DNA from: Phytoseiulus persimilis
Taxonomy: Eukaryota > Arthropoda > Arachnida > Mesostigmata > Phytoseiidae
Assembly: GCA_037576195.1 (NCBI GenBank)
Contig: CM075103.1
Coordinates: forward strand, 37,213,250 to 37,277,249
DNA: 64,000 nt
Reading direction: 5' to 3'
A program made the translations under genes and the position numbers. Within the stretch, counting starts at the first letter, position 1. Each line of letters begins with the position of its first letter. The notes below the pieces were generated by a model. The model saw nothing but the letters and a program-made list of their open reading frames with translations, had not been told where the DNA came from and did not search any database. Positions 1-64,000 of the stretch are shown here, in pieces.

Positions 1-1755
1 CTGTCCGATGAGCTCCCAGAACATGCTCTCATCCAACTCATGAGCTTCTCCGTAGTTCTCGAGGGCTGCATCCGGTGTCTGAGAAGTAGGGAAGCAAATA
101 GAAATTCGATAGAAATTCGAAAACGTCCCCGTGAGAGAAAGGGCCGCGGTCCTCCGAGGGTATCAGCAATGGAAGATGGGATGTGAACGGACGTGTTCGG
201 CAACGTAAACTGGATCATCGATGGGCTTCAGTTGCCATACGCCCTTCTTCCGCTCGAAATATTCCTCTGTATAGAATCCTGAATTCAGGAGCCAGTCAGG
301 GAGCTCACCCTGCTGCTCCACGATGCTCCTGATCAGGATAGAGAGGGGGTATCAGCGCTTCGAGCGAATGTACCATAGATATCGCTCGAGAACTATCATC
401 GACAGCATGGAGGAATGAACTTTGACGGAAAGGGAGCAGGCGAGGGAGAAATTAGCTCACCATAGCACATGAAGGGGCGTTTCTCCCTGGAATGCGTCTT
501 CGACAGTGTTTTGATAGGAGAAGGTGCAAGCTACGGTCCACATGTCGATCGCCTCCGTGATTTCGCCGCCGACAATTACTTCTGGAGCCCTGGTCTCACT
601 GGAACCGCAAGACAAGCCTCAGGAGAAATTCATATGAGCTCGGAAAATCCAGATCTCAATACTCACGCTGTCTGCATTATCGACCCTTGGACAATATCAG
701 TTCTGAACTGCGCGAATTGGAAGCCAGTGATCTGTGAACAGAAGGTCTCTCCAGATCGGCACTGATCCAAGTCTGTCGGGAAAGTTGCCCGGGCTCTGAA
801 TTTCGGGCAGCCGTGTGCGCGAAATTTGTCAGGATGCGGAAGAGCATTGGAAAACTTGCATTTATCCGGACCCGAATGTGGTCTTTCTTCAGTAGTCTGA
901 TATTGGTTCCACGGAGATCGCCGTGCACGATCCCCAAGCGCTCCAAGCATCTCATGCCGTCGAGAACTTGTCTCAGGATGAAACGTAGAAACCTCACTTC
1001 GGTTGGGTCGTCCCCCAAGTACGAAGTCAAATCGACGCTGTAGGGCTCGAACGCTATCACGTGGAAGCATTCATGCATGAATATGCATAAAGACTGCGCA
1101 AGGGCAGGAGAGTCCCCAGCGCTGGAAATCAGGCTTACGATCTCTTCCTGTGTTGGATGAAAACCCTTCTTTTGAGAGTGAAAATGTTCCCGAGGGAACC
1201 GTAATCGAGCTCATGCCCGAAAATGCTTGGGACTCGAGTTCTTGTGGGACACTCGGAGCTCACGTGACTTCTGATCAGACAATGGACAGGATCCAAAGCT
1301 CGAGATTCAACTCACCTCATCGACCTTTCTCCCCTCGGGATAGATTCGATCTGGTGCGACGTTCATGACTTTCAGTACGGCTTTCTTTTGCTTGCCGTTT
1401 TCTTCCCGCCCGACGATGTGACACAGAATTTCCTAGTCGAGGGAAGAAGGGGAGTACTTCCATTGCCTAATACATATAAGCTCCGTGCAAACTGTCTGCA
1501 AACCTGATAGAGAGCGCATTTGTAGAGTTCTGTCCTAAGCGAGAACTTCGTCTCGTCTTTCGCAACCAGCACATCCCCTCTCCGCCAAGAAAATTTTTCG
1601 AAAGGCCCACTTCCTTGATCTCTCGCATGCTTGTGGAGCTTCAGATGCGAATCGGTGAACGCTTGCTTAGCAGCACCTCTCCTCCTCGCTTTTTCAGATT
1701 GGGCCTTCTTCTTAGCTTTCGCTAACCGTGCTGCATATCTGTCGCGACCGTTCAT
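1..1755 (-). CDS. Divergent HIPK/DYRK-like protein kinase, probable pseudokinase (3' end beyond window)
   Basis: Inferred exons on the minus strand, 5' to 3': 1755-1504, 1432-1316, 1147-872, 731-667, 598-461, 328-193, 78-<1. All junctions are GT-AG and phases agree. Visible kinase motifs in order are the ATP-lysine strand (AVLKVM, 1316-1432 exon), the catalytic loop HGDLRGTN (872-1147 exon), an activation-segment start reading ITGFQFAQ, then TRAPEVIVGG and the DMW of subdomain IX (461-598). The order and the spacer after APE resemble CMGC kinases of the HIPK/DYRK type. Two catalytic elements look lost. The DFG position reads TGF, so the Mg-binding Asp is Thr, and no GxGxxG loop precedes the Lys. 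It may therefore act as a scaffold or allosteric partner; that is inference. The N-terminus at 1755 (MNGRD, followed by a Lys/Arg-rich stretch) is a guess, and the C-lobe runs off the left edge. An error in my 872/731 splice would change the DFG reading. Confidence 0.65.
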
Positions 1756-2139
1756 CGTTGCCAGCTGAATTCCTCCGGTTTCAGTGGAGCAATCCCAAAA
1801 ACGAAGGGCTCGTATTCCGAGATCTTCTTTTTCTTGATATATTTGTGACCGATTTCCGATCGGATCGTCGCGAAGGCAACAGATGAGATTCCAGAATTGT
1901 TCCGCAAGGAGCAGCAACGATCTTTTTCCGGGTGCTGCGCAACAATGAAGTGTATCAACGCAGACGAGACCAAGGTTCATTCGAAAGAGGGTGTGAATCC
2001 GCGAGGAACAGAGGATTTGCTTGGGAGTAGCTGCATCAGGACATCTGTAGGTTTGAATTGACATGGTTCCACAGGGCTCGAATATTGGGGCCGATATTGG
2101 GGTGAATCGTCGAAGTATCGCATCTGATAATCGTTCCAC

Positions 2140-3539
2140 GTCACGAATTTATTTTCGGCATTCCTGGATTCAATCAGTCGAATGGACTGACTCGGTATGG
2201 GGACAAGAGCAATGATTCACAAACGGGCTGATTGTTGACGTCGGTGGAACCGTCGTCCATTCGGTTACAGCCCGTTTCCCCAAAACCAATTCCCGAACCC
2301 GTTTCCCCAAAACCGTTTCCCCAACTAGAAACCCTCTCCTGATTCTGAGACCCTCCGAGTCTATGAGGCTTCTATGTGGACCGCGGAGTCGAGACCAATT
2401 ACACTGATAAATTGGGAAGAAGAATTCGAAGTCGGCCGACCATAGACACTAACCCTCGGCTTCAGGAATGATGGTGCTGGAGCTTGGCGAGTTACATTTG
2501 GCGATGAAGGGTTTATTATGATTCCGCTCAACTTTGCTCGCCGATATGCTCATTATATTATCACAGAAGGATATGAGGATTCATATCAGGTCTCAACAAG
2601 TGACCCGAGGTCATACAAGAGTTTTCACGGACGCCACATTTCGAAGGTATTGTGACAGCGAAACTTGATTGGTCTCCAATCCCTCCGCGAAGTTCATGAG
2701 TTTCTGATTGATTCTTCATCATCGAAAATTCAAGGTGGTCCTCCGAAATGCGGCCCGCGGGCCGCGTCAAGGTGCCCGGCCCTGATGTAAGTTATTGTGA
2801 TATTGAGCGAATCTGGAATTATTCATCCCAGATCGGGGGCTCGCGGGACACGCGACTGTATTCTTCTATGCAAATCCATCACATTGCGCAGGGGAATCCC
2901 TCAACATGACTCGCTCCCCTTGGAGTCCGCTCACTCGGACTCCGCGGTCCACGTAGAAGCCTCATAGACTCGGTGCGGTGGTTTGATCCAGAAGCCGGGG
3001 AGGGATGGTAATCCTCATCCAGTATGTATCGCATATGATCTCGGAGGTTCGGAACATAGCGGAGAAACAGCTCACCAGCGATCGAGATGGGAGCTCTCTC
3101 GTCAAACTTGGCTTGTTGTTAGTTCTAAAGGGTGGTCAAGATGAGTCGGGAATATCCTGACCCTTCTTTATTTTTCTCATGGATAGGGCCAGAGACTTCA
3201 TGCACTGACCGCCTCAAGTGACTGCCATGAACGTGCAAGCTTTGTGAGACAAGAATGGAGGTGAGGAATGGAAAATTTCCCTCCCGAATTGTGTATGTCC
3301 CATGCATGTCACACATATTTCGAAACAAACCCAGTATGTTAATCGGAGTGGCCTAAATCGGTTGGTGCATGAAGTGTCTGGCCCTAGTCATGGATTATCA
3401 TATCTACTTTTGTAGGAAGCCTCGAGAGATGCCCATTCATTTTTCCATAATTTTTCGAAGAACTGCCCTCGAATTGATTCTCCACATTTGCAATAGAAAT
3501 GGCGAGGACCGATTCAGAACCTGAAGTTGACGACCGATC
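2140..3539. other. No gene recognised
   Basis: No exon with family similarity was found on either strand. A short tandem motif (cccgtttccccaaaacc and variants) lies at about 2265-2325. The stretch also holds the 36-bp inverted repeat listed separately. Confidence 0.4.
2349..2973. repeat. Pair of ~36-bp inverted repeats about 550 bp apart
   Basis: The left copy (2349-2386) reads tccgagtctatgaggcttct and continues to accgcggagtc. The right copy (2938-2973) is its reverse complement with one or two differences. Similarity stops outside these bounds and nothing coding is seen between them. They could be ends of a small non-autonomous transposon; no clear target-site duplication was seen. Confidence 0.5.
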
Positions 3540-3877
3540 GCATCAGCATCACAGAAATGACTGAGCTGCTGACAAGATGTCATACCCGATGAATCCCCCC
3601 CCCCCCCCCCTATCTTTTCTCGGAAGCCGAATTCGATTTTTTTCCACGGCGCAAAGCTCTTGGATTGGACCGGACCACCCGACTTCGGATATGAGGGAAG
3701 CTCCAAAATTGAGATTCTCCAGTTTTCCGTCCTGGAGGGGCAAACTGGATGAAGGAATAGTCATCTTATCAGCTATCGACCGCGGAAAGGATTTCCAGAA
3801 ACGGATCATTTTCAACCGAGTCATGATAGAGAGAAAGAAGGGTTGGGAAATTCTGGACTCACCTTGCCAACCCTGTA
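3540..3877 (-). repeat. Degenerate copy of the CAGG-end inverted-repeat family
   Basis: Read on the minus strand, this stretch begins TA-CAGGGTTGG at 3877 and continues through a purine-poor block related to the arms of the element at 44203-45162 and to the solo arm at 38221. It contains a run of about 15 C (3596-3611). The open frames on both strands here are best explained by this repeat. Confidence 0.5.
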
Positions 3878-4593
3878 TAGAACCCTGTTGAGATTTCATG
3901 AATCGCTCCAGACAACCGTTCCGCAGAGAAACTTTCCACAGTCTGGAGACGCCTCGAGCTCTATGGAGACTCCCGGATTCCTCGACAGAATTATGCGAGC
4001 TGCTTATGGAAGTTCGTGGAATTTCGGAGTCTGTCGCGGGAAGGAATTCTCTCCTGCTTTATTGGTCTGTTTGAAAACCTTCGACGGCCCGAATTCCAGC
4101 AGTTCGAAACATCTTCATCAATTACAAACCTATCCGCGGCAGTGTTGGCTATATCATCAATCATGACTACGGACAACGATACCGATACAAATTAACTTTA
4201 TTCTGTTGACGACGAAACGTCGGGGTTTTTTCCGGACTCTCAGGGAATAATCCACGACGCTACTTCCAGTCGTTTGTTGACGCTTCGCTCATGGATGTGA
4301 CAGTTGAAAGCTGACTCTGACTGGATGTGAACAAAAGAGTAGTTCTCGATACCAGGGGACGGATTTTGTCTGAACTTTTCGATCGAAGATGTTGTATGAT
4401 GAATCTTTCCCGAAGCGATTCGACTCCAGTACGTAATGCTTGCTAGTATCTGAAAATCCGCGATTCCTTGTTTCGAGGAGGAGGACTCCACGAAAAGGAT
4501 GCCATCGTTCTGGATCAATCCGAGGCATGGACTTCCATTCCAGCTCTCAGTGAGATCTCACAGACGTCATCAGGCGAGGATGTTGAAGGCTCG

Positions 4594-5921
4594 ATGAAGA
4601 CGAAGACCCTGACGCGCTCAGACAACGACATATTTCCTGCAGTCAGCGTAATTTACGTGGACGAAGAGTTGTCGGCTGTTCCTGTGCAGAAATCGAGCGC
4701 ATGTACTCTCACAAAGGTCCTCAGCTTGGGAATGCTTCTGCCCGTGGCCGCTTTTGTCATCTTGTATCTCACATCAAGCGACTCCCAAGACGGCGCTTCA
4801 GATGGTTCCGGTGAGGGCCTGAGCCGGTTTTTTTCGGAGACTCGGGTCGCTTCCGCGGAGGGCTAGGAGCACATAGTTCCTCAAATCAATCGACCGCGAT
4901 TTCTTGTTGCACAGCCACAGAAAAGGAGCCCGAAGACTCGGAAGCAGTCGGAACTCTACCGGACGAGCGACCGAGTAAAATCGAACCTGAACCAGAGGTC
5001 TCACCAGCCGAGGAAACCACCAAAACATCCGGTGCCAAACTTGCCTTCATACACTCACTGGACTCCGCAAATTTTCCCCAGCATTGCTCATCATTCCAGA
5101 CTGTTTTAGAACATCTAATCAACAGATAATCCACGCTCTGATGAGGCGATTTTGGCCAGCAAGACAGATGAAGCCATTGCTCGAGCACTGAAGAAAATCT
5201 CCACATCGGAATTCAAGGTCTACGCATTGGCAACATCCGGCGCTGAAACCCACAAAGTCACGAATGCAAGACTCCTGAAAGTGCTCAACTTAGAGCGGAT
5301 AGGGGAAATATCACTGGAAAGTGAGAGGAGTGATTCACATTCCTCTACTCCGGAGAGGTATTCCAAAAGTCGGTTCGCTTCTCAAGATTTCTCGTTGTAC
5401 CTCAGGTGAAAATGAGAAGGCTTATATCACATGTAAATGGACGGGCCTTGAACTCCTGACCGAACAAGTAGAGGAGCGTTGGGTTTCGGACCCCAAGTGC
5501 CAGACTGAGGAACTTGAATTCAAAATGCGGCTTATCGTGCCCAAGCGAGGAAGCGGCCACATATCTGTGAAAGAGATTCAGGTGATCATTTCGAGAGTGA
5601 CTCTGGTTCAAAGAGGCCGCAGTCCAGTTGAACATCGATTCTCGCATTGTTCGGGCTGAACATCACGCAGACTATGAGCACCAAGATGTTGGCACCAGGT
5701 CTCGAATTCCACTGCAGCAAATTCTCATGTCGTCCAATCGTTTCCAGCATCCTGTCGCTGAAACAGCCGTGTGCACTGGCTTCGAGAATGACGACACTGG
5801 AGCTACTGATGCGTTTCTGAGGCAGTTGATGAATGCATACATGAAGCGATTTCTAGATCTCTATCTGAAGCCCAAGCTTAATCTTGCATTCATCGAAATT
5901 GATTCAGGGCCACCCGCTTGA
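4594..5921 (+). CDS. Unrecognised type II single-pass membrane protein, paralogue A
   Basis: Five inferred exons: 4594-4810, 4915-5031, 5126-5320, 5406-5581, 5748-5921 (about 292 aa). Introns follow GT-AG in phases 1,1,1,0. One hydrophobic segment (LSLGMLLPVAAFVILYL) follows a short polar N-terminus and is followed by SerAsp-rich sequence, which suggests a type II protein with a roughly 220-residue outer part. Exon 3 carries a helical block (TNARLLKVLNLERIG). Exon 4 carries a Trp/Cys-containing block (ITCKWTGLELL). The last exon ends in an amphipathic helix. Every exon has a counterpart in the gene at 6926-8216 with the same phases, and exon 4 is 176 nt in both. The start is uncertain: the sequence homologous to B's start (4528) is one base out of frame, so I use the in-frame ATG at 4594. 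I recognise no family. Confidence 0.6.
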
Positions 5922-6071
5922 TTTCTGGGACAGGTTGTCCAGGAGACGTTACGAATTATGTACGTGCTCCAGAATGAGACGGCCCACTTGCTACTCGTTT
6001 GGCCGCTGATAGAGTTCTATGCGAAGATCCGTCCTCGCGGAGAATTAATTTCTCATTCCAGGCCCGGTGTG

Positions 6072-6077
6072 AATAAA
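6072..6077 (+). promoter_or_regulatory. Candidate poly(A) signal AATAAA for paralogue A
   Basis: AATAAA lies about 150 nt after the stop at 5921. The preceding ccggtgtgaat is also found just before the poly(A) signal of paralogue B, so the duplication reaches into the 3' UTR. Confidence 0.5.
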
Positions 6078-6925
6078 GCCCATCCGAGAATCGCTCGCGG
6101 CAGGCCTAAGTCTCGAACAGTTTGAAGAAGTTTCCCGGAGTTCTATGACAGTTGTTCATGGCTCTTTATTTGTGGTGATCGACTTTGCTTTCACGGAGAA
6201 TATATCGCGACACGGAAAAATCACCACTTCCCCCAGAAACGTGCAAGCGTGGATTTCATTCGATCGGAAGCGGCGCCGGGAGCCCTTGCAGGGTCAGTTG
6301 ATTGCGTCTCGCTCGAGGGTAACAGGAGCAGCAAGTGCCGTTCCAAGTGGCGTGCCTTGGCTAGCATTAGCTCCAAGGGCACCCTGGAGCTCCAAGCGCT
6401 AGACAATACTGCAAATGCGGAAGCCACCTGCGGTGCCGAGGTGGTTGATACGAGCACTGCTGCGTTGAAGTAACGGTCCATAGTCGTATTGAAGGCTACG
6501 GGGTGGTTGTCGATCGTAGAGCTGGATCTGTGCCATGGGCGCTTCCAGTTATCGGTCAATTGATACGGGATCCTCATTCCAAGCTCACTCATCTTGAACC
6601 GTCAATAACGAAACTACGGCATATTCAGAGTTTGTCAACTTCCAGGGTGGGAAGTGGGGCGCCCTCTGTGGCGCGGAAACCTTCCGAGGTTGTGTTGCGT
6701 TTCCTCTATCGATAGATATTTCTCCGTGGTGTCGCATTCGTTGCAAAATCATTATTCTTCCGCAGTATTCGAAGAGCATGGACTGTGTGGACTCCGATAG
6801 GTTTTCCACAAGACACGGAAACAGCGTACAACGCAGTACGATACGAGCCAGTTGCGCACTTGCGGCCCAGGTCCCGACACAGATTTGAAGACATATGATC
6901 AGAACTCGTCCTCTATTGATCGAGG

Positions 6926-8216
6926 ATGGATTGCCTTACAGCTCTCAGTGAACTCTCCTCGAGGGATCCCGCACTGCGACGGGAGCGCAGAAGAAAGATC
7001 GAGAAGGGCAAAAGGAAAAAGAAGACAGTTCCGCCGCCTCCCCTACCTCCTCCTCCTCCTTTTAAGGTGATCTTGGCCAACGATGAAACTGTGAGCCAGT
7101 CAGAGAGCGAAGGAAGTGGTTGTCGTTGCAACTCGAAGGATTTGTGTAAAGTGGCTAAAATAGCCGGCATCGGCTCGTTGTTTCCGGCGGCGGCGCTTCT
7201 GATTCTTTATTTGACAAGCTCCGACAATGAGGGTGAGAATAGAGTCCGATTTGAATGGAACGCAGAACGAATCAAGCACGCCGGTCATTAGAATCATCGA
7301 GGTCGTTCGTCGGAGTCGAATTCTGATTGATTCATTTCTTCTAGACTCCGAAGAGCAAGCTGACGACACAATAGGTTTGTGGCGGTTTGAGGAAGCTGGG
7401 ATGGAGCAGGTGTGTCCGTTTTTGATCAGCGTATTCGGAGTTGTGACTCGAACTCGAGACGGACATCGAATCCACCGACAGGTATTTCCGAGGTCGCGAT
7501 CGGCAAGCGCATCGACAGAGCTCTAGCCACCACGAGAGTAGCTCTCACCGAAAATAAGTTCGAAGATCCTGGCTTGGCGAACAAGGGTGGCCTAGACCAC
7601 GAGATCAATGCCGCGAAACTCTTGAACGTTCTGAATATAGAAAGAAAATCGGATATCATTTTGAAAAACAAACGTTAGCAGAAAGAATCTCTCTCTCATC
7701 TCTCTCTATTTCAAGTGGTATCCAAGTTTCAAATCAGACTCCTCGATCGCACGATTTTTTTCGACTCCCAGACGCGGATGCAATCGCTGAAGTGGTGTTG
7801 ACCTGGAAAAGTCTCCGGATTGAGGCCTACCATGGATGGGCTTGGTTGCCTTCCACCGTAACTTGCGAAGCTCCGGACCTTGATATGAACATGGTCTGCG
7901 GCGTACATGATCCAACAGCGAACAGATGTCATCTAATAAGTTTACAGGTCGGCGAACCATGATTCGGAACTGCGTTGCCTAGCCATTGCGTAACTGAGGA
8001 CATGCACTAAATTAACTGGAAAGTTTGAGAGATGTTTGAACTTGTTTTCAGCATCCCAGCGCTGAGATGGCCACATGCGAAATTGAAGAGGATGAGCACG
8101 GAGAGGTAGCGAAGTTCCTGAAAGATTTAATGGATGAATACATAAAGCTCTATCTCGGCACCAAATTCGAACCGAAGTTCAATCAGACGCTGATGCGCTG
8201 GAGTAGTTTCATGTAG
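6926..8216 (+). CDS. Unrecognised type II single-pass membrane protein, paralogue B
   Basis: Five inferred exons: 6926-7232, 7345-7374, 7482-7673, 7772-7947, 8052-8216 (289 aa). Residues 15-36 are strongly basic, followed by a proline run (37-46) and a transmembrane helix at about 77-97 (GIGSLFPAAALLILYLTSSD). This gives a type II layout with a short basic, proline-rich cytosolic tail. The tail could bind SH3/WW partners; that is inference. Shared features with paralogue A are the LYLTSSD sequence after the membrane helix, the LLNVLNIER block in exon 3, the Trp in exon 4 and the helical last exon that opens with HP. The ATG at 6926 is followed by ALSEL, matching ALSEI in A, which supports this start. 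Exon 2 is only 30 nt here against 117 in A. The gene looks intact. Function unknown. Confidence 0.65.
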
Positions 8217-8309
8217 GCGTTTCATCAAAAAGTTGCCTCTGTTGCTCTAGCGTCTGCTAGCCTTGATGCCTCCGAACTCTCTGACCGATATCCCGGTGTG
8301 AATTTAATG

Positions 8310-8315
8310 AATAAA
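8310..8315 (+). promoter_or_regulatory. Candidate poly(A) signal AATAAA for paralogue B
   Basis: AATAAA lies about 95 nt past the stop at 8216, preceded by ccggtgtgaatt as in paralogue A. Confidence 0.5.
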
Positions 8316-8394
8316 CTATTTGTATCCTCACTTCGATCGAGCCTGCTCATCGGAAACTTCGAATACTTTCAGCTGAAAGGTCTACCCCCATTCC

Positions 8395-9675
8395 GACGGA
8401 TCTTCCTAAGAACGGCAGGATCGTGCTTCTAGTGTGGAAAAACTCATTCCTGAAGTTTTTAGCCCTCTCAGTCGCCTAGATCTAAATGTACTAACATTGT
8501 TGAACAGTACTTCATTTGAATCCCCATGGTCGAGAGCGAACTTGAGATCCTCATATCTCCGGAACCACTGTGCGCACAGTGACGAACGACAATTTTCCGT
8601 ACGGCTCTCTTCAAGGGCCAGCTGTGAATGTAGTCGGTGACCATATCGCATGCTCTCCGACGCATTGAAAATAGAGGGTTACTCAATTTAGATGGTTGAT
8701 ACCCTCACCGTGGCCGACCTAGCCGGTGAATCCGGAATGTGGCCCCAGGTACCCTCTTTATACCCGCGAGGTTTCATCCAAATCGAGACCCAGCTTCGGA
8801 GTTATCGCTCCGAGGAGGTTTCCAACCAGATCCTTTTTTCGTGATAGGGTCCGGGAATTCGAACCGAGCGCGCTTGTCACCTTCAAAAGACCAGAAGAAC
8901 TGCCGGGCGAGACCCGCAGGATTCTATTCATATCTTCATCCTCTTTCCCGATGAATCTTGACCCATGGAGATGACTTTGTTCGGATACTGTCCCATCCTC
9001 CGAAGGGATCGGAGAGCTCGGCCTCGGTTAGCCGGGTCGGGAGCTGATACCTGGCTACTTCTGGGTGTTAGACAGCGCCAGCCACCTGCAGGTATTTATC
9101 CGATATGTGTCCCGCCAAAAAAATCGCTGAGGGATGCCAGCTTGATGCGGAAGCCCCAAAGGGAACCGCTCCGAATGATGTTGTGCTCACTTGGCTGCCG
9201 CCGTGTACCACCAAATGCTGGCAACGTACCAGCTCTGGATGCGGCCAACGGAGGCCGAGTTTCTTCCTGCGGAGAATGAGAAAGAATCCAAAAAAGATTC
9301 ATCTCAATGGTTTAAGATTCATCATTCATCAGATTCATTAAGATGAAGATATAAATAGAATCTCCTGGGTGTCGCTCGGCGATTTCCCCAGTCTTTTGAT
9401 CGTTACGATTCGAGTCTAATTTCTGCAATTTATCATGAAGAAGGGGTCTGATCGGTAACCTACTACGGAGTTCGGAGCGATAACTCCGAAAACGCCCACT
9501 GGTTCTCGAAATCGAACGATTCTGAGTTTGCTCTGGATCATGGGGATTCGAATCGGCTGTTATTAAATAATGTTAATAGATTTAAATCACGGTGACGGAA
9601 GAAACTCAAAGCTCCAGCAATACGTTTTTCTCCCAACGCTGGAAACACGATCTTGCTGTTTTTAGGAAGATTCGT
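8395..9675. repeat. Imperfect long inverted repeat (foldback-like element)
   Basis: The arms are about 8395-8575 and 9495-9675. Matching blocks read in opposite orientation include atcttcctaag, taacatt near both inner ends, and gaatccccatg followed by cagagc/gagagc. A shorter palindromic pair, cggagttatcgctccga (8799-8815) against its complement (9472-9488), lies inside. The interior has no convincing gene, so a decayed non-autonomous element is the simplest reading. Confidence 0.5.
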
Positions 9676-9679
9676 TGAG

Positions 9680-10746
9680 ACGGGGCACATAACCCCACAT
9701 CATCCGGCTAGACCCTTTCCGAGACTTCACGGAAGAAATGCAGAGTCTGTTAAGCAATCGAGATCAAATATTGAGTCCATTCAGAAGAGAAATCTAGCCC
9801 TACTACTGTGCAAGCAACAATCCCGATGAACGAAGGCCCCGGCAACCCACTGGCCGACATTCAACAGCGGAAATCGAAGGCTGAGATTTCCCGCAGTTGA
9901 TCCTGTTATCCTCCCCTGTTTGGGTTGTGTGTATTCAATGACTCAGTTCCAAATCTCGAGAAAAACTGGAGATCACAATCTGGGTTTGGGCATGGCAGCA
10001 AAGTTGGGAGAAAGTCATCGTATTCGGAGGGAATTCCTCGAGCACGTCCATCTCTCCGCGTCCGTTGTCTCGACATACGGCAAGCTTGCTCAACCGCAGA
10101 TTGAACCCAGTCCAGCCTGATAGGTTCTGCTGTCTAGGATACGAGGAAGCGGGGGGGGGGGGGGATGCTACTCGATGCCAGGCAGTCGAGCTTTCTCCAT
10201 ATCTTAGATCCTCCTCAGAGGGAGGAAATCATCCTTCGCGATTCGAGAATAACTCATTCCTGGGAGACCTTAAATTCTTGCAGGTTCAACCGCTGAACAC
10301 TACCTTGGTTTGATGCCAAAGTTTCCGATAAGACGGAACTCTTCAGGTCAAGCGCCGGTGAAGTGCCGTGCGCTTGACTTCCCCGCGGAACGCACGACCG
10401 TCGGCGGGAGTACAGAACGGGCGCTACATGCGTTGTCTCTCCAGTATCAATATTGTTGTACGAGTACCTCACTGCTGCCAATGAGTGTGGAGGGATTGGC
10501 CCCTCGTATACGGACGGAGCAACAATCGAATGCCTACGCATCATCCTCAATGGTTCTGATGGATCCCACTTGATCCTAATGTGATGGGGTCGCCGATCAT
10601 ACCCCCGCGCGAAGGACCCTAAAGCCCCTCGAGCGCAATCATTCTGGACAGTGCCAACTGGAAAAGAAATATCCTGCCCTGATATTCGACTCTTCCCCCC
10701 GCATAGTCTCGAGATTTCAAGGAGCACTCATGATGTACTGCTGTCA
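9680..10746. other. No gene recognised; poly-G tract
   Basis: A run of about 14 G lies at 10150-10163. A 157-codon minus-strand frame covers 10254-10727, but it has no recognisable family, no splice context and similar-length frames on the other strand. Confidence 0.35.
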
Positions 10747-10986
10747 ATGCCAGCTCTCAGTGTCGAGCAGATGGAGCGCTATGAGCGGACTGCCTGCATT
10801 CCCGAGTCGGGAATCCCGACGCGCATCAAAGGTACGGACGAATCCTGAATTATTGTTGGCTCTCAACAACGTAATTACTCTCAACAGTCCCTGATTTTGT
10901 CATTCATCAGTCGTTCCGAATTTAGACCCGGAAAGGACTTCTCCCTCGTATTTCATCGCGATGAAGACAGCTCGCGACATCTTCGA
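10747..10986 (+). CDS. Possible two-exon N-terminal fragment of an unknown gene
   Basis: An ATG at 10747 opens MPALSVEQMERYER and runs to a phase-1 donor at 10831/10832 (gtacgg). A good acceptor (ttcatcag) at 10910 starts a frame VVPNLDPERTSPSYF that ends at a gtaagg donor after 10986. The splice is phase-consistent. The start shares a 12-base match (cagctctcagtg) in the same frame with the starts of the two membrane-protein paralogues upstream, so this may be a decayed third member. I could not place later exons with confidence; one candidate begins near 11157. No family recognised. Confidence 0.25.
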
Positions 10987-10999
10987 GTAAGGTTCCAGA

Positions 11000-12426
11000 G
11001 AACTACCAGCCTCATTGGTAGGCCTCATGGCTCATGATAAACCTCCTCGAATCCAGCCGTTAGACGGAAGCATCGCGAGAGCTTCTGAATCGAATCTGGT
11101 GCCGGAGCAGAGATGACGAGTGACCCGAAACCCACTCGCAGCCGAAACTCGTCCTCAGCCTCAACGTGGAGCCGAGGCCTCTTGCGGGGAGCGCGGCGGG
11201 ACTCCTCGCGTCGGAAGGTCCGACCTTGAGGTGGCACGAAATTTCCCAGGTTGCTCTGGCTGAATCATGAACTCGAAAGCGCGTAAGAGAGAGGGCAGTA
11301 CTTCTATGGGGATAGACTTTCTATGACTTTGACATTCGACGGGAACGGAGGAGCAGTCTTCTGCTTCTTAGTGCTCCCGGGTACTCCACGTGATCGCCTT
11401 CTCAAGTCCTTAAAGCAATGGCACCGGGAGTTCATCTTCTGGCGTCGAGTGATGGCGGGCGCCTCATGGCTAGGTCTTCTCTGGGCGCAGATGCCTTCAG
11501 GGCGAGAGAGAGAGATGTTTCTTCAAGACATTCGTTGAATGGTCTCGAAATAGACACGATTGGAGGCTGCCCACGGTCTGTCCTTGGTTCAGATCGAAAA
11601 CGCGTTGTGGAGTCTTCGACCGCAGTAATCCCAGCCCACCTGTTTGGGGAGTTGATGCACTCCACCTCGTTCGAGGATGAGTTGTGCACTACAAATCGGT
11701 CCGAGTCCAGTCGAGACAATCATACCTTGAAAACGGAGGGTCGCAGAACATCCTCGACGACCGCATGGACACTTCTCATGAATTTATGTTTGAAGAAACG
11801 CTAGAGACATCATCGTGATCGACGCCGCGGTGAAAGTCTGTCAGGAGCGCAAGGAAAACGCAGTTTGGTATTTCTGATCTCCGTTTTAACAAAGGTTGTA
11901 GTTGTTGGACACTTTATTTTGGCCATTTCAAATTCAATAGACTTTAACATTGATACAACATTTATATATGTAGCCTGTCGTAAATTGCTAACGGAGTTGC
12001 GGCCCATCCAAAACTGGCCTACTGCACGAACAGTGGTATACCAAGGCATCGATTCGCCTCTTCTTCTCCTTTCCGTGCCTACGCCAACGAAAAAAATACA
12101 ACAAATACGCACGCAACGCCTGGGTAGATCTCGCTTTGGTGTGGGTGACGGGAAAAAGTCGATTGGTCGTTTTGCCGAATTCCGAATCGCGATTAGAATT
12201 CTCGCTCAGCCGGTTTTTTGATTGGCAAGTCGCTTGTTCGATTGATGAATGGATGGATGCATGCGACAGACGGACACATCATTGTTGACGATATCAATGG
12301 AATAAGATCGAGACGCAGCAGTGCAGCTGCGAGAAAAAGAAGAGGGGTGAATTGAATCTCAGGGTAGACACCGATTGACCGATTAGCGGAAGAGCCAACA
12401 GTCGAGAGAGGTATGTCATCAGCGAG
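11000..12426. other. No gene resolved; includes probable SMYD3 3' UTR
   Basis: Overlapping open frames occur on both strands at 11320-11804, none with a recognisable family. The right part lies downstream of the SMYD3-like stop and contains a plausible poly(A) signal for it. Confidence 0.35.
11913..11918 (-). promoter_or_regulatory. Candidate poly(A) signal for the SMYD3-like gene
   Basis: AATAAA on the minus strand (tttatt on plus), about 510 nt beyond the stop codon at 12427, in an A/T-rich stretch. Confidence 0.35.
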
Positions 12427-15400
12427 TTAGTTATCTCCGTCGGCGGCGGCCGATCGTCTCGCCGCTTGCTGCCGGAGGGAAGCCATGAGTTCCTCATAGA
12501 GGAGGATGACGTCCTTGGTATCGAAATGTTCTTCGCCGAGAGCTATCCTCGTGACGCGGATGGCCTCCTGGAGGAGCGCGACCAGGGCCTCGAGATCTTC
12601 AGGATTTTTTGAGAGTTTCGTCGTGATCGTTGAAGTGCGAGCCAAGCGGACGAGTTTGAACGCGTAGTCGGCCCCGTTCTCGGTGCAAACACTCTTCAGA
12701 ATCGGAAGACTCCTGCGATAATAGTCGTGGGCGCGAACGAAATCTCCGACACAAACCGAAGCGTCGGCCGCCACGAGGATCGCTGTGAACTTTGCCGTGT
12801 CCGAGTCATCGAGATCTTTGAGCTTGGTTGCCAGGAGGTCTTCGATGCTTTTCAACGCGTTCTCCTGGTTCTCCGGCTTCGTGGGGTCCAAGTTGAGCTT
12901 CTCGAACTCGAGTACTTCATCGGTGAGCTTGGGATCGGATTCAGTCATCACCTCGGGGACTTTTCCCGAGCACATCTCGCATTCGCAGGTGAAGTAGTAC
13001 TCGTTCCTCAGAGACCGTTGCCGGCGTTCCCTGCTGGTGAAGAGCGGCATGTAGGCAAGCGAGAGGTCGCTAACGGTTTTCGGCTCGAACGGGCGAAGTA
13101 CCTTGAGGACGATCTTCTGGCCCTTGAATGTCGCCGTCAAGTTCGGATAGCACGAATGGTCGATGAGGGACGGCGCGAGGTACAGGGCGCAGCCCAACGA
13201 GCCGTCGTCATTGCTGATGTGGATGGAGTTGACGCACATGATCCCGAACAGCTCTAAGATGTCGATATCGGTGACGCGTTCGAGCTGAGGCCCGCTCAGG
13301 TACTGCTTGAGGAGGTTGAGCATTTCGACGAAGCCTCTCGCGCGGGCTCTGTCCTTTTTTATCTCCTCTTTGTGGCTCATGCAGTCCTTGAGACGGCGTT
13401 TGGTGCCGAGGAGAACCTCAGACGACGGATCGTTTAGCTCTCGTTTCCAACGCAGCAGAAGACGCGCCATGAGACGCGCCGGCTCTCCCGGCCTTCTCGG
13501 TGCCACCCTTCGCAGATTCGCGCATTCGGACTTGTGATCCACCCAGTCGCCGACCTGAAAAGGTCGTGGTGCGTGCGTTGAGTCAATTACATTCTCGGTT
13601 TCGTCTCCGTCATCATCTGATCAATAATCTTCGTCGTAGGTCAAACTCGCTGACAAGATCCGGGTTCAGTGAAAGCAAACATTTTGCAAGCGTCGTCAGC
13701 TTCTTCTAGCTCTGGAGGTCGAGGGGAGCAAGTGACCGATTGTTATCTCAAAGAAAACGGAACATTCCGGGAGGGAATTTCGAGGTTCATCCGAGGCGGA
13801 GATCAGGCCACGCTCGGAGCTCTTGCAGAATCCTTGCCAGAACCCGACAAATATCGATGATAGATCGGTGGACATTGGTTGATAGAGAATCTAGCGAAAG
13901 AAGGTTGGTCTGTGTGGCCTGAGCGGATCGACGCGCACTCCAGAATGGTTCGAACTCCAGAATGATTTCCGCCCCCCCCCCCTCTCTCTCGTTCGTTCGC
14001 TCGCTCGCTCGATACAAAAGACTAGAATGGAATGGATATGTGTACAACCAATGTTGACCAACGCGAGGCTCGAACGCTGTCCCATACGCTCTGCGGTTGC
14101 TCGGTCTCGACCTCAAGCTGGAATGCACGACGAATCAGCCACAATACAACGAGTCCACAGGCATTGCACTGGGAGCATTGTTCTACTGTAGTACATCATC
14201 ATCATCATCGTTATCATGACCAAAATGTTTGTAATTCCTTCTATTTACAGGCGGCCGGCTCGGTATAGCGTCAGCTGACAAGAGGTATCCGAAGATTGTC
14301 GTCCGTACGAGGTTCCGAGTTTGTAGTCTCTTTCAAGAAGTGGTTTCATCTGGCAGACGGTAATCTGCTGGAAGGTCCACCAGGTAACAATCGTTTGTTA
14401 AAAAAAAATCGGCTTCAACCTGAGCTGAGTTCAACTGCCGTTGACTCTATCGAGTGTCTGCCAGACCGCGTAGTCTCTGACTTTGATCCATCCGACGGAC
14501 AGTCTCGACGCTCCGCGACCCGTTCAATCAAACCCGGAACGGTACATTCAGGGGAAATCCTTCAGGGACAGGATCACGAGAGGAATCGGAGCAGTCGAAG
14601 CGGTCTCGATGGACGCGTGCCCACATGGAGCAAAAAACTCGTACGTACGACACTATACATTGTCTCTGTGGATAGCCGCGAGCCCTTTTGCCCTCGATCT
14701 CGTTCGGACGACTGCTAGCCCTGAGAATTGCGTCCGTCGATATCGGGCGAACAATCACTTAATACAACGACACGCTTCATAATAATCGTGGCGGTGACAA
14801 CAACATTCACCCGAGTCGATAATGACAGTATGAATCATCATAGCCACCCACTATTGACGGTAGTTATAGTCGTAGAAGTGGTAATAATCCTAATAATCAT
14901 AAGTTTGGAATTGTTGTAGTCTGTTCTCATTGGTAACGATGATCGGATACGATACTACTATGATGTATATATCTAATACGGAGTTTTGGCTGTCACGTTC
15001 GTTGCGAGGTGCTTCGCTCCAAAAGCGCATCGGTGCTCCTGCTTTAGTTGTGAGACAGCTTTTCAACTCATCGCTTTCGATGGTCTGAGGTTCCCATAGA
15101 TCGATCGATGGATCAATTGACCGCGCGCTCGCGCAACCAGTCGACGACGACAGGGACAACTGCCATGGGACAATGAGCTCTAATGGTACTAACGACGGGA
15201 ATTACACTGGGAACGGTGCTAATAATACACCAGGTCGTTGAGAACCATCACTAGCTGATGACTCGGTCACTGGACCCTCCTTGTTGCAGACTCTCAGCAG
15301 CAGCGGTATAAACGTGAACGACCGAAACACTCGTTGAGGACTCTTATCGTTACATGGTAGAATTGTCGTAGTTCTATGGTACACGAGACGTCGTTCGATG

Positions 15401-18400
15401 GAACTGATAACAACGATTTGAAAACAACGGCTCGGAAAAAAATTGTGATGGTAATCATCATCATCATCATAACCTAAATTCGCCGTCCATCTCCTCTTCG
15501 TTTGGTTCGCGAACATTTACAGCTGTAGTCGAACGATTTCCCACGCGTTGTCACGAGAAGTAAAAGTGCAGTTCTACGTATCATCATTGAGTGCTTCCTC
15601 CTCGTCGTCTTCTCCGTAACAAACAACGAATTTCAGTCGCGTGCTCTCCAGTGCCATCGTCGTCAATCACTGCTCAGTGGGTGCTGTTTGAATTGGTACT
15701 GTGTTCTGTTTGTTTCCATGTATTCTCGTTTACTTTCGTTCATGCTCATGTTGTTCAGGGTTTGTTTCAGCACTCGCTCGTGTAAATTCGAACGTTACTC
15801 GCGGTTATCGTTCTGGACTTCTAGATCACAACTGAACCCTTGACAGGTTTTAACGCAGCAACAACGGTTCCGCTCCTCAACGTTGCCACCAAGTATTCTA
15901 ACTAACAATCAATCAATCGATCGATCAATCATACGACACGAGAAGCCACAGGGGAGAGGAGGGGTGAGAATTTCGAGCGTCACTTTTTCAAGGGAAACGT
16001 GATGTGTACGAGTACAAAACCGACTAGTTGTTCAGTTTTTTTTTTTCCGCCCGTCTCGGGATGAGCCTATTCTGTGTCATCGACGTTGTTTGAGTCGTGA
16101 TCGTTTGTGATTGTATGATAAGGTACGATTGGTAACGTTGTCGTTAACATGGTGGCGCATTCGATATGCACTGTTTGTAGTCAAGTCTAAGTAGGTTGTA
16201 GTCTGTAGGTAAGTAGTAGTTCATCTGTTGTAGTTGTTTCTGAACGCTGCTCGGGTTTGGATGACGCTTCGATCCGCGGGAACGGAGCGCTCCTAGGAGA
16301 GACGCACGGGGTGAGGTGAATGAATGGGTAGCATCGGTCTCTGCCAATTGTCTCATCAAAGCCCGTCGGAGATCCAGCCTAGAGATTAACTGGGGCCGTC
16401 ATGCAGGACCAAAGGTGGAGGCCGTGGTTTCTTGTGGGTTCTGGGAGGCAAAAGGGGCATCGCAGGCGCAGCAGCATTCGATGTCGTCGGTACCATGGCG
16501 GGTGGTAGAGCTTGTTGTTGTTGCTGCGGCTGCTGTGGAGGTAGGAGCGCTGCGGGCGACAGCTGCTGCGGTTGCTGTTGATGCTGTTGGGGAGCAAGTG
16601 GCTTCCGGGGAGGTAGAGGAGGTGGAGACTCGGATTGTCCGGCCCCTCGCGGAGGCAGAGCTGGCGAGGTCGAATCGTCCCGTCTCGTTCGGGGTGGAAG
16701 GGGCGGCGCTGCGGCGGATTCCGGGAAGGCGAATCTCGCTTGCGCCGGGTGCTGGTGCGGGGAGGACGGTGAAGGGGGGAAGAACACTCCGGACATCGAC
16801 ACAGGTTGGGAGTTCTGCCTGCGATGAGCGACGATCGGCGCGGGGGGCACCGACTGCTGGGGGGTCAACGAGTTCGAGTGTCCGGAAGCGACGATGTCGG
16901 AGGACGAATTACCGAAGGACACCATCATGTGGTGTTCGTTGGCTGACGAGGGAGGTGAGGTCGGTGTCGACGGTTGAGCGTGAGGAAATGAGTTGCCGTC
17001 TTCGGGCGAGTGGGGGGGATTGGGGGAGGTCGCCGACGACGACACTTGGTGATGGCTGTTGTTGCTGCTGCTGCTGCTATTGTGGTGATGGTGATGATGA
17101 TGATGGTGGTGGTGGTGGTGGTGGTAGGGTTGATGGTGGTGGTGTTGGTGCGACGACGACGACGACGATGAATAACTCGAGGGTTGGGAGTGGGACTGCT
17201 GTTGCTGCTGCTGCTGCTCGTTGTGATGGTGATTGAGACCGGGCAGGAACGAAGCCGGATTCGACGAGCTTGCAGAACGAGAACTGTTGCGCGCCACTTT
17301 GGTGCCTGGCGACTTGAGAGTGATGTCCGGCCAGCGGCGCAGGCCCTTCATCGGTGGCTGCTTGCGCGGCTCGATTTCCAATGAGCATTTGTATAGGTAG
17401 TCGGTGAGCTCTTTTTCAGCGTTTTCCGAAAGGTCCACCTCGGGGCCGAGCTGTTCGAGGAACGCGCGGATGTCTTTTTCGACAGTGAGGTTGTACGGCT
17501 GATTTTGATACTGCTGGATCTCTCCGGTGATTTCGGCAACCTTGCGTCGCTTTGAGAAATTTATCAACTCCGGACCGCCGTCGATGGAGATCGTTTCCGG
17601 ATTCCCCTCTTCGATATGTAGAATGTTGGTCAGGTACATCCCTAGAAACGGCACACAGGGTGGGTTGATTGAACGGAGACGTTCCTGATACTTCCTCCAA
17701 TGAGCGGTTTGAAGATCGAAAACATCGTCACGCACTTTCTGTAGGTTGGTTCGTATCGCCTCCTTCGTATGTCGGAGTCGATGGAGGGGCGCCGATTGCA
17801 GAGCTGTCGAAATGGCGAACGCGCCCGTGAAGTTGTTCAGCTCGTGCAGGACTCCCATGATCTCGACGCTGCGGCTGTACACGGCCACACGTTCCTCGAA
17901 ATTCTGGCACTCGACAATGAGTTTCTCGAGGTAGAACGAGAGCTTCGAGCTGTGGTGGATGATTTTGAGGAGGTTCGGCGACGCGATCTTCTTCTCCTTC
18001 TTCATCCACGGCATGTTGACCAGCTCCGACGGCTGGACCGCCCGATAGTGGTCGAACTCGAGCAGGGTGAGTTGGCGCGCGATTTCTACCGGATGCAAGC
18101 TCAGCCAGTCGAACTTGTCTGGGTCCCGGGTCAGGAACCACTCGATCGGGGGCGGGCTCTGCGAGAACGTGTGCTCCTTCGCAGGGGCCTGGTGGTCGCA
18201 CTTGCGCTGGATCGCTTTCGCTATCGAGTCGATCCACTTGCGCATCTTCTTGCCGGTGCGCGGGTCCTGCCGCATGCTTTCGAGGAACGCCTTGAGGTCC
18301 GCCAGCAGCTCCGGCGACCGCTCGAAGTCGTAGTAGTGATGGTCGACCCATTGTCGCATTACGTTGAGCACGCGGCTCTTCACTGGCTGCTGGTACTCCT

Positions 18401-21400
18401 TGCGGAAGCGCTTCGCGGTCTGCTGGAGATCGGGACCGTTGGCCATGTAGTCGATCTCCTCGAACTCGGGAATGTTGAAGCGTTCGATGAGCAAGCTCAA
18501 CAGCTGCTTGGGCTCGCAGAAAGTTCGGAACGTGGTGAGGAACGTGCGAACGAACTGGAAGTCGGCGTACATGTGAAACGTGAGTCGCTCGACGAGCTTC
18601 GGCAGCGTGGCGGCCTTGATCGACGGCACGCCGTTCGTCGACTTCTCTTCGAAGATTATGTTCGTCGGGAGATCGGGTTCCGAGAAGGCGTAGTTCTCCG
18701 GCAGTCTCAAGGGGTTCTGTTTCTCCTCCGCGCTGAGGATCGAGTCGAGACTGCGCTCGAGGTAGGAGCGCATGTTGACCGCGACGAGGCTCGCCAACCA
18801 GTTGACCTTCTCCTCGGCGTTCTTGGCGATGAGAACGGTGCTCTGCGCCGCCGCGCTGTTGCCGTCGTGCCGGCAGATGATTTCGAAGGCGTACTTGAGG
18901 TCATCGGTGTCCGGCTTGTCGAAAACCTCGATTTTCCGGATGAAGAACTTCTCTTTCAATTTGTAGACCTCCTTGTCGGATTGACTCCGGCCTCGGGACA
19001 ACGTGCTCGTGGGCTTGCACAGACACAGGAGGCCATCGAAGAGAAACGCGTAACGCTCCGTCGGCCGTTTATTGCCCGGACTTCCTTTCAGCAAGGAGCC
19101 CTCAAGTATGAATTCTTGGCATGATTGGGCAATCTCCCGCTGCTGAAGTTCAGACCAGCCTTCGATGCAGTTAGCGAAGTCGGTGAGTTTCTGCGCGGCA
19201 GTTATTCGCAGCGAAGTCCTCCTGCGCAGAAACAGGCCCTCCTGGATTTTCCTCAGCGGCGACTGGGCCGCCACCGAGGTCAGGTGCGCCTTCAGGTTCC
19301 CGATGAGCCCGTCGGTCTGCTCCAGACTCTCGCGGTCCTCCTCCGTCGGCGCGAGGGGCTGCATGCTGCGGATCAGGTCGAAATGGTGCAGACAGTGGAA
19401 GACCGGCGTCCAGAGGAGTCGAGGCAGGACGTATTTCGCAGCCAACCAGAATCCCTGACTCGATCGTTGAAGAGCCTCCTGGACCGCGGGTCGTTCGAGG
19501 ACCGCTTGCAGCGTTTGGGCGCACCGCGGAGAAGCGAGGGTGTTGGCGTATTCCTCGAACACCTCGAACTCGTAGCTCTCCGCCATGTCGTAGAAACAAC
19601 TGCCAACCGCTGGCGTCTGGTTTTCGTCGGTCATTTCGACGACGTCCTCGAAACTGGACAGGAGGGCCGTGGAGAACTCGAGGACGTCCTCGATGTTGCC
19701 GAAGATGTTGGCGGCCTCCTCTTCTTCGAGCGGCTCGCTCAGCTGCTTCTGGAGCGCGTGCCGGAAGACCTTGATGATGAGCTGGAGGTTTTTGATGTGC
19801 TCGCTCTCGTCGACGATCAGATCGCTGACTTGGTTCGCGTAGTTCTTCTCCTGGGACACGTTCGACGGTATCTCTTCCACCCAGTCCTCGCTGGTGAAAC
19901 AAAACAGCTCGTAGAGGAAGGGGTCGGCGCACATCGCCACGCGACAATCTTGGAGGGTGATTTCGACGTGCCGGATGTTTTTGACGTAATTGCCTGTCAG
20001 CTTGAGAATATCTCTCGCAATGTACTCTAATACTGCGCAGACAAACAAACTGACCGCCATTTCAACCTTGTAGCCGATCAATTCTCGAATTTGCGTGTGC
20101 AATTTCTCAACGGGCAGCGTGAGGCCGTGCCCGGGATTCGGAGGCAATCGAGGACGCCGCAGCGTGCCGGCCATCTGCCAACGCTCGATGGCCGTGCGTG
20201 CGTCTTGTATCGCTACATGATCTAGTGGCTTTGGAAACGCTTTGGTGACGCGTTCTTCTACATCTTGGGTTGTGTGGGTGCGGCTAACACAGAGGGTACC
20301 CAGTAATCGGAGAATCAGCGACTCAACATAGTCGAGAGCATCGGAGCTCGCGGTGAGCGTGGGGTGTACTTGGAAGTGCAGCTTCTGCAGCGACTGTATC
20401 AACAGTCCCTTGTAACGAACGGTCAGGTCCGAATCGTCCTTGGCGTCGACGGACGATTCGTTGGACGGCGAGAACATCCTCGCCATTTGAGCCCTCTGAC
20501 GCCCAGAAGCATAAGGTTGAAATTACAATGGCAGCCTGAGCTCCCGGACGCCGCCGAGGCCGTTGTGCTCGTTGTTGTCGCTTCCGCGGCGGCTGTTGCT
20601 GTGCTTGTCGTGGATGTTGAGGGTCAGTGGGAGTGCCATCAAAGCCCCCGTTTCCCTCAGTACCGGTCGATAATTGCGGAGATCACTGTCGTAAGCACGG
20701 GGGGAGAGAGCTCACGCCGATGCCGTGTGACAACTTACAGGACAGTTCTTCTGCCGTCCCGCGTCGCTTCTTTATCGACATCTGAAGCTTCGAGAGTGTC
20801 ACTCGATCGCCTTCGCGATTGTTGCTCTGTTTCCGTCGCCGTTATTGTATTGTTGCAGCTTTCCTTCGGCTGGAAGGAAGCTAAACTGGAGTTATTCTCC
20901 CTGCTCTCCGATCGAGCCGGTCAAGTGGGCAACACGGGCCGGGAAGAGGAGGGGACGAATGAAATGCTCTGTATCGGAACATCAATAAATGGGAGTACGG
21001 GATCGATCGAACGAGCAACCTAACGACCGATTGCGGAGCGAAACGAACCGATTGATGGATGATGAGTGGATGGATTCTCTACGCTGCACCTAAGTTCGCG
21101 CTGACCACTGGTGGATTCCTCTGAACGAGCACCAGCTCAGAGTTGAACGGACGCAATCGAAAAGGAAACAGCAGCCACCTGGTAGCCTGTATGGGGCTTC
21201 TCGGTCGACTGGCGTCTGCCTGCTGTCGAGTGAGTGGACAGTTCTACGGTTCAGAGGTATCTTCGCTGTCGAGGAGCTCGTGTGATGGTTACCCCCGTTG
21301 TTGCCGCGTTTGAGGTTAACGTTTTGCTCTGCTAGCGTCAGTTGTTCATCTTTTTCATCGTGGTGTTTGAGGTTTGTTACTGCTACTACCGCGGCCTACT

Positions 21401-21709
21401 CCTGTGGTCTTTCTTTCGTTGTTGTTGTTGTTGTTGTTGTTTTTGTGGATGTCAATGTCGTTGTTGCTGTACTTGCGACTGAGACTGTTGATGTCATCGA
21501 AATGCGTGTGGTTAGAGAGGGGTAAGGCAAACTTATACCTGACAATCACGAGAGCAGTAATGCAGGAATTGACAGCTCGAGCAACGTTGAAGAGATCCGC
21601 CGCCAATCGTTAGACAGTGGGCGCAGTACTTTGTGACGGCATCAGCAGCAATCGAAAACGCATAAGGGGAGCTCTCATGGACAATACTGCCCGCTTGCAA
21701 TGTGGGCAT
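12427..21709 (-). CDS. SMYD3: SMYD3-like SET/MYND protein methyltransferase
   Basis: Two exons on the minus strand: 21709-21539 (57 codons) and 13554-12427, giving 432 aa, the usual SMYD3 size. Exon 1 holds the start of the split SET domain and the MYND zinc finger (CAHC..., RCSSC, YCSRDCQ). Exon 2 opens with VGDWVDHKSEC, which completes the finger, so the splice (phase 0, CAG|gtataag to ttttcag|GTC) is well supported. Then come the SET core (PSLIDHSCYPN; YYFTCECEMC post-SET cysteines) and a helical TPR-like C-terminus. The family methylates lysines using SAM and acts in cytoplasm and nucleus. Oddity: the usual NHSC motif reads DHSC (codon about 13159-13161), replacing the Asn that normally contacts the cofactor. 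The ~8 kb intron contains all of Sos on the same strand. Confidence 0.85.
13555..16385. other. SMYD3 intron segment downstream of Sos; low-complexity DNA
   Basis: No exon was recognised. It contains a C9-11 run followed by tctctctc and (cgct)n at about 13971-14010, several short (atc)n/(cat)n stretches (14197-14215, 15449-15470) and a T run at 16037-16047. The part next to 16385 is probably the Sos 3' UTR. Confidence 0.45.
16386..20486 (-). CDS. Sos: Son of sevenless, Ras guanine-nucleotide exchange factor
   Basis: A single uninterrupted frame of 1366 aa, close to the family length (~1300-1600). Domains in order: histone-fold pair (about 20-195), DH (about 200-380), PH (about 465-575, KEKFFIRKIEVFDK), REM (about 610-750, FHMYADFQFVRTFLTTFRTF), CDC25 RasGEF (about 800-1040, LHPVEIARQLTLLE; FSKRRKVAEITGEIQQYQNQ) and a proline-rich tail with at least four LPPR SH3-ligand cores. 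Sos is recruited by Grb2/Drk to receptor tyrosine kinases at the plasma membrane, where it loads Ras with GTP. The tail also carries a run of 14 His and several Gln and Ser runs. The ATG at 20486 is the first in frame and sits just before the conserved histone-fold region. The gene has no introns and lies inside the single intron of the SMYD3-like gene on the same strand. Strong G/C third-position bias creates long antisense open frames. Confidence 0.95.
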   Translation of the reverse strand: MARMFSPSNESSVDAKDDSDLTVRYKGLLIQSLQKLHFQVHPTLTASSDALDYVESLILRLLGTLCVSRTHTTQDVEERVTKAFPKPLDHVAIQDARTAIERWQMAGTLRRPRLPPNPGHGLTLPVEKLHTQIRELIGYKVEMAVSLFVCAVLEYIARDILKLTGNYVKNIRHVEITLQDCRVAMCADPFLYELFCFTSEDWVEEIPSNVSQEKNYANQVSDLIVDESEHIKNLQLIIKVFRHALQKQLSEPLEEEEAANIFGNIEDVLEFSTALLSSFEDVVEMTDENQTPAVGSCFYDMAESYEFEVFEEYANTLASPRCAQTLQAVLERPAVQEALQRSSQGFWLAAKYVLPRLLWTPVFHCLHHFDLIRSMQPLAPTEEDRESLEQTDGLIGNLKAHLTSVAAQSPLRKIQEGLFLRRRTSLRITAAQKLTDFANCIEGWSELQQREIAQSCQEFILEGSLLKGSPGNKRPTERYAFLFDGLLCLCKPTSTLSRGRSQSDKEVYKLKEKFFIRKIEVFDKPDTDDLKYAFEIICRHDGNSAAAQSTVLIAKNAEEKVNWLASLVAVNMRSYLERSLDSILSAEEKQNPLRLPENYAFSEPDLPTNIIFEEKSTNGVPSIKAATLPKLVERLTFHMYADFQFVRTFLTTFRTFCEPKQLLSLLIERFNIPEFEEIDYMANGPDLQQTAKRFRKEYQQPVKSRVLNVMRQWVDHHYYDFERSPELLADLKAFLESMRQDPRTGKKMRKWIDSIAKAIQRKCDHQAPAKEHTFSQSPPPIEWFLTRDPDKFDWLSLHPVEIARQLTLLEFDHYRAVQPSELVNMPWMKKEKKIASPNLLKIIHHSSKLSFYLEKLIVECQNFEERVAVYSRSVEIMGVLHELNNFTGAFAISTALQSAPLHRLRHTKEAIRTNLQKVRDDVFDLQTAHWRKYQERLRSINPPCVPFLGMYLTNILHIEEGNPETISIDGGPELINFSKRRKVAEITGEIQQYQNQPYNLTVEKDIRAFLEQLGPEVDLSENAEKELTDYLYKCSLEIEPRKQPPMKGLRRWPDITLKSPGTKVARNSSRSASSSNPASFLPGLNHHHNEQQQQQQQSHSQPSSYSSSSSSSHQHHHHQPYHHHHHHHHHHHHHHNSSSSSNNSHHQVSSSATSPNPPHSPEDGNSFPHAQPSTPTSPPSSANEHHMMVSFGNSSSDIVASGHSNSLTPQQSVPPAPIVAHRRQNSQPVSMSGVFFPPSPSSPHQHPAQARFAFPESAAAPPLPPRTRRDDSTSPALPPRGAGQSESPPPLPPRKPLAPQQHQQQPQQLSPAALLPPQQPQQQQQALPPAMVPTTSNAAAPAMPLLPPRTHKKPRPPPLVLHDGPS
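20487..21538. other. Upstream flank of Sos within the SMYD3 intron
   Basis: No coding exon was seen. It should hold the Sos promoter and 5' UTR. A (ttg)n trinucleotide stretch lies at about 21420-21443. Confidence 0.45.
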
Positions 21710-23061
21710 GGCACTCCGTTCAGCCGGATGATGCACTGGGGGGTTGCGTGATGTCCGATTAAACTTGATTTTCGGAGAGAGAACTTCACCACCCCGCCGC
21801 AAGTCTGACGAGTTTGTAACTGTGTGATGTTGTTCTGACTGCTGCCTGCCTGCTGCTGGAACAACGTTATCCGTTAGAGGGCGCTGCCCGTCGAGCCCGG
21901 ATTCAGCCCGGGCGGTGTTGCAATACTCGACGCTTTTGCACTGACGTCGAGTCCACTGTCGCGGTGCGTTCTCGACGCTGGGAGCTGGCATTTGAGCATG
22001 ACGAGCCGTAAGCGTCCGCAATTTGCACGCGGCTTGCGTGACCCGGCCAGAGTTCGAATTTTCGCGCTTGGGAAACGTCGAGACAAGGGATGACCCCGGA
22101 GAATGGATGCATACCGATGCCGCGGGCGGCTCGGCATAACCGAAAAAACCTCGATGGGAAAACGGGACGAAAATCGAGGATAAGGCGTGGGGTATGCTTC
22201 TGGGCGGATCGGATTCGCTCGAGCTTAACTCTGCGACGGATTCCTATGAACCGCGTGATCTTTGCGCGAGACAATTCCTGGTTCTGATTCCCGTGTTTAC
22301 CCGTTCAGATTAACTTCTGCACGAACCGAAAACAACCGGCGACCGGACGGAGGAGTTTCGCTCAAGCTAGAGCCGAGTATTCCGGTTCTAATGCGCAATC
22401 GATGTCAGGAGCTCTATCAACCGCGTTGCAAGCGTTTCCCTCAGCCGGATCCGGAGCTTCCTAGTCCTCGAGGGAGCTGAATGCAAGTAGCAGACGATCT
22501 AAGGTAGAGGAATTAATTATCGTCTCCATCTCTATATTAACGCACTGCGCGCCGACTGGATGACAGCTCGTCGCGGCTATCACCGGCATTGATCACTTTT
22601 GTCTTTATCATTTTCTATGGAAATAGATATTGATCTCCACCGCGAATGATTCAAGCACCTGACGCGGTTTCGTTTCCGTATTTTCAAGGGTTTTGCTGAG
22701 TCTCGTTTCGGCGGACTCTTGAAATGAGCCAGAGCCGAGCCCGCTTTCAGGGCAGACTTGGCACCCTGAGCAGCCAAGTTCTGGCAAGCGTCAGGGTTCT
22801 GCTGTCGCGAACTTCCTCGAAATTCGCCGATATCTCCCGCAGTCTCTTGAAATTGCGCCAGGCAGAGGTTCCACGCTTTTCTGGCATAGCTCGATATCTT
22901 CGAAATCCTCTTCTCCGAATGCACCCCTCTTGAAGCTCCCAAGGATCATGGAACCCTGTTCCTAAAGAAGCCTCAGAGCTGGTCTTGATTTTCCGCCCCA
23001 GCTCCGTCGATCTCTTCTCATCAGCTGTCATCTCTCCAGAACGAATTTCACCTTCCAGATC
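21710..23061. other. Gap between SMYD3 exon 1 and POGLUT1; possible small minus-strand ORF
   Basis: This is a head-to-head interval and should contain two promoters. On the minus strand, 22942-22580 is open for 120 codons with an Ala/Lys-rich, helix-prone composition (ARKAWNLCLAQFQETAGDIG), and an ATG-started frame runs from about 23030 to 22747. Neither matches a family I know. No splice model joins them convincingly. Confidence 0.3.
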
Positions 23062-25011
23062 ATGACTCGCTATCAGGCTGTCCTCGTTCTCGCTATAAGC
23101 TGTCTGAGACCGCTGCACGCCTTACCAGAATCAACCACTCCGGCGTCCATAACTTCTGGCTCCACAGCTTTGAATCCTGAGCCACTTCGTCTCATAGAGC
23201 AGCGCCTAAAGTTGTTCGGTGACAACTCGTCTGCGCCGTGCAAACTCTCCGAGAAAACTGGGTGTTCGCTTTGTCATTACAGGTCTCGATTCAACGAATT
23301 ACTCTACCATACAGTGAAGATCCGTGCCATATTTTCGATTTATCCCCTGCGGACTCACTCATTTTGGAACCATCCACTTTTCAGACAGATCGCGAGAGAT
23401 CTCAAACCGTTCTCGGGGGGCATCACTCGTGAGGACATCGATCGCGCCTCGAGATTTGGAGTGCGTTACCAAATCATCCAGGGACGCGTCTTCCGGCAGG
23501 AGGAGTGCATGTTTCCCTTCAGGTAGGGTGGATTGTGCATCCGAAGATGACGTTTTGGTGCCACGTGAAGCTGAAGCGGCCACGGTTTTTTCTATGAATT
23601 GTTCTCAGGTGTTCGGGCGTTGAGCATTTCCTCCTGAAGCTTGCGCCGAAGCTACCGGATCTTGAATTGGTCATCAACGTCCGCGATTACCCTCAGAGCC
23701 CTGTTGGCCGGGACAAACTCCCGGTATTCTCATTTAGCAAGGTGCCGAAGAAATATTACGATATCTTGTATCCAGCGTGGACTTTCTGGGAAGGCGGTCC
23801 AGCAATCAGCATCTACCCCCGCGGCATAGGCAGATGGGATATTCGGAGGTGGGTTTCCTGACACGAGCGCCCTCCAGTCTTGCGAATGGAAGCTTCGTTT
23901 CTTGTTGAACTCGGTAACTTTCGACTCTGTCAGGATCGCGAACGAGATTGTATCTGAGCATCTTAATCGACCACATCTGTCCATCCAAAAGTTTGACAGC
24001 TTGCAGGTTCTCACAAATACCCAAAATTATGACAATCTTCTTCTTGTTGAGAAGGGCCTTCTACACAAAGAGCTTCATGCGACTCGATTCCGTTCATCAT
24101 CTAGACACCAAAGCGTCTCTTTCACTTCCTTGGAAGCGAGGATGAGATTATTCGCTCAATCAACTTCGTAATCACTATCAGAACGATTTTTTTGAAACCT
24201 CGTTCAGCAGGGAATAACTCGTGTCGTTACAGTGCAAGCCTCATTGCCGAAGCAGACCGGCTTCCTTGGGATGCAAAAGAGGATCGGGGTTTTTTTCGGG
24301 GCTCTCGAACTTCGGCCGAGCGGGACCCGCTGATAAAGCTCTCGAGGAGACGACCGGAGCTCGTTGATGCCATGTACACTAAGAATCAGGCTTGGAAATC
24401 GGAGAAGGACACCCTGGGCGCTCCACCAGCATCGGAAGTTTCGTTCGAAGATCACTGTAAATACAAGTGGGTGACGTCCGTTTTCGATACTTGAGGTGGC
24501 TATTGATCCATTCCAGATCGGCGCATGCCTGATCGAATCCCGAGCCTGTCTCGAAAGGAATTCTTTTTGCAGGTTTCTGTTCAACTTCCGGGGTGTGGCT
24601 GCGAGTTTCAGATTCAAACATTTGTTTCTGTGTAAAAGTCTCGTCTTTCACTTCGGACCAACACAAAGCCAAGACGATTGGATCGAGTTCTTCTATCCCA
24701 TGCTCGAGCCCTGGAAACATTACGTTCCGATTTCTCCGAACGAGCTCGATGGAATCGAGGACGTGATGCATTACTTCAAGGAACACCAAGAAGTATCCGC
24801 TGCGATCGCTGAGAAGGGCTTCGAAGCGATTAAGAATCATCTACGAATGAAAGACGTGGTCTGTTATTGGAGAAAGCTCTTGAAAAGCTACGCGGCATTG
24901 ATCAACTTCGACATTAAACTAGATAACACGCTGCACGAAGTCAACGCCAAGAACGATCGAGCTCCGAGTGCCAGGAGAACGACAAGGACAGCAGATCATG
25001 GAGAGCTGTGA
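23062..25011 (+). CDS. POGLUT1: Protein O-glucosyltransferase 1 (Rumi)
   Basis: Five exons: 23062-23282, 23385-23522, 23609-23848, 24233-24466, 24573-25011 (423 aa), all GT-AG with consistent phases. A signal peptide ([16 protein letters not shown]) opens the protein. Then follow family signatures: [110 protein letters not shown] and CYWRKLL. The family (KDEL-type glycosyltransferase, CAP10-like) adds O-glucose from UDP-glucose to Ser in EGF repeats, notably Notch, in the ER lumen. The C-terminus is HGEL, a variant of the KTEL/KDEL retrieval signal. The exon 3/4 junction region is a few residues shorter than usual, so a small exon between 23849 and 24232 could have been missed. Confidence 0.93.
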
Positions 25012-25305
25012 TCTTCCGATGTCCGAGGACGCTCGCGGACCCAGATGCGCGGAACTTCATTTTTCCTGAGCTCTGCTACGACGAATACCTTGTGAATATG
25101 ATACATATGTAAACTGCTGCGGGATGTCTGAGAGATGGGTGCGAGCGGGAATGCGATGCTCGAGATCCCACCCTGTTTAACAATGACAAACTCTCAAGGA
25201 ATGTGCTCTCAAGGAGGTTATTATTGAGATTGTGCACGCGCTTCGAAATAGTCCTACACAGGTATAATACACAAGATTCGGAGAGATGAACATCAATGAG
25301 AACGC
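25012..25305. other. Convergent 3' interval of POGLUT1 and CHRAC1
   Basis: Stop codons face each other 294 nt apart. No canonical AATAAA was identified for either gene, so the poly(A) signals must be variants or lie elsewhere. Confidence 0.4.
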
Positions 25306-25937
25306 TTAGATCTCAATGTCTTTTATAGCTTCCCTCTCTCTACGATCGGCCTCCTCGATCTTCTGCTTGCAATCGTTGTAAGTGATTTTCTGTGGAATGA
25401 TATCTGTAATGAAGCGCGCCATTGAGTCTGGAAACCGGAGTTTCGGGTTGGTCACGTAGTCATAAGTAGTTGAAGGTCACTCGGAGCTAATTCTTTCTTG
25501 ACATCTGAATTATGCAGCGTTGGAGCTATACGCACCGTAAAGGAAATCAAGCATCGAGTTCCCATGGATTACTTTATACAAATCTTGATAATCCACCTGC
25601 TTGGATTTTCCCGATTTCAAGGTTTCTTTCGCGAGGTAAACGACGAACAGCTCCTGGAAAAAAGACTGCGTTGCGGAATCGATTCCCCGCGCGCTTCACA
25701 AGGGAACTATTGAATCTGCTGAATCCCGAGTATCCTGATACTCCTTAGCAGCAAAGACCGGGGGCGATCATGGCTTACCGCGGCACGAGCAGTGAGGGCA
25801 ACGGCATCGACGCCTATGGTGTTAGTGTCCGGTGAAGACTTCATGATGGTTTTAATCCGAGACACGGGAAACGAGCTCCTCGGTACGGGGCGCTCTTTTT
25901 TCGTGGTAGGGGAACCTCCCTTTTTCGGCGTTTGCAT
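25306..25937 (-). CDS. CHRAC1: CHRAC1-type histone-fold subunit of the CHRAC/ISWI complex
   Basis: Three exons on the minus strand: 25937-25779, 25653-25536, 25427-25306, giving 132 aa (family about 130). Phases (0, then 1) are consistent. A Lys/Pro-rich N-terminus precedes the H2A-like histone fold: FPVSRIKTIMKSSPDTNTIG, DAVALTARAAELFVVYLAKE, then VDYQDLYKVIHGNSMLDFL and FITDIIPQKITYNDC, ending in a charged helix. CHRAC1 pairs with a POLE3-type partner, binds DNA and aids ISWI/ACF nucleosome sliding in the nucleus. A ctgtttcag directly before the ATG suggests a 5' UTR intron. The gene is head-to-head with nonA, 792 nt between start codons. Confidence 0.88.
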
Positions 25938-26729
25938 CTGAAACAGTTCCAAGTTCAATCACGAGCCCAATGAGTCTCAATGAGCCTGGCGAGAATGAAA
26001 TCTCAGGTGCCACATTCGTAATCGAGTCATATATGAACTTCCACTGGAAGGCGTGATGCTTTTTAGGATCACAGAACGCAACAAAGTCTCGGAGGCATTC
26101 TGATTGTTCCATTGACCGAAACTTCACAGCAGGAACGGCTTCGTCACACGAGTCCTCCTCCAAAAAGCTATCTTGCACCTTGACCAGAACTAAGAGCGCC
26201 AAAGCGCAGAATTCTTTCTCTCTGGCCCCACAAAGAGGCCGAGTCTACCTCGCGTCGCGTGCCCTTAGGAGAAACTTCTAGATGGGCTCACCTTGCCACA
26301 AAATCACCGCGCGAACCTACTGCTGAATATTCGCGACGTGTATCGAGTGAATTTTACGTTCTGATCGGTAACATCGCCGTGAGGGGCAATCCTCAATGTT
26401 ATTCCGAGCTTTAGTGGCTCTGGGATCTCGGATGAGCGCGAAACCACCCTCATCCTTCTTGCGTTGAAACTTTTCTCGGAGAATGGACAACCGGGAGGAA
26501 AGTGGTCTGGAAAGTGAACAGTCCACTGTTTGAATCATGCGAAGATCGGTCGCTACGGGGATTCTCTCTCAGATCGTTCGAGTCTGTGCTCTTGAAGAGC
26601 TCCGTCGAATAGTGCTCCCTCTGTTCCGGTTGAAGTCGCGGCCGCCGATGTCGTGGTTGTCGTAACTCCGGTGCTCCATCGGCTTTCAACTTTGTGCAGT
26701 GAAGTCAAATTTGGTTCACAGACTCCAAA
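25938..26729. other. Interval between CHRAC1 and nonA; unresolved minus-strand ORFs
   Basis: Probably carries both promoters. On the minus strand, 26202-25955 is open with a protein-like composition (LRDFVAFCDPKKHHAFQWKF) and 26470-26310 holds an ATG frame starting MRVVSRSSEIPEP that reaches a gtgatt donor. I could not find an acceptor that joins them in phase. They may be a small extra gene, CHRAC1 5' UTR, or chance. Confidence 0.3.
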
Positions 26730-29700
26730 ATGGTGTACAATAACAGGAACAATTATCAACCAGCCCAGAACGATTATAGAGATCAGCGAGATGCTTGGGG
26801 CCCTCCTCCCCGCGACGATCGAGACGCTGGGTAAGTGGAAGCGGCGCTAAAGAAACTCTTGACCCATTTCGACAAGATCCCTATGGCCAAGGAGTCCCAT
26901 CGACCTGATCACACGATCAGGATGAGGCAATAGGTCAGCTCCGGCACCACTCCAGCTTCGACGGACATTCACGCCAGTTGTTGCCAAAGTTTTTGGGGCC
27001 GCTGTCATCGGGTGGAGCGACATCGATGGTCGCATGCAGCGCTCTGCTTCTTGGTGATTGTCCCATTCGCATGAGGAGCTCTGACATATTTTCTAGTCTT
27101 CGGGGATTCAGCTTAGATATTTCGCTCGCAGTCGGAATGTTCCTGGGAACACGGGGAATATCGAAGTGTTCTAGTATCTTCGGAGGCTGTGGTCTGCGAC
27201 ACGAACCATCGAGGAGATTCAGACCCCCACCTCCCTGTTATAGCCTGTACTCGAAGCGGGTTTGGAGATCCCGGTGAATGTTCATATGTCTGATTCATAT
27301 AGAAGAACCCCCGGAGCGAGAGGTGCGGGATATTCACTGAGCTCGACGCGTTTCGCGAAATAACTGATTGAGTGATAGATACTTTCGTCTTGCAGGATGG
27401 GATATGGAGGCGGCGTCTGGCAATCATACAACGACGGCCAAGATTATAGGAACGAACCTTACAATCAGAGAGGAACTGAACAATTCAATCAAAGAGCAGA
27501 ACCGTTCGGTCCTCGACAAGACTTCAGAGACGGTGGATTCCGACAAGATCAATCTCAAGCCTCAGGCTTCGACGGCTACGGTGAGTTCCGCTCACCTTTC
27601 TGGGGAGATCTCCCGGAATCCCACAGAATACGAACCTCTCTCCCCATTTTTTCCCAGATAGCTCTGCATCGAGCGAACTCTTCGCTTTCCCCTCCTTCCT
27701 GGTTCGTCGGAGACGTTCTAGGAGGTTATTTGTGTGCTGAGCTCATTATCCGCCAATGTTTATATCTCGTCAGTTCGTTAGCTGACAAGCTCCCCAGTTG
27801 GAATCGGCCGACCCTCGGCGGAGTGCGGAGTCGGCCGCGTCTCGCGCAGTTGGAGTGTGGTTTCTGGCATAGTGGCACTTTCTTCCCTCTTCATTGGATC
27901 AGCATCATTTTCAAAACTATCCCCTGATTCGGGTTATCAGCGTGTGTTTCATGAGCCATTTCTAGGGCCTTCCTCGTAGGTTTTGCTCCAGCTCCATGGA
28001 TTTCTTTTTGATTCGCCTCATCGTGCGTGTCAGGAGTTCGTTTCGGGGTTTGCGCTTCAGGTACTCGAAATCGACGTGAAATCGTTCCTTCGGGGGCTTC
28101 CGGAGCCATCCACGTGAACAGCGCATCAGCTTCTCAAATCCGACACCGAACTGCTTCCCGGGTGTTCCTGAAGCTCGTTCAAAGTAGCTTGATTCGTAGA
28201 TTACAATCGTAGAACATCCCGTAGACTCTCGTGGACGGTCCTGTTGTATCTCGGAAACGGACTCATACGCTGTCGTAGACACCATGGACCCCGAAAAGTA
28301 TGGTCAGATCGATCTCGGAATCACCACCATGAACCTCGGAAATAATAATAATTCTTGGAGAGACCCTGGAAACACCTTCTTGGACTTTGAAAAGTATGGT
28401 CAGACGGATCCCAAAACCACATTCATGGTCTATAAGGGGGGCCGAGCACTGAGAATGTCAAATTGACAGACGGAACAGACCATTGATACTGAGAGTCTCA
28501 ATCATCCGATGAGTTCACCGAATTCGGCTGTTGACCCCTGGTTGATGGACGGCCGTGTTTGTTCTCGGAACACGATTCTGGTCGACGTGGGAAACGTCCA
28601 GCAGAACATTCCCCGAACTACAGCAAGGAAGACGAAGCGCGTCCGAATCGGCGCAGTTTGTCGAAGGATGTGGCTATTGTCTCACTTCCGATTGACGTGG
28701 ATATTTGGAGTGAACTCGTTTGAGCTATGTACCCGCTCGACTTTGCGCTGCGATTTTCCACGCGGGACCCTCTCTTCGATGCGAACCAGTGGTTTTTACT
28801 CCTTGGTAGGCTTCCAGAGGGAGGTGTTCCACTCCCACTCCCAGTTTCCCTCTCACGTCAAGCTCTGGAATAGCGGAGAAACATCTCATGTCTTCTTCTG
28901 CAGGGAATCGCCATGACATGAGGGATGACTACCGAGGGGGAGCCTATGGCGATGAGAGCCGAGGCTTCGAAAACGATTATCGAAACTACGACGATCGACA
29001 GGACGCTTGCCCACCTCAGGCTCCTGAGAGACCGGCTCGTAGATCCCTCCTACCCGGAGAGAAACCCGACCCCATCAAAGACCAGCTCTACGAAATGCAA
29101 GGCAACACCTACAATCTGCAAGTGGTACAGAGCGAGCCGAAGAAGTTCACCGCGCGCTGCCGACTCTTCGTTGCCCCCCTCCCCCCCAGTGTCAACGACG
29201 AAGTATTGAAGAAATGGTCAGTATGCTAGCATGTCCCCTCCTCGCTCAATCCTATTTCTGTCGAACCCGGTCTTGAACCCCGTATCGGTTGCAGGTTCAG
29301 TCAGTATGGCGAAGTTGGGGAGGTGTTCCTCAACAAATCGAAAAATTTCGCCTTCGTCAAGATGGACACCCGAGAGAACTGCGAGGTCGCGAAAAACTCC
29401 CTAGATTTCGCCAAAAAGGATGGCGTCACGATCCGAGTGCGTTTCTCATCCAACCCGGCCGCAGTGCGCGTCTCAAATCTCACGAACTACGTTACCAACG
29501 AGTTGCTCGAGACGGCATTCTCAGTTTTCGGAGAAATCGAACGAGCGGTCGTGATTGCAGATGAGCGAGGCCGACCCACAGGCGAAGGAATCGTAGAATT
29601 CGCACAGAAACGCTCCGCGGTGTTGGCTATCAGACGATGCGAAGAGGAGTGCCTCCTGCTCACAGCTTCGCCGCGGCCCGTCCTCGTGGAGCCGTACGAC

Positions 29701-30671
29701 TTCCGCGACGAGGACGAAGGCTTGCCGGAACGTAATCTCAATAAATCCAAGAGTTACCATGCCGAGAGGGAGCTCGGCCCGAGGACGGCGATGCCTGGCT
29801 CGTTCGAGTATGAGTTCGGCCTCAAATGGAAACGCTTATTCGAGATGGAGGCCAAGAAAAAAGAGCAGTTGGAATATGACAACAAAAGGTGAGTTGACAG
29901 TCGTGTCGGATCCCCTGTCTGCTATGGTTTGCGAGGTCTGCGTCGCGATCCTGCGTCTCCTGGAAGAGAATCAGGTCGAAATGCCACCGAACGAATCAGG
30001 GAGATCCATCCGCGAGGCTGAGATCGACTGAAATTCAGTAGCCTGAAACAGGGCCTCAGACATCCGAGCTTCATTCCCGAAAGGATGATGCACGCAGCTC
30101 CTCAGGTTCGAACTTCACTGTTCCCATACAGGTGTCGTCAGATGATGGAGGAGCAGCTGGACTACTACATGTACGAACACGAAGCGAATCTGTTGCGCGA
30201 GAAGCTACGAGCGATGGAGGAACAGACTCAGCAAATTCAAAGAGAAAGAGACATGCGCATGAGAGCTGAGGAGGTTGAACGACGCAGGAGAGAGGACGAT
30301 GATTTCCGCAGGCGTCCAATGGACCCCATGGACGGTGGCCGACGGCCAATGATGGATTGTATGGACGGACGTCGGCCTCCGCCCGGTCCCCCCATGGACC
30401 CCATGGATGGGGGCAGGAGGGCTCCGATGGGAGGAGGAGGAGGACCTCCCTTCCAGGGCCAGCGAGGAGGGTGGCAGTTGACAGGACCCCCTCAAGTACC
30501 ACCTCCGTATCAAAGGTGAGTGAAGAAGGATTTTGCGCAGAGTTCCAATCAAGACCGATCGGAATTCTAGGAATCAGAAGAATATGTAACCCATCGGGCT
30601 CGTTCGAAATTCCCTGTCTCCCTCTTTGCAGTTCTCGCCAAAACCAACAGATGGGACAGCATCGCTTCTAA
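26730..30671 (+). CDS. nonA: NonA/PSPC1/NONO-type DBHS RNA-binding protein
   Basis: Six exons: 26730-26830, 27396-27580, 28904-29216, 29295-29888, 30132-30515, 30632-30671 (538 aa), all phases consistent. An Asn/Asp/Gly/Arg-rich N-terminus (exons 1-3) precedes RRM1 (about 178-245, CRLFVAPLPPS and FAFVKMDT), RRM2 (about 252-330, VRVSNLTNYVTNELLETAFS; RAVVIADERGRPTGEG), the NOPS segment (PGSFEYEFGLKWKRLFEME), a coiled coil (about 395-460) and a Pro/Gly/Met/Asp-rich tail. This order is diagnostic for DBHS proteins, which dimerise through NOPS and the coiled coil and act in nuclear RNA retention, splicing, transcription and DNA repair. Intron 2 (27581-28903) holds a repeat copy ending in the 45-bp minisatellite. 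The gene converges on PMS2, with stop codons 263 nt apart. Confidence 0.93.
27940..28283 (+). repeat. Dispersed repeat family 2, copy 1 (in nonA intron 2)
   Basis: Shares ordered blocks with 59985-60429: tgagttttgctccagct-like, tcatcgtgcgtgt, ttcgtttcggggtttgcg-like, aatccgacac-gct, cctgaagct, gtagactctcgtggacggt and tcggaaacg. In both copies the block ends directly at an array of the 45-bp minisatellite, so the two parts move or amplify as one unit. Confidence 0.6.
28284..28425 (+). repeat. 45-bp minisatellite array a
   Basis: Units centre on gaaaagtatggtcagatcga and atctcggaatcacc, with a degenerate insert of (aat)n in the middle. The frame is open and encodes EKYGQIDLGIT-like repeats. Confidence 0.65.
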
Positions 30672-30795
30672 GGATGAGATTCACGACCGAGGACTCCCCA
30701 AAGAAGTAGAGGGATCGGCTCGCTCCGCAGCGTTATCGGAGCACTCGCGACTGAGGAAGATAACAGTCAGGAAACCTGAACCTCTTGTAAACTCT

Positions 30796-30801
30796 AATAA
30801 A
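30796..30801 (+). promoter_or_regulatory. Candidate poly(A) signal AATAAA of nonA
   Basis: AATAAA lies 125 nt after the nonA stop and 134 nt before the PMS2 stop codon on the other strand. Confidence 0.6.
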
Positions 30802-30934
30802 ATTACCACTTTGCGTGACACAATGTCTTCCGTTCTTCCCGTATTTTGTACAAACACTCGTCAGCTGCTCTCTAGTATGAAAAGAATCGTTCACAATTTT
30901 ACAATCTCAATCAGAGGCTTGACGGCTCCTACAG

Positions 30935-33900
30935 TTACAAATGGACCAAGTCTAAATCGACCAAGTGACGCATCGTCGGTCTCCCATGCGGACAATTCCA
31001 CGGATGCTGGAGCCCGCTGAGCTGCGACACGACACGCTTCATGTCTCGAGTCTTCAATTCGTGGCCAACCATGACCGACTTCCTGCAGGCTCTCATCGCG
31101 AACATTGAGCGAACTTTCATGGGTCGACAGTTCATGAGATTCGGATGCGAATTGTCGTTGAGCATGAAGACGAGCTCGTCGATTTCGCTTGCTCCCATCG
31201 CCCACTGACCGGATTGCGGAACGGCGGTCAGGGAGAGCTTCCGGCCGCATGGCGCGTTGTCATCGCATGCCAAACGGAAGCCGTTCTTCTCGAAAATTGG
31301 GAGGTGTTCGATGACCACCCCCTCGTTGCCCGGGGCGAGGCATAACTTAAGGGGGATGGCGAGGGGTTGACTCTCGATCACTGTGGTGGCCTGCAAGGTT
31401 TCGAAGTTGAACTTCTCGTCGGCGGCGTGCTGGTCCACGATGAAGAGATCAGTGTTCAATTTGGCGATGATGAAGCCTTTGTTGAACTGGCCGATGATCT
31501 CCATTTCCTTGAACATGTCCTTGGTGATCTCGCGCATCAGTTCAGCCTCCGCCGTGTTGTTCTCTCTCGGCGATATCCTCGCTCTGAATCGGCTCATTTC
31601 TTTTCTCTCCTCTTCAGCGTCAGAACCTCTGTGCTTCCCGCCGAGTTCGAGTGACTTGAAGTCTCGGAGCATTTCTTCCTCAGTCCATTCGAGGAACCGT
31701 ATGCCGACTTTCCGCTCTCGCGTCTCGTCGACGAAGAGAATTGCCTCCTGCTCGTCTGCTTCGCGCTCTTGCTCCGGAATTCCGGTGCCCGCGTCGAGCT
31801 CTTCCTCAGAAAGGATGACCTCGCACCCTCTGCGTTTACGCGGAGCTTCGTCAGAGCCGGTCGCGCCTCTCAGACGGCTTCTCAAAGCAGCGATGCCATC
31901 GAGCTCCTCGACCGAGCCGCGCGAGTTCTTTGGGAGAGAGATCGCGGATTTCCCGGCTGCGGGAGACCTCCCTCCGACTTCGTCCGCAGGCGGCGACCCT
32001 CGAGCTCGAGGTTCGGGCGGCGCAACAGCCTCCGGAGATCCGTGACCCGAGTTTGAAGAATCCTTGTCCGAGAAAATCATGAGCTCGAGATCTTCCTCGA
32101 TGCCGGGATTTTGCTCTCCCTGCGGCTCTCGAGCCAGCAAATGCCTGACTTCCTCCTCGTCCGACTTCCTGCCCTTTCGGACCGGAGTTGGCGGTCCTCG
32201 CTCTCCCTCGACACCTCCGTCTCTGCTCTGGGTTTGCTTCCGACTGAGGCCTTCCAGGTCACAAGACACCTTCGTTTCGGTTTCCTGGTCCGTATGATCT
32301 GCGGACCGAGGTTTCTTACCAAGATGTCGAGTGAACCCGAAAGAGGCGAGAGTCGGCGGTTCCTGACTGGCTCTCGGCGCAGAATCTTCCAGGTCCAGGG
32401 CGTCCGTGTACGATCTCTTGGATGTTCTTGCAGTGCGCGCAGTGTCGTTTTTGAAAGAGAACCTCTCCCGGAGACTGGGCTTCGATGGTTCCTCATGGCC
32501 AACAGGAACTGAGACCCTGATCTTGTTCTCGCGTACAAAAGCATGCCTCGAGCGCGTCTCTTTCAACTCTTCGTCCGATGAGTCGCCGTCGAGTTCGAGC
32601 GGCTCCGACTCTCTTCGGCCCAGGGAGCCTGTTTTCGGAGCGGAACTCAGGGTGTAATTCGTGGCCTGCTTCTGAAACATGGCCGTCAACGATGCTTTCA
32701 CCATTGCAAGAATAACGTTTTCTCTCTGGAGCATCAGCATCCTCTTATCGGGAGTGAGATTCACGTCTACGAGGTGTCGGGGTGTCATGACGTTGAGCAT
32801 GACGAACGGGTACTGCGACGAGTTGAACTGATGATAGACTCCGTTGATTACTCGCGTTAGCTTCGGGAAATCACAGGGCCGTGAGTTGACGAACACGAAC
32901 TGTCTATCAGCAGAACTCCTACCCGCACCGTGCTCGCACTTCGAGACGAAGCCCTCGACGCTCACTTCTTCAAAGTGCCCAGTTGAAACGTTGCCCAGTC
33001 CGAACTCCTGTTTGATGTCCTCGGAAATCGCGATCTGCTCATACGGCTGGAGTTTCGTGGTTTCTTTGAAGCCGAAAATCTCGATGATATTGTCTTTATA
33101 CGAGGCATGGGCTCGTTTTTTCAACACTTCATGACGCTTCCCCCTTTCGTCGATATTCACAAGCGAAATCGCGACGTCTCTGGCGATGAGGCAGTATCCA
33201 GACATGAAATGAACCATCCTAGCAAATTCTTTCTTTAGGTTCACCATGAACTGTTTATGGCGGACAGGCAGGCAAACGAAGATATTTTCCACGCTGACGG
33301 TCGTTCCTGTCGGTCTCGCGCACGGCCTACTCTCCGAGAGCAAACCCTCGGAATTGAATTTCAAAGTGTTTCCAACCTCTTTGGACTCGTGTTTGGTCGT
33401 CACGGACAACTCGCCGAGAGCACAGAGTGACGACAAAGCCTCGCCCCTGAATCCGAAAGTCAAAATGTTCTCTAGTTCGGCGAAATCATGGAGCTTCGAG
33501 GTGTAGTGCTTCCGACACAACGCATCGAAGTTCTCCTCAAGAATTCCAGCGCCGTTGTCCTGGACCTGAAACGTCGAATGGTTGGAATATGCAGAATCGG
33601 CACAACAGGAAACTGTTAACCTATAATTCATCCCGACTCAACCAGTCGGAGCAATTGCGATAACCACCTCGATGAGCTTGGATCCAGACTCTTTGGTGCG
33701 TATCGCGATGTCTGTCGCACCCGCATCCAACGCGTTCTCCACTAGTTCCTTCACGGCCACGGCTAAGCTCACAATAACCTGAGGGATGATTGGATGGTGG
33801 GAAACCGAATCACGCTCGCCCTCAGGCTTGTGCTAGGATCGCTTCGGAGTCGATCGATCGCGAAATGTCGATGCTCACCTGTCCCGAACAGATGCGATGC

Positions 33901-33968
33901 ACTGACCAGGAGTCTAGCTTGCCGATCTTCTCGGCGGGGCCTGTCTCAGGCTCTCCGACTTGCTCCAT
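30935..33968 (-). CDS. PMS2: PMS2, MutL-alpha mismatch-repair endonuclease subunit
   Basis: Three exons on the minus strand: 33968-33879, 33778-33668, 33565-30935, all phase 0, 943 aa. The N-terminal GHKL ATPase has VKELVENALDAGAT (motif I), VQDNGAGI (II), GFRGEALSSL (III) and PTGTTVSVENIF (IV). A long charged, low-conservation linker follows. The C-terminal dimerisation/endonuclease domain has DQHAADEKFNFE (about 775), ACRKSVMVGHE and CPHGRPTMRH, the metal-binding set that marks nicking-competent PMS2/PMS1-yeast homologues. With MLH1 it nicks the strand to be repaired after MutS recognition in the nucleus. The first ATG (33968) gives a 30-residue N-terminus ending at the conserved VHRICSGQ. 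The gene looks intact. Confidence 0.95.
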
Positions 33969-33999
33969 CGTCAGGAATTACGGGAAGATGAGCAGATCT

Positions 34000-36900
34000 G
34001 CGTATGAAGTATTCTGGAAGTGAGGAACAGAATTCAGTCGCTCGAACTTTCGGCCTAGAGGTGAATGGAAGCAGCATCAAAGCTAGACACATCGGATCGA
34101 TTCTCATCAGCACGCGGATGTTACAGGACTCACTCGATTCTCACACAATACCGCGTATTATTTCTGGAGCATCCAGGAGGACAGCCGATCCTGTGCTCGG
34201 AACTTTGCGAGCTCTTCGGCTCATTCTGTCTGATCAGCTGACAGAGTTACGCGCCATGATGGGTCGACGGCTTGTGAAGGGAGAGGGTTCAAAGATCGTC
34301 GGCAAGAGTCGCGTGATCGGCATCAAACGTTCCATCACCGTAAATACTGGAAAAACTCATCTGTTCTAGAGTCCTGAGCGACCTCGATAGTTGATGGACT
34401 TCCCCATCCGACAGCTCTACCTCATGTTATCAACAGTGTTCCGGAGTGATATCAGACATTGAGAGTTCATCGGCGCGGAGCACGAGCCTTCGCTTAGGGA
34501 TAGCGGACAATCTCGAATTCTCATTGTTTCAAAGATGATCGACTTCCCATGTCATTCGATATCCTCGAGAAATGTTTCGTTTCGAGTCGGTTCCCAGGGG
34601 GTCGAGAGAAAAAACGTGGGGCGGAAGGAAGTTGCAAGGAAGTTCGAGCTTTTCATACGCAAGCGGAGTACTGTTTTTAGGAAATTCGTGGGACGAGATG
34701 GCTGTGGAAAATTGCGTGATCGATGAAGAAACTCCGTGGAATGAAAATTTTGCAAACAAATCCCAAAATTTGACGATTTGGTTTGGTTGAAGAGCGTTCA
34801 TTTGATTTGAATGATTTACTTCAGCGAAATGCCGGATTCTTGTACGGCCAGGGAGGACTTCTTCCAACAAAATTTCTCGGGAACGTTCCTCCTTTCGGAA
34901 GTCCTGTCTCAGGTCTGAAGACTCGGATTCTTAATCGAGCGTTGCGACCTCAATGATGAGACCTGAATTCGAAGTCCAGTCTCGAATTCAATGTCAGTTG
35001 TGTGTTATTTTGCTCACAATAGGGTGAAACACCTCATCGAGAGTTCGGATCGCTTGAAGTTCAGCTCGTCCTAAGTGGTGTACACCTCAGTCTTCCTCGG
35101 TCAAGTTGTTGAATGACTCCGTAAGAAATCCTCGTGAACGAAGCACGACTCAGAACGCTTACGTCCGAAAGTGCTGACGCCGTGATCAAGCAGACTCTCC
35201 AAAAACTGCCCGTGAAAGTGACACTTGGGCCTCGTCGGTTGGAGAGTCAAATCAGGCGAGCAGAGCGAGCATCCTCGGAGCTGACTCACTGTGAGGTAAA
35301 TGAACCCAATCAATAGAGTGAGTTAGATGAATCTCTGGCCGAACTGGACTCAAAGCGCATGAGACTCGTCAGACAGAATGGTACAGTTGACGGATCCGAC
35401 GCTGCTGCTCCGGCGAATTTCCGTTCCGGTAAACCACGAAACCAGTAGCAACATTTAAAGAGGAAAAATATGGCCCCCAAGACGAGTTTCGCGAGGCGAA
35501 TGTGGAAACAGATGAGTTGACCTGAGAGTCAAGTAGCCTGTTCAGAAATTGAATTTCACCTTTGTACAAGAACACAGTTCCGATAATTAACGGCTCATTT
35601 TGGAGTGTCGATATTCGGGGATTTAAGCCTCCCCAAGATGCCGATGAGCTCCCGGAGCTATTTGTTCCCAAGGTAGGCATAACACCGTCGTGAGATGCGA
35701 AACGAGAATCAGTGTTCCCCGAGAAACGCTGCACGCAATAGGCGGTGTAAAGTGGAACCATTCCAGCTAGTTTTGCTCGGCGAGGCTCGTGGCTTCCCGA
35801 AGAGATGTGTTACGCACGTGCATTACGTCAGATGTTACGCCTCAGAGAACGTGCGATGCCATGTGGTTATCACCGCTTCTGGATTGAACGATCTCGAGGA
35901 CTCCCGACCCAACAGATGAGATCAACTCTGAGCGAAACACAAAATTCCACGACTTGCTAGAGCACACGTCAGATTCGTTCCGAACGTCCAGTCCAGTTGC
36001 ACAGTTAGCGACCATTGGCTCGATTCTAAGCGTTACAACGAATGTAGTTCTCAACTCGGGGCACTTCGATGTGACATTAGAGAGGAGTTAGGCGAAGATC
36101 ACAGTATCTCCATGGAGTGTCCGGAAGAGAACAGAGAGCCAGGAGAAGTGTGCAGGCTGAGTGCAGTCTGGACACATTGGAACTGACCGCGGGACGCTGT
36201 AACAGTTGACTCACATCAAGGAAGATCATCAGTTGAATGTGTCGCCGATCTGTGTCTATTCATACGGAAAACTGCGAATGAGAAACTTCTCCTGCCGTCT
36301 GATGTCGATAATGGGTTGTGGTCAGCGTCGGGAGAGTTTACTCGGAAGTCATGCCTTGAAGGCCTGCGACCCGAGTTCAAGATCGTTTCTTTTCGGATGA
36401 GATTATAGGTCGTGTACTCTTCAAAGAAAATGCACGCAGTCGTTCCTACGTGCCTGTTTAGTATGGTTATTTGTGAGAACCCAGATTTCGTATCGTGGAA
36501 TCGAGAAAACTCGCCGAGCATGAAGTGTCATGCTGAGCTCAGTCGATTTAGCGGAACGGGCAAATAAGGCAGCTCACTCATAATGAATCCAGGACCTCAC
36601 TCAGGAGAACTTTGAGAGTCGTCCATCAGTTCTGTGAAAGACCGCATACTCGACTTATCACGGAGAGCGGTAGGGACTCATTTTCGCGCCACCGTCAAAG
36701 CATAACGACCGGAAACACCATGAAAGGTCGAGTTTCGTCCCACTTCGGCTGCAACTCCTTCAATATTCGCACACGCCGAAACGGCCTGCCGGGATAAGCG
36801 CCCCACCAAAAGAAAACGATTTTCGAAAATTCAAGGGCTATCGAAAGCGGTAGGCAGCGGGTCCCGGAAACCTCTTTTCGACCTGAGGAAAATCGAAAAC

Positions 36901-37084
36901 TCGTTGGTTCACCCGGAAGGAGAGGGCTGACCACTTTCTCAGATATCGCTAACGTACTCCTCCCCATCGTCTACTCGCAGGGCAAGTTTCATCCCCGGCG
37001 ATCAAGCGGTTTTTTTCCCGGAACTCGCTTGAAACTCAGCATCAAAATGGATAGAAGTCACCGAATCCAGTCATCTATCTCAAA
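34000..37084. other. Gene-poor stretch; unrecognised ORFs only
   Basis: Open frames without family match are 34004-34369 (+, 121 codons) and 35369-35761 (-, 130 codons, composition fairly protein-like, e.g. LIIGTVFLYKGEIQFLNRLL). The second could be one exon of a decayed receptor gene, but nothing supports that beyond composition. A roughly 34-bp inverted match links 36964-36997 (catcgtctactcgcagggc) with 37335-37367. Confidence 0.3.
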
Positions 37085-37275
37085 GTCATGATCCGATCGA
37101 TCCCGGAATAACCCTCCCAGACTCGTTAAACTGTACTCAGATTGGTCCCAGGATCACCGTTCCAGACTTGGAAAAGTGTGCTCAGATTGGTCCCGGAATC
37201 ACCCCCATTTACCCCCAGCAGTATGGTCAGGGAGTCAGTATGGTCGGGGGTGATTCCGGGATCGATCTCGGGAAA
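37085..37275 (+). repeat. 45-bp minisatellite array b
   Basis: Three to four units (e.g. tcagattggtcccggaatca, ccagacttggaaaagtgtgc), then a junction at 37229-37260 where one partial unit is in reverse orientation (gggggtgattccgggatcga). Confidence 0.65.
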
Positions 37276-37603
37276 ACCCGCTTCACCGCCGATGTTCAAC
37301 TGCTGATATCTCGGTCCCGCAAACTCGCATTGGGATGAAACTCGCCCTGCGAGTAGACGATGAAGATGCCGTCCACCAAGGGGTCGATATCGACCACTTT
37401 GAGAACCACTGTTCTAGATGAAGCTGTGGCTTCAGAAGCTTCCTGCGTGAAAAGCTCGTCTGTGCTCTTCAGTCGCGAGAGACAGGTTTTAGAGACAGAG
37501 ACTCCGCACAGACAGAAATTACGCTTTTCGGGGGTATGGTTGAGCTCTGAGTAGTTCTTTTCGTTCCACTCAAGAACCGCCCCCACGTAGAACAGAGGTT
37601 AGG

Positions 37604-38213
37604 TGATGACGTATCCGCGGACGCTGCGTCACCTGCGTGCTCACGGCAGAGTTCTCCAACCAAAATGGGGCTTCGGGTCGAGAAGCATGTCTCATACCAC
37701 ACGGTGAGCAACCGCGTTCACGGCAATGCGTCCAATCAAAATTAAGCTCTGGCTTGAAGGTGCCCGCGGGTACACGAGGCACCGTACTGGTGACTTCCGA
37801 CCCGGCTACGGCTGGGCATCAGGTGATCTGTAATATTCACTTGCGGAAGACGGGTTCGAGACAGCAGGGGAAGGGGGACAGAACCTTTTGGTGTGACGGT
37901 TTTCGGGTGCATCGTTGAGCCTTGAATCGTGATCTGTGCGCCGCTCAAGGATTGCTCCAGAACAGGAGCTGGCCTGTGATGTGCTCGTGGACGCTAGGTG
38001 ACCCGCGTGTTCCAGGAAGAATCGCTCGACCAAAATGCACCCAAGGGTCGAAAAGTATCTCGCGGTTCCCACGTTGCGTGATCCACGTGTTCACGGAAAT
38101 GCCGTCCGACAAAAATGAATGTTTGGCCGGGAAAGCAGCGGAGGGCAGACTCAGCATCATACCGGTGACTTCCTCCCAACCCGGCTGCGGCTGAGCATCA
38201 GCTGACATGAGAA
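37604..38213. repeat. Duplicated two-unit repeat (about 75-bp units)
   Basis: Four related units occur as two pairs, about 37604-37760 and 37975-38130, each pair followed by a shared tail (accggtgacttc, cccggct-cggct, gcatcag). Unit cores read cgcgtgttc-cgg, then a short spacer, then cgaccaaaatg-like. Open frames here look like products of the repeat rather than a gene. Confidence 0.5.
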
Positions 38214-38220
38214 AACCTTC

Positions 38221-38670
38221 TACAGGGTGGTCTTCGTAAGTCGAGAATTTCTTACTCTCTCTTCTTTTGCTCACAAATAGGTAAAATGGCCGATTCTGGA
38301 TTTTTTTCCGCGTTCGATAGCTGGAAGGATGGTGCATCTTGTTCTTCTTGAATCGGTAGAAAATTGAGTTTCGTAAATCGGCTCAAACATCGCCTTTTTT
38401 TTCTCAGGTTTCCTCAAAAAACAGTCGACAAACTTCTGGAGTCGACCGATCGAATTCGGAAGTACCAAGGTCGACGCAGGATAGGATCCTACTCGAACGC
38501 GCTCGGCAACTCCAGATTTCTAGCTCAGGATCTGTGAGAAGGACGAGAGATCGTTTCAACCTTGACCTCAAGATCGACCTCCTGGCAAGATCGCGTCCTC
38601 TTTGCATTCTGGCCCGTAACTCCTCCGGGAGATTTTCTGATGGCAAAAAGTTCTTAGATTGGTCCAGACT
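38221..38670 (+). repeat. Solo arm of the CAGG-end inverted-repeat family
   Basis: Begins TA-CAGGGTGGTCTTCGTAAG and matches the left arm of 44203-45162 through gctggaaggatgg, gtcgaccgatcgaattc, tttctagctcaggatctgt, gatcgtttcaacc and gacctcctg-caagatcgc. No matching right arm was found nearby. Confidence 0.65.
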
Positions 38671-41182
38671 ACCTGACTAAGGAGTTGTCGGATCGACCCG
38701 TAAATTTTTTGGTCGGGTAGTTCGGATCAATCTTAGAACTAGACCTCATTTCCCGTTTAACGGATAACGGAAAATAATTCAGTTCTAGCCCCCAGTCCGA
38801 CATGTCGAAACGGCCAATAATCCTCGAGATCGCACAGTTTTTATTCGTTGGCACTGGATTCGTCTCTCTTTGCTGCATGTCCCGCGCTGACACATTCACC
38901 TATGCACAATACGTTGCTTGTTATCGGTGTTAATACTCTTCAGCGGTCACTTATTCACCTATGCACATTATGTTGCACGTCATCGGTGTCTACATCCTGC
39001 TGCAACGGCCATTGATTCAGTTCCATCGAATCACTTCGTTGATACACAGCAACTCTGTTCCCTTGATTCGTTTCCTACAGCCCTAATCATCCAGGTCGAG
39101 CATTGGCCGACTGGTTTGAAGAATAAGCTCAGAATGTAAGTTGCTAATCTGCCATATGTCGTGCTAGTTATTGATTACGGGCTGCATGCATTTCGGAGCT
39201 ACGTAGGAATGATTTTGGAGAGCGATCGAGTACGCAACTCTGAGTATGATCGATTCCTGCTCCGAATTTCTGAAGATGTCCACATCTGTCCAATAAAGAG
39301 CCAACTGGAAGGAAGATGCTAGCTTGAACTATAGCTGCTAGTGGAGAAGCGTCAGTGGCATTTACTTTGTATTTGAAATTTTCTAGCCGATGTGCGTAAA
39401 TCTGGTGATGGCCCATCCGGAGAGCACCGTTTGAGAAAGCCCTATCGCTACGGGAGAACACACTAATCGGCAGTATACCGAGTAATGAGCCTTCCACACC
39501 GTGCCGTGTCCAGCAGCTAGGGACACCGCGTTGGACGAACTGTCGTCGACCCACTTCGTACGAGAACCCTTAATCTTCAAGAATGCTGGTAATCCCCAAT
39601 TTCCGCTCGGCTCTTTCTTCTTACGAAACATGATATTGTCCAGACTGCGGAGATCGTCTGTGATTACTCGAATCAAGGTTATGATTTTCTGAGAGTCACG
39701 CTCTAAACACCGACCTTGAATCAATTCATTCTTCTCCTGATGTTTTGACATCAATGGAGTTGACAATAGCACATACAACGCAAGGAACTCCGTTGACATC
39801 TCAGCCGCCATGGACTGCATCCTGGCTGATCAGTCTGGGCACGCATTTCGATAAGTCTCCACCTCGTGGCAACTTTCGAATGGTTCGTTCCGTCATCTGA
39901 GGAGGGCAAGGCACTTCGCTCGAGGCTGTGCGCCAAAACGTTCGCCCAGAACTCTTCGAATCTGTGCACCGACCCGCCGAAGATGGTTCGCCGGAGGCAG
40001 TCCTGACCGTCGTACGGGGGCGAACGATTTTCCGGACTGGCTGGAAAAGTTCGAATTCGCGACAGGTCGATCCGCGCCGGACTCCGGAAAATGTTGTCTA
40101 ACCCTATGATACGATCCTCCGGCCTACACGAAGGGAATGCTTTCGGGTAGACGAGAGTCAAGGCGAAAAACACCCCTGTCCTCAGAGCCGTTCTTCTGGG
40201 GCGGGTGCGCTGGTCAGCTCTCAGAGCGCGTGGATGGCAAATCGAGTTTCGACAATATATCGGCTGACATGAACTGGTCAGCTCGAGAGGAAACCTTGCC
40301 CGTATCGCACCGTTGTTGATGTTTCGCTTGGATTGTTCTCCGGCATTACATCGCAAGAATCTGAAATCTATTGTGCTCTATCAAGAAACGGGAGGCCACC
40401 TGTCGGTACTGGAGAAGAATTAAAACGATCTATATGTAAAAGAACAACGGACGACCGATGTAGCGGTGGATCCCCTCCCTGCCGTTTTCGGTTATCCGGC
40501 CTCTTGATTCGAGCCACGGATTTTTTTCCAACTCTTGATAAACATTTCCAAGCTGCTCTTAACAATGAGCCCACTTGGGGACGACAGCGCGAGTCCCATC
40601 GACAGGAACACAGCGCTGCAGCTCCTTGCGACGAGCAGACAATCACCGCATTGCTCCGACAGGAACGATGGAGCGGGGGTACACTTGGCTGTTTTTCGTG
40701 GACAAAAACAACCGCCGTTGCCTCAGCCCCTTCTCATGCCCGTCACCACCGGAAGGCCACTCTGAGTGAGTGGTTCCTCGGAACTCTTGAAAATGTTTCA
40801 AACGAAACCACTAGGTAATCATCATGAATTTCTCTTCCGTTCCCAAGTGAAGGTACGGGATATGACGTATCCTACGTCAAAACAGTGTGTGAGCTCATCG
40901 GATTCGGTTCAGATTGGGAATTAAACTCCATCCTCGAGTGCGATGAGTTTTTGCTGCCCGTGCGACACTGCTCTGAGGAAAGAAATCGTTTGTTTTCCGT
41001 GCCGTTATGAATGAGCTGGGGTATCAAACTCCAGGACGTCAGAGCGGATTGGCGGGCGTGGATCCCAGAAAGGACAGAGCGCACGCCGCGCGAACACAGC
41101 GGCGTCTGGTGGCGGAGCTCACCACGTCAGGCTGAAAATGTAGCTGCGTCATTGGGACACTGACTGATGTCCAGGCTGCTCA
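38671..41182. other. No gene recognised
   Basis: Two long minus-strand frames (39383-39820 and 39751-40356) overlap and lack recognisable domains. A segment around 39920-40030 vaguely recalls retroelement gag sequence (HRFEEFWANVLAHSLE), too weak to call. A short tandem duplication (cacctatgcaca-a and following) occurs at about 38896-38975. Confidence 0.3.
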
Positions 41183-43208
41183 ATGAACTCCGTGGAATCG
41201 CTTATACGCAGAGTTCACTCCGGGATGGTTCTGATCGTTGCTTTGGGCACTTTGGCTGTCATTTTTTGCGGGGCTTCGAGCTATGTTCAGTCGTCTCCTC
41301 AATCGTCGAATCCTGGGAACGCGGGAGAAGTGCTCCACGAAATCTGCGCCGCGATTTGTTCACAGTCTCCTGGAGGCCGGGAGCTAACTTTCGTGTTCGT
41401 GCTCTTCACAACGCGCGACTTTGAGACATCCTTCAACTATCTTTGGAGCCTACCTCGAGCGCAGATATTCCTTTCAACAGAACCCATGGCACTGAAAACA
41501 AACGACAGGGAGATCACAGTTTCTTGGGAACGAGATGACAAACCCCCGGGCTCCAATCGTGAAGTCAGTGCGTTCTGGGATATCTACAAGCATTGTGGAT
41601 CGCGTAATTGCGATCACGTCATCGATACTATCGAACACTTTCAGATGGAGAAACGTGTTCTAATACAAGTCCGGGAGCTCAAAACATCAGAGTGGATACG
41701 ATACACTCCGCAGGTGGTGCGCGACAGAATGAAAACTTTACTAGACTATACTTTCTATTACCATCGGTATAGGAGCACACTCGTAGTTCTCAGACTGAAG
41801 AACGCAAAGAACGTGCATTCTAGTCTCATCATCAAGAGATCAGGGAAACTGATTGGTAAGACAATAATGCAGTTGGATATCAAAGAGTTATCTGTCAGCG
41901 ACGCGAAGAAAGTTTTCGATCCCGTCCAACGCGATTCGAACCGCAGCTCAGAGTACGGTGTTCTGTTCTCCGGGTTAACCTTCCCAGACGGAGGTTCTGA
42001 GCATATAGTGGCGTTCAACAGTTGCAACCACGTGAGTACACTTCGATTGCGATTTCCCGAGCGGAGGGCGAAGTGCTGAGGATATCGATGACCAGACAGT
42101 GATCTCCTTCCAGAACCGGATCACGTATGCGTACGCGTACACCTACCTCGCAGTCCGACTCGCGGTGCCACTTCCATGGGAAACCCATCTGGTGTCGAAG
42201 TTGCCACAGTATTCAACTCTGGAACTGCCTCTGACGATCGTTTCCCTGATCGCACTCCCGTGGGTTCTCTCGATTAGACGATATCGGTCTTTCACCCGGG
42301 TTTCATCCGTCTTGAGAGCTTCGTACCACCTGCTCAGTGGCGACAACAACGATTCCATCATCTCTAGCTCACAGCAAGGACATCTGACCTTGCTCTTATG
42401 TGGTTTGGTTTCTTTACTGATTCAGTTCCCAATCAGTCTCCTGAAAGGAGAAGTGATCTCCTCGTCCTACGAGCAGAGGATTCATCCTTCGCAATGCTCA
42501 ATCAATACTTGCGAGACAAGCGAGGCTCGCTGGAAATGGTTCGACAGACAAAAAGACTACTCGGATGGGTTCAATATCATGAAGTTGGATAAGGCTTCGC
42601 GAAACAATCAGGGATCGGTGACTGAAACGAATTTGAGGAGCGGATGCTCAACGATTTCATTGTCCACCGCTGGGATGTTCAAGTGGACGAAACTCGCGTT
42701 CCTCGCTCAGTATCATACTTTATGCAATGATCCGGAGCTCATGAAGCTGCAGCTGAACAATTTCGGGCGAAACCTAGTCTTCGAACCCATCGTCGGCTCG
42801 CATGCCTCTCAACCCATCTGCCTGCTCGGCTCGAGCCACGGGGGTCACGTTCTATTTGACGAAGCTTTCAAGATTTCGAAACAGATTCTGGAACATGGTT
42901 TGCTGAGATATCATCATGTTAATGCTTCTCTCTATCCAGATGATCCTTACGAAGCTAAATTCTGGAACCGGGAAAGGATGAGAAAGAATTGGGGAAGTCC
43001 GGAATCCATCAAACGGACGGTTCAGTCTATAATAGCGAACCTTGAGAAGAGATATCATGACCTCGGGATGCTCGGAAATGGAGAGAGCTTCAAAGCCGTT
43101 GGATTCCAAAGTGTGGAGCTCCTCATTGTGACCTTACTCGGATTGATGGTGGCTTACCTCATGGGTATCCTCCTGAGCAAATATAGCGCGGATTCATCTC
43201 TAGGGTAG
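41183..43208 (+). CDS. Divergent ionotropic-receptor (IR/iGluR-like) chemoreceptor, intact
   Basis: Two exons: 41183-42031 and 42114-43208, with an 82-nt phase-0 intron (647 aa). A hydrophobic signal-like N-terminus (VLIVALGTLAVIFCG) leads a roughly 300-residue outer part. Hydrophobic segments then lie at about 319-337 (LELPLTIVSLIALPWVLSI), 374-393 (LTLLLCGLVSLLIQFPISLL) and 617-639 (LLIVTLLGLMVAYLMGILL). The first two are about 36 residues apart and the last follows a roughly 220-residue outer loop. That is the M1 / pore-M2 / S2 / M3 layout of ionotropic receptors. No classic ligand-binding Arg/Asp residues are obvious, as in divergent IRs, so family assignment rests on topology. A second copy at 56923-58846 is broken. 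Likely a chemosensory cation channel subunit; another 3-TM family cannot be excluded. Confidence 0.6.
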
Positions 43209-44202
43209 GCGTCGACGAGGAACGAATCTTTCTTTCGTAGAAAACAGTATAACCGCCTAAATCACCTCAGTCTGGAGGAAGACTCTTGATGTTCTGTTAA
43301 GAAAAGCTCACGGCGGCTTCTCGGTTCCATTGATATTCTTCGATGTGTTCCCTGCGAGGACAGGAAACAGCAGGTCTGCATAAGAGAACTATTGATTCAC
43401 CCTTCGAACGTTCTCCAGGCGAATATTGGTATCAGTTATCATATGTATCGGAGTACGTGGTCAAAATGCCCAGATCCAGGCTCTGCTCCCTAAATCATTA
43501 TTTCGAGAGAACGGAAGGAATCGTAGAGGAAAAACGGCTCGATTCAGAGGCGCCGCTCCAAATGTTATTCCCTGGAAAAAAAATATCCATCCATAAGCTT
43601 TGACGATTCTGCAGACGGTTCGAAATCGTCGATTTCTGAGCACTGCCACTCTGCATATCAACTCTCCAATTCGGGATCCAACCGTGGCGCTTTCCGCGTT
43701 TGTAGAACACATGAAGTCGGAAGTACATACCGATGTAAAAGCACTTGACATGAAGCCCTTTGGAGTTGGCCGACCACTGATTTAGAGTAGCACACAGCGG
43801 CACTCGCCCAATCTGGATCAGCGGGCTGAGATAACTTTCGGAATGGGCCTTCGTCGAGGTCCGGTATGCTCATATTCTTCGAGAGGTTTGGAGGAACCGT
43901 CGAGCTCCGTTCCACTCGGTTAACACTGTGCGCTTTCTGTCGCGATCCGCAATGTCACCACGACATTCAGAACTCTATGTGTATAACGCGAGGGACTCGG
44001 AGCCGTCGACAGCGGGAGCAGACGAGCGTCGCGGGTGATGATCCGGGAGGAGCCGCAATTCTTTTCAAGTCGGCGGCGTTCAATAAGGTCGGTAAGCCTG
44101 CGTCGCATCCAGTCCCTAAGTGGGTTGTTTGGATCTGTTCTTAAAAATGCTTGATCACGCTATTGGAATGGATATTTTCGAAGCTCGGCAATCAGCCTCA
44201 TG
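43209..44202. other. No gene recognised
   Basis: Only overlapping short frames on both strands. No repeat boundary or family similarity was identified. Confidence 0.3.
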
Positions 44203-45162
44203 TACAGGATGGTCATCGTAAGTCGTGAACTTTCTCACTCTCTCTTCTCTTGCTTATAGCTCGCTGAAAAATCATTCGATCCTGGATTTTTCTGACGCTG
44301 CGCAGCTGGAAGGATGGCGCATCTTTCTCGATTTTCGTGAATCGCTGAAAAATTAAATTCCGTAAATCGACTCGAAGCTTGCTTTTTTTTTCAACTTTTC
44401 TCAAAAAACTGATCGACAAGCTTCTGAAGTCGACCGATCGAATTCAGGAGTGCAAGGTCGAAGCAGGATGGGAGGCTGCTCAAACAACTGGCGAGTCCGG
44501 ATTTCTAGCTCAGGATCTGTAAGGAACGCGAAGGATCGTTTCAACCCCGACGTCAAGACCGACCTCCTGACAAGATCGCATCCTCTTTGGATTTCGGTCC
44601 GTCACTCCTCAGGGAAGCCGAGTTCGAAAGAAATTCTGATGGCCCTAACTACTCGACGAGAAACTTTATGGTTCGATACGATCGTTTTTTCCGCCGCTCG
44701 AAAATCGAACTTTCTGCTATCGGGGAATTTTCCAATTTTGGCTTCCCTGAGTAGATAGGGGCGAATGCATTGAGGACGCGTTTCCTCAAGAGGTCAGCTC
44801 TCCACGTCAAGGTTGAAACGATCGTTCGACCTTTCCACAGATCCTGAGCTGGGAATCTGGAGTTGTCGGGCGTTTGAGCAGCCTCCTATCCTGCGTCGAC
44901 CTTGACATTTCCGAATTCCATCGGTCGACTTCAGAAGTTTGTCGATCAGTTTTTTGAGAAAAGTTGAGAATAAAAAAAAGGCAATCTTTGAGTCCATCAA
45001 TATCCCACTGATTCACGAAATCGAAGAGAAAAAGATACGCCATTCTCCCAGCTATCTACGAGCTAGCGAAGAAAAACTCCGGGATCGTATGATTTTTCAC
45101 CGAGTTATGAGCAAAAGAAGGGAGAGTAAGAAAGTTCCCGACTTACAATGATCACCCTGTAG
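44203..45162. mobile_element. Non-autonomous inverted-repeat transposon with TA flanks and CAGG ends
   Basis: The left arm (44203 to about 44620) and right arm (about 44790-45162) are inverted copies, about 85-90% similar by eye, with a ~170-bp centre. The ends read TA-CAGGATGGTCATCGTAAG and, reversed, TA-CAGGGTGATCATTGTAAG. TA at both outer ends fits the TA target-site duplication of the IS630/Tc1/mariner superfamily. No transposase is inside. Relatives lie at 3540-3877 (partial) and 38221-38670 (solo arm). Confidence 0.7.
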
Positions 45163-45309
45163 ACTCAACCGAGAACCTGACGGAGAGCTGCGAGGAAATC
45201 CTGCGACTGCTGACAATCATGTGACAATATCTGACACGTGAGCCTCACGGAGGGCTCCCTGCTGTCAAGAAGGCAGTCAGGTACTCCCGCCACGTAGCTG
45301 TCGCACCGC

Positions 45310-46140
45310 GACCTCCTCCCAAGTTTGTTGTCAAATTGATCGGAGAAAGGTTTCGTGCGGATAGGGGTGTCGATGAAGTATTCAGCATAGCTAGCCGTGT
45401 GTGGCCTCAAGAATAGACCTAATTTTCCGCATCACAAAGATAGGGATACTACGCGGAACCGCCCGCGACTTGTTGAACTAGCAGGGTCTACCCTGCTACC
45501 CCATGTCGCACATGGGAGTTTTCTTTGCGTCATGAAATTCAAGGTTTCGCGATAACTTCGAATCAAGTATGCGGGAAGTCAGGAAGTAATCTGAGTCCCT
45601 CTGCTTCTGCAGGTGCCGCTCGATATCGGAAGGCTCGCAGGAGAAGTTCCGAAGTATCCGGGAGCAACGCTTCCATCTCGATATGACATGTGACCCATAC
45701 ATGCTCTATGAAGATTCGTTACCAGAGAAGACTGATTGGCGAAACATTCCGCTCATGATCCAATGATGACCTGTTCCGAATTCTCATGAAAGTGGGATTG
45801 CGACCCTAGACCCTGTGTGGAGCGTCGGAAATAACTGTTTTCGGACGTTTTTGAGGAGTGAGTACACATCTTCCAAGACTATCCAGGCGAACGTTGTTGC
45901 GGGCCTCGCGTTTCGGTAGCTTGGGACGATTCTGCGGGCTTTACTCAGGTGATGCAACGCTACACAAAAGTCAGTGCCTGCTCTGCGATCGTGTCGGGAT
46001 TGAGATTGCATGAGAGTCAGCAACGGTATCTGCGTTGATACTCCCGGATCGTTTGCTCTGACCTACCAGGAGTCTCCGGATGGTCTCAGGGAATGTTCTG
46101 AAATCGCCGCCTCCCTTTGGGGAACATACACCGGCGTTAA
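45310..46140. repeat. Paralogous segment 1 (matches 60580-61260)
   Basis: Shares ordered blocks with 60580-61260: cgtgcggatag-ggtg-cgatg, attgcgaccct, cggcgaacgtt/ggcgaacgtt, gatgcaacgct, tgcctgctctg-gatcg, agccagcaacg-like, tctgcgttgat and tctcag-gaatgttctga. Minus-strand reading gives related peptides (ALHHLSKARRIV here, ALHHLRKTRIIV there), so these may be remains of a duplicated minus-strand gene. Frames are broken in at least this copy. A gustatory-receptor origin is possible but unproven. Confidence 0.45.
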
Positions 46141-46344
46141 ATGGAAAAAAGACACCCTCAGCGACCGAAGCTTCTTCTCAACCATCAAAAGCCCTTCTGA
46201 GAACGTCCCGAATGTCGATCATTGCATTCTATAGAGGAAGGAAAGAGCTACCCGACGCGCGTCTCATTTTCTGAAAAAAACACTGTCACAGCGGAGAGAA
46301 TCGACTGCTGAGTTCGCCATTTTTCCGATTTTGCCGGGTCGTCT

Positions 46345-46842
46345 TTGGAGTCCCATGGTTCGGAACGACGGCGAACGCACCCATATGTGGATCATATTGA
46401 AGCCGAAGAACAGAGTTTTCTATCGGTTTCCTGTTTTCCGGAATCGGACTCCTCGTTAGAGAGCTACGGATGTTCCTACCTGGGTCGGTCATCGGTCAGA
46501 AAAATTGAGCCTTCATGCGAGGAATGCTCCGAGGGCGTATGCTTCGAACATCCGAGCTCGAAACTGATACAGATCATGGGAAATACGGTCGAGGCGTTGG
46601 ACGAGTTGGCTGGCAGTTTCAACGCCGATCCCTTGAAAGCACTCCGAAGTCCAGAGAATGTATATCCTATGATCTATATCAGTTCTAAGCTCGCTGAAAG
46701 CACGAAGGTGGGGTGGCTCTATCTTCTTGACCGATGTCCGACCCCGGTAGATACTCTCATAGCTCTCAACCTAGGACTCTTGTTCCAGAAGAAAAAACAA
46801 TCGAAAGCTCTGTTATTGCGCTACACGGATGCGCCGCCATAA
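46345..46842 (+). CDS. Unrecognised 165-codon open frame
   Basis: The longest plus-strand frame in this interval, with a reasonably protein-like composition (SSKLIQIMGNTVEALDELAG, ENVYPMIYISSKLAESTKVG). No signal peptide, membrane segment or family motif is apparent, and no homologous copy was seen in the window. It may be an exon of a larger gene or chance. Confidence 0.25.
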   Translation: MESHGSERRRTHPYVDHIEAEEQSFLSVSCFPESDSSLESYGCSYLGRSSVRKIEPSCEECSEGVCFEHPSSKLIQIMGNTVEALDELAGSFNADPLKALRSPENVYPMIYISSKLAESTKVGWLYLLDRCPTPVDTLIALNLGLLFQKKKQSKALLLRYTDAPP

Positions 46843-47049
46843 TATCCTACGTTCTGAAGGGTCAGTCTCTGCGGTACTCCATCGCTCATGGTATGCGAGT
46901 TTTCCTCTTCGTCAATTGCACTTCTGTCTTCCAGATGCGAGCTAAGCATTCGACGCAGGTGCGGCGAGATCTTCTTGCGCCTCAGAGCTCTGAGGACTAC
47001 GCCCCACTTTGTTGAGTTTAAGGCGTTCTTGATGTCCAGAAAATGATGG

Positions 47050-48480
47050 CGCAGTGGTGGCTCCTACGTTGCCACGGCCTGTGCTCCCCTGCGTCAATCA
47101 CTCTTTAGACTTCGTCAAGCGCAGAGAGGTGAATCTTCCCACGCGGAAACCAAATTAGTTCGGTGAGAGCCCCTCATTCTCCTCGAGCTCTCCTTGTAGT
47201 ATTCGGTTCAGGAGAGTTTCAACTGCCTTGGTGGCCGTTTCTAGTAAGCAGATTTGCCTGAAAGATCCCGCCGTGGACCTGGGGATTGACCTGGGGAGTT
47301 TGACAGTCTTTCATTTTGGGGAACACAACGTTCCGTAGGCCATATTTTCAATAAGAGCCCGGTCGCTTCAGAAAGAACCCAGTCGGACCCAGGTGCTTTC
47401 TTCGTAGCCATTCTTTTGTGCTGCCGAGATGACTTCGTGGTTTGTGACTTCGGGAATGTGCTGCTCCTGGAACTCTATGTGCTCCCGGCGGGAGGAGTTG
47501 CCCACCCGCCGTTTGGATGGCTTCGCTTGTGAGCCTGAGCTGGCTTCCGAGCATCTCCCTCACGATCGTATAGGATGGGCCCCATACATCTCCTTCCAGC
47601 TGACTGACGAACTTCCTCCAGCCATCCCTCTCGGAGTCGAAGATACCGTTCGCAAACCCTTCGCGGGCCTGGATACGAACTCTTCTTAGGTCAGCTCCGA
47701 TGTCAGGTCAGCCGCTCTGGCGGCATCTGTGGCGGGTGGAGATTTTCCTTGCTTTGTTCGCTTCCCTTCGGAGGTTCGCTATTGCGTTGTTCCACCAGTA
47801 TGTGGGCCTCCTGTTCCTGACGTGGGAAAACATCAGTGGGGGAGGTCTCTTACAAGCGCAGGCAAGTATTTCCAGTGTGTTGCTGTCGTCCATCTCGATG
47901 TTCTCGTTCTTGAAGAACTCGCAGACTCCGTCGATATGGTTAGGGAACTTACTCCAGTCCATCTTGTTCGCCCTGTATCTGTGGTGTATCAGTTTTTCCT
48001 GCTGCCAGTAGTCTGAAGTTATATTCGACATGGCGGTGGTCGCTTACAGACTCTCGTCGTCTCGTACTCTACATCTGAAAAAATCTCCTGGACCGGAGGC
48101 AAACGTGAGATCGATGTAGGTCAAATGTGAGGCATTCTCTCCGACAAACGTTGGGGTTTGTCCGTCATTGAGAGGATGGAGCCCACGTGTCGCTGCGAGG
48201 TCCTCTAATGCTCTCCCGGTTGCGATGATTCCCAATGTTTCCGATGCCGCGTTGGAGCCACCCGCCAGGAACTTGTTTCCTCCGGTAATCGCTAGTAAAT
48301 ATCCCAGTGTATATACGTAATCTTTGAAGGCTTCAGGCTCGGCATTCGGAAATATGTAGCAGCTCAGGATAGCGAGATTTTCGTCCGCCAGGGTTACTGT
48401 TGAGATACCCCTGGTGACTTACTTCTCTCTGATCCTGATGTGACCTGCTATCCACATCGCCGAGTCCGCTTGGAACCACG
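47050..48480 (-). mobile_element. Decayed R1/Jockey-like LINE (endonuclease to early RT)
   Basis: Read on the minus strand across several frames. The AP-type endonuclease end is seen as ILSCYIFPNAEPEAFKDYV, FLAGGSNAASETLG (normally GGDFNA..WG), LNDGQTPTFVGENASHLTYI and DLTFAS. The usual linker follows (PTYWWNNAIANLRREANKAR; FVSQLEGDVWGPSYTIVR). RT opening blocks come next (KAPGPDW; ICLLETATKAVETLLNRILQ; GLSPN-stop-FGFRVGRFTS). In-frame stops (one before VTRGISTV, one at SPN*FGF), frameshifts and the missing catalytic RT core show it is dead. Confidence 0.75.
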
Positions 48481-48489
48481 TCCTCAGCC

Positions 48490-48630
48490 CCAAAAAAGTA
48501 TTGCCAGATCAATCCCGGAATCACCTCTTCAGACTGCGGAAAGTAGGGTCAGATCAACGCTGGAATAACCTCCAAAGATTCCAAAAAGTATGGTCAGATT
48601 GATTCCGGAATCACGTTCCCAGACCTCGGA
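48490..48630 (+). repeat. 45-bp minisatellite array c
   Basis: Three units with cores such as aaaaagtatggtcagattga and ttccggaatcac. It abuts the 5' side of the LINE remnant and is followed by a run of about 14 G at 48651-48665. Confidence 0.65.
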
Positions 48631-48665
48631 AATCCGGCAGTGAGGGGAAAGGGGGGGGGGGGAGG

Positions 48666-49806
48666 GGGCCCCAACGGAACTACACGGGGCTGAATCGACC
48701 AAATTAATGAAGGAACGAGGAAGTGGCCGCTCCACGCCAACGGTGCACCTCCCTGCAGACGACCGCCAGTGGAACGGCGAGCTGACATGGACGTCGGGTT
48801 CCATCTTGGGCACAACACTGCGGAATCTTGCGTGTGACTGACTACTGAGGGTGGGCACGCCGTGGGGCCTCTCCGCAGACTCTCAGAGAACAGTGAATAT
48901 GATTTACGAGTTTTCCTCCCGGAATGTGAAACGCGATGTTCTCTTGCAGTGAGTGGACACCCTGAACCTTGTGCCAATGAGAATTCGGAGTCAGACCTTG
49001 CATTCGATGCGACCTTGGGGTTGTCGCCGTGGACATTCCATGCGGTGATCCCTATGAGGCGTGTGGCGTAATTAATAATTCGGGATGCGAGCGATCCACC
49101 TCTTATTATCAGTAGTGCTAGCCGCTCCGCTCGCCACGAGACGAGTGAGCTCCCAGTGCGCCTCACCGTTCCTTGCGAGGAAAGGCGGCGGAGTGCTATT
49201 TCTCTTCATTCTAGAAACGCAGACCATAAGGTGGATTTCGTGGGGGAACGGAGCTTCCACCTCGAGAAAGGTTTGAGCTCTCGGACCCAACCATGTCGTG
49301 TCAGTCATTCCAAGGTCCGTTCAACGTTCTCTGACGTGGATCCACAACCGAACATGGCCTCTGGTTCCCGAGTATGTCTGTGCTCGGCAGTGGAAAATCG
49401 CGAAAAGCCTTGCTTGGATCTAGCTCTCGGTCGAGTTTAGAAGCTTGACTCTCGCGAAGATTTCAGTGAAATCCATATCCGTCTGTTTGTTTCGATGTTC
49501 TCTTGGGGAAACAATCGATCAGCACTGCCTGGATCACAGCACTTACCGTATGGATTTCAGATAGCGATGAAAATGTAGCTCCAAGTGTTATCGATTCCTG
49601 TCCTCCACGATGCACTCTGAAAGCATCCCTGTACCCTCCGGGGGTCTGGTCAGAACGATTCACTCCAAGAGTATCTCGAAGGGAACTCTTAACGGGTCGA
49701 TCATAGGTACTCTATCCAGTATATTCCCCAGCCCGCTGATCTGGCCTCAGCAGATCCAGCGGCTCTAGCGAATCGTATGGGTGCCTTTGGAGCTGCGTCT
49801 GACCTT
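48666..49806. other. No gene recognised; possible 5' LINE debris
   Basis: A minus-strand ITAWNVHGDNPKVASNA (near 49030) recalls the start of an AP-endonuclease domain and may be a displaced piece of a LINE. Nothing else is interpretable. Confidence 0.3.
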
Positions 49807-51014
49807 GAAAAGGGTCTGGGCGGTTTTTGTTCATGGTCCACGGATTTCGCTGAAAATTACACTGAGGCATCCCGACGTGGAGTGGAGCTACCACAGCAAG
49901 AGTCAACCTCCGGCGATCTTCCGTTCGCTAGAAACAATGGAGTTAAGTCTTGGAAAAAAAAACTTGAAATCGTTGTATCTCGAGAACCACGGGGGCTACA
50001 GCGCCGATCGACATATTTTTGGAATGCTCTCGCCAAGGGCCATCTTTCGACGTTATAGGATTTAAGATAGTTCGATCGCTTCTATGATTTTGGTATTCGA
50101 AGTGTCACTTCCCGGCGAGTGGCCACTCCGGTAAGTACCTTAAAAAATAGTCCTAGGACCCTCCTACGTGCTGGGGAAATATCAGCGAGATCGAAGTGTC
50201 CCTTCCCTATTCATTTGATAAAAGTAGTATGTCGATCAGACCAGGGTTTTGCTCTGTCGCCTCGGGGCGTCACCGAAGCTGCCTGGAGCTCGCTGTACAA
50301 CGTTGTTTCGAAGTGAGGGACGTCGGCGCGCCTCGGAGACACGAAGAAAATACACCGTTTCTCGCGTAGAGAATACTTCCCATGAGCGATAGGCGCTATG
50401 GCCAGGTCGACTTTAGAATCACCTCCATAGACCCTCAGATGTATGGTCAGATCGACCTAGGAGCTCATGCGAAGTATTTTCTACGCAAGGAACAGTGTAT
50501 TTTCTTCTTGTCTCCGAGGCGTGCCGAGGCCCCTTACTTCGAAACAACGTTGTACAGCGAGCTCTAGGCAGCTTCGGTGACGCTCCGAGGCGACAGAGCA
50601 AAACCCTGGTCTGATCGGCATACTACTTTTATCAAATCAATGTGGAAAGAACACTTCGATCTCGCTGATATTGCCCCAGCACGTAGGGGTGTCCCACGAC
50701 TATTTTTCCAGGTACTCACCGGAGTGGCCACTCGCCGGGCAGTGTCACTTCGAGTACCAAAATCATAGAAGCGATCGACCGATCTTAAATCCTTAACATC
50801 AAGAGATGGCCCTTGGCGAGAGCATCTCAAAAAATTGTCGATCGGCGCTGTAGCCCCCGTGGTTCTCGAGATTTAACGATTTTGAGTGTTTTTTTTTCAA
50901 GACTTAGCTTCATTGGTTGAAACTTGCTGTGGTAGCTCCACTCCACGTCGGGATGCCTCAGTGCAATTTTCAGCGAAATCCGTGGACCATGGACAAAAAC
51001 CGCCCAGACCCTTT
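49807..51014. mobile_element. Foldback element with ~570-bp inverted arms around a 45-bp-repeat core
   Basis: The left arm (49807-50386) and right arm (50461-51014) are near-complete reverse complements, about 90% by eye. Matching blocks include aaagggtctgggcggttttt, gtccacggatttcgctgaaa, tgaggcatcccgacgtggag, atcgacat/gtcgatcggcgctg, gagtggccactccgg and cagggttttgctctgtcgcc. The roughly 75-bp loop (50387-50460) is minisatellite sequence. No transposase is present. RNA from it would form a long hairpin. Confidence 0.8.
50390..50460 (+). repeat. 45-bp minisatellite array d (loop of the foldback element)
   Basis: About 1.6 units: cgctatggccaggtcgactt and agatgtatggtcagatcgac, each followed by an -atcacc/-gagctc end. 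Confidence 0.6.
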
Positions 51015-52277
51015 GGGAAGCTAAGACCCCAGTTCCGCTTGTGAGGACGCTTCAGCTTCCTTGGGCGCGTTCACTGATCCTTGAGAGTGCAGGAAAGCTA
51101 GAGCAGGACACTCTCGATGTAACTTCGTATCAAATTACATGCCACCGCGGGATGTTGTTGACCCTGTTTCAGTGTCGCGTTCGTCATTCCAGATTGAGTT
51201 TCGATTGGGCACGAATTCTCTAACTCAAGAAGAAAGCAGTCTCGGAGACAGCAGTTTGAGAGGGAAAATATTGCTCTGCCACGATTTTGGCCCGCAGACA
51301 CTCGGCAGCTGATAGATCAGACCGACCGCGAAACTTCCTCAAAAACGGTGATCGTTGACTCACGGAACCGACTGCGCGAAATTTAGAGTACAGCTTGAGT
51401 GCGAATCATGGGAAGCTAAATGATCTCTTCTTTCACCAGTTCAATGATTGGATAATGCATTCATTTGTTCCGTCACCAGCATTTCACAGCGATTGAGGAG
51501 GACCCACTGGACCCCAAGAGGGCATTCTTGGAGTGAAAGCATTCCGCGCTTTCGTAAAAGCCGTAATCCTTGAAGGAGCATGTTCTCTTCAGTAAATGCT
51601 CGCCGTGAAAAGCGCCGACAAGTTTCCTCCCTACGGTCTCTCTCTCGGCTTTTCCTTATTCGCACTTGAAGATTTTCTTTTGGACCATGATTCCCCATCA
51701 GCTGTCCCGAGAATCCCGAAGAAAAATGCTCTTGCGGAGCTCAAGCCTGCGGTAACGACGAATGCCATGTTTTCAAGTTCTGCGGAGAATAGAGGATTCG
51801 CCAGGAAGGCGGAGCACGGGTCGGCGTTCAGGATCTTGGAGTACGGAGTTCCTCGACTGTATTCCGCCGTACTCCGCGTATTGATGGAAATTTCCCCCAT
51901 CGCGCGGTAAATCGATGAAGCGGTCTCGACCGAAAATCATCGTTCTGCACGTAGCCTGTGGAAACTTTTCCACTGTACTCAGTGAAGGGTCATATGTGAG
52001 AAATATCAGATCGGTCGCGCGATGATTGCGGCAACATTCCCGATGGCGTTGCTCACGCCCACGACACTCCCAGCTCAATCGAGTGCTATATCTAACGCTA
52101 CGGATGATTCGCCGCCTCCCCTCCAATCCACCGCGCCCGATGCGATACATGTAGAGTACGGAAAAAAATCGGTCATATTGGTCCCGGAACACCCCTCCCC
52201 CCGGACGCAAAATGATATGGTGAGATCTGTACGACGCTGTGATCCATTCAAGATGAAGGCCACAACTTAAGGAACCT
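51015..52277. other. No gene recognised
   Basis: A 237-codon minus-strand frame (51773-52486) runs through here into a LINE remnant lying in the opposite orientation, so most of it is an antisense shadow. Frames at 51596-51910 on both strands have no family match. Confidence 0.3.
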
Positions 52278-52900
52278 TTGGAAACACTGAAACAGTACTC
52301 GAGAGAAAGTGACCTCATCATAAACGCCAACAAAATGGAAATCTTGAAATTCGGACAGGGAGGCCCACCCGCGCTCTGCTCAATCCGATCGCCCCACGAA
52401 CTCTCACTGGCAACCGCTCTAGCGCTCTTTGACCTGAGAATCGCCCCGGTAGCCTCATACGGAGTGCAGCTGATATGGGAAGACATAACAAAGTCTCAAT
52501 GGGAGTTGCTAGACAAACTGAAAGCAAGGTTCAGTTATCGTCCCTCGGAATCTCATTGTGCCTCCAGCGCTCCGCCGAGAACAGGAAGGTATCCCGACTG
52601 GCCGACACCCAACTGCTCTCAGACAAAATAAGGAACAAATACAACCTCTCTATGACCGAAGCATACCAGAAGTACACTGAAGGCTGGCACCAGAAAATGG
52701 CAGTGGTGGACTCAGACTTCATCACGCGCTAGGCGCTCGGAAACGTAGAGTGGAAGCAATGTGATAGGAGAGACAGACACGACCCGGACGAGAACTGCAG
52801 ATGTACATTCTGTGCAAAGAGATGCCTATCACATCACCTGTACAATTGTGGATACCCAAACAGCTGGGACTTGAGCAGATGCAATGCAGAGAGATGACAG
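52278..52900 (+). mobile_element. Decayed LINE 3' part (RT end and zinc knuckle)
   Basis: The stretch starts LKQYSRESDLIINANKMEIL, the RT thumb-side signature (LxxYsxxxgLxiNxxKtxxm). After an internal deletion come LSLATALALFDLRIAPVASY and WELLDKLKARF. A shifted frame gives a helical C-terminal part (DSDFITR then stop). A cysteine/histidine knuckle follows (CRCTFCAKRCLSHHLYNC). The frame changes and in-frame stop make it inactive. Minisatellite array e begins 25 bp downstream. Confidence 0.7.
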
Positions 52901-52924
52901 ATTGTAGCAGATACAAACCATCCA

Positions 52925-53095
52925 CACCGAAAGACTCAGAAAAGTATGGTGAGATGTTGATCCCGGAATAATCTCCCCGGACCCGCAAAAGTATGGTCAG
53001 ACTTGTCCCGGAATCACCCCCCAGACTCAGAAAAGAATGGTCAGATTGGTCTCGGAATCAGTGGGAAATAGAGGTCAGATTGGTCCCTGAATCGG
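52925..53095 (+). repeat. 45-bp minisatellite array e
   Basis: About four units, e.g. cagaaaagtatggtgagatg, gcaaaagtatggtcagactt and cagattggtctcggaatca. Confidence 0.65.
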
Positions 53096-53099
53096 CACC

Positions 53100-56000
53100 T
53101 CAGTCCCCACCTCCTCCATACTCTAAAAGGAGGGCGATTTTTTTTCTAATCGAATTCAGAGGGCTCAGATTCTCCATAGGCGGCGCTGCTGAGCTCGCTC
53201 GCTGTGATGTGGAAGGGTTTACAACTGACGGAAAGCGCCCGGTGTTACTAGCATCTAGCATCCCGCTCTCGGCTGGGAAGAACTAACGAACCAAACCATG
53301 ATGATGTCGCCATGGAAAATAATCGTTTCTGGTGTTTTCGCCGGAAACTGACCACTGGGGCATGGGTCGAGTTTTAATGAATGGAGAAAATCGATCGGAA
53401 AATGTCCGATCAATTGGATGGGAGGAAGAATACGCAACTTTTGCATGGGGTTCGTGACCAGAAACCGGTTTTCAAAAAGTCACGGAGCTCTCTTCTGTCA
53501 AGTTTCAAGGGTTGCGAGGCATATGCTACCATGGCAACATTTTCATATTCTTTCTCTTGGGCTCTCGGCAGTTGGAAGCGGGATGCTGGCACACTGTTTT
53601 TTTCGTTAGATCAACACCCTTCCACATCACACCGAGCGAACTTAGCTGCGCCTCCCATGGGAAATTTGCTAGCCCTCTGAATTTGTGGCGAAAAAATCCG
53701 TACATTTCTGAGGGAAAGAGTCGCTACTTTTTGACTGAGCTACTTTTCGCGAAAATTCCGAAATTCGCACACTGAGCTCTGATTAACAGTCAAAAGGAGA
53801 ACGCGAATCAGATTCAAATGATTGCACACTTGTGATTAAAATCTCGACCCAATTCGATCACCCTTTATAGTAAGGATATGAAAGAACGAAACAAATCAAT
53901 TGGTCAAATCGAAAGTTCAGAGACATGCTGAACTGATGCCTTTCGAGATTCTCTCCCGGACGGAATCACCTGCCCAGCCATCGGTCCATCAGCGATCGTT
54001 GCTCCCAGACATTATGTTGACGGCATGTTTGGAGTCGCTCAGGGTTCGATAACCGATTCTGCAGCGGTTCACCCCGCTTTCGGTTCCAAATTATCTTCAC
54101 CCGCAGGATTCGATCAAGATCATTTTGCCAAGACCAACCTGGACCATCTCCGGTCACTCGTCGGGGATGTCGTTTTGTTAGCACGCATCGTGGTTTGGAT
54201 TGAAGGTGCACAGTCGTTCTCGGCCATCGAACGGATTAAAGTCGTCCCAGGATTGACAGTGCGGGTCGAGTTCACGGATTACACCGTGAGGTATCATCCC
54301 GAGCAGTCATGATCACTTTGAGGTCTCCGGAGCGCTCAGTTCTCGAGTGTTTCAAGGGTCACGGGATCTATGTTGTTGGGGATGCTGGGAATAGATTACC
54401 TGTATTTTGGAATCGAAACGAGGCCCGTTATAACCCGACAGAAGCCCTTTCGCTCAACCCCGAGCGTGGGAGAAGGTCCAATGAAGACGCCGAAGGCCCC
54501 AGATATGCCTCATATAACATTGTGCCTGATCGGGAATGCAAACGAGAATGCTGATCTGCAAATCCGGTAAACAGGGAACAAGCCACAGAAACACACGAAC
54601 AGGAAACACAGGGAGAGCGCAGACATGCGGGGATCCTGCAGGCCCCCAAGGACGCCGACGGAGAAACGAGACGACGACTTTTCGGGGGCCATAATCCAGC
54701 CCCTCGAGAGGCGAAAATGCTCCAGTACGCCGGAATCGTTGGAGCCGCTGGCGGAAAAAAAATTCTCGTTTCTGCTCTGAATCACACTTTCCGACATCGT
54801 CCGGTGCTCTGAGAAGGGTTCCTCGGGATCATCCAACAAGCACAGGAGAATGAAATTTCGATACCGTTCATCGAAGGACTGTTCCTCCCCGCTCCTCGTT
54901 TGCCGCGTCTCGATTCCTGGTCATTTCCTGAATCATTCCCCAAATCGACAACATTCATTTTCCGACCGAAAAATGAATGGAGATTTTTTTTTCTGAACAT
55001 CAATTTAACGTTGACTCAAACTCGCGCTCTGTTCCACCCATCGTAGATTCCCTTATCATCCCCTCTTACTTCGCCCTTTCCGGAAAGAAGACCCGTGATT
55101 CATCAGAATCCATCGTTTCGTTTTCCCAAGAAAAGCTCGAGAAACCCTGTCCCAGCAATCAGGGGTAACGGAAATTATTTTGCGAGCTCCGTTCACGAGA
55201 GAAACTTCTCATAGTAAGTTCTGCGTGCCAAGTCAATGCTCCCACCACACTTCACATGTGCGGAGCCCCGCATTGTGACCCCGTACGAAAGTTTCTTGAG
55301 AAGAGTCATGCCATGCGAAAGATGTCCCCGCGCTACACCATGAGATTGTCAGGCAAGCCGAGCGTTGCGAGCAAACGTAGTTCTTACTCGCAGTTTCTCT
55401 TGAACTGAGCCAAGAGTCATGGGCTCGGGAACTTACCTCGGTAAGCCTCGTCATAGCTTATAACATCCGGAAGTATACTCACGTAGTCGTTCCCGCCAAA
55501 TGAGCTCCATGGGGAGCTTTCCCTCGTGAATGGCCGTCTCATATGGCCGACCGTCAGTGCACCCAGAGCCTTGACGGCAACCATGGTCCCTTTTTCCCCT
55601 GTGTGGGATAGCGTCCGATTCGTGTGGACAATGTAGCTGAAGCCTCATCGGTCCGTGTTGGAAAAAGGAGGAGGGAGATGTCTCGAGGGAAATTTTCGAC
55701 CGCTTTCGGCTCGACTCGGATCGAATTTCCCGTCACTTCCATCACGCACCACCTGTCTCTATCTTAGGAACCAGCTCGTTCGGTTTCCCTCGATGTTATC
55801 ATGGTAGTTTCAACGTTTATGGTGTACAGTGGACTCCGCTCAATAGGACCACCTGACAATCGGATCATCCGCTAGTTCAGATTGAAAGTCCCATGCCTCG
55901 ATTCTCTCCTTAGGGATCGCTCTCGTTCATCATTACAATGCTTCATCTTATCGTATCATTGTATCCGGAGCGCCATGTGTTTCAATCGAAAATTGAGGAG

Positions 56001-56922
56001 TTTCCGCTGTGAGAGACGCAGAGCACGAGGCGCGCTCGCTTGCTTGACTCGTGCATTCTCAGAACCAGCGAGATCTCGATCACGGAATCATGGCGTCAGT
56101 CTGACCCTCCAACTCAATCGCTTGCCAGAGCGTGATAGTTAGGTTTCTGTGCGAGATCCTAAACGGGATCACGGCAGCACGCCCCCCTTTGCGTTGTTAG
56201 TTCCGTTGAATTCGTGAGCGATGCCGTGATCTGACCAATTTTTGAGTGTGATCTTCAGAAGCCAAGTACCACGCCAAAGATCGTCCTCGAGAAATCAGAA
56301 GGGGCGCTGAGATTTGACTCATAGTTTCAGCGGAGTCAGTGTTGTCGCCAGTCTCGCATCGGGAAACTCCGTTATTTCCATTCCTGACCCCCCGTCTCTC
56401 AACAACGGAAGTCCACATAGCCTGAACGCACATGGTCACAAGTTACGTCGAGGCATAAGTTCTAAGCGTCGCGGTACAACGCCGTTCTGGCGTTGTTCTG
56501 AGATCCTTCCCCCAATGCTGGAAGGCGGTGCTTCTTCGCTGTCGCCCGCGAAATCTGAGCAACGGATGATCGCGCTTCCCGGTTGATTCACTGCAAGAAT
56601 TCGCAATCTTCGACCCGATTGACATTTTTGGGGATGACTCCACAGGTCCAGCCCGACCTGGTGCTTTTTCTTCGCGGGATACGAAAAATGAAATGACTCG
56701 TGTTGAAAAGCACTGAAAGTTCTCAGAAATTCCAACTCGATCTGGAATCTGATATAATGCGAGCAGTATAGCATTGAAAGCCCTCCAAGGGCTGATCCAA
56801 AACTCAATTTGCGCTTTGTACACGTACTCTGTGAAGCAATCCCACGACTGAGCCTCCATGCCGAGATTGTGCGACGACAGCGGTCATAATGTCGACAGGT
56901 TGACTGCTGTCTAGGCTGCTCC
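53100..56922. other. Gene-poor stretch upstream of the IR pseudogene
   Basis: No gene was recognised. Frames of note: 54025-54312 (+, 95 codons, valine-rich end) and 56859-56443 (-, ATG start, MEAQSWDCFTEYVYK, hydrophobic block WRAFNAILLALYQI), which could be a first exon diverging from the IR pseudogene. A Tc1/pogo-like end (TA-CAGTGGACTCCGCT, 55825) precedes GGATCATCCGC and suggests a small MITE relic. Confidence 0.3.
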
Positions 56923-58846
56923 ATGAAATCACCTAGGTTTCCCCTCGAAATGGCTCTGAGTATCGCTCTCTACATTTTGGCTTATCTCTCCCATGAGGTT
57001 TCGTGCAACCCTCCAACGTCGGTGCTCCTTCCAGAAGCTGGAAACGCCAGTGACACACTCGACAGAATCCTCGAAGCAATTTGCTCGCAGCCCCCAGAGC
57101 GCAGGGGAATGACTTTTGTGCTCGTGCTCTTCAGAACGTCCGACTTCAAGACATCCTTCAACTATATTTGGAGCCTACCTCGAGAGCAGGTGTATCTCTC
57201 GACAGATCCCATGGCACTCAAGCCCAACTACAGAGTGATCACACTTTCTTGGGAACGAGATATTAAGCCAACGGCCTCCAAACGTTATTTTAGTGCGTTC
57301 TGGGATATCCACAAGGAATGTGGATCGCGAGTTTGCGACCGCGTCTTCGATACTATCGAACACTTTCAGATGGAGAAACGTGTTCTAATACAAGTCCGGA
57401 AGCTCGAAACATCAGAGTGGAAACGATACAGTCCGCAGGTGGTGCGGAACAGAATGAAAACTGTACTAGACTATACTTTTTATTATCATCGTTATAGGAG
57501 CACACTCGTAGTGCTCAGACTGAAGAACGCAGAGGACGTGCATTCTAGCCTCATCATCAAGAGATCAGGGAAACTGATTGGTAAGACAATAATGCAGTTG
57601 GATATCAAAGAGTTATCTGTCAGCGACGCGGGAAGAGTTTTCGATCCCGCTCAACACGATTCGAACCACAGCTCAGAGTACGGTGTTCTGTTCTCCGGGT
57701 TAACCTTCCCAGACGGAGGTTCTGAGCATATAGTGGCGTTCAACAGCTGCAACCACGTGAGAACACTTCGATTGCGATTTCCCGAGCGGAGGGCGAAGTG
57801 CTGAGGATATCGATGACCAGACAGTGATCTCCTTCCAGAACCGGATCACGTATACCTACGCGTATACCTACCTCCCAGTCCGACTCGCGGTGCCACTCCC
57901 ATGGGAAACCCATTTGGTGTCGAAGTTGCCACAGTATTCAACTCTAGAACTGCCTCTCACGATCGTTTCCCTGATCGCACTCCCGTGGGTCCTCTCGATT
58001 AGACGACATCGGTCTTTCACGCGGGTTTCATCCGTCTTGAGAGCTTCGTACCACCTGCTCAGTGGCGACAACAACGATTCCATCATCTCTAGCTCACAGC
58101 AAGGACCCCTGACCTTGCTCTTATGTGGTTTGGTTTCTTTACTGATTCAGTTCCCAATCAGTCTCCTGAAAGGAGGAGTGATCTCCTCGTCCTACGAGCA
58201 GAGGATTCATCCTTCCCAATGCTCAATCAATACTTGCGAGACAAGCGAGGCTCGCTGGAAGTGGTTCGACAGCCAAGGGTACTACACGGATGGGTTCAAT
58301 ATCATGAAGTTGGGTAAGGGCTCGCGAAACGATCAAGGATGGGTGACTGAAGCGAATTTGAGGAGCGGATGCTCAACGATATGATTGTCCACCGCTGGGA
58401 TGTTCGAATGGACGAAACTCGCGTTCCTTGCTCAGTATCATACTTTATGCAATGATTCGGAGCTCATGAAGCTGCAGCCGAACAATTTCGGGCGAAACCT
58501 AGTTTTCGAACCCATCGTCGGCTCGCATGCCTCTCAACCCATCTGCCTGCTCGGCTCGAGCCACGGGGGTCACGTTCTATTTGACGAAGCTTTCGAGATT
58601 TCGAAACAGATTCTGGAACATGGTTTGCTGAGATATCATCATGTTGATTCGTCTCTCTATCCAGATGATCCTCACGAAGCTAAATTCTGGAACCGGGAAA
58701 AGATGAGACCGGATAGGGGAAGTTCGGAATCCATCAATCGGACGGCTCAGTCAATAATAGCGAATCTTGAGAAGAGATATCATGAGCTCAGGTTGCTCGA
58801 GAATGATGGGAGCTTACCCCATGAGTATGCTCCTGAGCAAACATAA
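56923..58846 (+). pseudogene. Broken second copy of the IR-like gene
   Basis: Same two-exon structure as 41183-43208 (exon 1 56923-57756, intron 82 nt, exon 2 from 57839). Two lesions separate it from the intact copy. A TGA at 58382-58384 replaces a Ser codon after SGCSTI. A roughly 65-bp deletion near 58815, between short gctt repeats, shifts the frame and removes the last membrane segment, so the protein ends HEYAPEQT. The 3' two-thirds are about 95% identical to the intact gene, including the intron, while the first ~370 bp are much more different. A truncated product ending before S2 is possible but would lack a channel core. Confidence 0.8.
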
Positions 58847-59054
58847 CGCGGAGTCATTCCGAGTGATAGCGTCGAACATCACTTTTTTCCCTCGCCGGAG
58901 CGACGAAGTCCGGCATTCGGAGTCGACTGCGTCCCGGAGTAAGCCCCTCCCAAATGAATCATCGCCTAATCGAGTGATTCGCTTATTCGGATCACAATCT
59001 GGAACCCCGGATCATTAAAGCTGATTCCATTTAGCGGAGATCATTGCAGTGCGC
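58847..59054. other. Downstream flank of the IR pseudogene
   Basis: No gene. Contains gattcgcttattcggatcac, reminiscent of pogo/Tigger-type element ends. Confidence 0.3.
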
Positions 59055-59125
59055 AAATGGGGTGATTTCGGAACCGATCTGACCATTAGTTTCCAACTCT
59101 GGAGGCGTGATTCCGAGGCCAATCT
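59055..59125 (-). repeat. 45-bp minisatellite array f
   Basis: About 1.5 units in reverse orientation (ggggtgatttcggaaccgat, ccaactctggaggcgtgatt). Confidence 0.6.
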
Positions 59126-59454
59126 ATAAATGTGAAAATCCGAAAAAAAAAGGAACTGTTTGTTTGTTTGTCTGTTTGTACCCAATAGGCTCCTCCGGTA
59201 TTGATCGGATCGACTTGGAACGAACTGCATAATGTAGGGCGGCTCACCGGGAAGGACATGGGCCAAACACCCCTTCCCCCCTCCACTTCTCCCCCTCGCG
59301 ATTTAACCCAACTCTGACCCCCTCCATACTGTCACCCGCATGCAAATTCTGACGATAAGGTGCACCGCCCCGATATGACGCCAGCCAGACTCTTAGGCCT
59401 CATCCCATCGTCATCGGATTTCCTCCCCCACTCCCTCTCCTATACATTTATCAT

Positions 59455-59705
59455 GAAAATATCTGGAGGGGTGATTTCGAGACCAATCTGGCCATAAGTT
59501 TCCAACTCTGGAGGGGTGATTCCGGGACCAATCCGGCCATTACTTTCCAACTCTGGGAGGGTGATTCTGGGACCAATCTGACCATTAATTTCCAACTCTG
59601 GTGGGGTGATTCCGGGACCCATCTGAGCATTACTTTCCAACTCTGGAAGGGTGATTCTGGGACCAATCTGACCATACTTTTCCAAGTCTGAAGAGGTGAT
59701 TCCCC
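59455..59705 (-). repeat. 45-bp minisatellite array g (largest, five to six units)
   Basis: The cleanest array, with exact 45-bp spacing (ctctggaggggtgattccgg, gaccaatc-ggccattacttt). On the minus strand the whole array is open, giving 15-residue repeats of the type ELESNGQIGPGITP. It shows the period exactly and was used to find the other arrays. Confidence 0.85.
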
Positions 59706-59984
59706 CCTTCACGCTATGACGCCTTATACTGGACGATGACGCGCACCGCACCGATATGATGGCAGCGAAACCCCTCTCCCTCTTCAATAATGACACTTGA
59801 TACTGTACTACATGGCAGGCGAAGTCTTTCTGTCCTCAGTAGACTTCCGAAGCAGGAGACAGGCCGGGCAGAGCCGTCAGCCGAAGGTCGGTTACACAAA
59901 ACTAGCCTACCTGCGGTTTTTCGAATGACATGGGAGAATATCGTAGCAGGTCGTGAGATATATTCGGCTATTTATGGAGCCTAT

Positions 59985-60429
59985 CTCGTGAGTTTTGCTC
60001 CAGCTTCATAATTTTGATCCTTACCTAGCGAATTTCAGCCCAACCGGACGTTTACCTCCTGAAGCCTTCGCGGGAACAGGCGTGCGCGCGTATTTTCTCC
60101 ACAAATCAAAGCAGTGATATCTGAGTTTTCCGTGCTGTTTCCCTCGGACACAAAGGCCATGAGAACTCTAATAGCTTCATCGTGCGTGTGGGGAGCTCGT
60201 TCAGCGGTTTGCGTTTCAGTTTCTCGGTGGGTTGTGTATCAGTTTCACGAATCCGACACTGCTTCGTCGGTCGTTTCTGAAGCTCTTCTCGTAGCTTGCA
60301 GTCGTAGGAGTTGCCGTGGAGTCTTGTGGACGGTCTTCGAGGCTCTCGTAGACACTCGGAAACGGTCGTGAGGATCCTCGAAGACGGTCTCGTGGGCTAT
60401 CGTATACATTGAGTCGAGCCCCTCATCAC
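59985..60429 (+). repeat. Dispersed repeat family 2, copy 2
   Basis: Counterpart of 27940-28283, in the same orientation and also ending at a minisatellite array. Best-conserved part is about 60175-60429. Confidence 0.6.
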
Positions 60430-60560
60430 CTCCATGGATCCAAAAAAGGATAGTCAGATAGACCTCGGAATGACCCACACGGACCTCGCGAAGTATGGTC
60501 AAATCGACCCCGGGGCCACCTCCTTAGACTCCAGAAAAAGTGGTCAAATCGAGTCCAGAG
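60430..60560 (+). repeat. 45-bp minisatellite array h
   Basis: Three units: atggatccaaaaaaggatag, gcgaagtatggtcaaatcga and ccagaaaaagtggtcaaatc. Open in the plus frame. Confidence 0.65.
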
Positions 60561-60579
60561 GAAGCACTCCTACCCTGCC

Positions 60580-61260
60580 AAAATTTGTTGCAGGATTCAT
60601 CGGGAGCAAATTCCGTGCGGATAGAGGTGACGATGGAGCGCTCACCCAGAAACGAAGGGCACAACGCATCTTGTTTCACTTTGGAGAACGATGGAATAAT
60701 TTCCACTTCGTGATTAGGGAATTATCCCGCAGTTACCGCAAGATTCGATTCTCCCTATCGGATGCGGATATCTGGGCGAACGAGAGTGGGACGTTTGCGC
60801 GAAGGCAGCTCCAGTGTACGACTTTGTAGCGTTCTGGAATGCTACCAACGTGTTCTAGCAAGATCCGCTGCAGATAGATAAGAAAAAAAATAAAGACCTG
60901 TTCCACATTTCCATGGAGCGAAATTGCGACCCTTTGCGGCTGGATCTTGTGCGGCGGGCGTAAAATTTCTGATTTGGAAACTCCTGAAGAGTCGGTGCAC
61001 CGATTTCAAGAAAGTTCCGGCGAACGTTATTGAGGGCAGCCCGACAGCTTGAAACAATTATGCGTGTCTTTCTTAGATGATGCAACGCTTTCCGAGAGCT
61101 TACTGCCTGCTCTGTGACCGCTTCGAGATTGAAACACTCATGGGAGCCAGCAACGACGTCTGCGTTGATGCTTCCGGAATTGTTGTCAAGGATTATCCGG
61201 GTAGTCTCAGTGAATGTTCTGAGAGAGCCGTGTGCCTACTGAAGAACATAATTTCAGTAA
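60580..61260. repeat. Paralogous segment 2 (matches 45310-46140)
   Basis: Same block order and orientation as segment 1. The minus strand is open from about 61200 to 60900 (SINADVVAGSHECFNLEAVT, ALHHLRKTRIIVSS), so this is the less damaged copy. No family assigned. Confidence 0.45.
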
Positions 61261-61534
61261 AGGTCTCCACGGCGAGCAGACCTGCACATTGCGTTTTCAA
61301 CCCTTCCAATGTACATATCTCCTAGGCGCTGCACGGAGTGTCAAGAGTCGGAAGTCCCGATCCATTTAAACACAGAACATGTCTCTGAAGACCGGTCATC
61401 CCTCTCATCGGAGACATCCGCTTGTAAGCTCTGTTTGGGGGAACATTTACCGAGAAATTTATCGAAACATTGGAAGCTCGGTCAGCGCTTCCCCGGAGAG
61501 TTTGATTTCGGCGTAGATCAGACTATACTTCTCC

Positions 61535-61585
61535 AGGTATGTGGGGGTTATTCGGGGATCGGTCTGACCATTGATTTCAGAGCGA
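61535..61585 (-). repeat. 45-bp minisatellite, single unit i
   Basis: One reverse-orientation unit (gggggttattcggggatcgg, tctgaccattgattt). Confidence 0.5.
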
Positions 61586-61589
61586 CGCG

Positions 61590-62512
61590 CAGATCGTTAC
61601 CATCAAACTGATTCGGATTATCGTTGTCTGTGGCTGGAATGGGCGCTCTTCGCCGGCCAAGATGGTATTTTTGCAGTTCGGAGCCCGACGGAGGAAAATG
61701 CAGACATCGAGGGAGTTGATCGTTCCCTGCGTGGGAAGATCTTTCGAGTATTTGCCGAGATAATTTATGATCTGTACCTGATCAGTCCACAGTTCCAGCC
61801 CAACTGACTACTCGTTCTTAACGGGGAAATATTCTTCACCCAAAGGATTGTACCGGTCGCTGTGGCCGAGTCTGGGGCCGAAGTGACTTTGCGAAATGAG
61901 TGGGTATCGTTCTCGATACTCGACCTTCACGCCGATCACAGAGTAGGCTCGAGACTCTGGAGTGTTCCCATCGTTCCCAACGCACGACACGATGTTGAGA
62001 GAACGTTCTCAGACGGCTTCCGGTTACCCATAGCCTCTCGGTCGCAGATTCACACTCTTGACCCGCGCGCTGGTCTCCCGACTCTCCAGAGGCATCAAGC
62101 GAGCGTCACGAAGACTGGGATGACTGAAAAATGTCAAGAGCTCTCAGAAACTCATACAGTCCGCAACACGAATTTATCGACACGCATTCTATGTGGATGA
62201 TTTCCGCACCCGCTGGATAACGAAATCAGTGTTGCCATGGGAATTCCACTAGGTGCGACAGACTTTGAGATTATATCAACCGACTGAGATGAACGAAGTT
62301 TAGGCTCAGGATCGAACATTTTTGATATCCAGCTGTAACACGAAATTATCGACAGCGTTGAAATCGCGCATTCGGTTGGAGTTTCAGCATTTTCTCGTGA
62401 GGCTGATACCGACGAACGTCAAGTTAGTGCTAACGAAGGACACACAAGTACGATTTGTCGACTCAGAACTCCGGCTCGTCAAGATTTGTGAGAAAGAATT
62501 CATTCCCTCAAT
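61590..62512. other. No gene recognised
   Basis: Short frames only (61571-61807, 61862-62200). May include the 5' end of the Tc1-like element that follows; I saw no clear terminal repeat. Confidence 0.3.
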
Positions 62513-63025
62513 ATGGGACGAAACCCGGCTCTGACTCCTCAAGAAAGGATTCGCATCGATCAATTACACTGCTCTGGGCTCGCAGCAAGAGCTATCGGAC
62601 GAGAGATCGGCAGAACAGCGGACGTAGTGCTGCGGTATTTGAGATTAGGGGCGGAGTATGGCATCAGATCGTACCAGAAACGAAGCACAAAGCTCTCAGA
62701 TCGTCAGAAACGGAAGATAATTCAGGATGCGAGCAACAAGAGTGTCTCTTGCGCTCAAATCAGAGACTCAAACAACCTCCCAGTCCATGAACAGACCGTC
62801 TGGCGCGTTTTGAGAAGTGCGTATCATCTGAAATTCAAGAAAATGTGCGGGAAGCCCCCGCTGACGAAAAAGCACCGAGACACTAGGCTCGATCGCGCCC
62901 AGGAATGGATGAGTTGGACTTCGGAATGGGATAAAGTTGTCTTCGGCGATGAGAAAAAGTTCAATCTGGACGGCCCGGATGGATTCCATAACTATTGGGT
63001 GGATGCAAAAGTTCTGGGCCCCTAA
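62513..63025 (+). mobile_element. Tc1/IS630-like transposase, truncated after the first catalytic Asp
   Basis: A 170-residue frame opens MGRNPALTPQERIRIDQLHC. It has two helix-turn-helix units (to about residue 110), the LTKKHRDTRLDRAQEWMSW-type linker and the first DDE motif KVVFGDEKKFNLDGPDG. It ends soon after the tryptophan of FHNYW. The second Asp and the final Glu/Asp are absent, so it cannot transpose. An unrelated A/T-rich element begins right at the break. Confidence 0.85.
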
Positions 63026-63380
63026 TTTCAATCGCTCATAACTCCGCTCCCAGGAAGCGCAGAGAGATAATAAAATATACGAAACGTGCGGAATTCAGTC
63101 AGCTTCCAGATGAAATCAACCGCAATGATCGTCCAAAAGCACCGTGCTTACAGGAGCGATTTTATTGAAAGGGTCGAAATTCGGAAAATCGCGATTTTGC
63201 AGTTCCGGCGAAACTAAGATTATGACCCTATTTTCTCTTCAGAATCATAAAGTTCATCGAAAAATAAGCGGTTTAAAAAAAAAAATTGAGCATTTCGGCC
63301 ACGGCAAAGCGGAGATATCGGCTCCCGAAGATACGATTTTTTTGTGATTTTTTGGTGACTTTTTTCCCGCCTATTGAACG
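63026..63380. repeat. A/T-rich insertion-like segment at the Tc1 break
   Basis: Opens with atttcaatcgctcataactc and contains poly-A (63274-63284), poly-T near 63338-63367 and pieces such as ggcaaagcggagatatcgg. It recalls short non-autonomous elements with cataactcc-type ends. No coding content. Confidence 0.4.
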
Positions 63381-63420
63381 GTCTCATGGATGGGATACGG
63401 TGGAATTTCCCTGGAAACGC

Positions 63421-63750
63421 TCAGGAGTTTCTTGAAATTGTTTTCTCAATACTTTTCGTCGTTGTTCGCCTTGCAAGAAGGGACCTTAGAATAAGAGTCA
63501 GATTGTCGGAATCATTTTCGTCTCTCCTGCGACGGCAACCAAGTCGTCGTTCAACAGGTCGGCCTGATCGTGGCTCATCGTTCAGGTCCTGATTGCCGTC
63601 TCGGAACTTGGCGAACCACCTCTTCACTGTGGAAAGAGACGGAGTGGCTTCACGGAACACGGGTTCCATTTGCCGCTTCGTCTCCGCCGCTGAATTCCCC
63701 TTGAGGAACTCGTAGAGCATTGCGCTCCGGGTCAGTTGATCTCGGTTGGC
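63421..63750 (-). mobile_element. Mariner transposase N-terminal fragment
   Basis: The minus-strand 63750-63556 part reads NRDQLTRSAMLYEFLKGNSA through TPSLSTVKRWFAKFRDGNQD to DEPRSGRPV, the mariner N-terminal HTH (Mos1/SETMAR type) with its DEPRSGRP signature. The reading then shifts frame (LNDDLVAVAGE lies in another frame). No DDE/D catalytic motif follows, so this is an inactive relic. Confidence 0.8.
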
Positions 63751-64000
63751 CACTCCGGGATAATGGCTAGAGTTTCTGAAACTTCCACGAACTTCACGGG
63801 AAACAGAAAAGATTCGGTGCTGCAATGAGCGCGTTGGAAGAACCTGTTGGTTGTCGCACGAGTGGAACGATACTGAAAATGGAATCCCCATCTCTCTCGT
63901 CCCCAGCGTCGGTTCTCGTAGCCTAACATTCGAGAGCGTGACATTCTGTGAGAAAGCCAGCAAGTTCTCTCGGAGCAATCGAACTCATTGTCTCGGAGGG
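63751..64000. other. Nothing recognised
   Basis: The minus-strand frame upstream of the mariner block continues here but does not look like transposase. Confidence 0.3.

Follow-up and report, generated by a model that had tools for sequence, protein, structure and literature searches.

The 45-bp tandem array at positions 59455-59705 of the window (by which we mean the whole 64-kb stretch of DNA analysed here, C3:37213250-37277249 of a 181-Mb assembly) raises the question of what a short repeat that recurs at many separate places belongs to and how it came to be there. A sequence-only reading of this DNA had described an array of exact 45-bp period, which TRF places at 59462-59703 (5.4 copies, 85% match, 1% indels), and TRF also reports 44-45-bp arrays at 37101, 48493, and 52932 of the window. 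At up to 3 mismatches, the 20-base core of the unit matches the window 8 times, and 100 shuffles yield no match; a first 45-bp profile gives 27 window matches at E ≤ 1, and an improved profile resolves 26 units in 12 clusters (viz. 28294-28325, 28390-28413, 37082-37205, 37247-37268(-), 48494-48624, 50397-50461, 52170-52198, 52940-53093, 59059-59125(-), 59462-59703(-), 60445-60530, and 61543-61572(-); the strand signs in this listing, e.g., that of 59462-59703, are opposite to the Helitron-sense strands given for features below). Nine repeat sites had been claimed for the 64 kb, and the improved profile finds at least one unit at each of them, the place at 61535 being a single unit, that at 28284 two separated single units, and that at 50390 weak (E 0.02 and 0.62 with the first profile).

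The claimed dispersal of the repeat holds for the genome as a whole, where the 20-mer core occurs about 8,000 times (3578 + 4397 matches at up to 2 mismatches; reversed-pattern control 0). Extrapolation leads to a total of ~32,000 units, amounting to 1.4 Mb or about 0.8% of the genome, which gives the order of magnitude only because the 20 fetched loci used for calibration (332 core matches per 1335 units, 59.6 kb of array) were taken from the listed exact 20-mer core matches on C1 and are not a random sample. Individual arrays range from a few to more than 130 units, higher-order periods are present within them, and some unit positions are 97-98% invariant among 1091 units. The loci L035 and L036, about 12 kb apart and with common flanks, share a 1192-bp array that is 100% identical, and this is a recent local duplication. 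The arrays of L031, L062, and L067 are, unlike other arrays, rich in small indels, which reflect either decay or long-read assembly error. No Rfam family reaches its gathering score in the window or in 14 loci, and a known RNA or ribozyme end, for which just E 4.9 and 7.1 were obtained in 221 bases, was rejected.

When the arrays are masked, their flanks match one another across loci, and a recurring order becomes apparent that consists of a 177-bp module starting from ACTAGCCGGCCTTCGGCCGACTACG, the 45-bp array, and a module of ~330 bp ending in (CAAA)n...GACCCTGGATTTTTATATATATAGAT. Read on the opposite strand, this order is A|TCTATATATATAAAAATCC...array...CGTAGTCGGCCGAAGGCCGGCTAG|T. A TC start, a hairpin, a CTAG end, and insertion between A and T are given as the defining features of canonical Helitrons in the cited portions of PMC2267711 and PMC5876387, and their presence here therefore identifies the element as a canonical Helitron. 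Its plan comprises a host A on the 5' side, the TC start, a left module of ~330 bp, the array, a right module of ~177 bp with the hairpin and CTAG, and a host T. The right-end stem is predicted to be CGGCC/GGCCG (on the other strand), and the terminal hairpin adjoins the end itself, whereas it lies 10-15 bp upstream in a canonical Helitron. A composite retrotransposon of SVA-like type was considered and rejected, since the other strand fits a Helitron and the inspected end pairs have no target duplication.

The two ends are numerous in the genome and occur together. At up to 3 mismatches, the left end TCTATATATATAAAAATCCAGGGTCTG is found at 391 sites and the right end CGTAGTCGGCCGAAGGCCGGCTAGT (a pattern that includes the host T) at 457, with 0 control matches for each. 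When the right module is searched for at the DNA level, 535 candidate places are obtained, and for the left module 520; the 40 candidate places scored per module hold at least 40 right and at least 55 left matches on C1-C4 that are up to 100% identical. For 43 of 53 exact left ends on C1, an exact right end of the same strand lies no more than 15 kb away (opposite strand, 1/53), and the 36 pairs without an intervening left end span 1.5-6.1 kb (median 2893 bp). The midpoints of elements defined in this way by their ends contain the 45-bp unit in 20 out of 20 cases, always in the expected orientation (E ≤ 5.4e-10); 60 bp were taken from each of the first 20 of the 36 pairs in map order, skipping L040, L044, and L046, which had already been read, and 5 of 100 shuffles match at E ≤ 1.

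The insertion site is equally consistent. An A precedes the TC in all 73 of the listed left ends other than CTAG joins (100 of the 111 left-end matches were listed with four preceding bases, and 27 of these are CTAG joins), which is far from chance even though the left-end pattern itself favours A, for which about 55% would be expected by our own arithmetic. One element, at C4:767-769 kb, lies inside a local tandem repeat that provides an empty site, and comparison by eye yields an A|T target; the filled site, GAGAATA|TTTGGAATAAAG, has the same length as the unfilled unit, GAGAATCTCCGGAATAAAG, and the insertion therefore neither duplicated nor removed any bases. None of the five end pairs examined by eye has a target duplication, and three of these pairs are informative (the ends of L059/L060 are altered, and those of L051/L052 lie within tandem copies). 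The left and right modules of L046, the one element compared in this way, share no terminal inverted repeats, their longest exact inverted match being 8 bp and not terminal.

Precise head-to-tail joins, CTAG|TC, are present at 40 sites on C1-C4 at up to 3 mismatches (24 of them perfect; control 0), and the base before TC at such a join is G and not the host A. Hence, two independent insertions would not normally be expected to produce them, an argument that is quoted in the cited part of PMC2267711, although the maize case discussed there was still judged to be two insertions. We regard the joins as a mark of rolling-circle copying. In L040, an upstream copy is cut within its array and joined to the left end of the next copy, with 1602 bp of its array 99.9% equal to that of its neighbour, and this arrangement would fit the 3'-truncated inner copies of tandem Helitrons that are mentioned in the portion of PMC7492417 drawn upon. 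L040 and L046, which are 4 Mb apart, are collinear over 2.35 kb at 95.4% identity, while random exact 45-bp units average 79% identity between loci and 84% within loci. The array of these two loci has thus been copied as a block.

The array from which the question arose is the body of a degenerate Helitron copy of ~0.77 kb (59123-59895, plus strand). Its left (5') module occupies 59123-59461, with a TC start after A59122 that was read by eye; a GTTT-rich tract comes first and a unique part follows, and 59157-59460 is 87% identical over 309 bp to the left module of family A. The array itself (59455-59705, plus strand; 6 units by profile) has the Helitron-sense unit TCTGGAGGGGTGATTCCGGGACCAATCTGACCATTACTTTCCAAC. 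About 100 bp that match no module separate it from the right (3') module (59807-59895, plus strand), which includes the region of the terminal hairpin; 59807-59894 is 77% identical over 88 bp to positions 88-175 of the 177-bp family-A right module, and the terminal CTAG is degraded to TTAC. The left end, CCAA|TCTATAAATG, lies inside an older 45-bp unit, and profile and sequence together delimit the older units into which it is joined at CCAA|TCT (59059-59125, plus strand).

A probable remnant of a second Helitron is located at 27807-28413 on the minus strand, where the two separated units (28294-28413) are followed in the Helitron sense, 380 bp further on, by a right-module motif (27866-27914, E 3.6e-11; this stretch is one of the 11 sequences in the motif profile, and its score is partly by construction) and a D-type right end at 27807-27901 (73%). 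The remaining units of the window for which a carrier was not recognised comprise two short arrays detected both by TRF and by profile, viz. 48494-48624 (minus) and 52940-53103 (minus; 44-45 bp), two divergent units at 60445-60530 (minus), and single units at 52170-52198 (minus) and 61543-61572 (plus), the latter three places by profile; these are likely to be old, decayed copies. The window also holds a fragment of a Tc1/mariner-type transposase at 62492-63025 (HTH_Tnp_Tc3_2). Two gene-like reading frames at 41168-43208 and 56890-58846 are related (76% over 300 bp of DNA) and presumably resemble ionotropic receptors, the frame at 41168-43208 having no Pfam match. On the minus strand, 16386-20522 and 30935-33637 are uninterrupted frames of 1378 and 900 aa, suggestive of intron-poor genes, and their resemblance, as we take it, is to Son-of-sevenless and a MutL/PMS2 protein, respectively.

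At least two families of right ends can be distinguished, family A (CTAG) and family D (CTGG). A motif of ~50 bp directly after the array is common to the A and D right ends, and therefore the array and the motif probably predate the split of these ends. Taking 56 arrays (44 in the loci and 12 in the window, with the library's own source copies left out), 22 adjoin a module within 60 bp, 4 of them on both sides; five of the 22 depend on module C5 alone, which is presumed from its place to be a left end, and without it the count is 17, with 2 on both sides. By comparison, 38 of 2692 random non-array positions have a module. The sequence-only reading had set its idea of actively spreading arrays against that of a single larger known transposon shared by all of them, and such a carrier is found in part: modules adjoin 19 of the 34 arrays with at least 5 units in the fetched loci (15 without C5), and among the window clusters 1 of 12 adjoins a module cleanly. 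For five arrays, located in L040, L044, and the window, the module lies on the side opposite to that expected, and tandem or nested copies account for this. No module was recognised beside long arrays of L031, L039, and L034 (110 units), all cut by the edge of the locus, or beside those of L042 (72 units) and L049 (41 and 43 units, with a weak right-module motif 41 bp past one of them); the fetched DNA ends within the arrays of L031 and L039, within one array of L034, and within one of L042. In L034 (8-5264), the 110-unit array stands beside a 6-unit array of opposite orientation and a right module adjoins only the short one, an arrangement that our explanation cannot accommodate without an inversion.

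A Rep-bearing partner of these elements can be recognised. The domain PF14214 (Helitron_like_N) has 101 matches in this genome and none in any of the 14 control genomes, and 5 of the 45 strongest Rep matches (at least 62 bits) lie at most 8 kb downstream of a same-strand join, against a mean of 0.04 and a maximum of 2 upon random placement (which used an assumed length for C2 and excluded one small-contig match) and 0 for the opposite strand. The clearest copy, of ~12.6 kb, runs on the minus strand of C3 from a join at 254.8 kb to one at 242.1 kb, the latter with 3 mismatches to the pattern. Its left end is followed from ~350 bp onward by the array, which is also read at 252.0-252.4 kb; other sequence is found at 251.0 and 250.0 kb, Rep at 248.4-248.9 kb within an open frame of 1682 aa, and the array again at 244.4 and 243.3 kb as well as near the right end. 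As judged from the pieces read, the array thus flanks Rep on either side in this copy. The Rep piece (1.03 kb, stop-free) contains PHAHIL, the HUH motif, and KYICKYVNKG, with its two tyrosines. L048 is the only place where a PIF1 helicase is seen (E 5e-27); its orientation is that of a Rep located 757 bp past the edge of this locus, a D-type right end follows it, and further on there is another array that ends in a D-type right end of its own. The 12.6-kb copy may likewise encode a helicase. At least one longer copy with the family ends carries Rep, and probably five do. Five Rep copies at C2:6.25-6.57 Mb have decayed and contain in-frame stops; three of them (6250469, 6372893, 6475601) are ~1 kb from a right end of opposite sense, the right-end listing on C2 reaching 6.54 Mb. 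Helitron-type elements had been named in the sequence-only reading as a precedent for carriers of minisatellites, and the canonical ends, the joins, and the Rep copy agree with that precedent.

Based upon these observations, the 45-bp repeat is very probably an internal tandem array, variable in its number of units, of a canonical Helitron lineage. Short copies (median 2.9 kb on C1) would be made up of the array between a left end and the right hairpin end. By analogy with the known Helitron mechanism and with Helraiser, Rep would nick the ends, one strand would be peeled off and circularised with TC joined to CTAG, and the circle would integrate between A and T without target duplication, sometimes as a head-to-tail multimer. 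The array would be copied as a block in this process and would change in length by unequal exchange or slippage, its growth probably being due to unequal exchange, and the decay of old copies would leave short, divergent arrays such as those of the window. The lineage appears to have been active recently, and the array would have no function of its own beyond being carried.

Foldback structures form a second context of the repeat. The window element at 49809-51014, whose ends are AAAGGGTCTGGGCGGTTTTTG, has inverted arms that are 88-96% complementary and two weak 45-bp units (50397-50461) in its loop, and its tips, AAAGGGTCT, are by eye similar to those of L045 and L032. The latter two are foldback elements in which both the arms and the arrays are inverted; their arms and middle are 84-92% alike, both contain arrays, and L041 has parts of the arms. 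Long inverted arms are seen in these two loci and the window element and are absent from the array at 59455-59705. Short inverted flanks (36834-37366; inversion by eye) surround the array at 37082-37268 and match L032:9561-9764 at 85% and 92%, a flank that is also found beside the L032 array, and this is probably a foldback context as well. Target duplications of the foldback elements are not discernible by eye. In L038 (6283-6408), presumed left modules stand head to head and form a 126-bp palindrome (97%) between inverted arrays, perhaps a foldback made from two Helitron halves.

Helitron ends also lie within the arrays themselves. Right-end matches are joined to the TCTG(A/G)CCATA of the unit in 11 of 12 instances, representing about six places, and the right-end junctions in arrays fall at the unit's own TCTGACCATA or TCTGGCCATA. 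At L033:3437-4587 an insertion in a 45-bp array, with the ends TAGGCTTTGCAAA...TTGCAAAGTCTA and an 8-bp flanking repeat, CCCTCCAG (by eye), is one that we take to be hAT-like. A Merlin-type transposase beside the L033 array was rejected, as Pfam gives just DUF6143 at E 0.006, below the cut-off. The earlier claim of spread in several contexts therefore stands with regard to mobile carriers and to the foldback loop, which are real, but the arrays are not simply independent minisatellites with unrelated flanks.

Several other explanations for the distribution of the repeat merit consideration. A free-standing satellite could spread by itself, through extrachromosomal circles or gene conversion, with Helitrons merely inserting into it, and the 34 of 56 arrays without a recognised module within 60 bp, the Helitron ends that lie inside arrays (the 11 of 12 right-end matches), and the hAT-like insertion would all agree with this; however, the 20 of 20 end-defined elements that hold the array internally in one orientation, the same modules adjoining it at many loci, and the copying of a whole array from end to end make such an origin quite improbable. 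There is also little likelihood that a foldback (terminal-inverted-repeat) transposon was the original carrier from which Helitrons took the array: L032 and L045 are closely alike, both have arrays, and one such element is present in the window, but the motif beside the array is common to two Helitron right-end families, and the array is therefore old in Helitrons. A protein-coding repeat of 15 residues, which long frames that remain open in arrays could suggest, is extremely unlikely. The frame EKYGQIGPGIT had been noted as open, and it is so in the consensus, but two other frames are open as well, 3 of the six being open because 45 is a multiple of 3. When the GQIGPGIT frame is checked for constraint in 1091 units, the ratio of nonsynonymous to synonymous changes is 1.58 and variation is highest at the second codon position, which speaks against constraint at the codon level and against the proposed protein repeat; values for the other frames lie between 0.54 and 1.95, the smallest two (0.54 and 0.65) coming from frames with a consensus stop, and these ratios serve as a rough, descriptive guide as the units are not independent samples. 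In addition, many spacings within arrays are not divisible by 3; a spacing of 46 bp, for example, occurs 61 times and one of 44 bp 26 times.

A further possibility, and the principal alternative, concerns only the role of the array and is compatible with its being part of a Helitron, viz. that it is a putative selected cis element, providing iteron-like binding sites for Rep or helicase or a chromatin signal. Short copies contain the array, in one long copy it flanks Rep on either side, the ~50-bp motif that follows it is common to right ends which differ further out, and some of its positions are nearly invariant, all of which would be in accordance with such a role; on the other hand, array length varies from a few to more than 130 units, and homogenisation by unequal exchange yields equal conservation, so that we consider selection for this purpose unlikely. 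We similarly give only a small chance to the combined proposal that selection has retained the array as a functional component to either side of Rep during divergence of the outer ends, and that arrays left behind act as landing sites (A|T in CCAATCTGACC), making the satellite self-seeding.

The presence of satellite arrays in Helitrons and Helentrons is already established from oyster, Drosophila, and a predatory mite. The Cg_HINE elements of the Pacific oyster resemble those described here in that satellite-like arrays are central in rolling-circle elements, with varied combinations of flank and array and without target duplication; according to the cited portion of that study, they are non-autonomous Helentrons with an oligo-T preference to which no autonomous element could be related, whereas the present elements are canonical A|T Helitrons and the Rep copy has matching ends and the array (PMC7492417). 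A review links Tyba to a Helitron and quotes ~90 units for the oyster arrays, in the part cited (PMC10048060). Helitron-2 of Drosophila virilis similarly has a tandem repeat near the 5' end of the full-length element that is spread by truncated copies, but its consensus is described, in the part of the source drawn on, as having four 154-bp units, in contrast to the 45-bp unit here, which forms arrays reaching more than 130 units and in one copy is also near the 3' end (PMC3833285).

Rolling-circle elements with some tandem or simple repeats and autonomous partners are also described for the western predatory mite (Helentrons/HINEs) and for DINE-1, but Helentrons have, as stated in the section cited, subterminal inverted repeats and a TT preference, and not TC...CTAG between A and T (PMC4067079). 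Neither Helentron feature is seen here, A preceding TC in every listed non-join left end and the longest exact inverted match, in L046 only, being the 8 bp given above. Helraiser/Helibat share the TC...CTAG ends, the 3' hairpin, the A|T target, and precise head-to-tail joins, but the cited portion of PMC5876387 mentions no internal minisatellite such as that present here. The window element at 49809-51014 can be likened, by description, to the Tetris foldback of D. virilis, in which tandem repeats are likewise found, in the passages cited (PMC4079207, PMC7492417). For N. cucumeris, the figure for Helitrons in the cited part of the genome report is 0.99% (PMC6902594). Among the matches listed from the open-licence literature, we have found no prior report of this 45-bp family.

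Compared with these systems, the less common features are that the Helitron is of the canonical A|T type and has a Rep copy to match, that arrays flank Rep, and that arrays can exceed 130 units. A genome-wide satellite is thereby tied to a Rep-bearing copy with matching ends and the array, a connection that could not be made in the cited part of the oyster study (PMC7492417). In practical terms, arrays of this kind should be masked as Helitrons and not annotated as genes with 15-residue repeats. A single genome here combines concatemer joins, short copies alongside others that bear Rep, and arrays of widely differing length, and it provides a system in which to study the growth and spread of satellite DNA by rolling-circle elements and any contribution of the array to their transposition.
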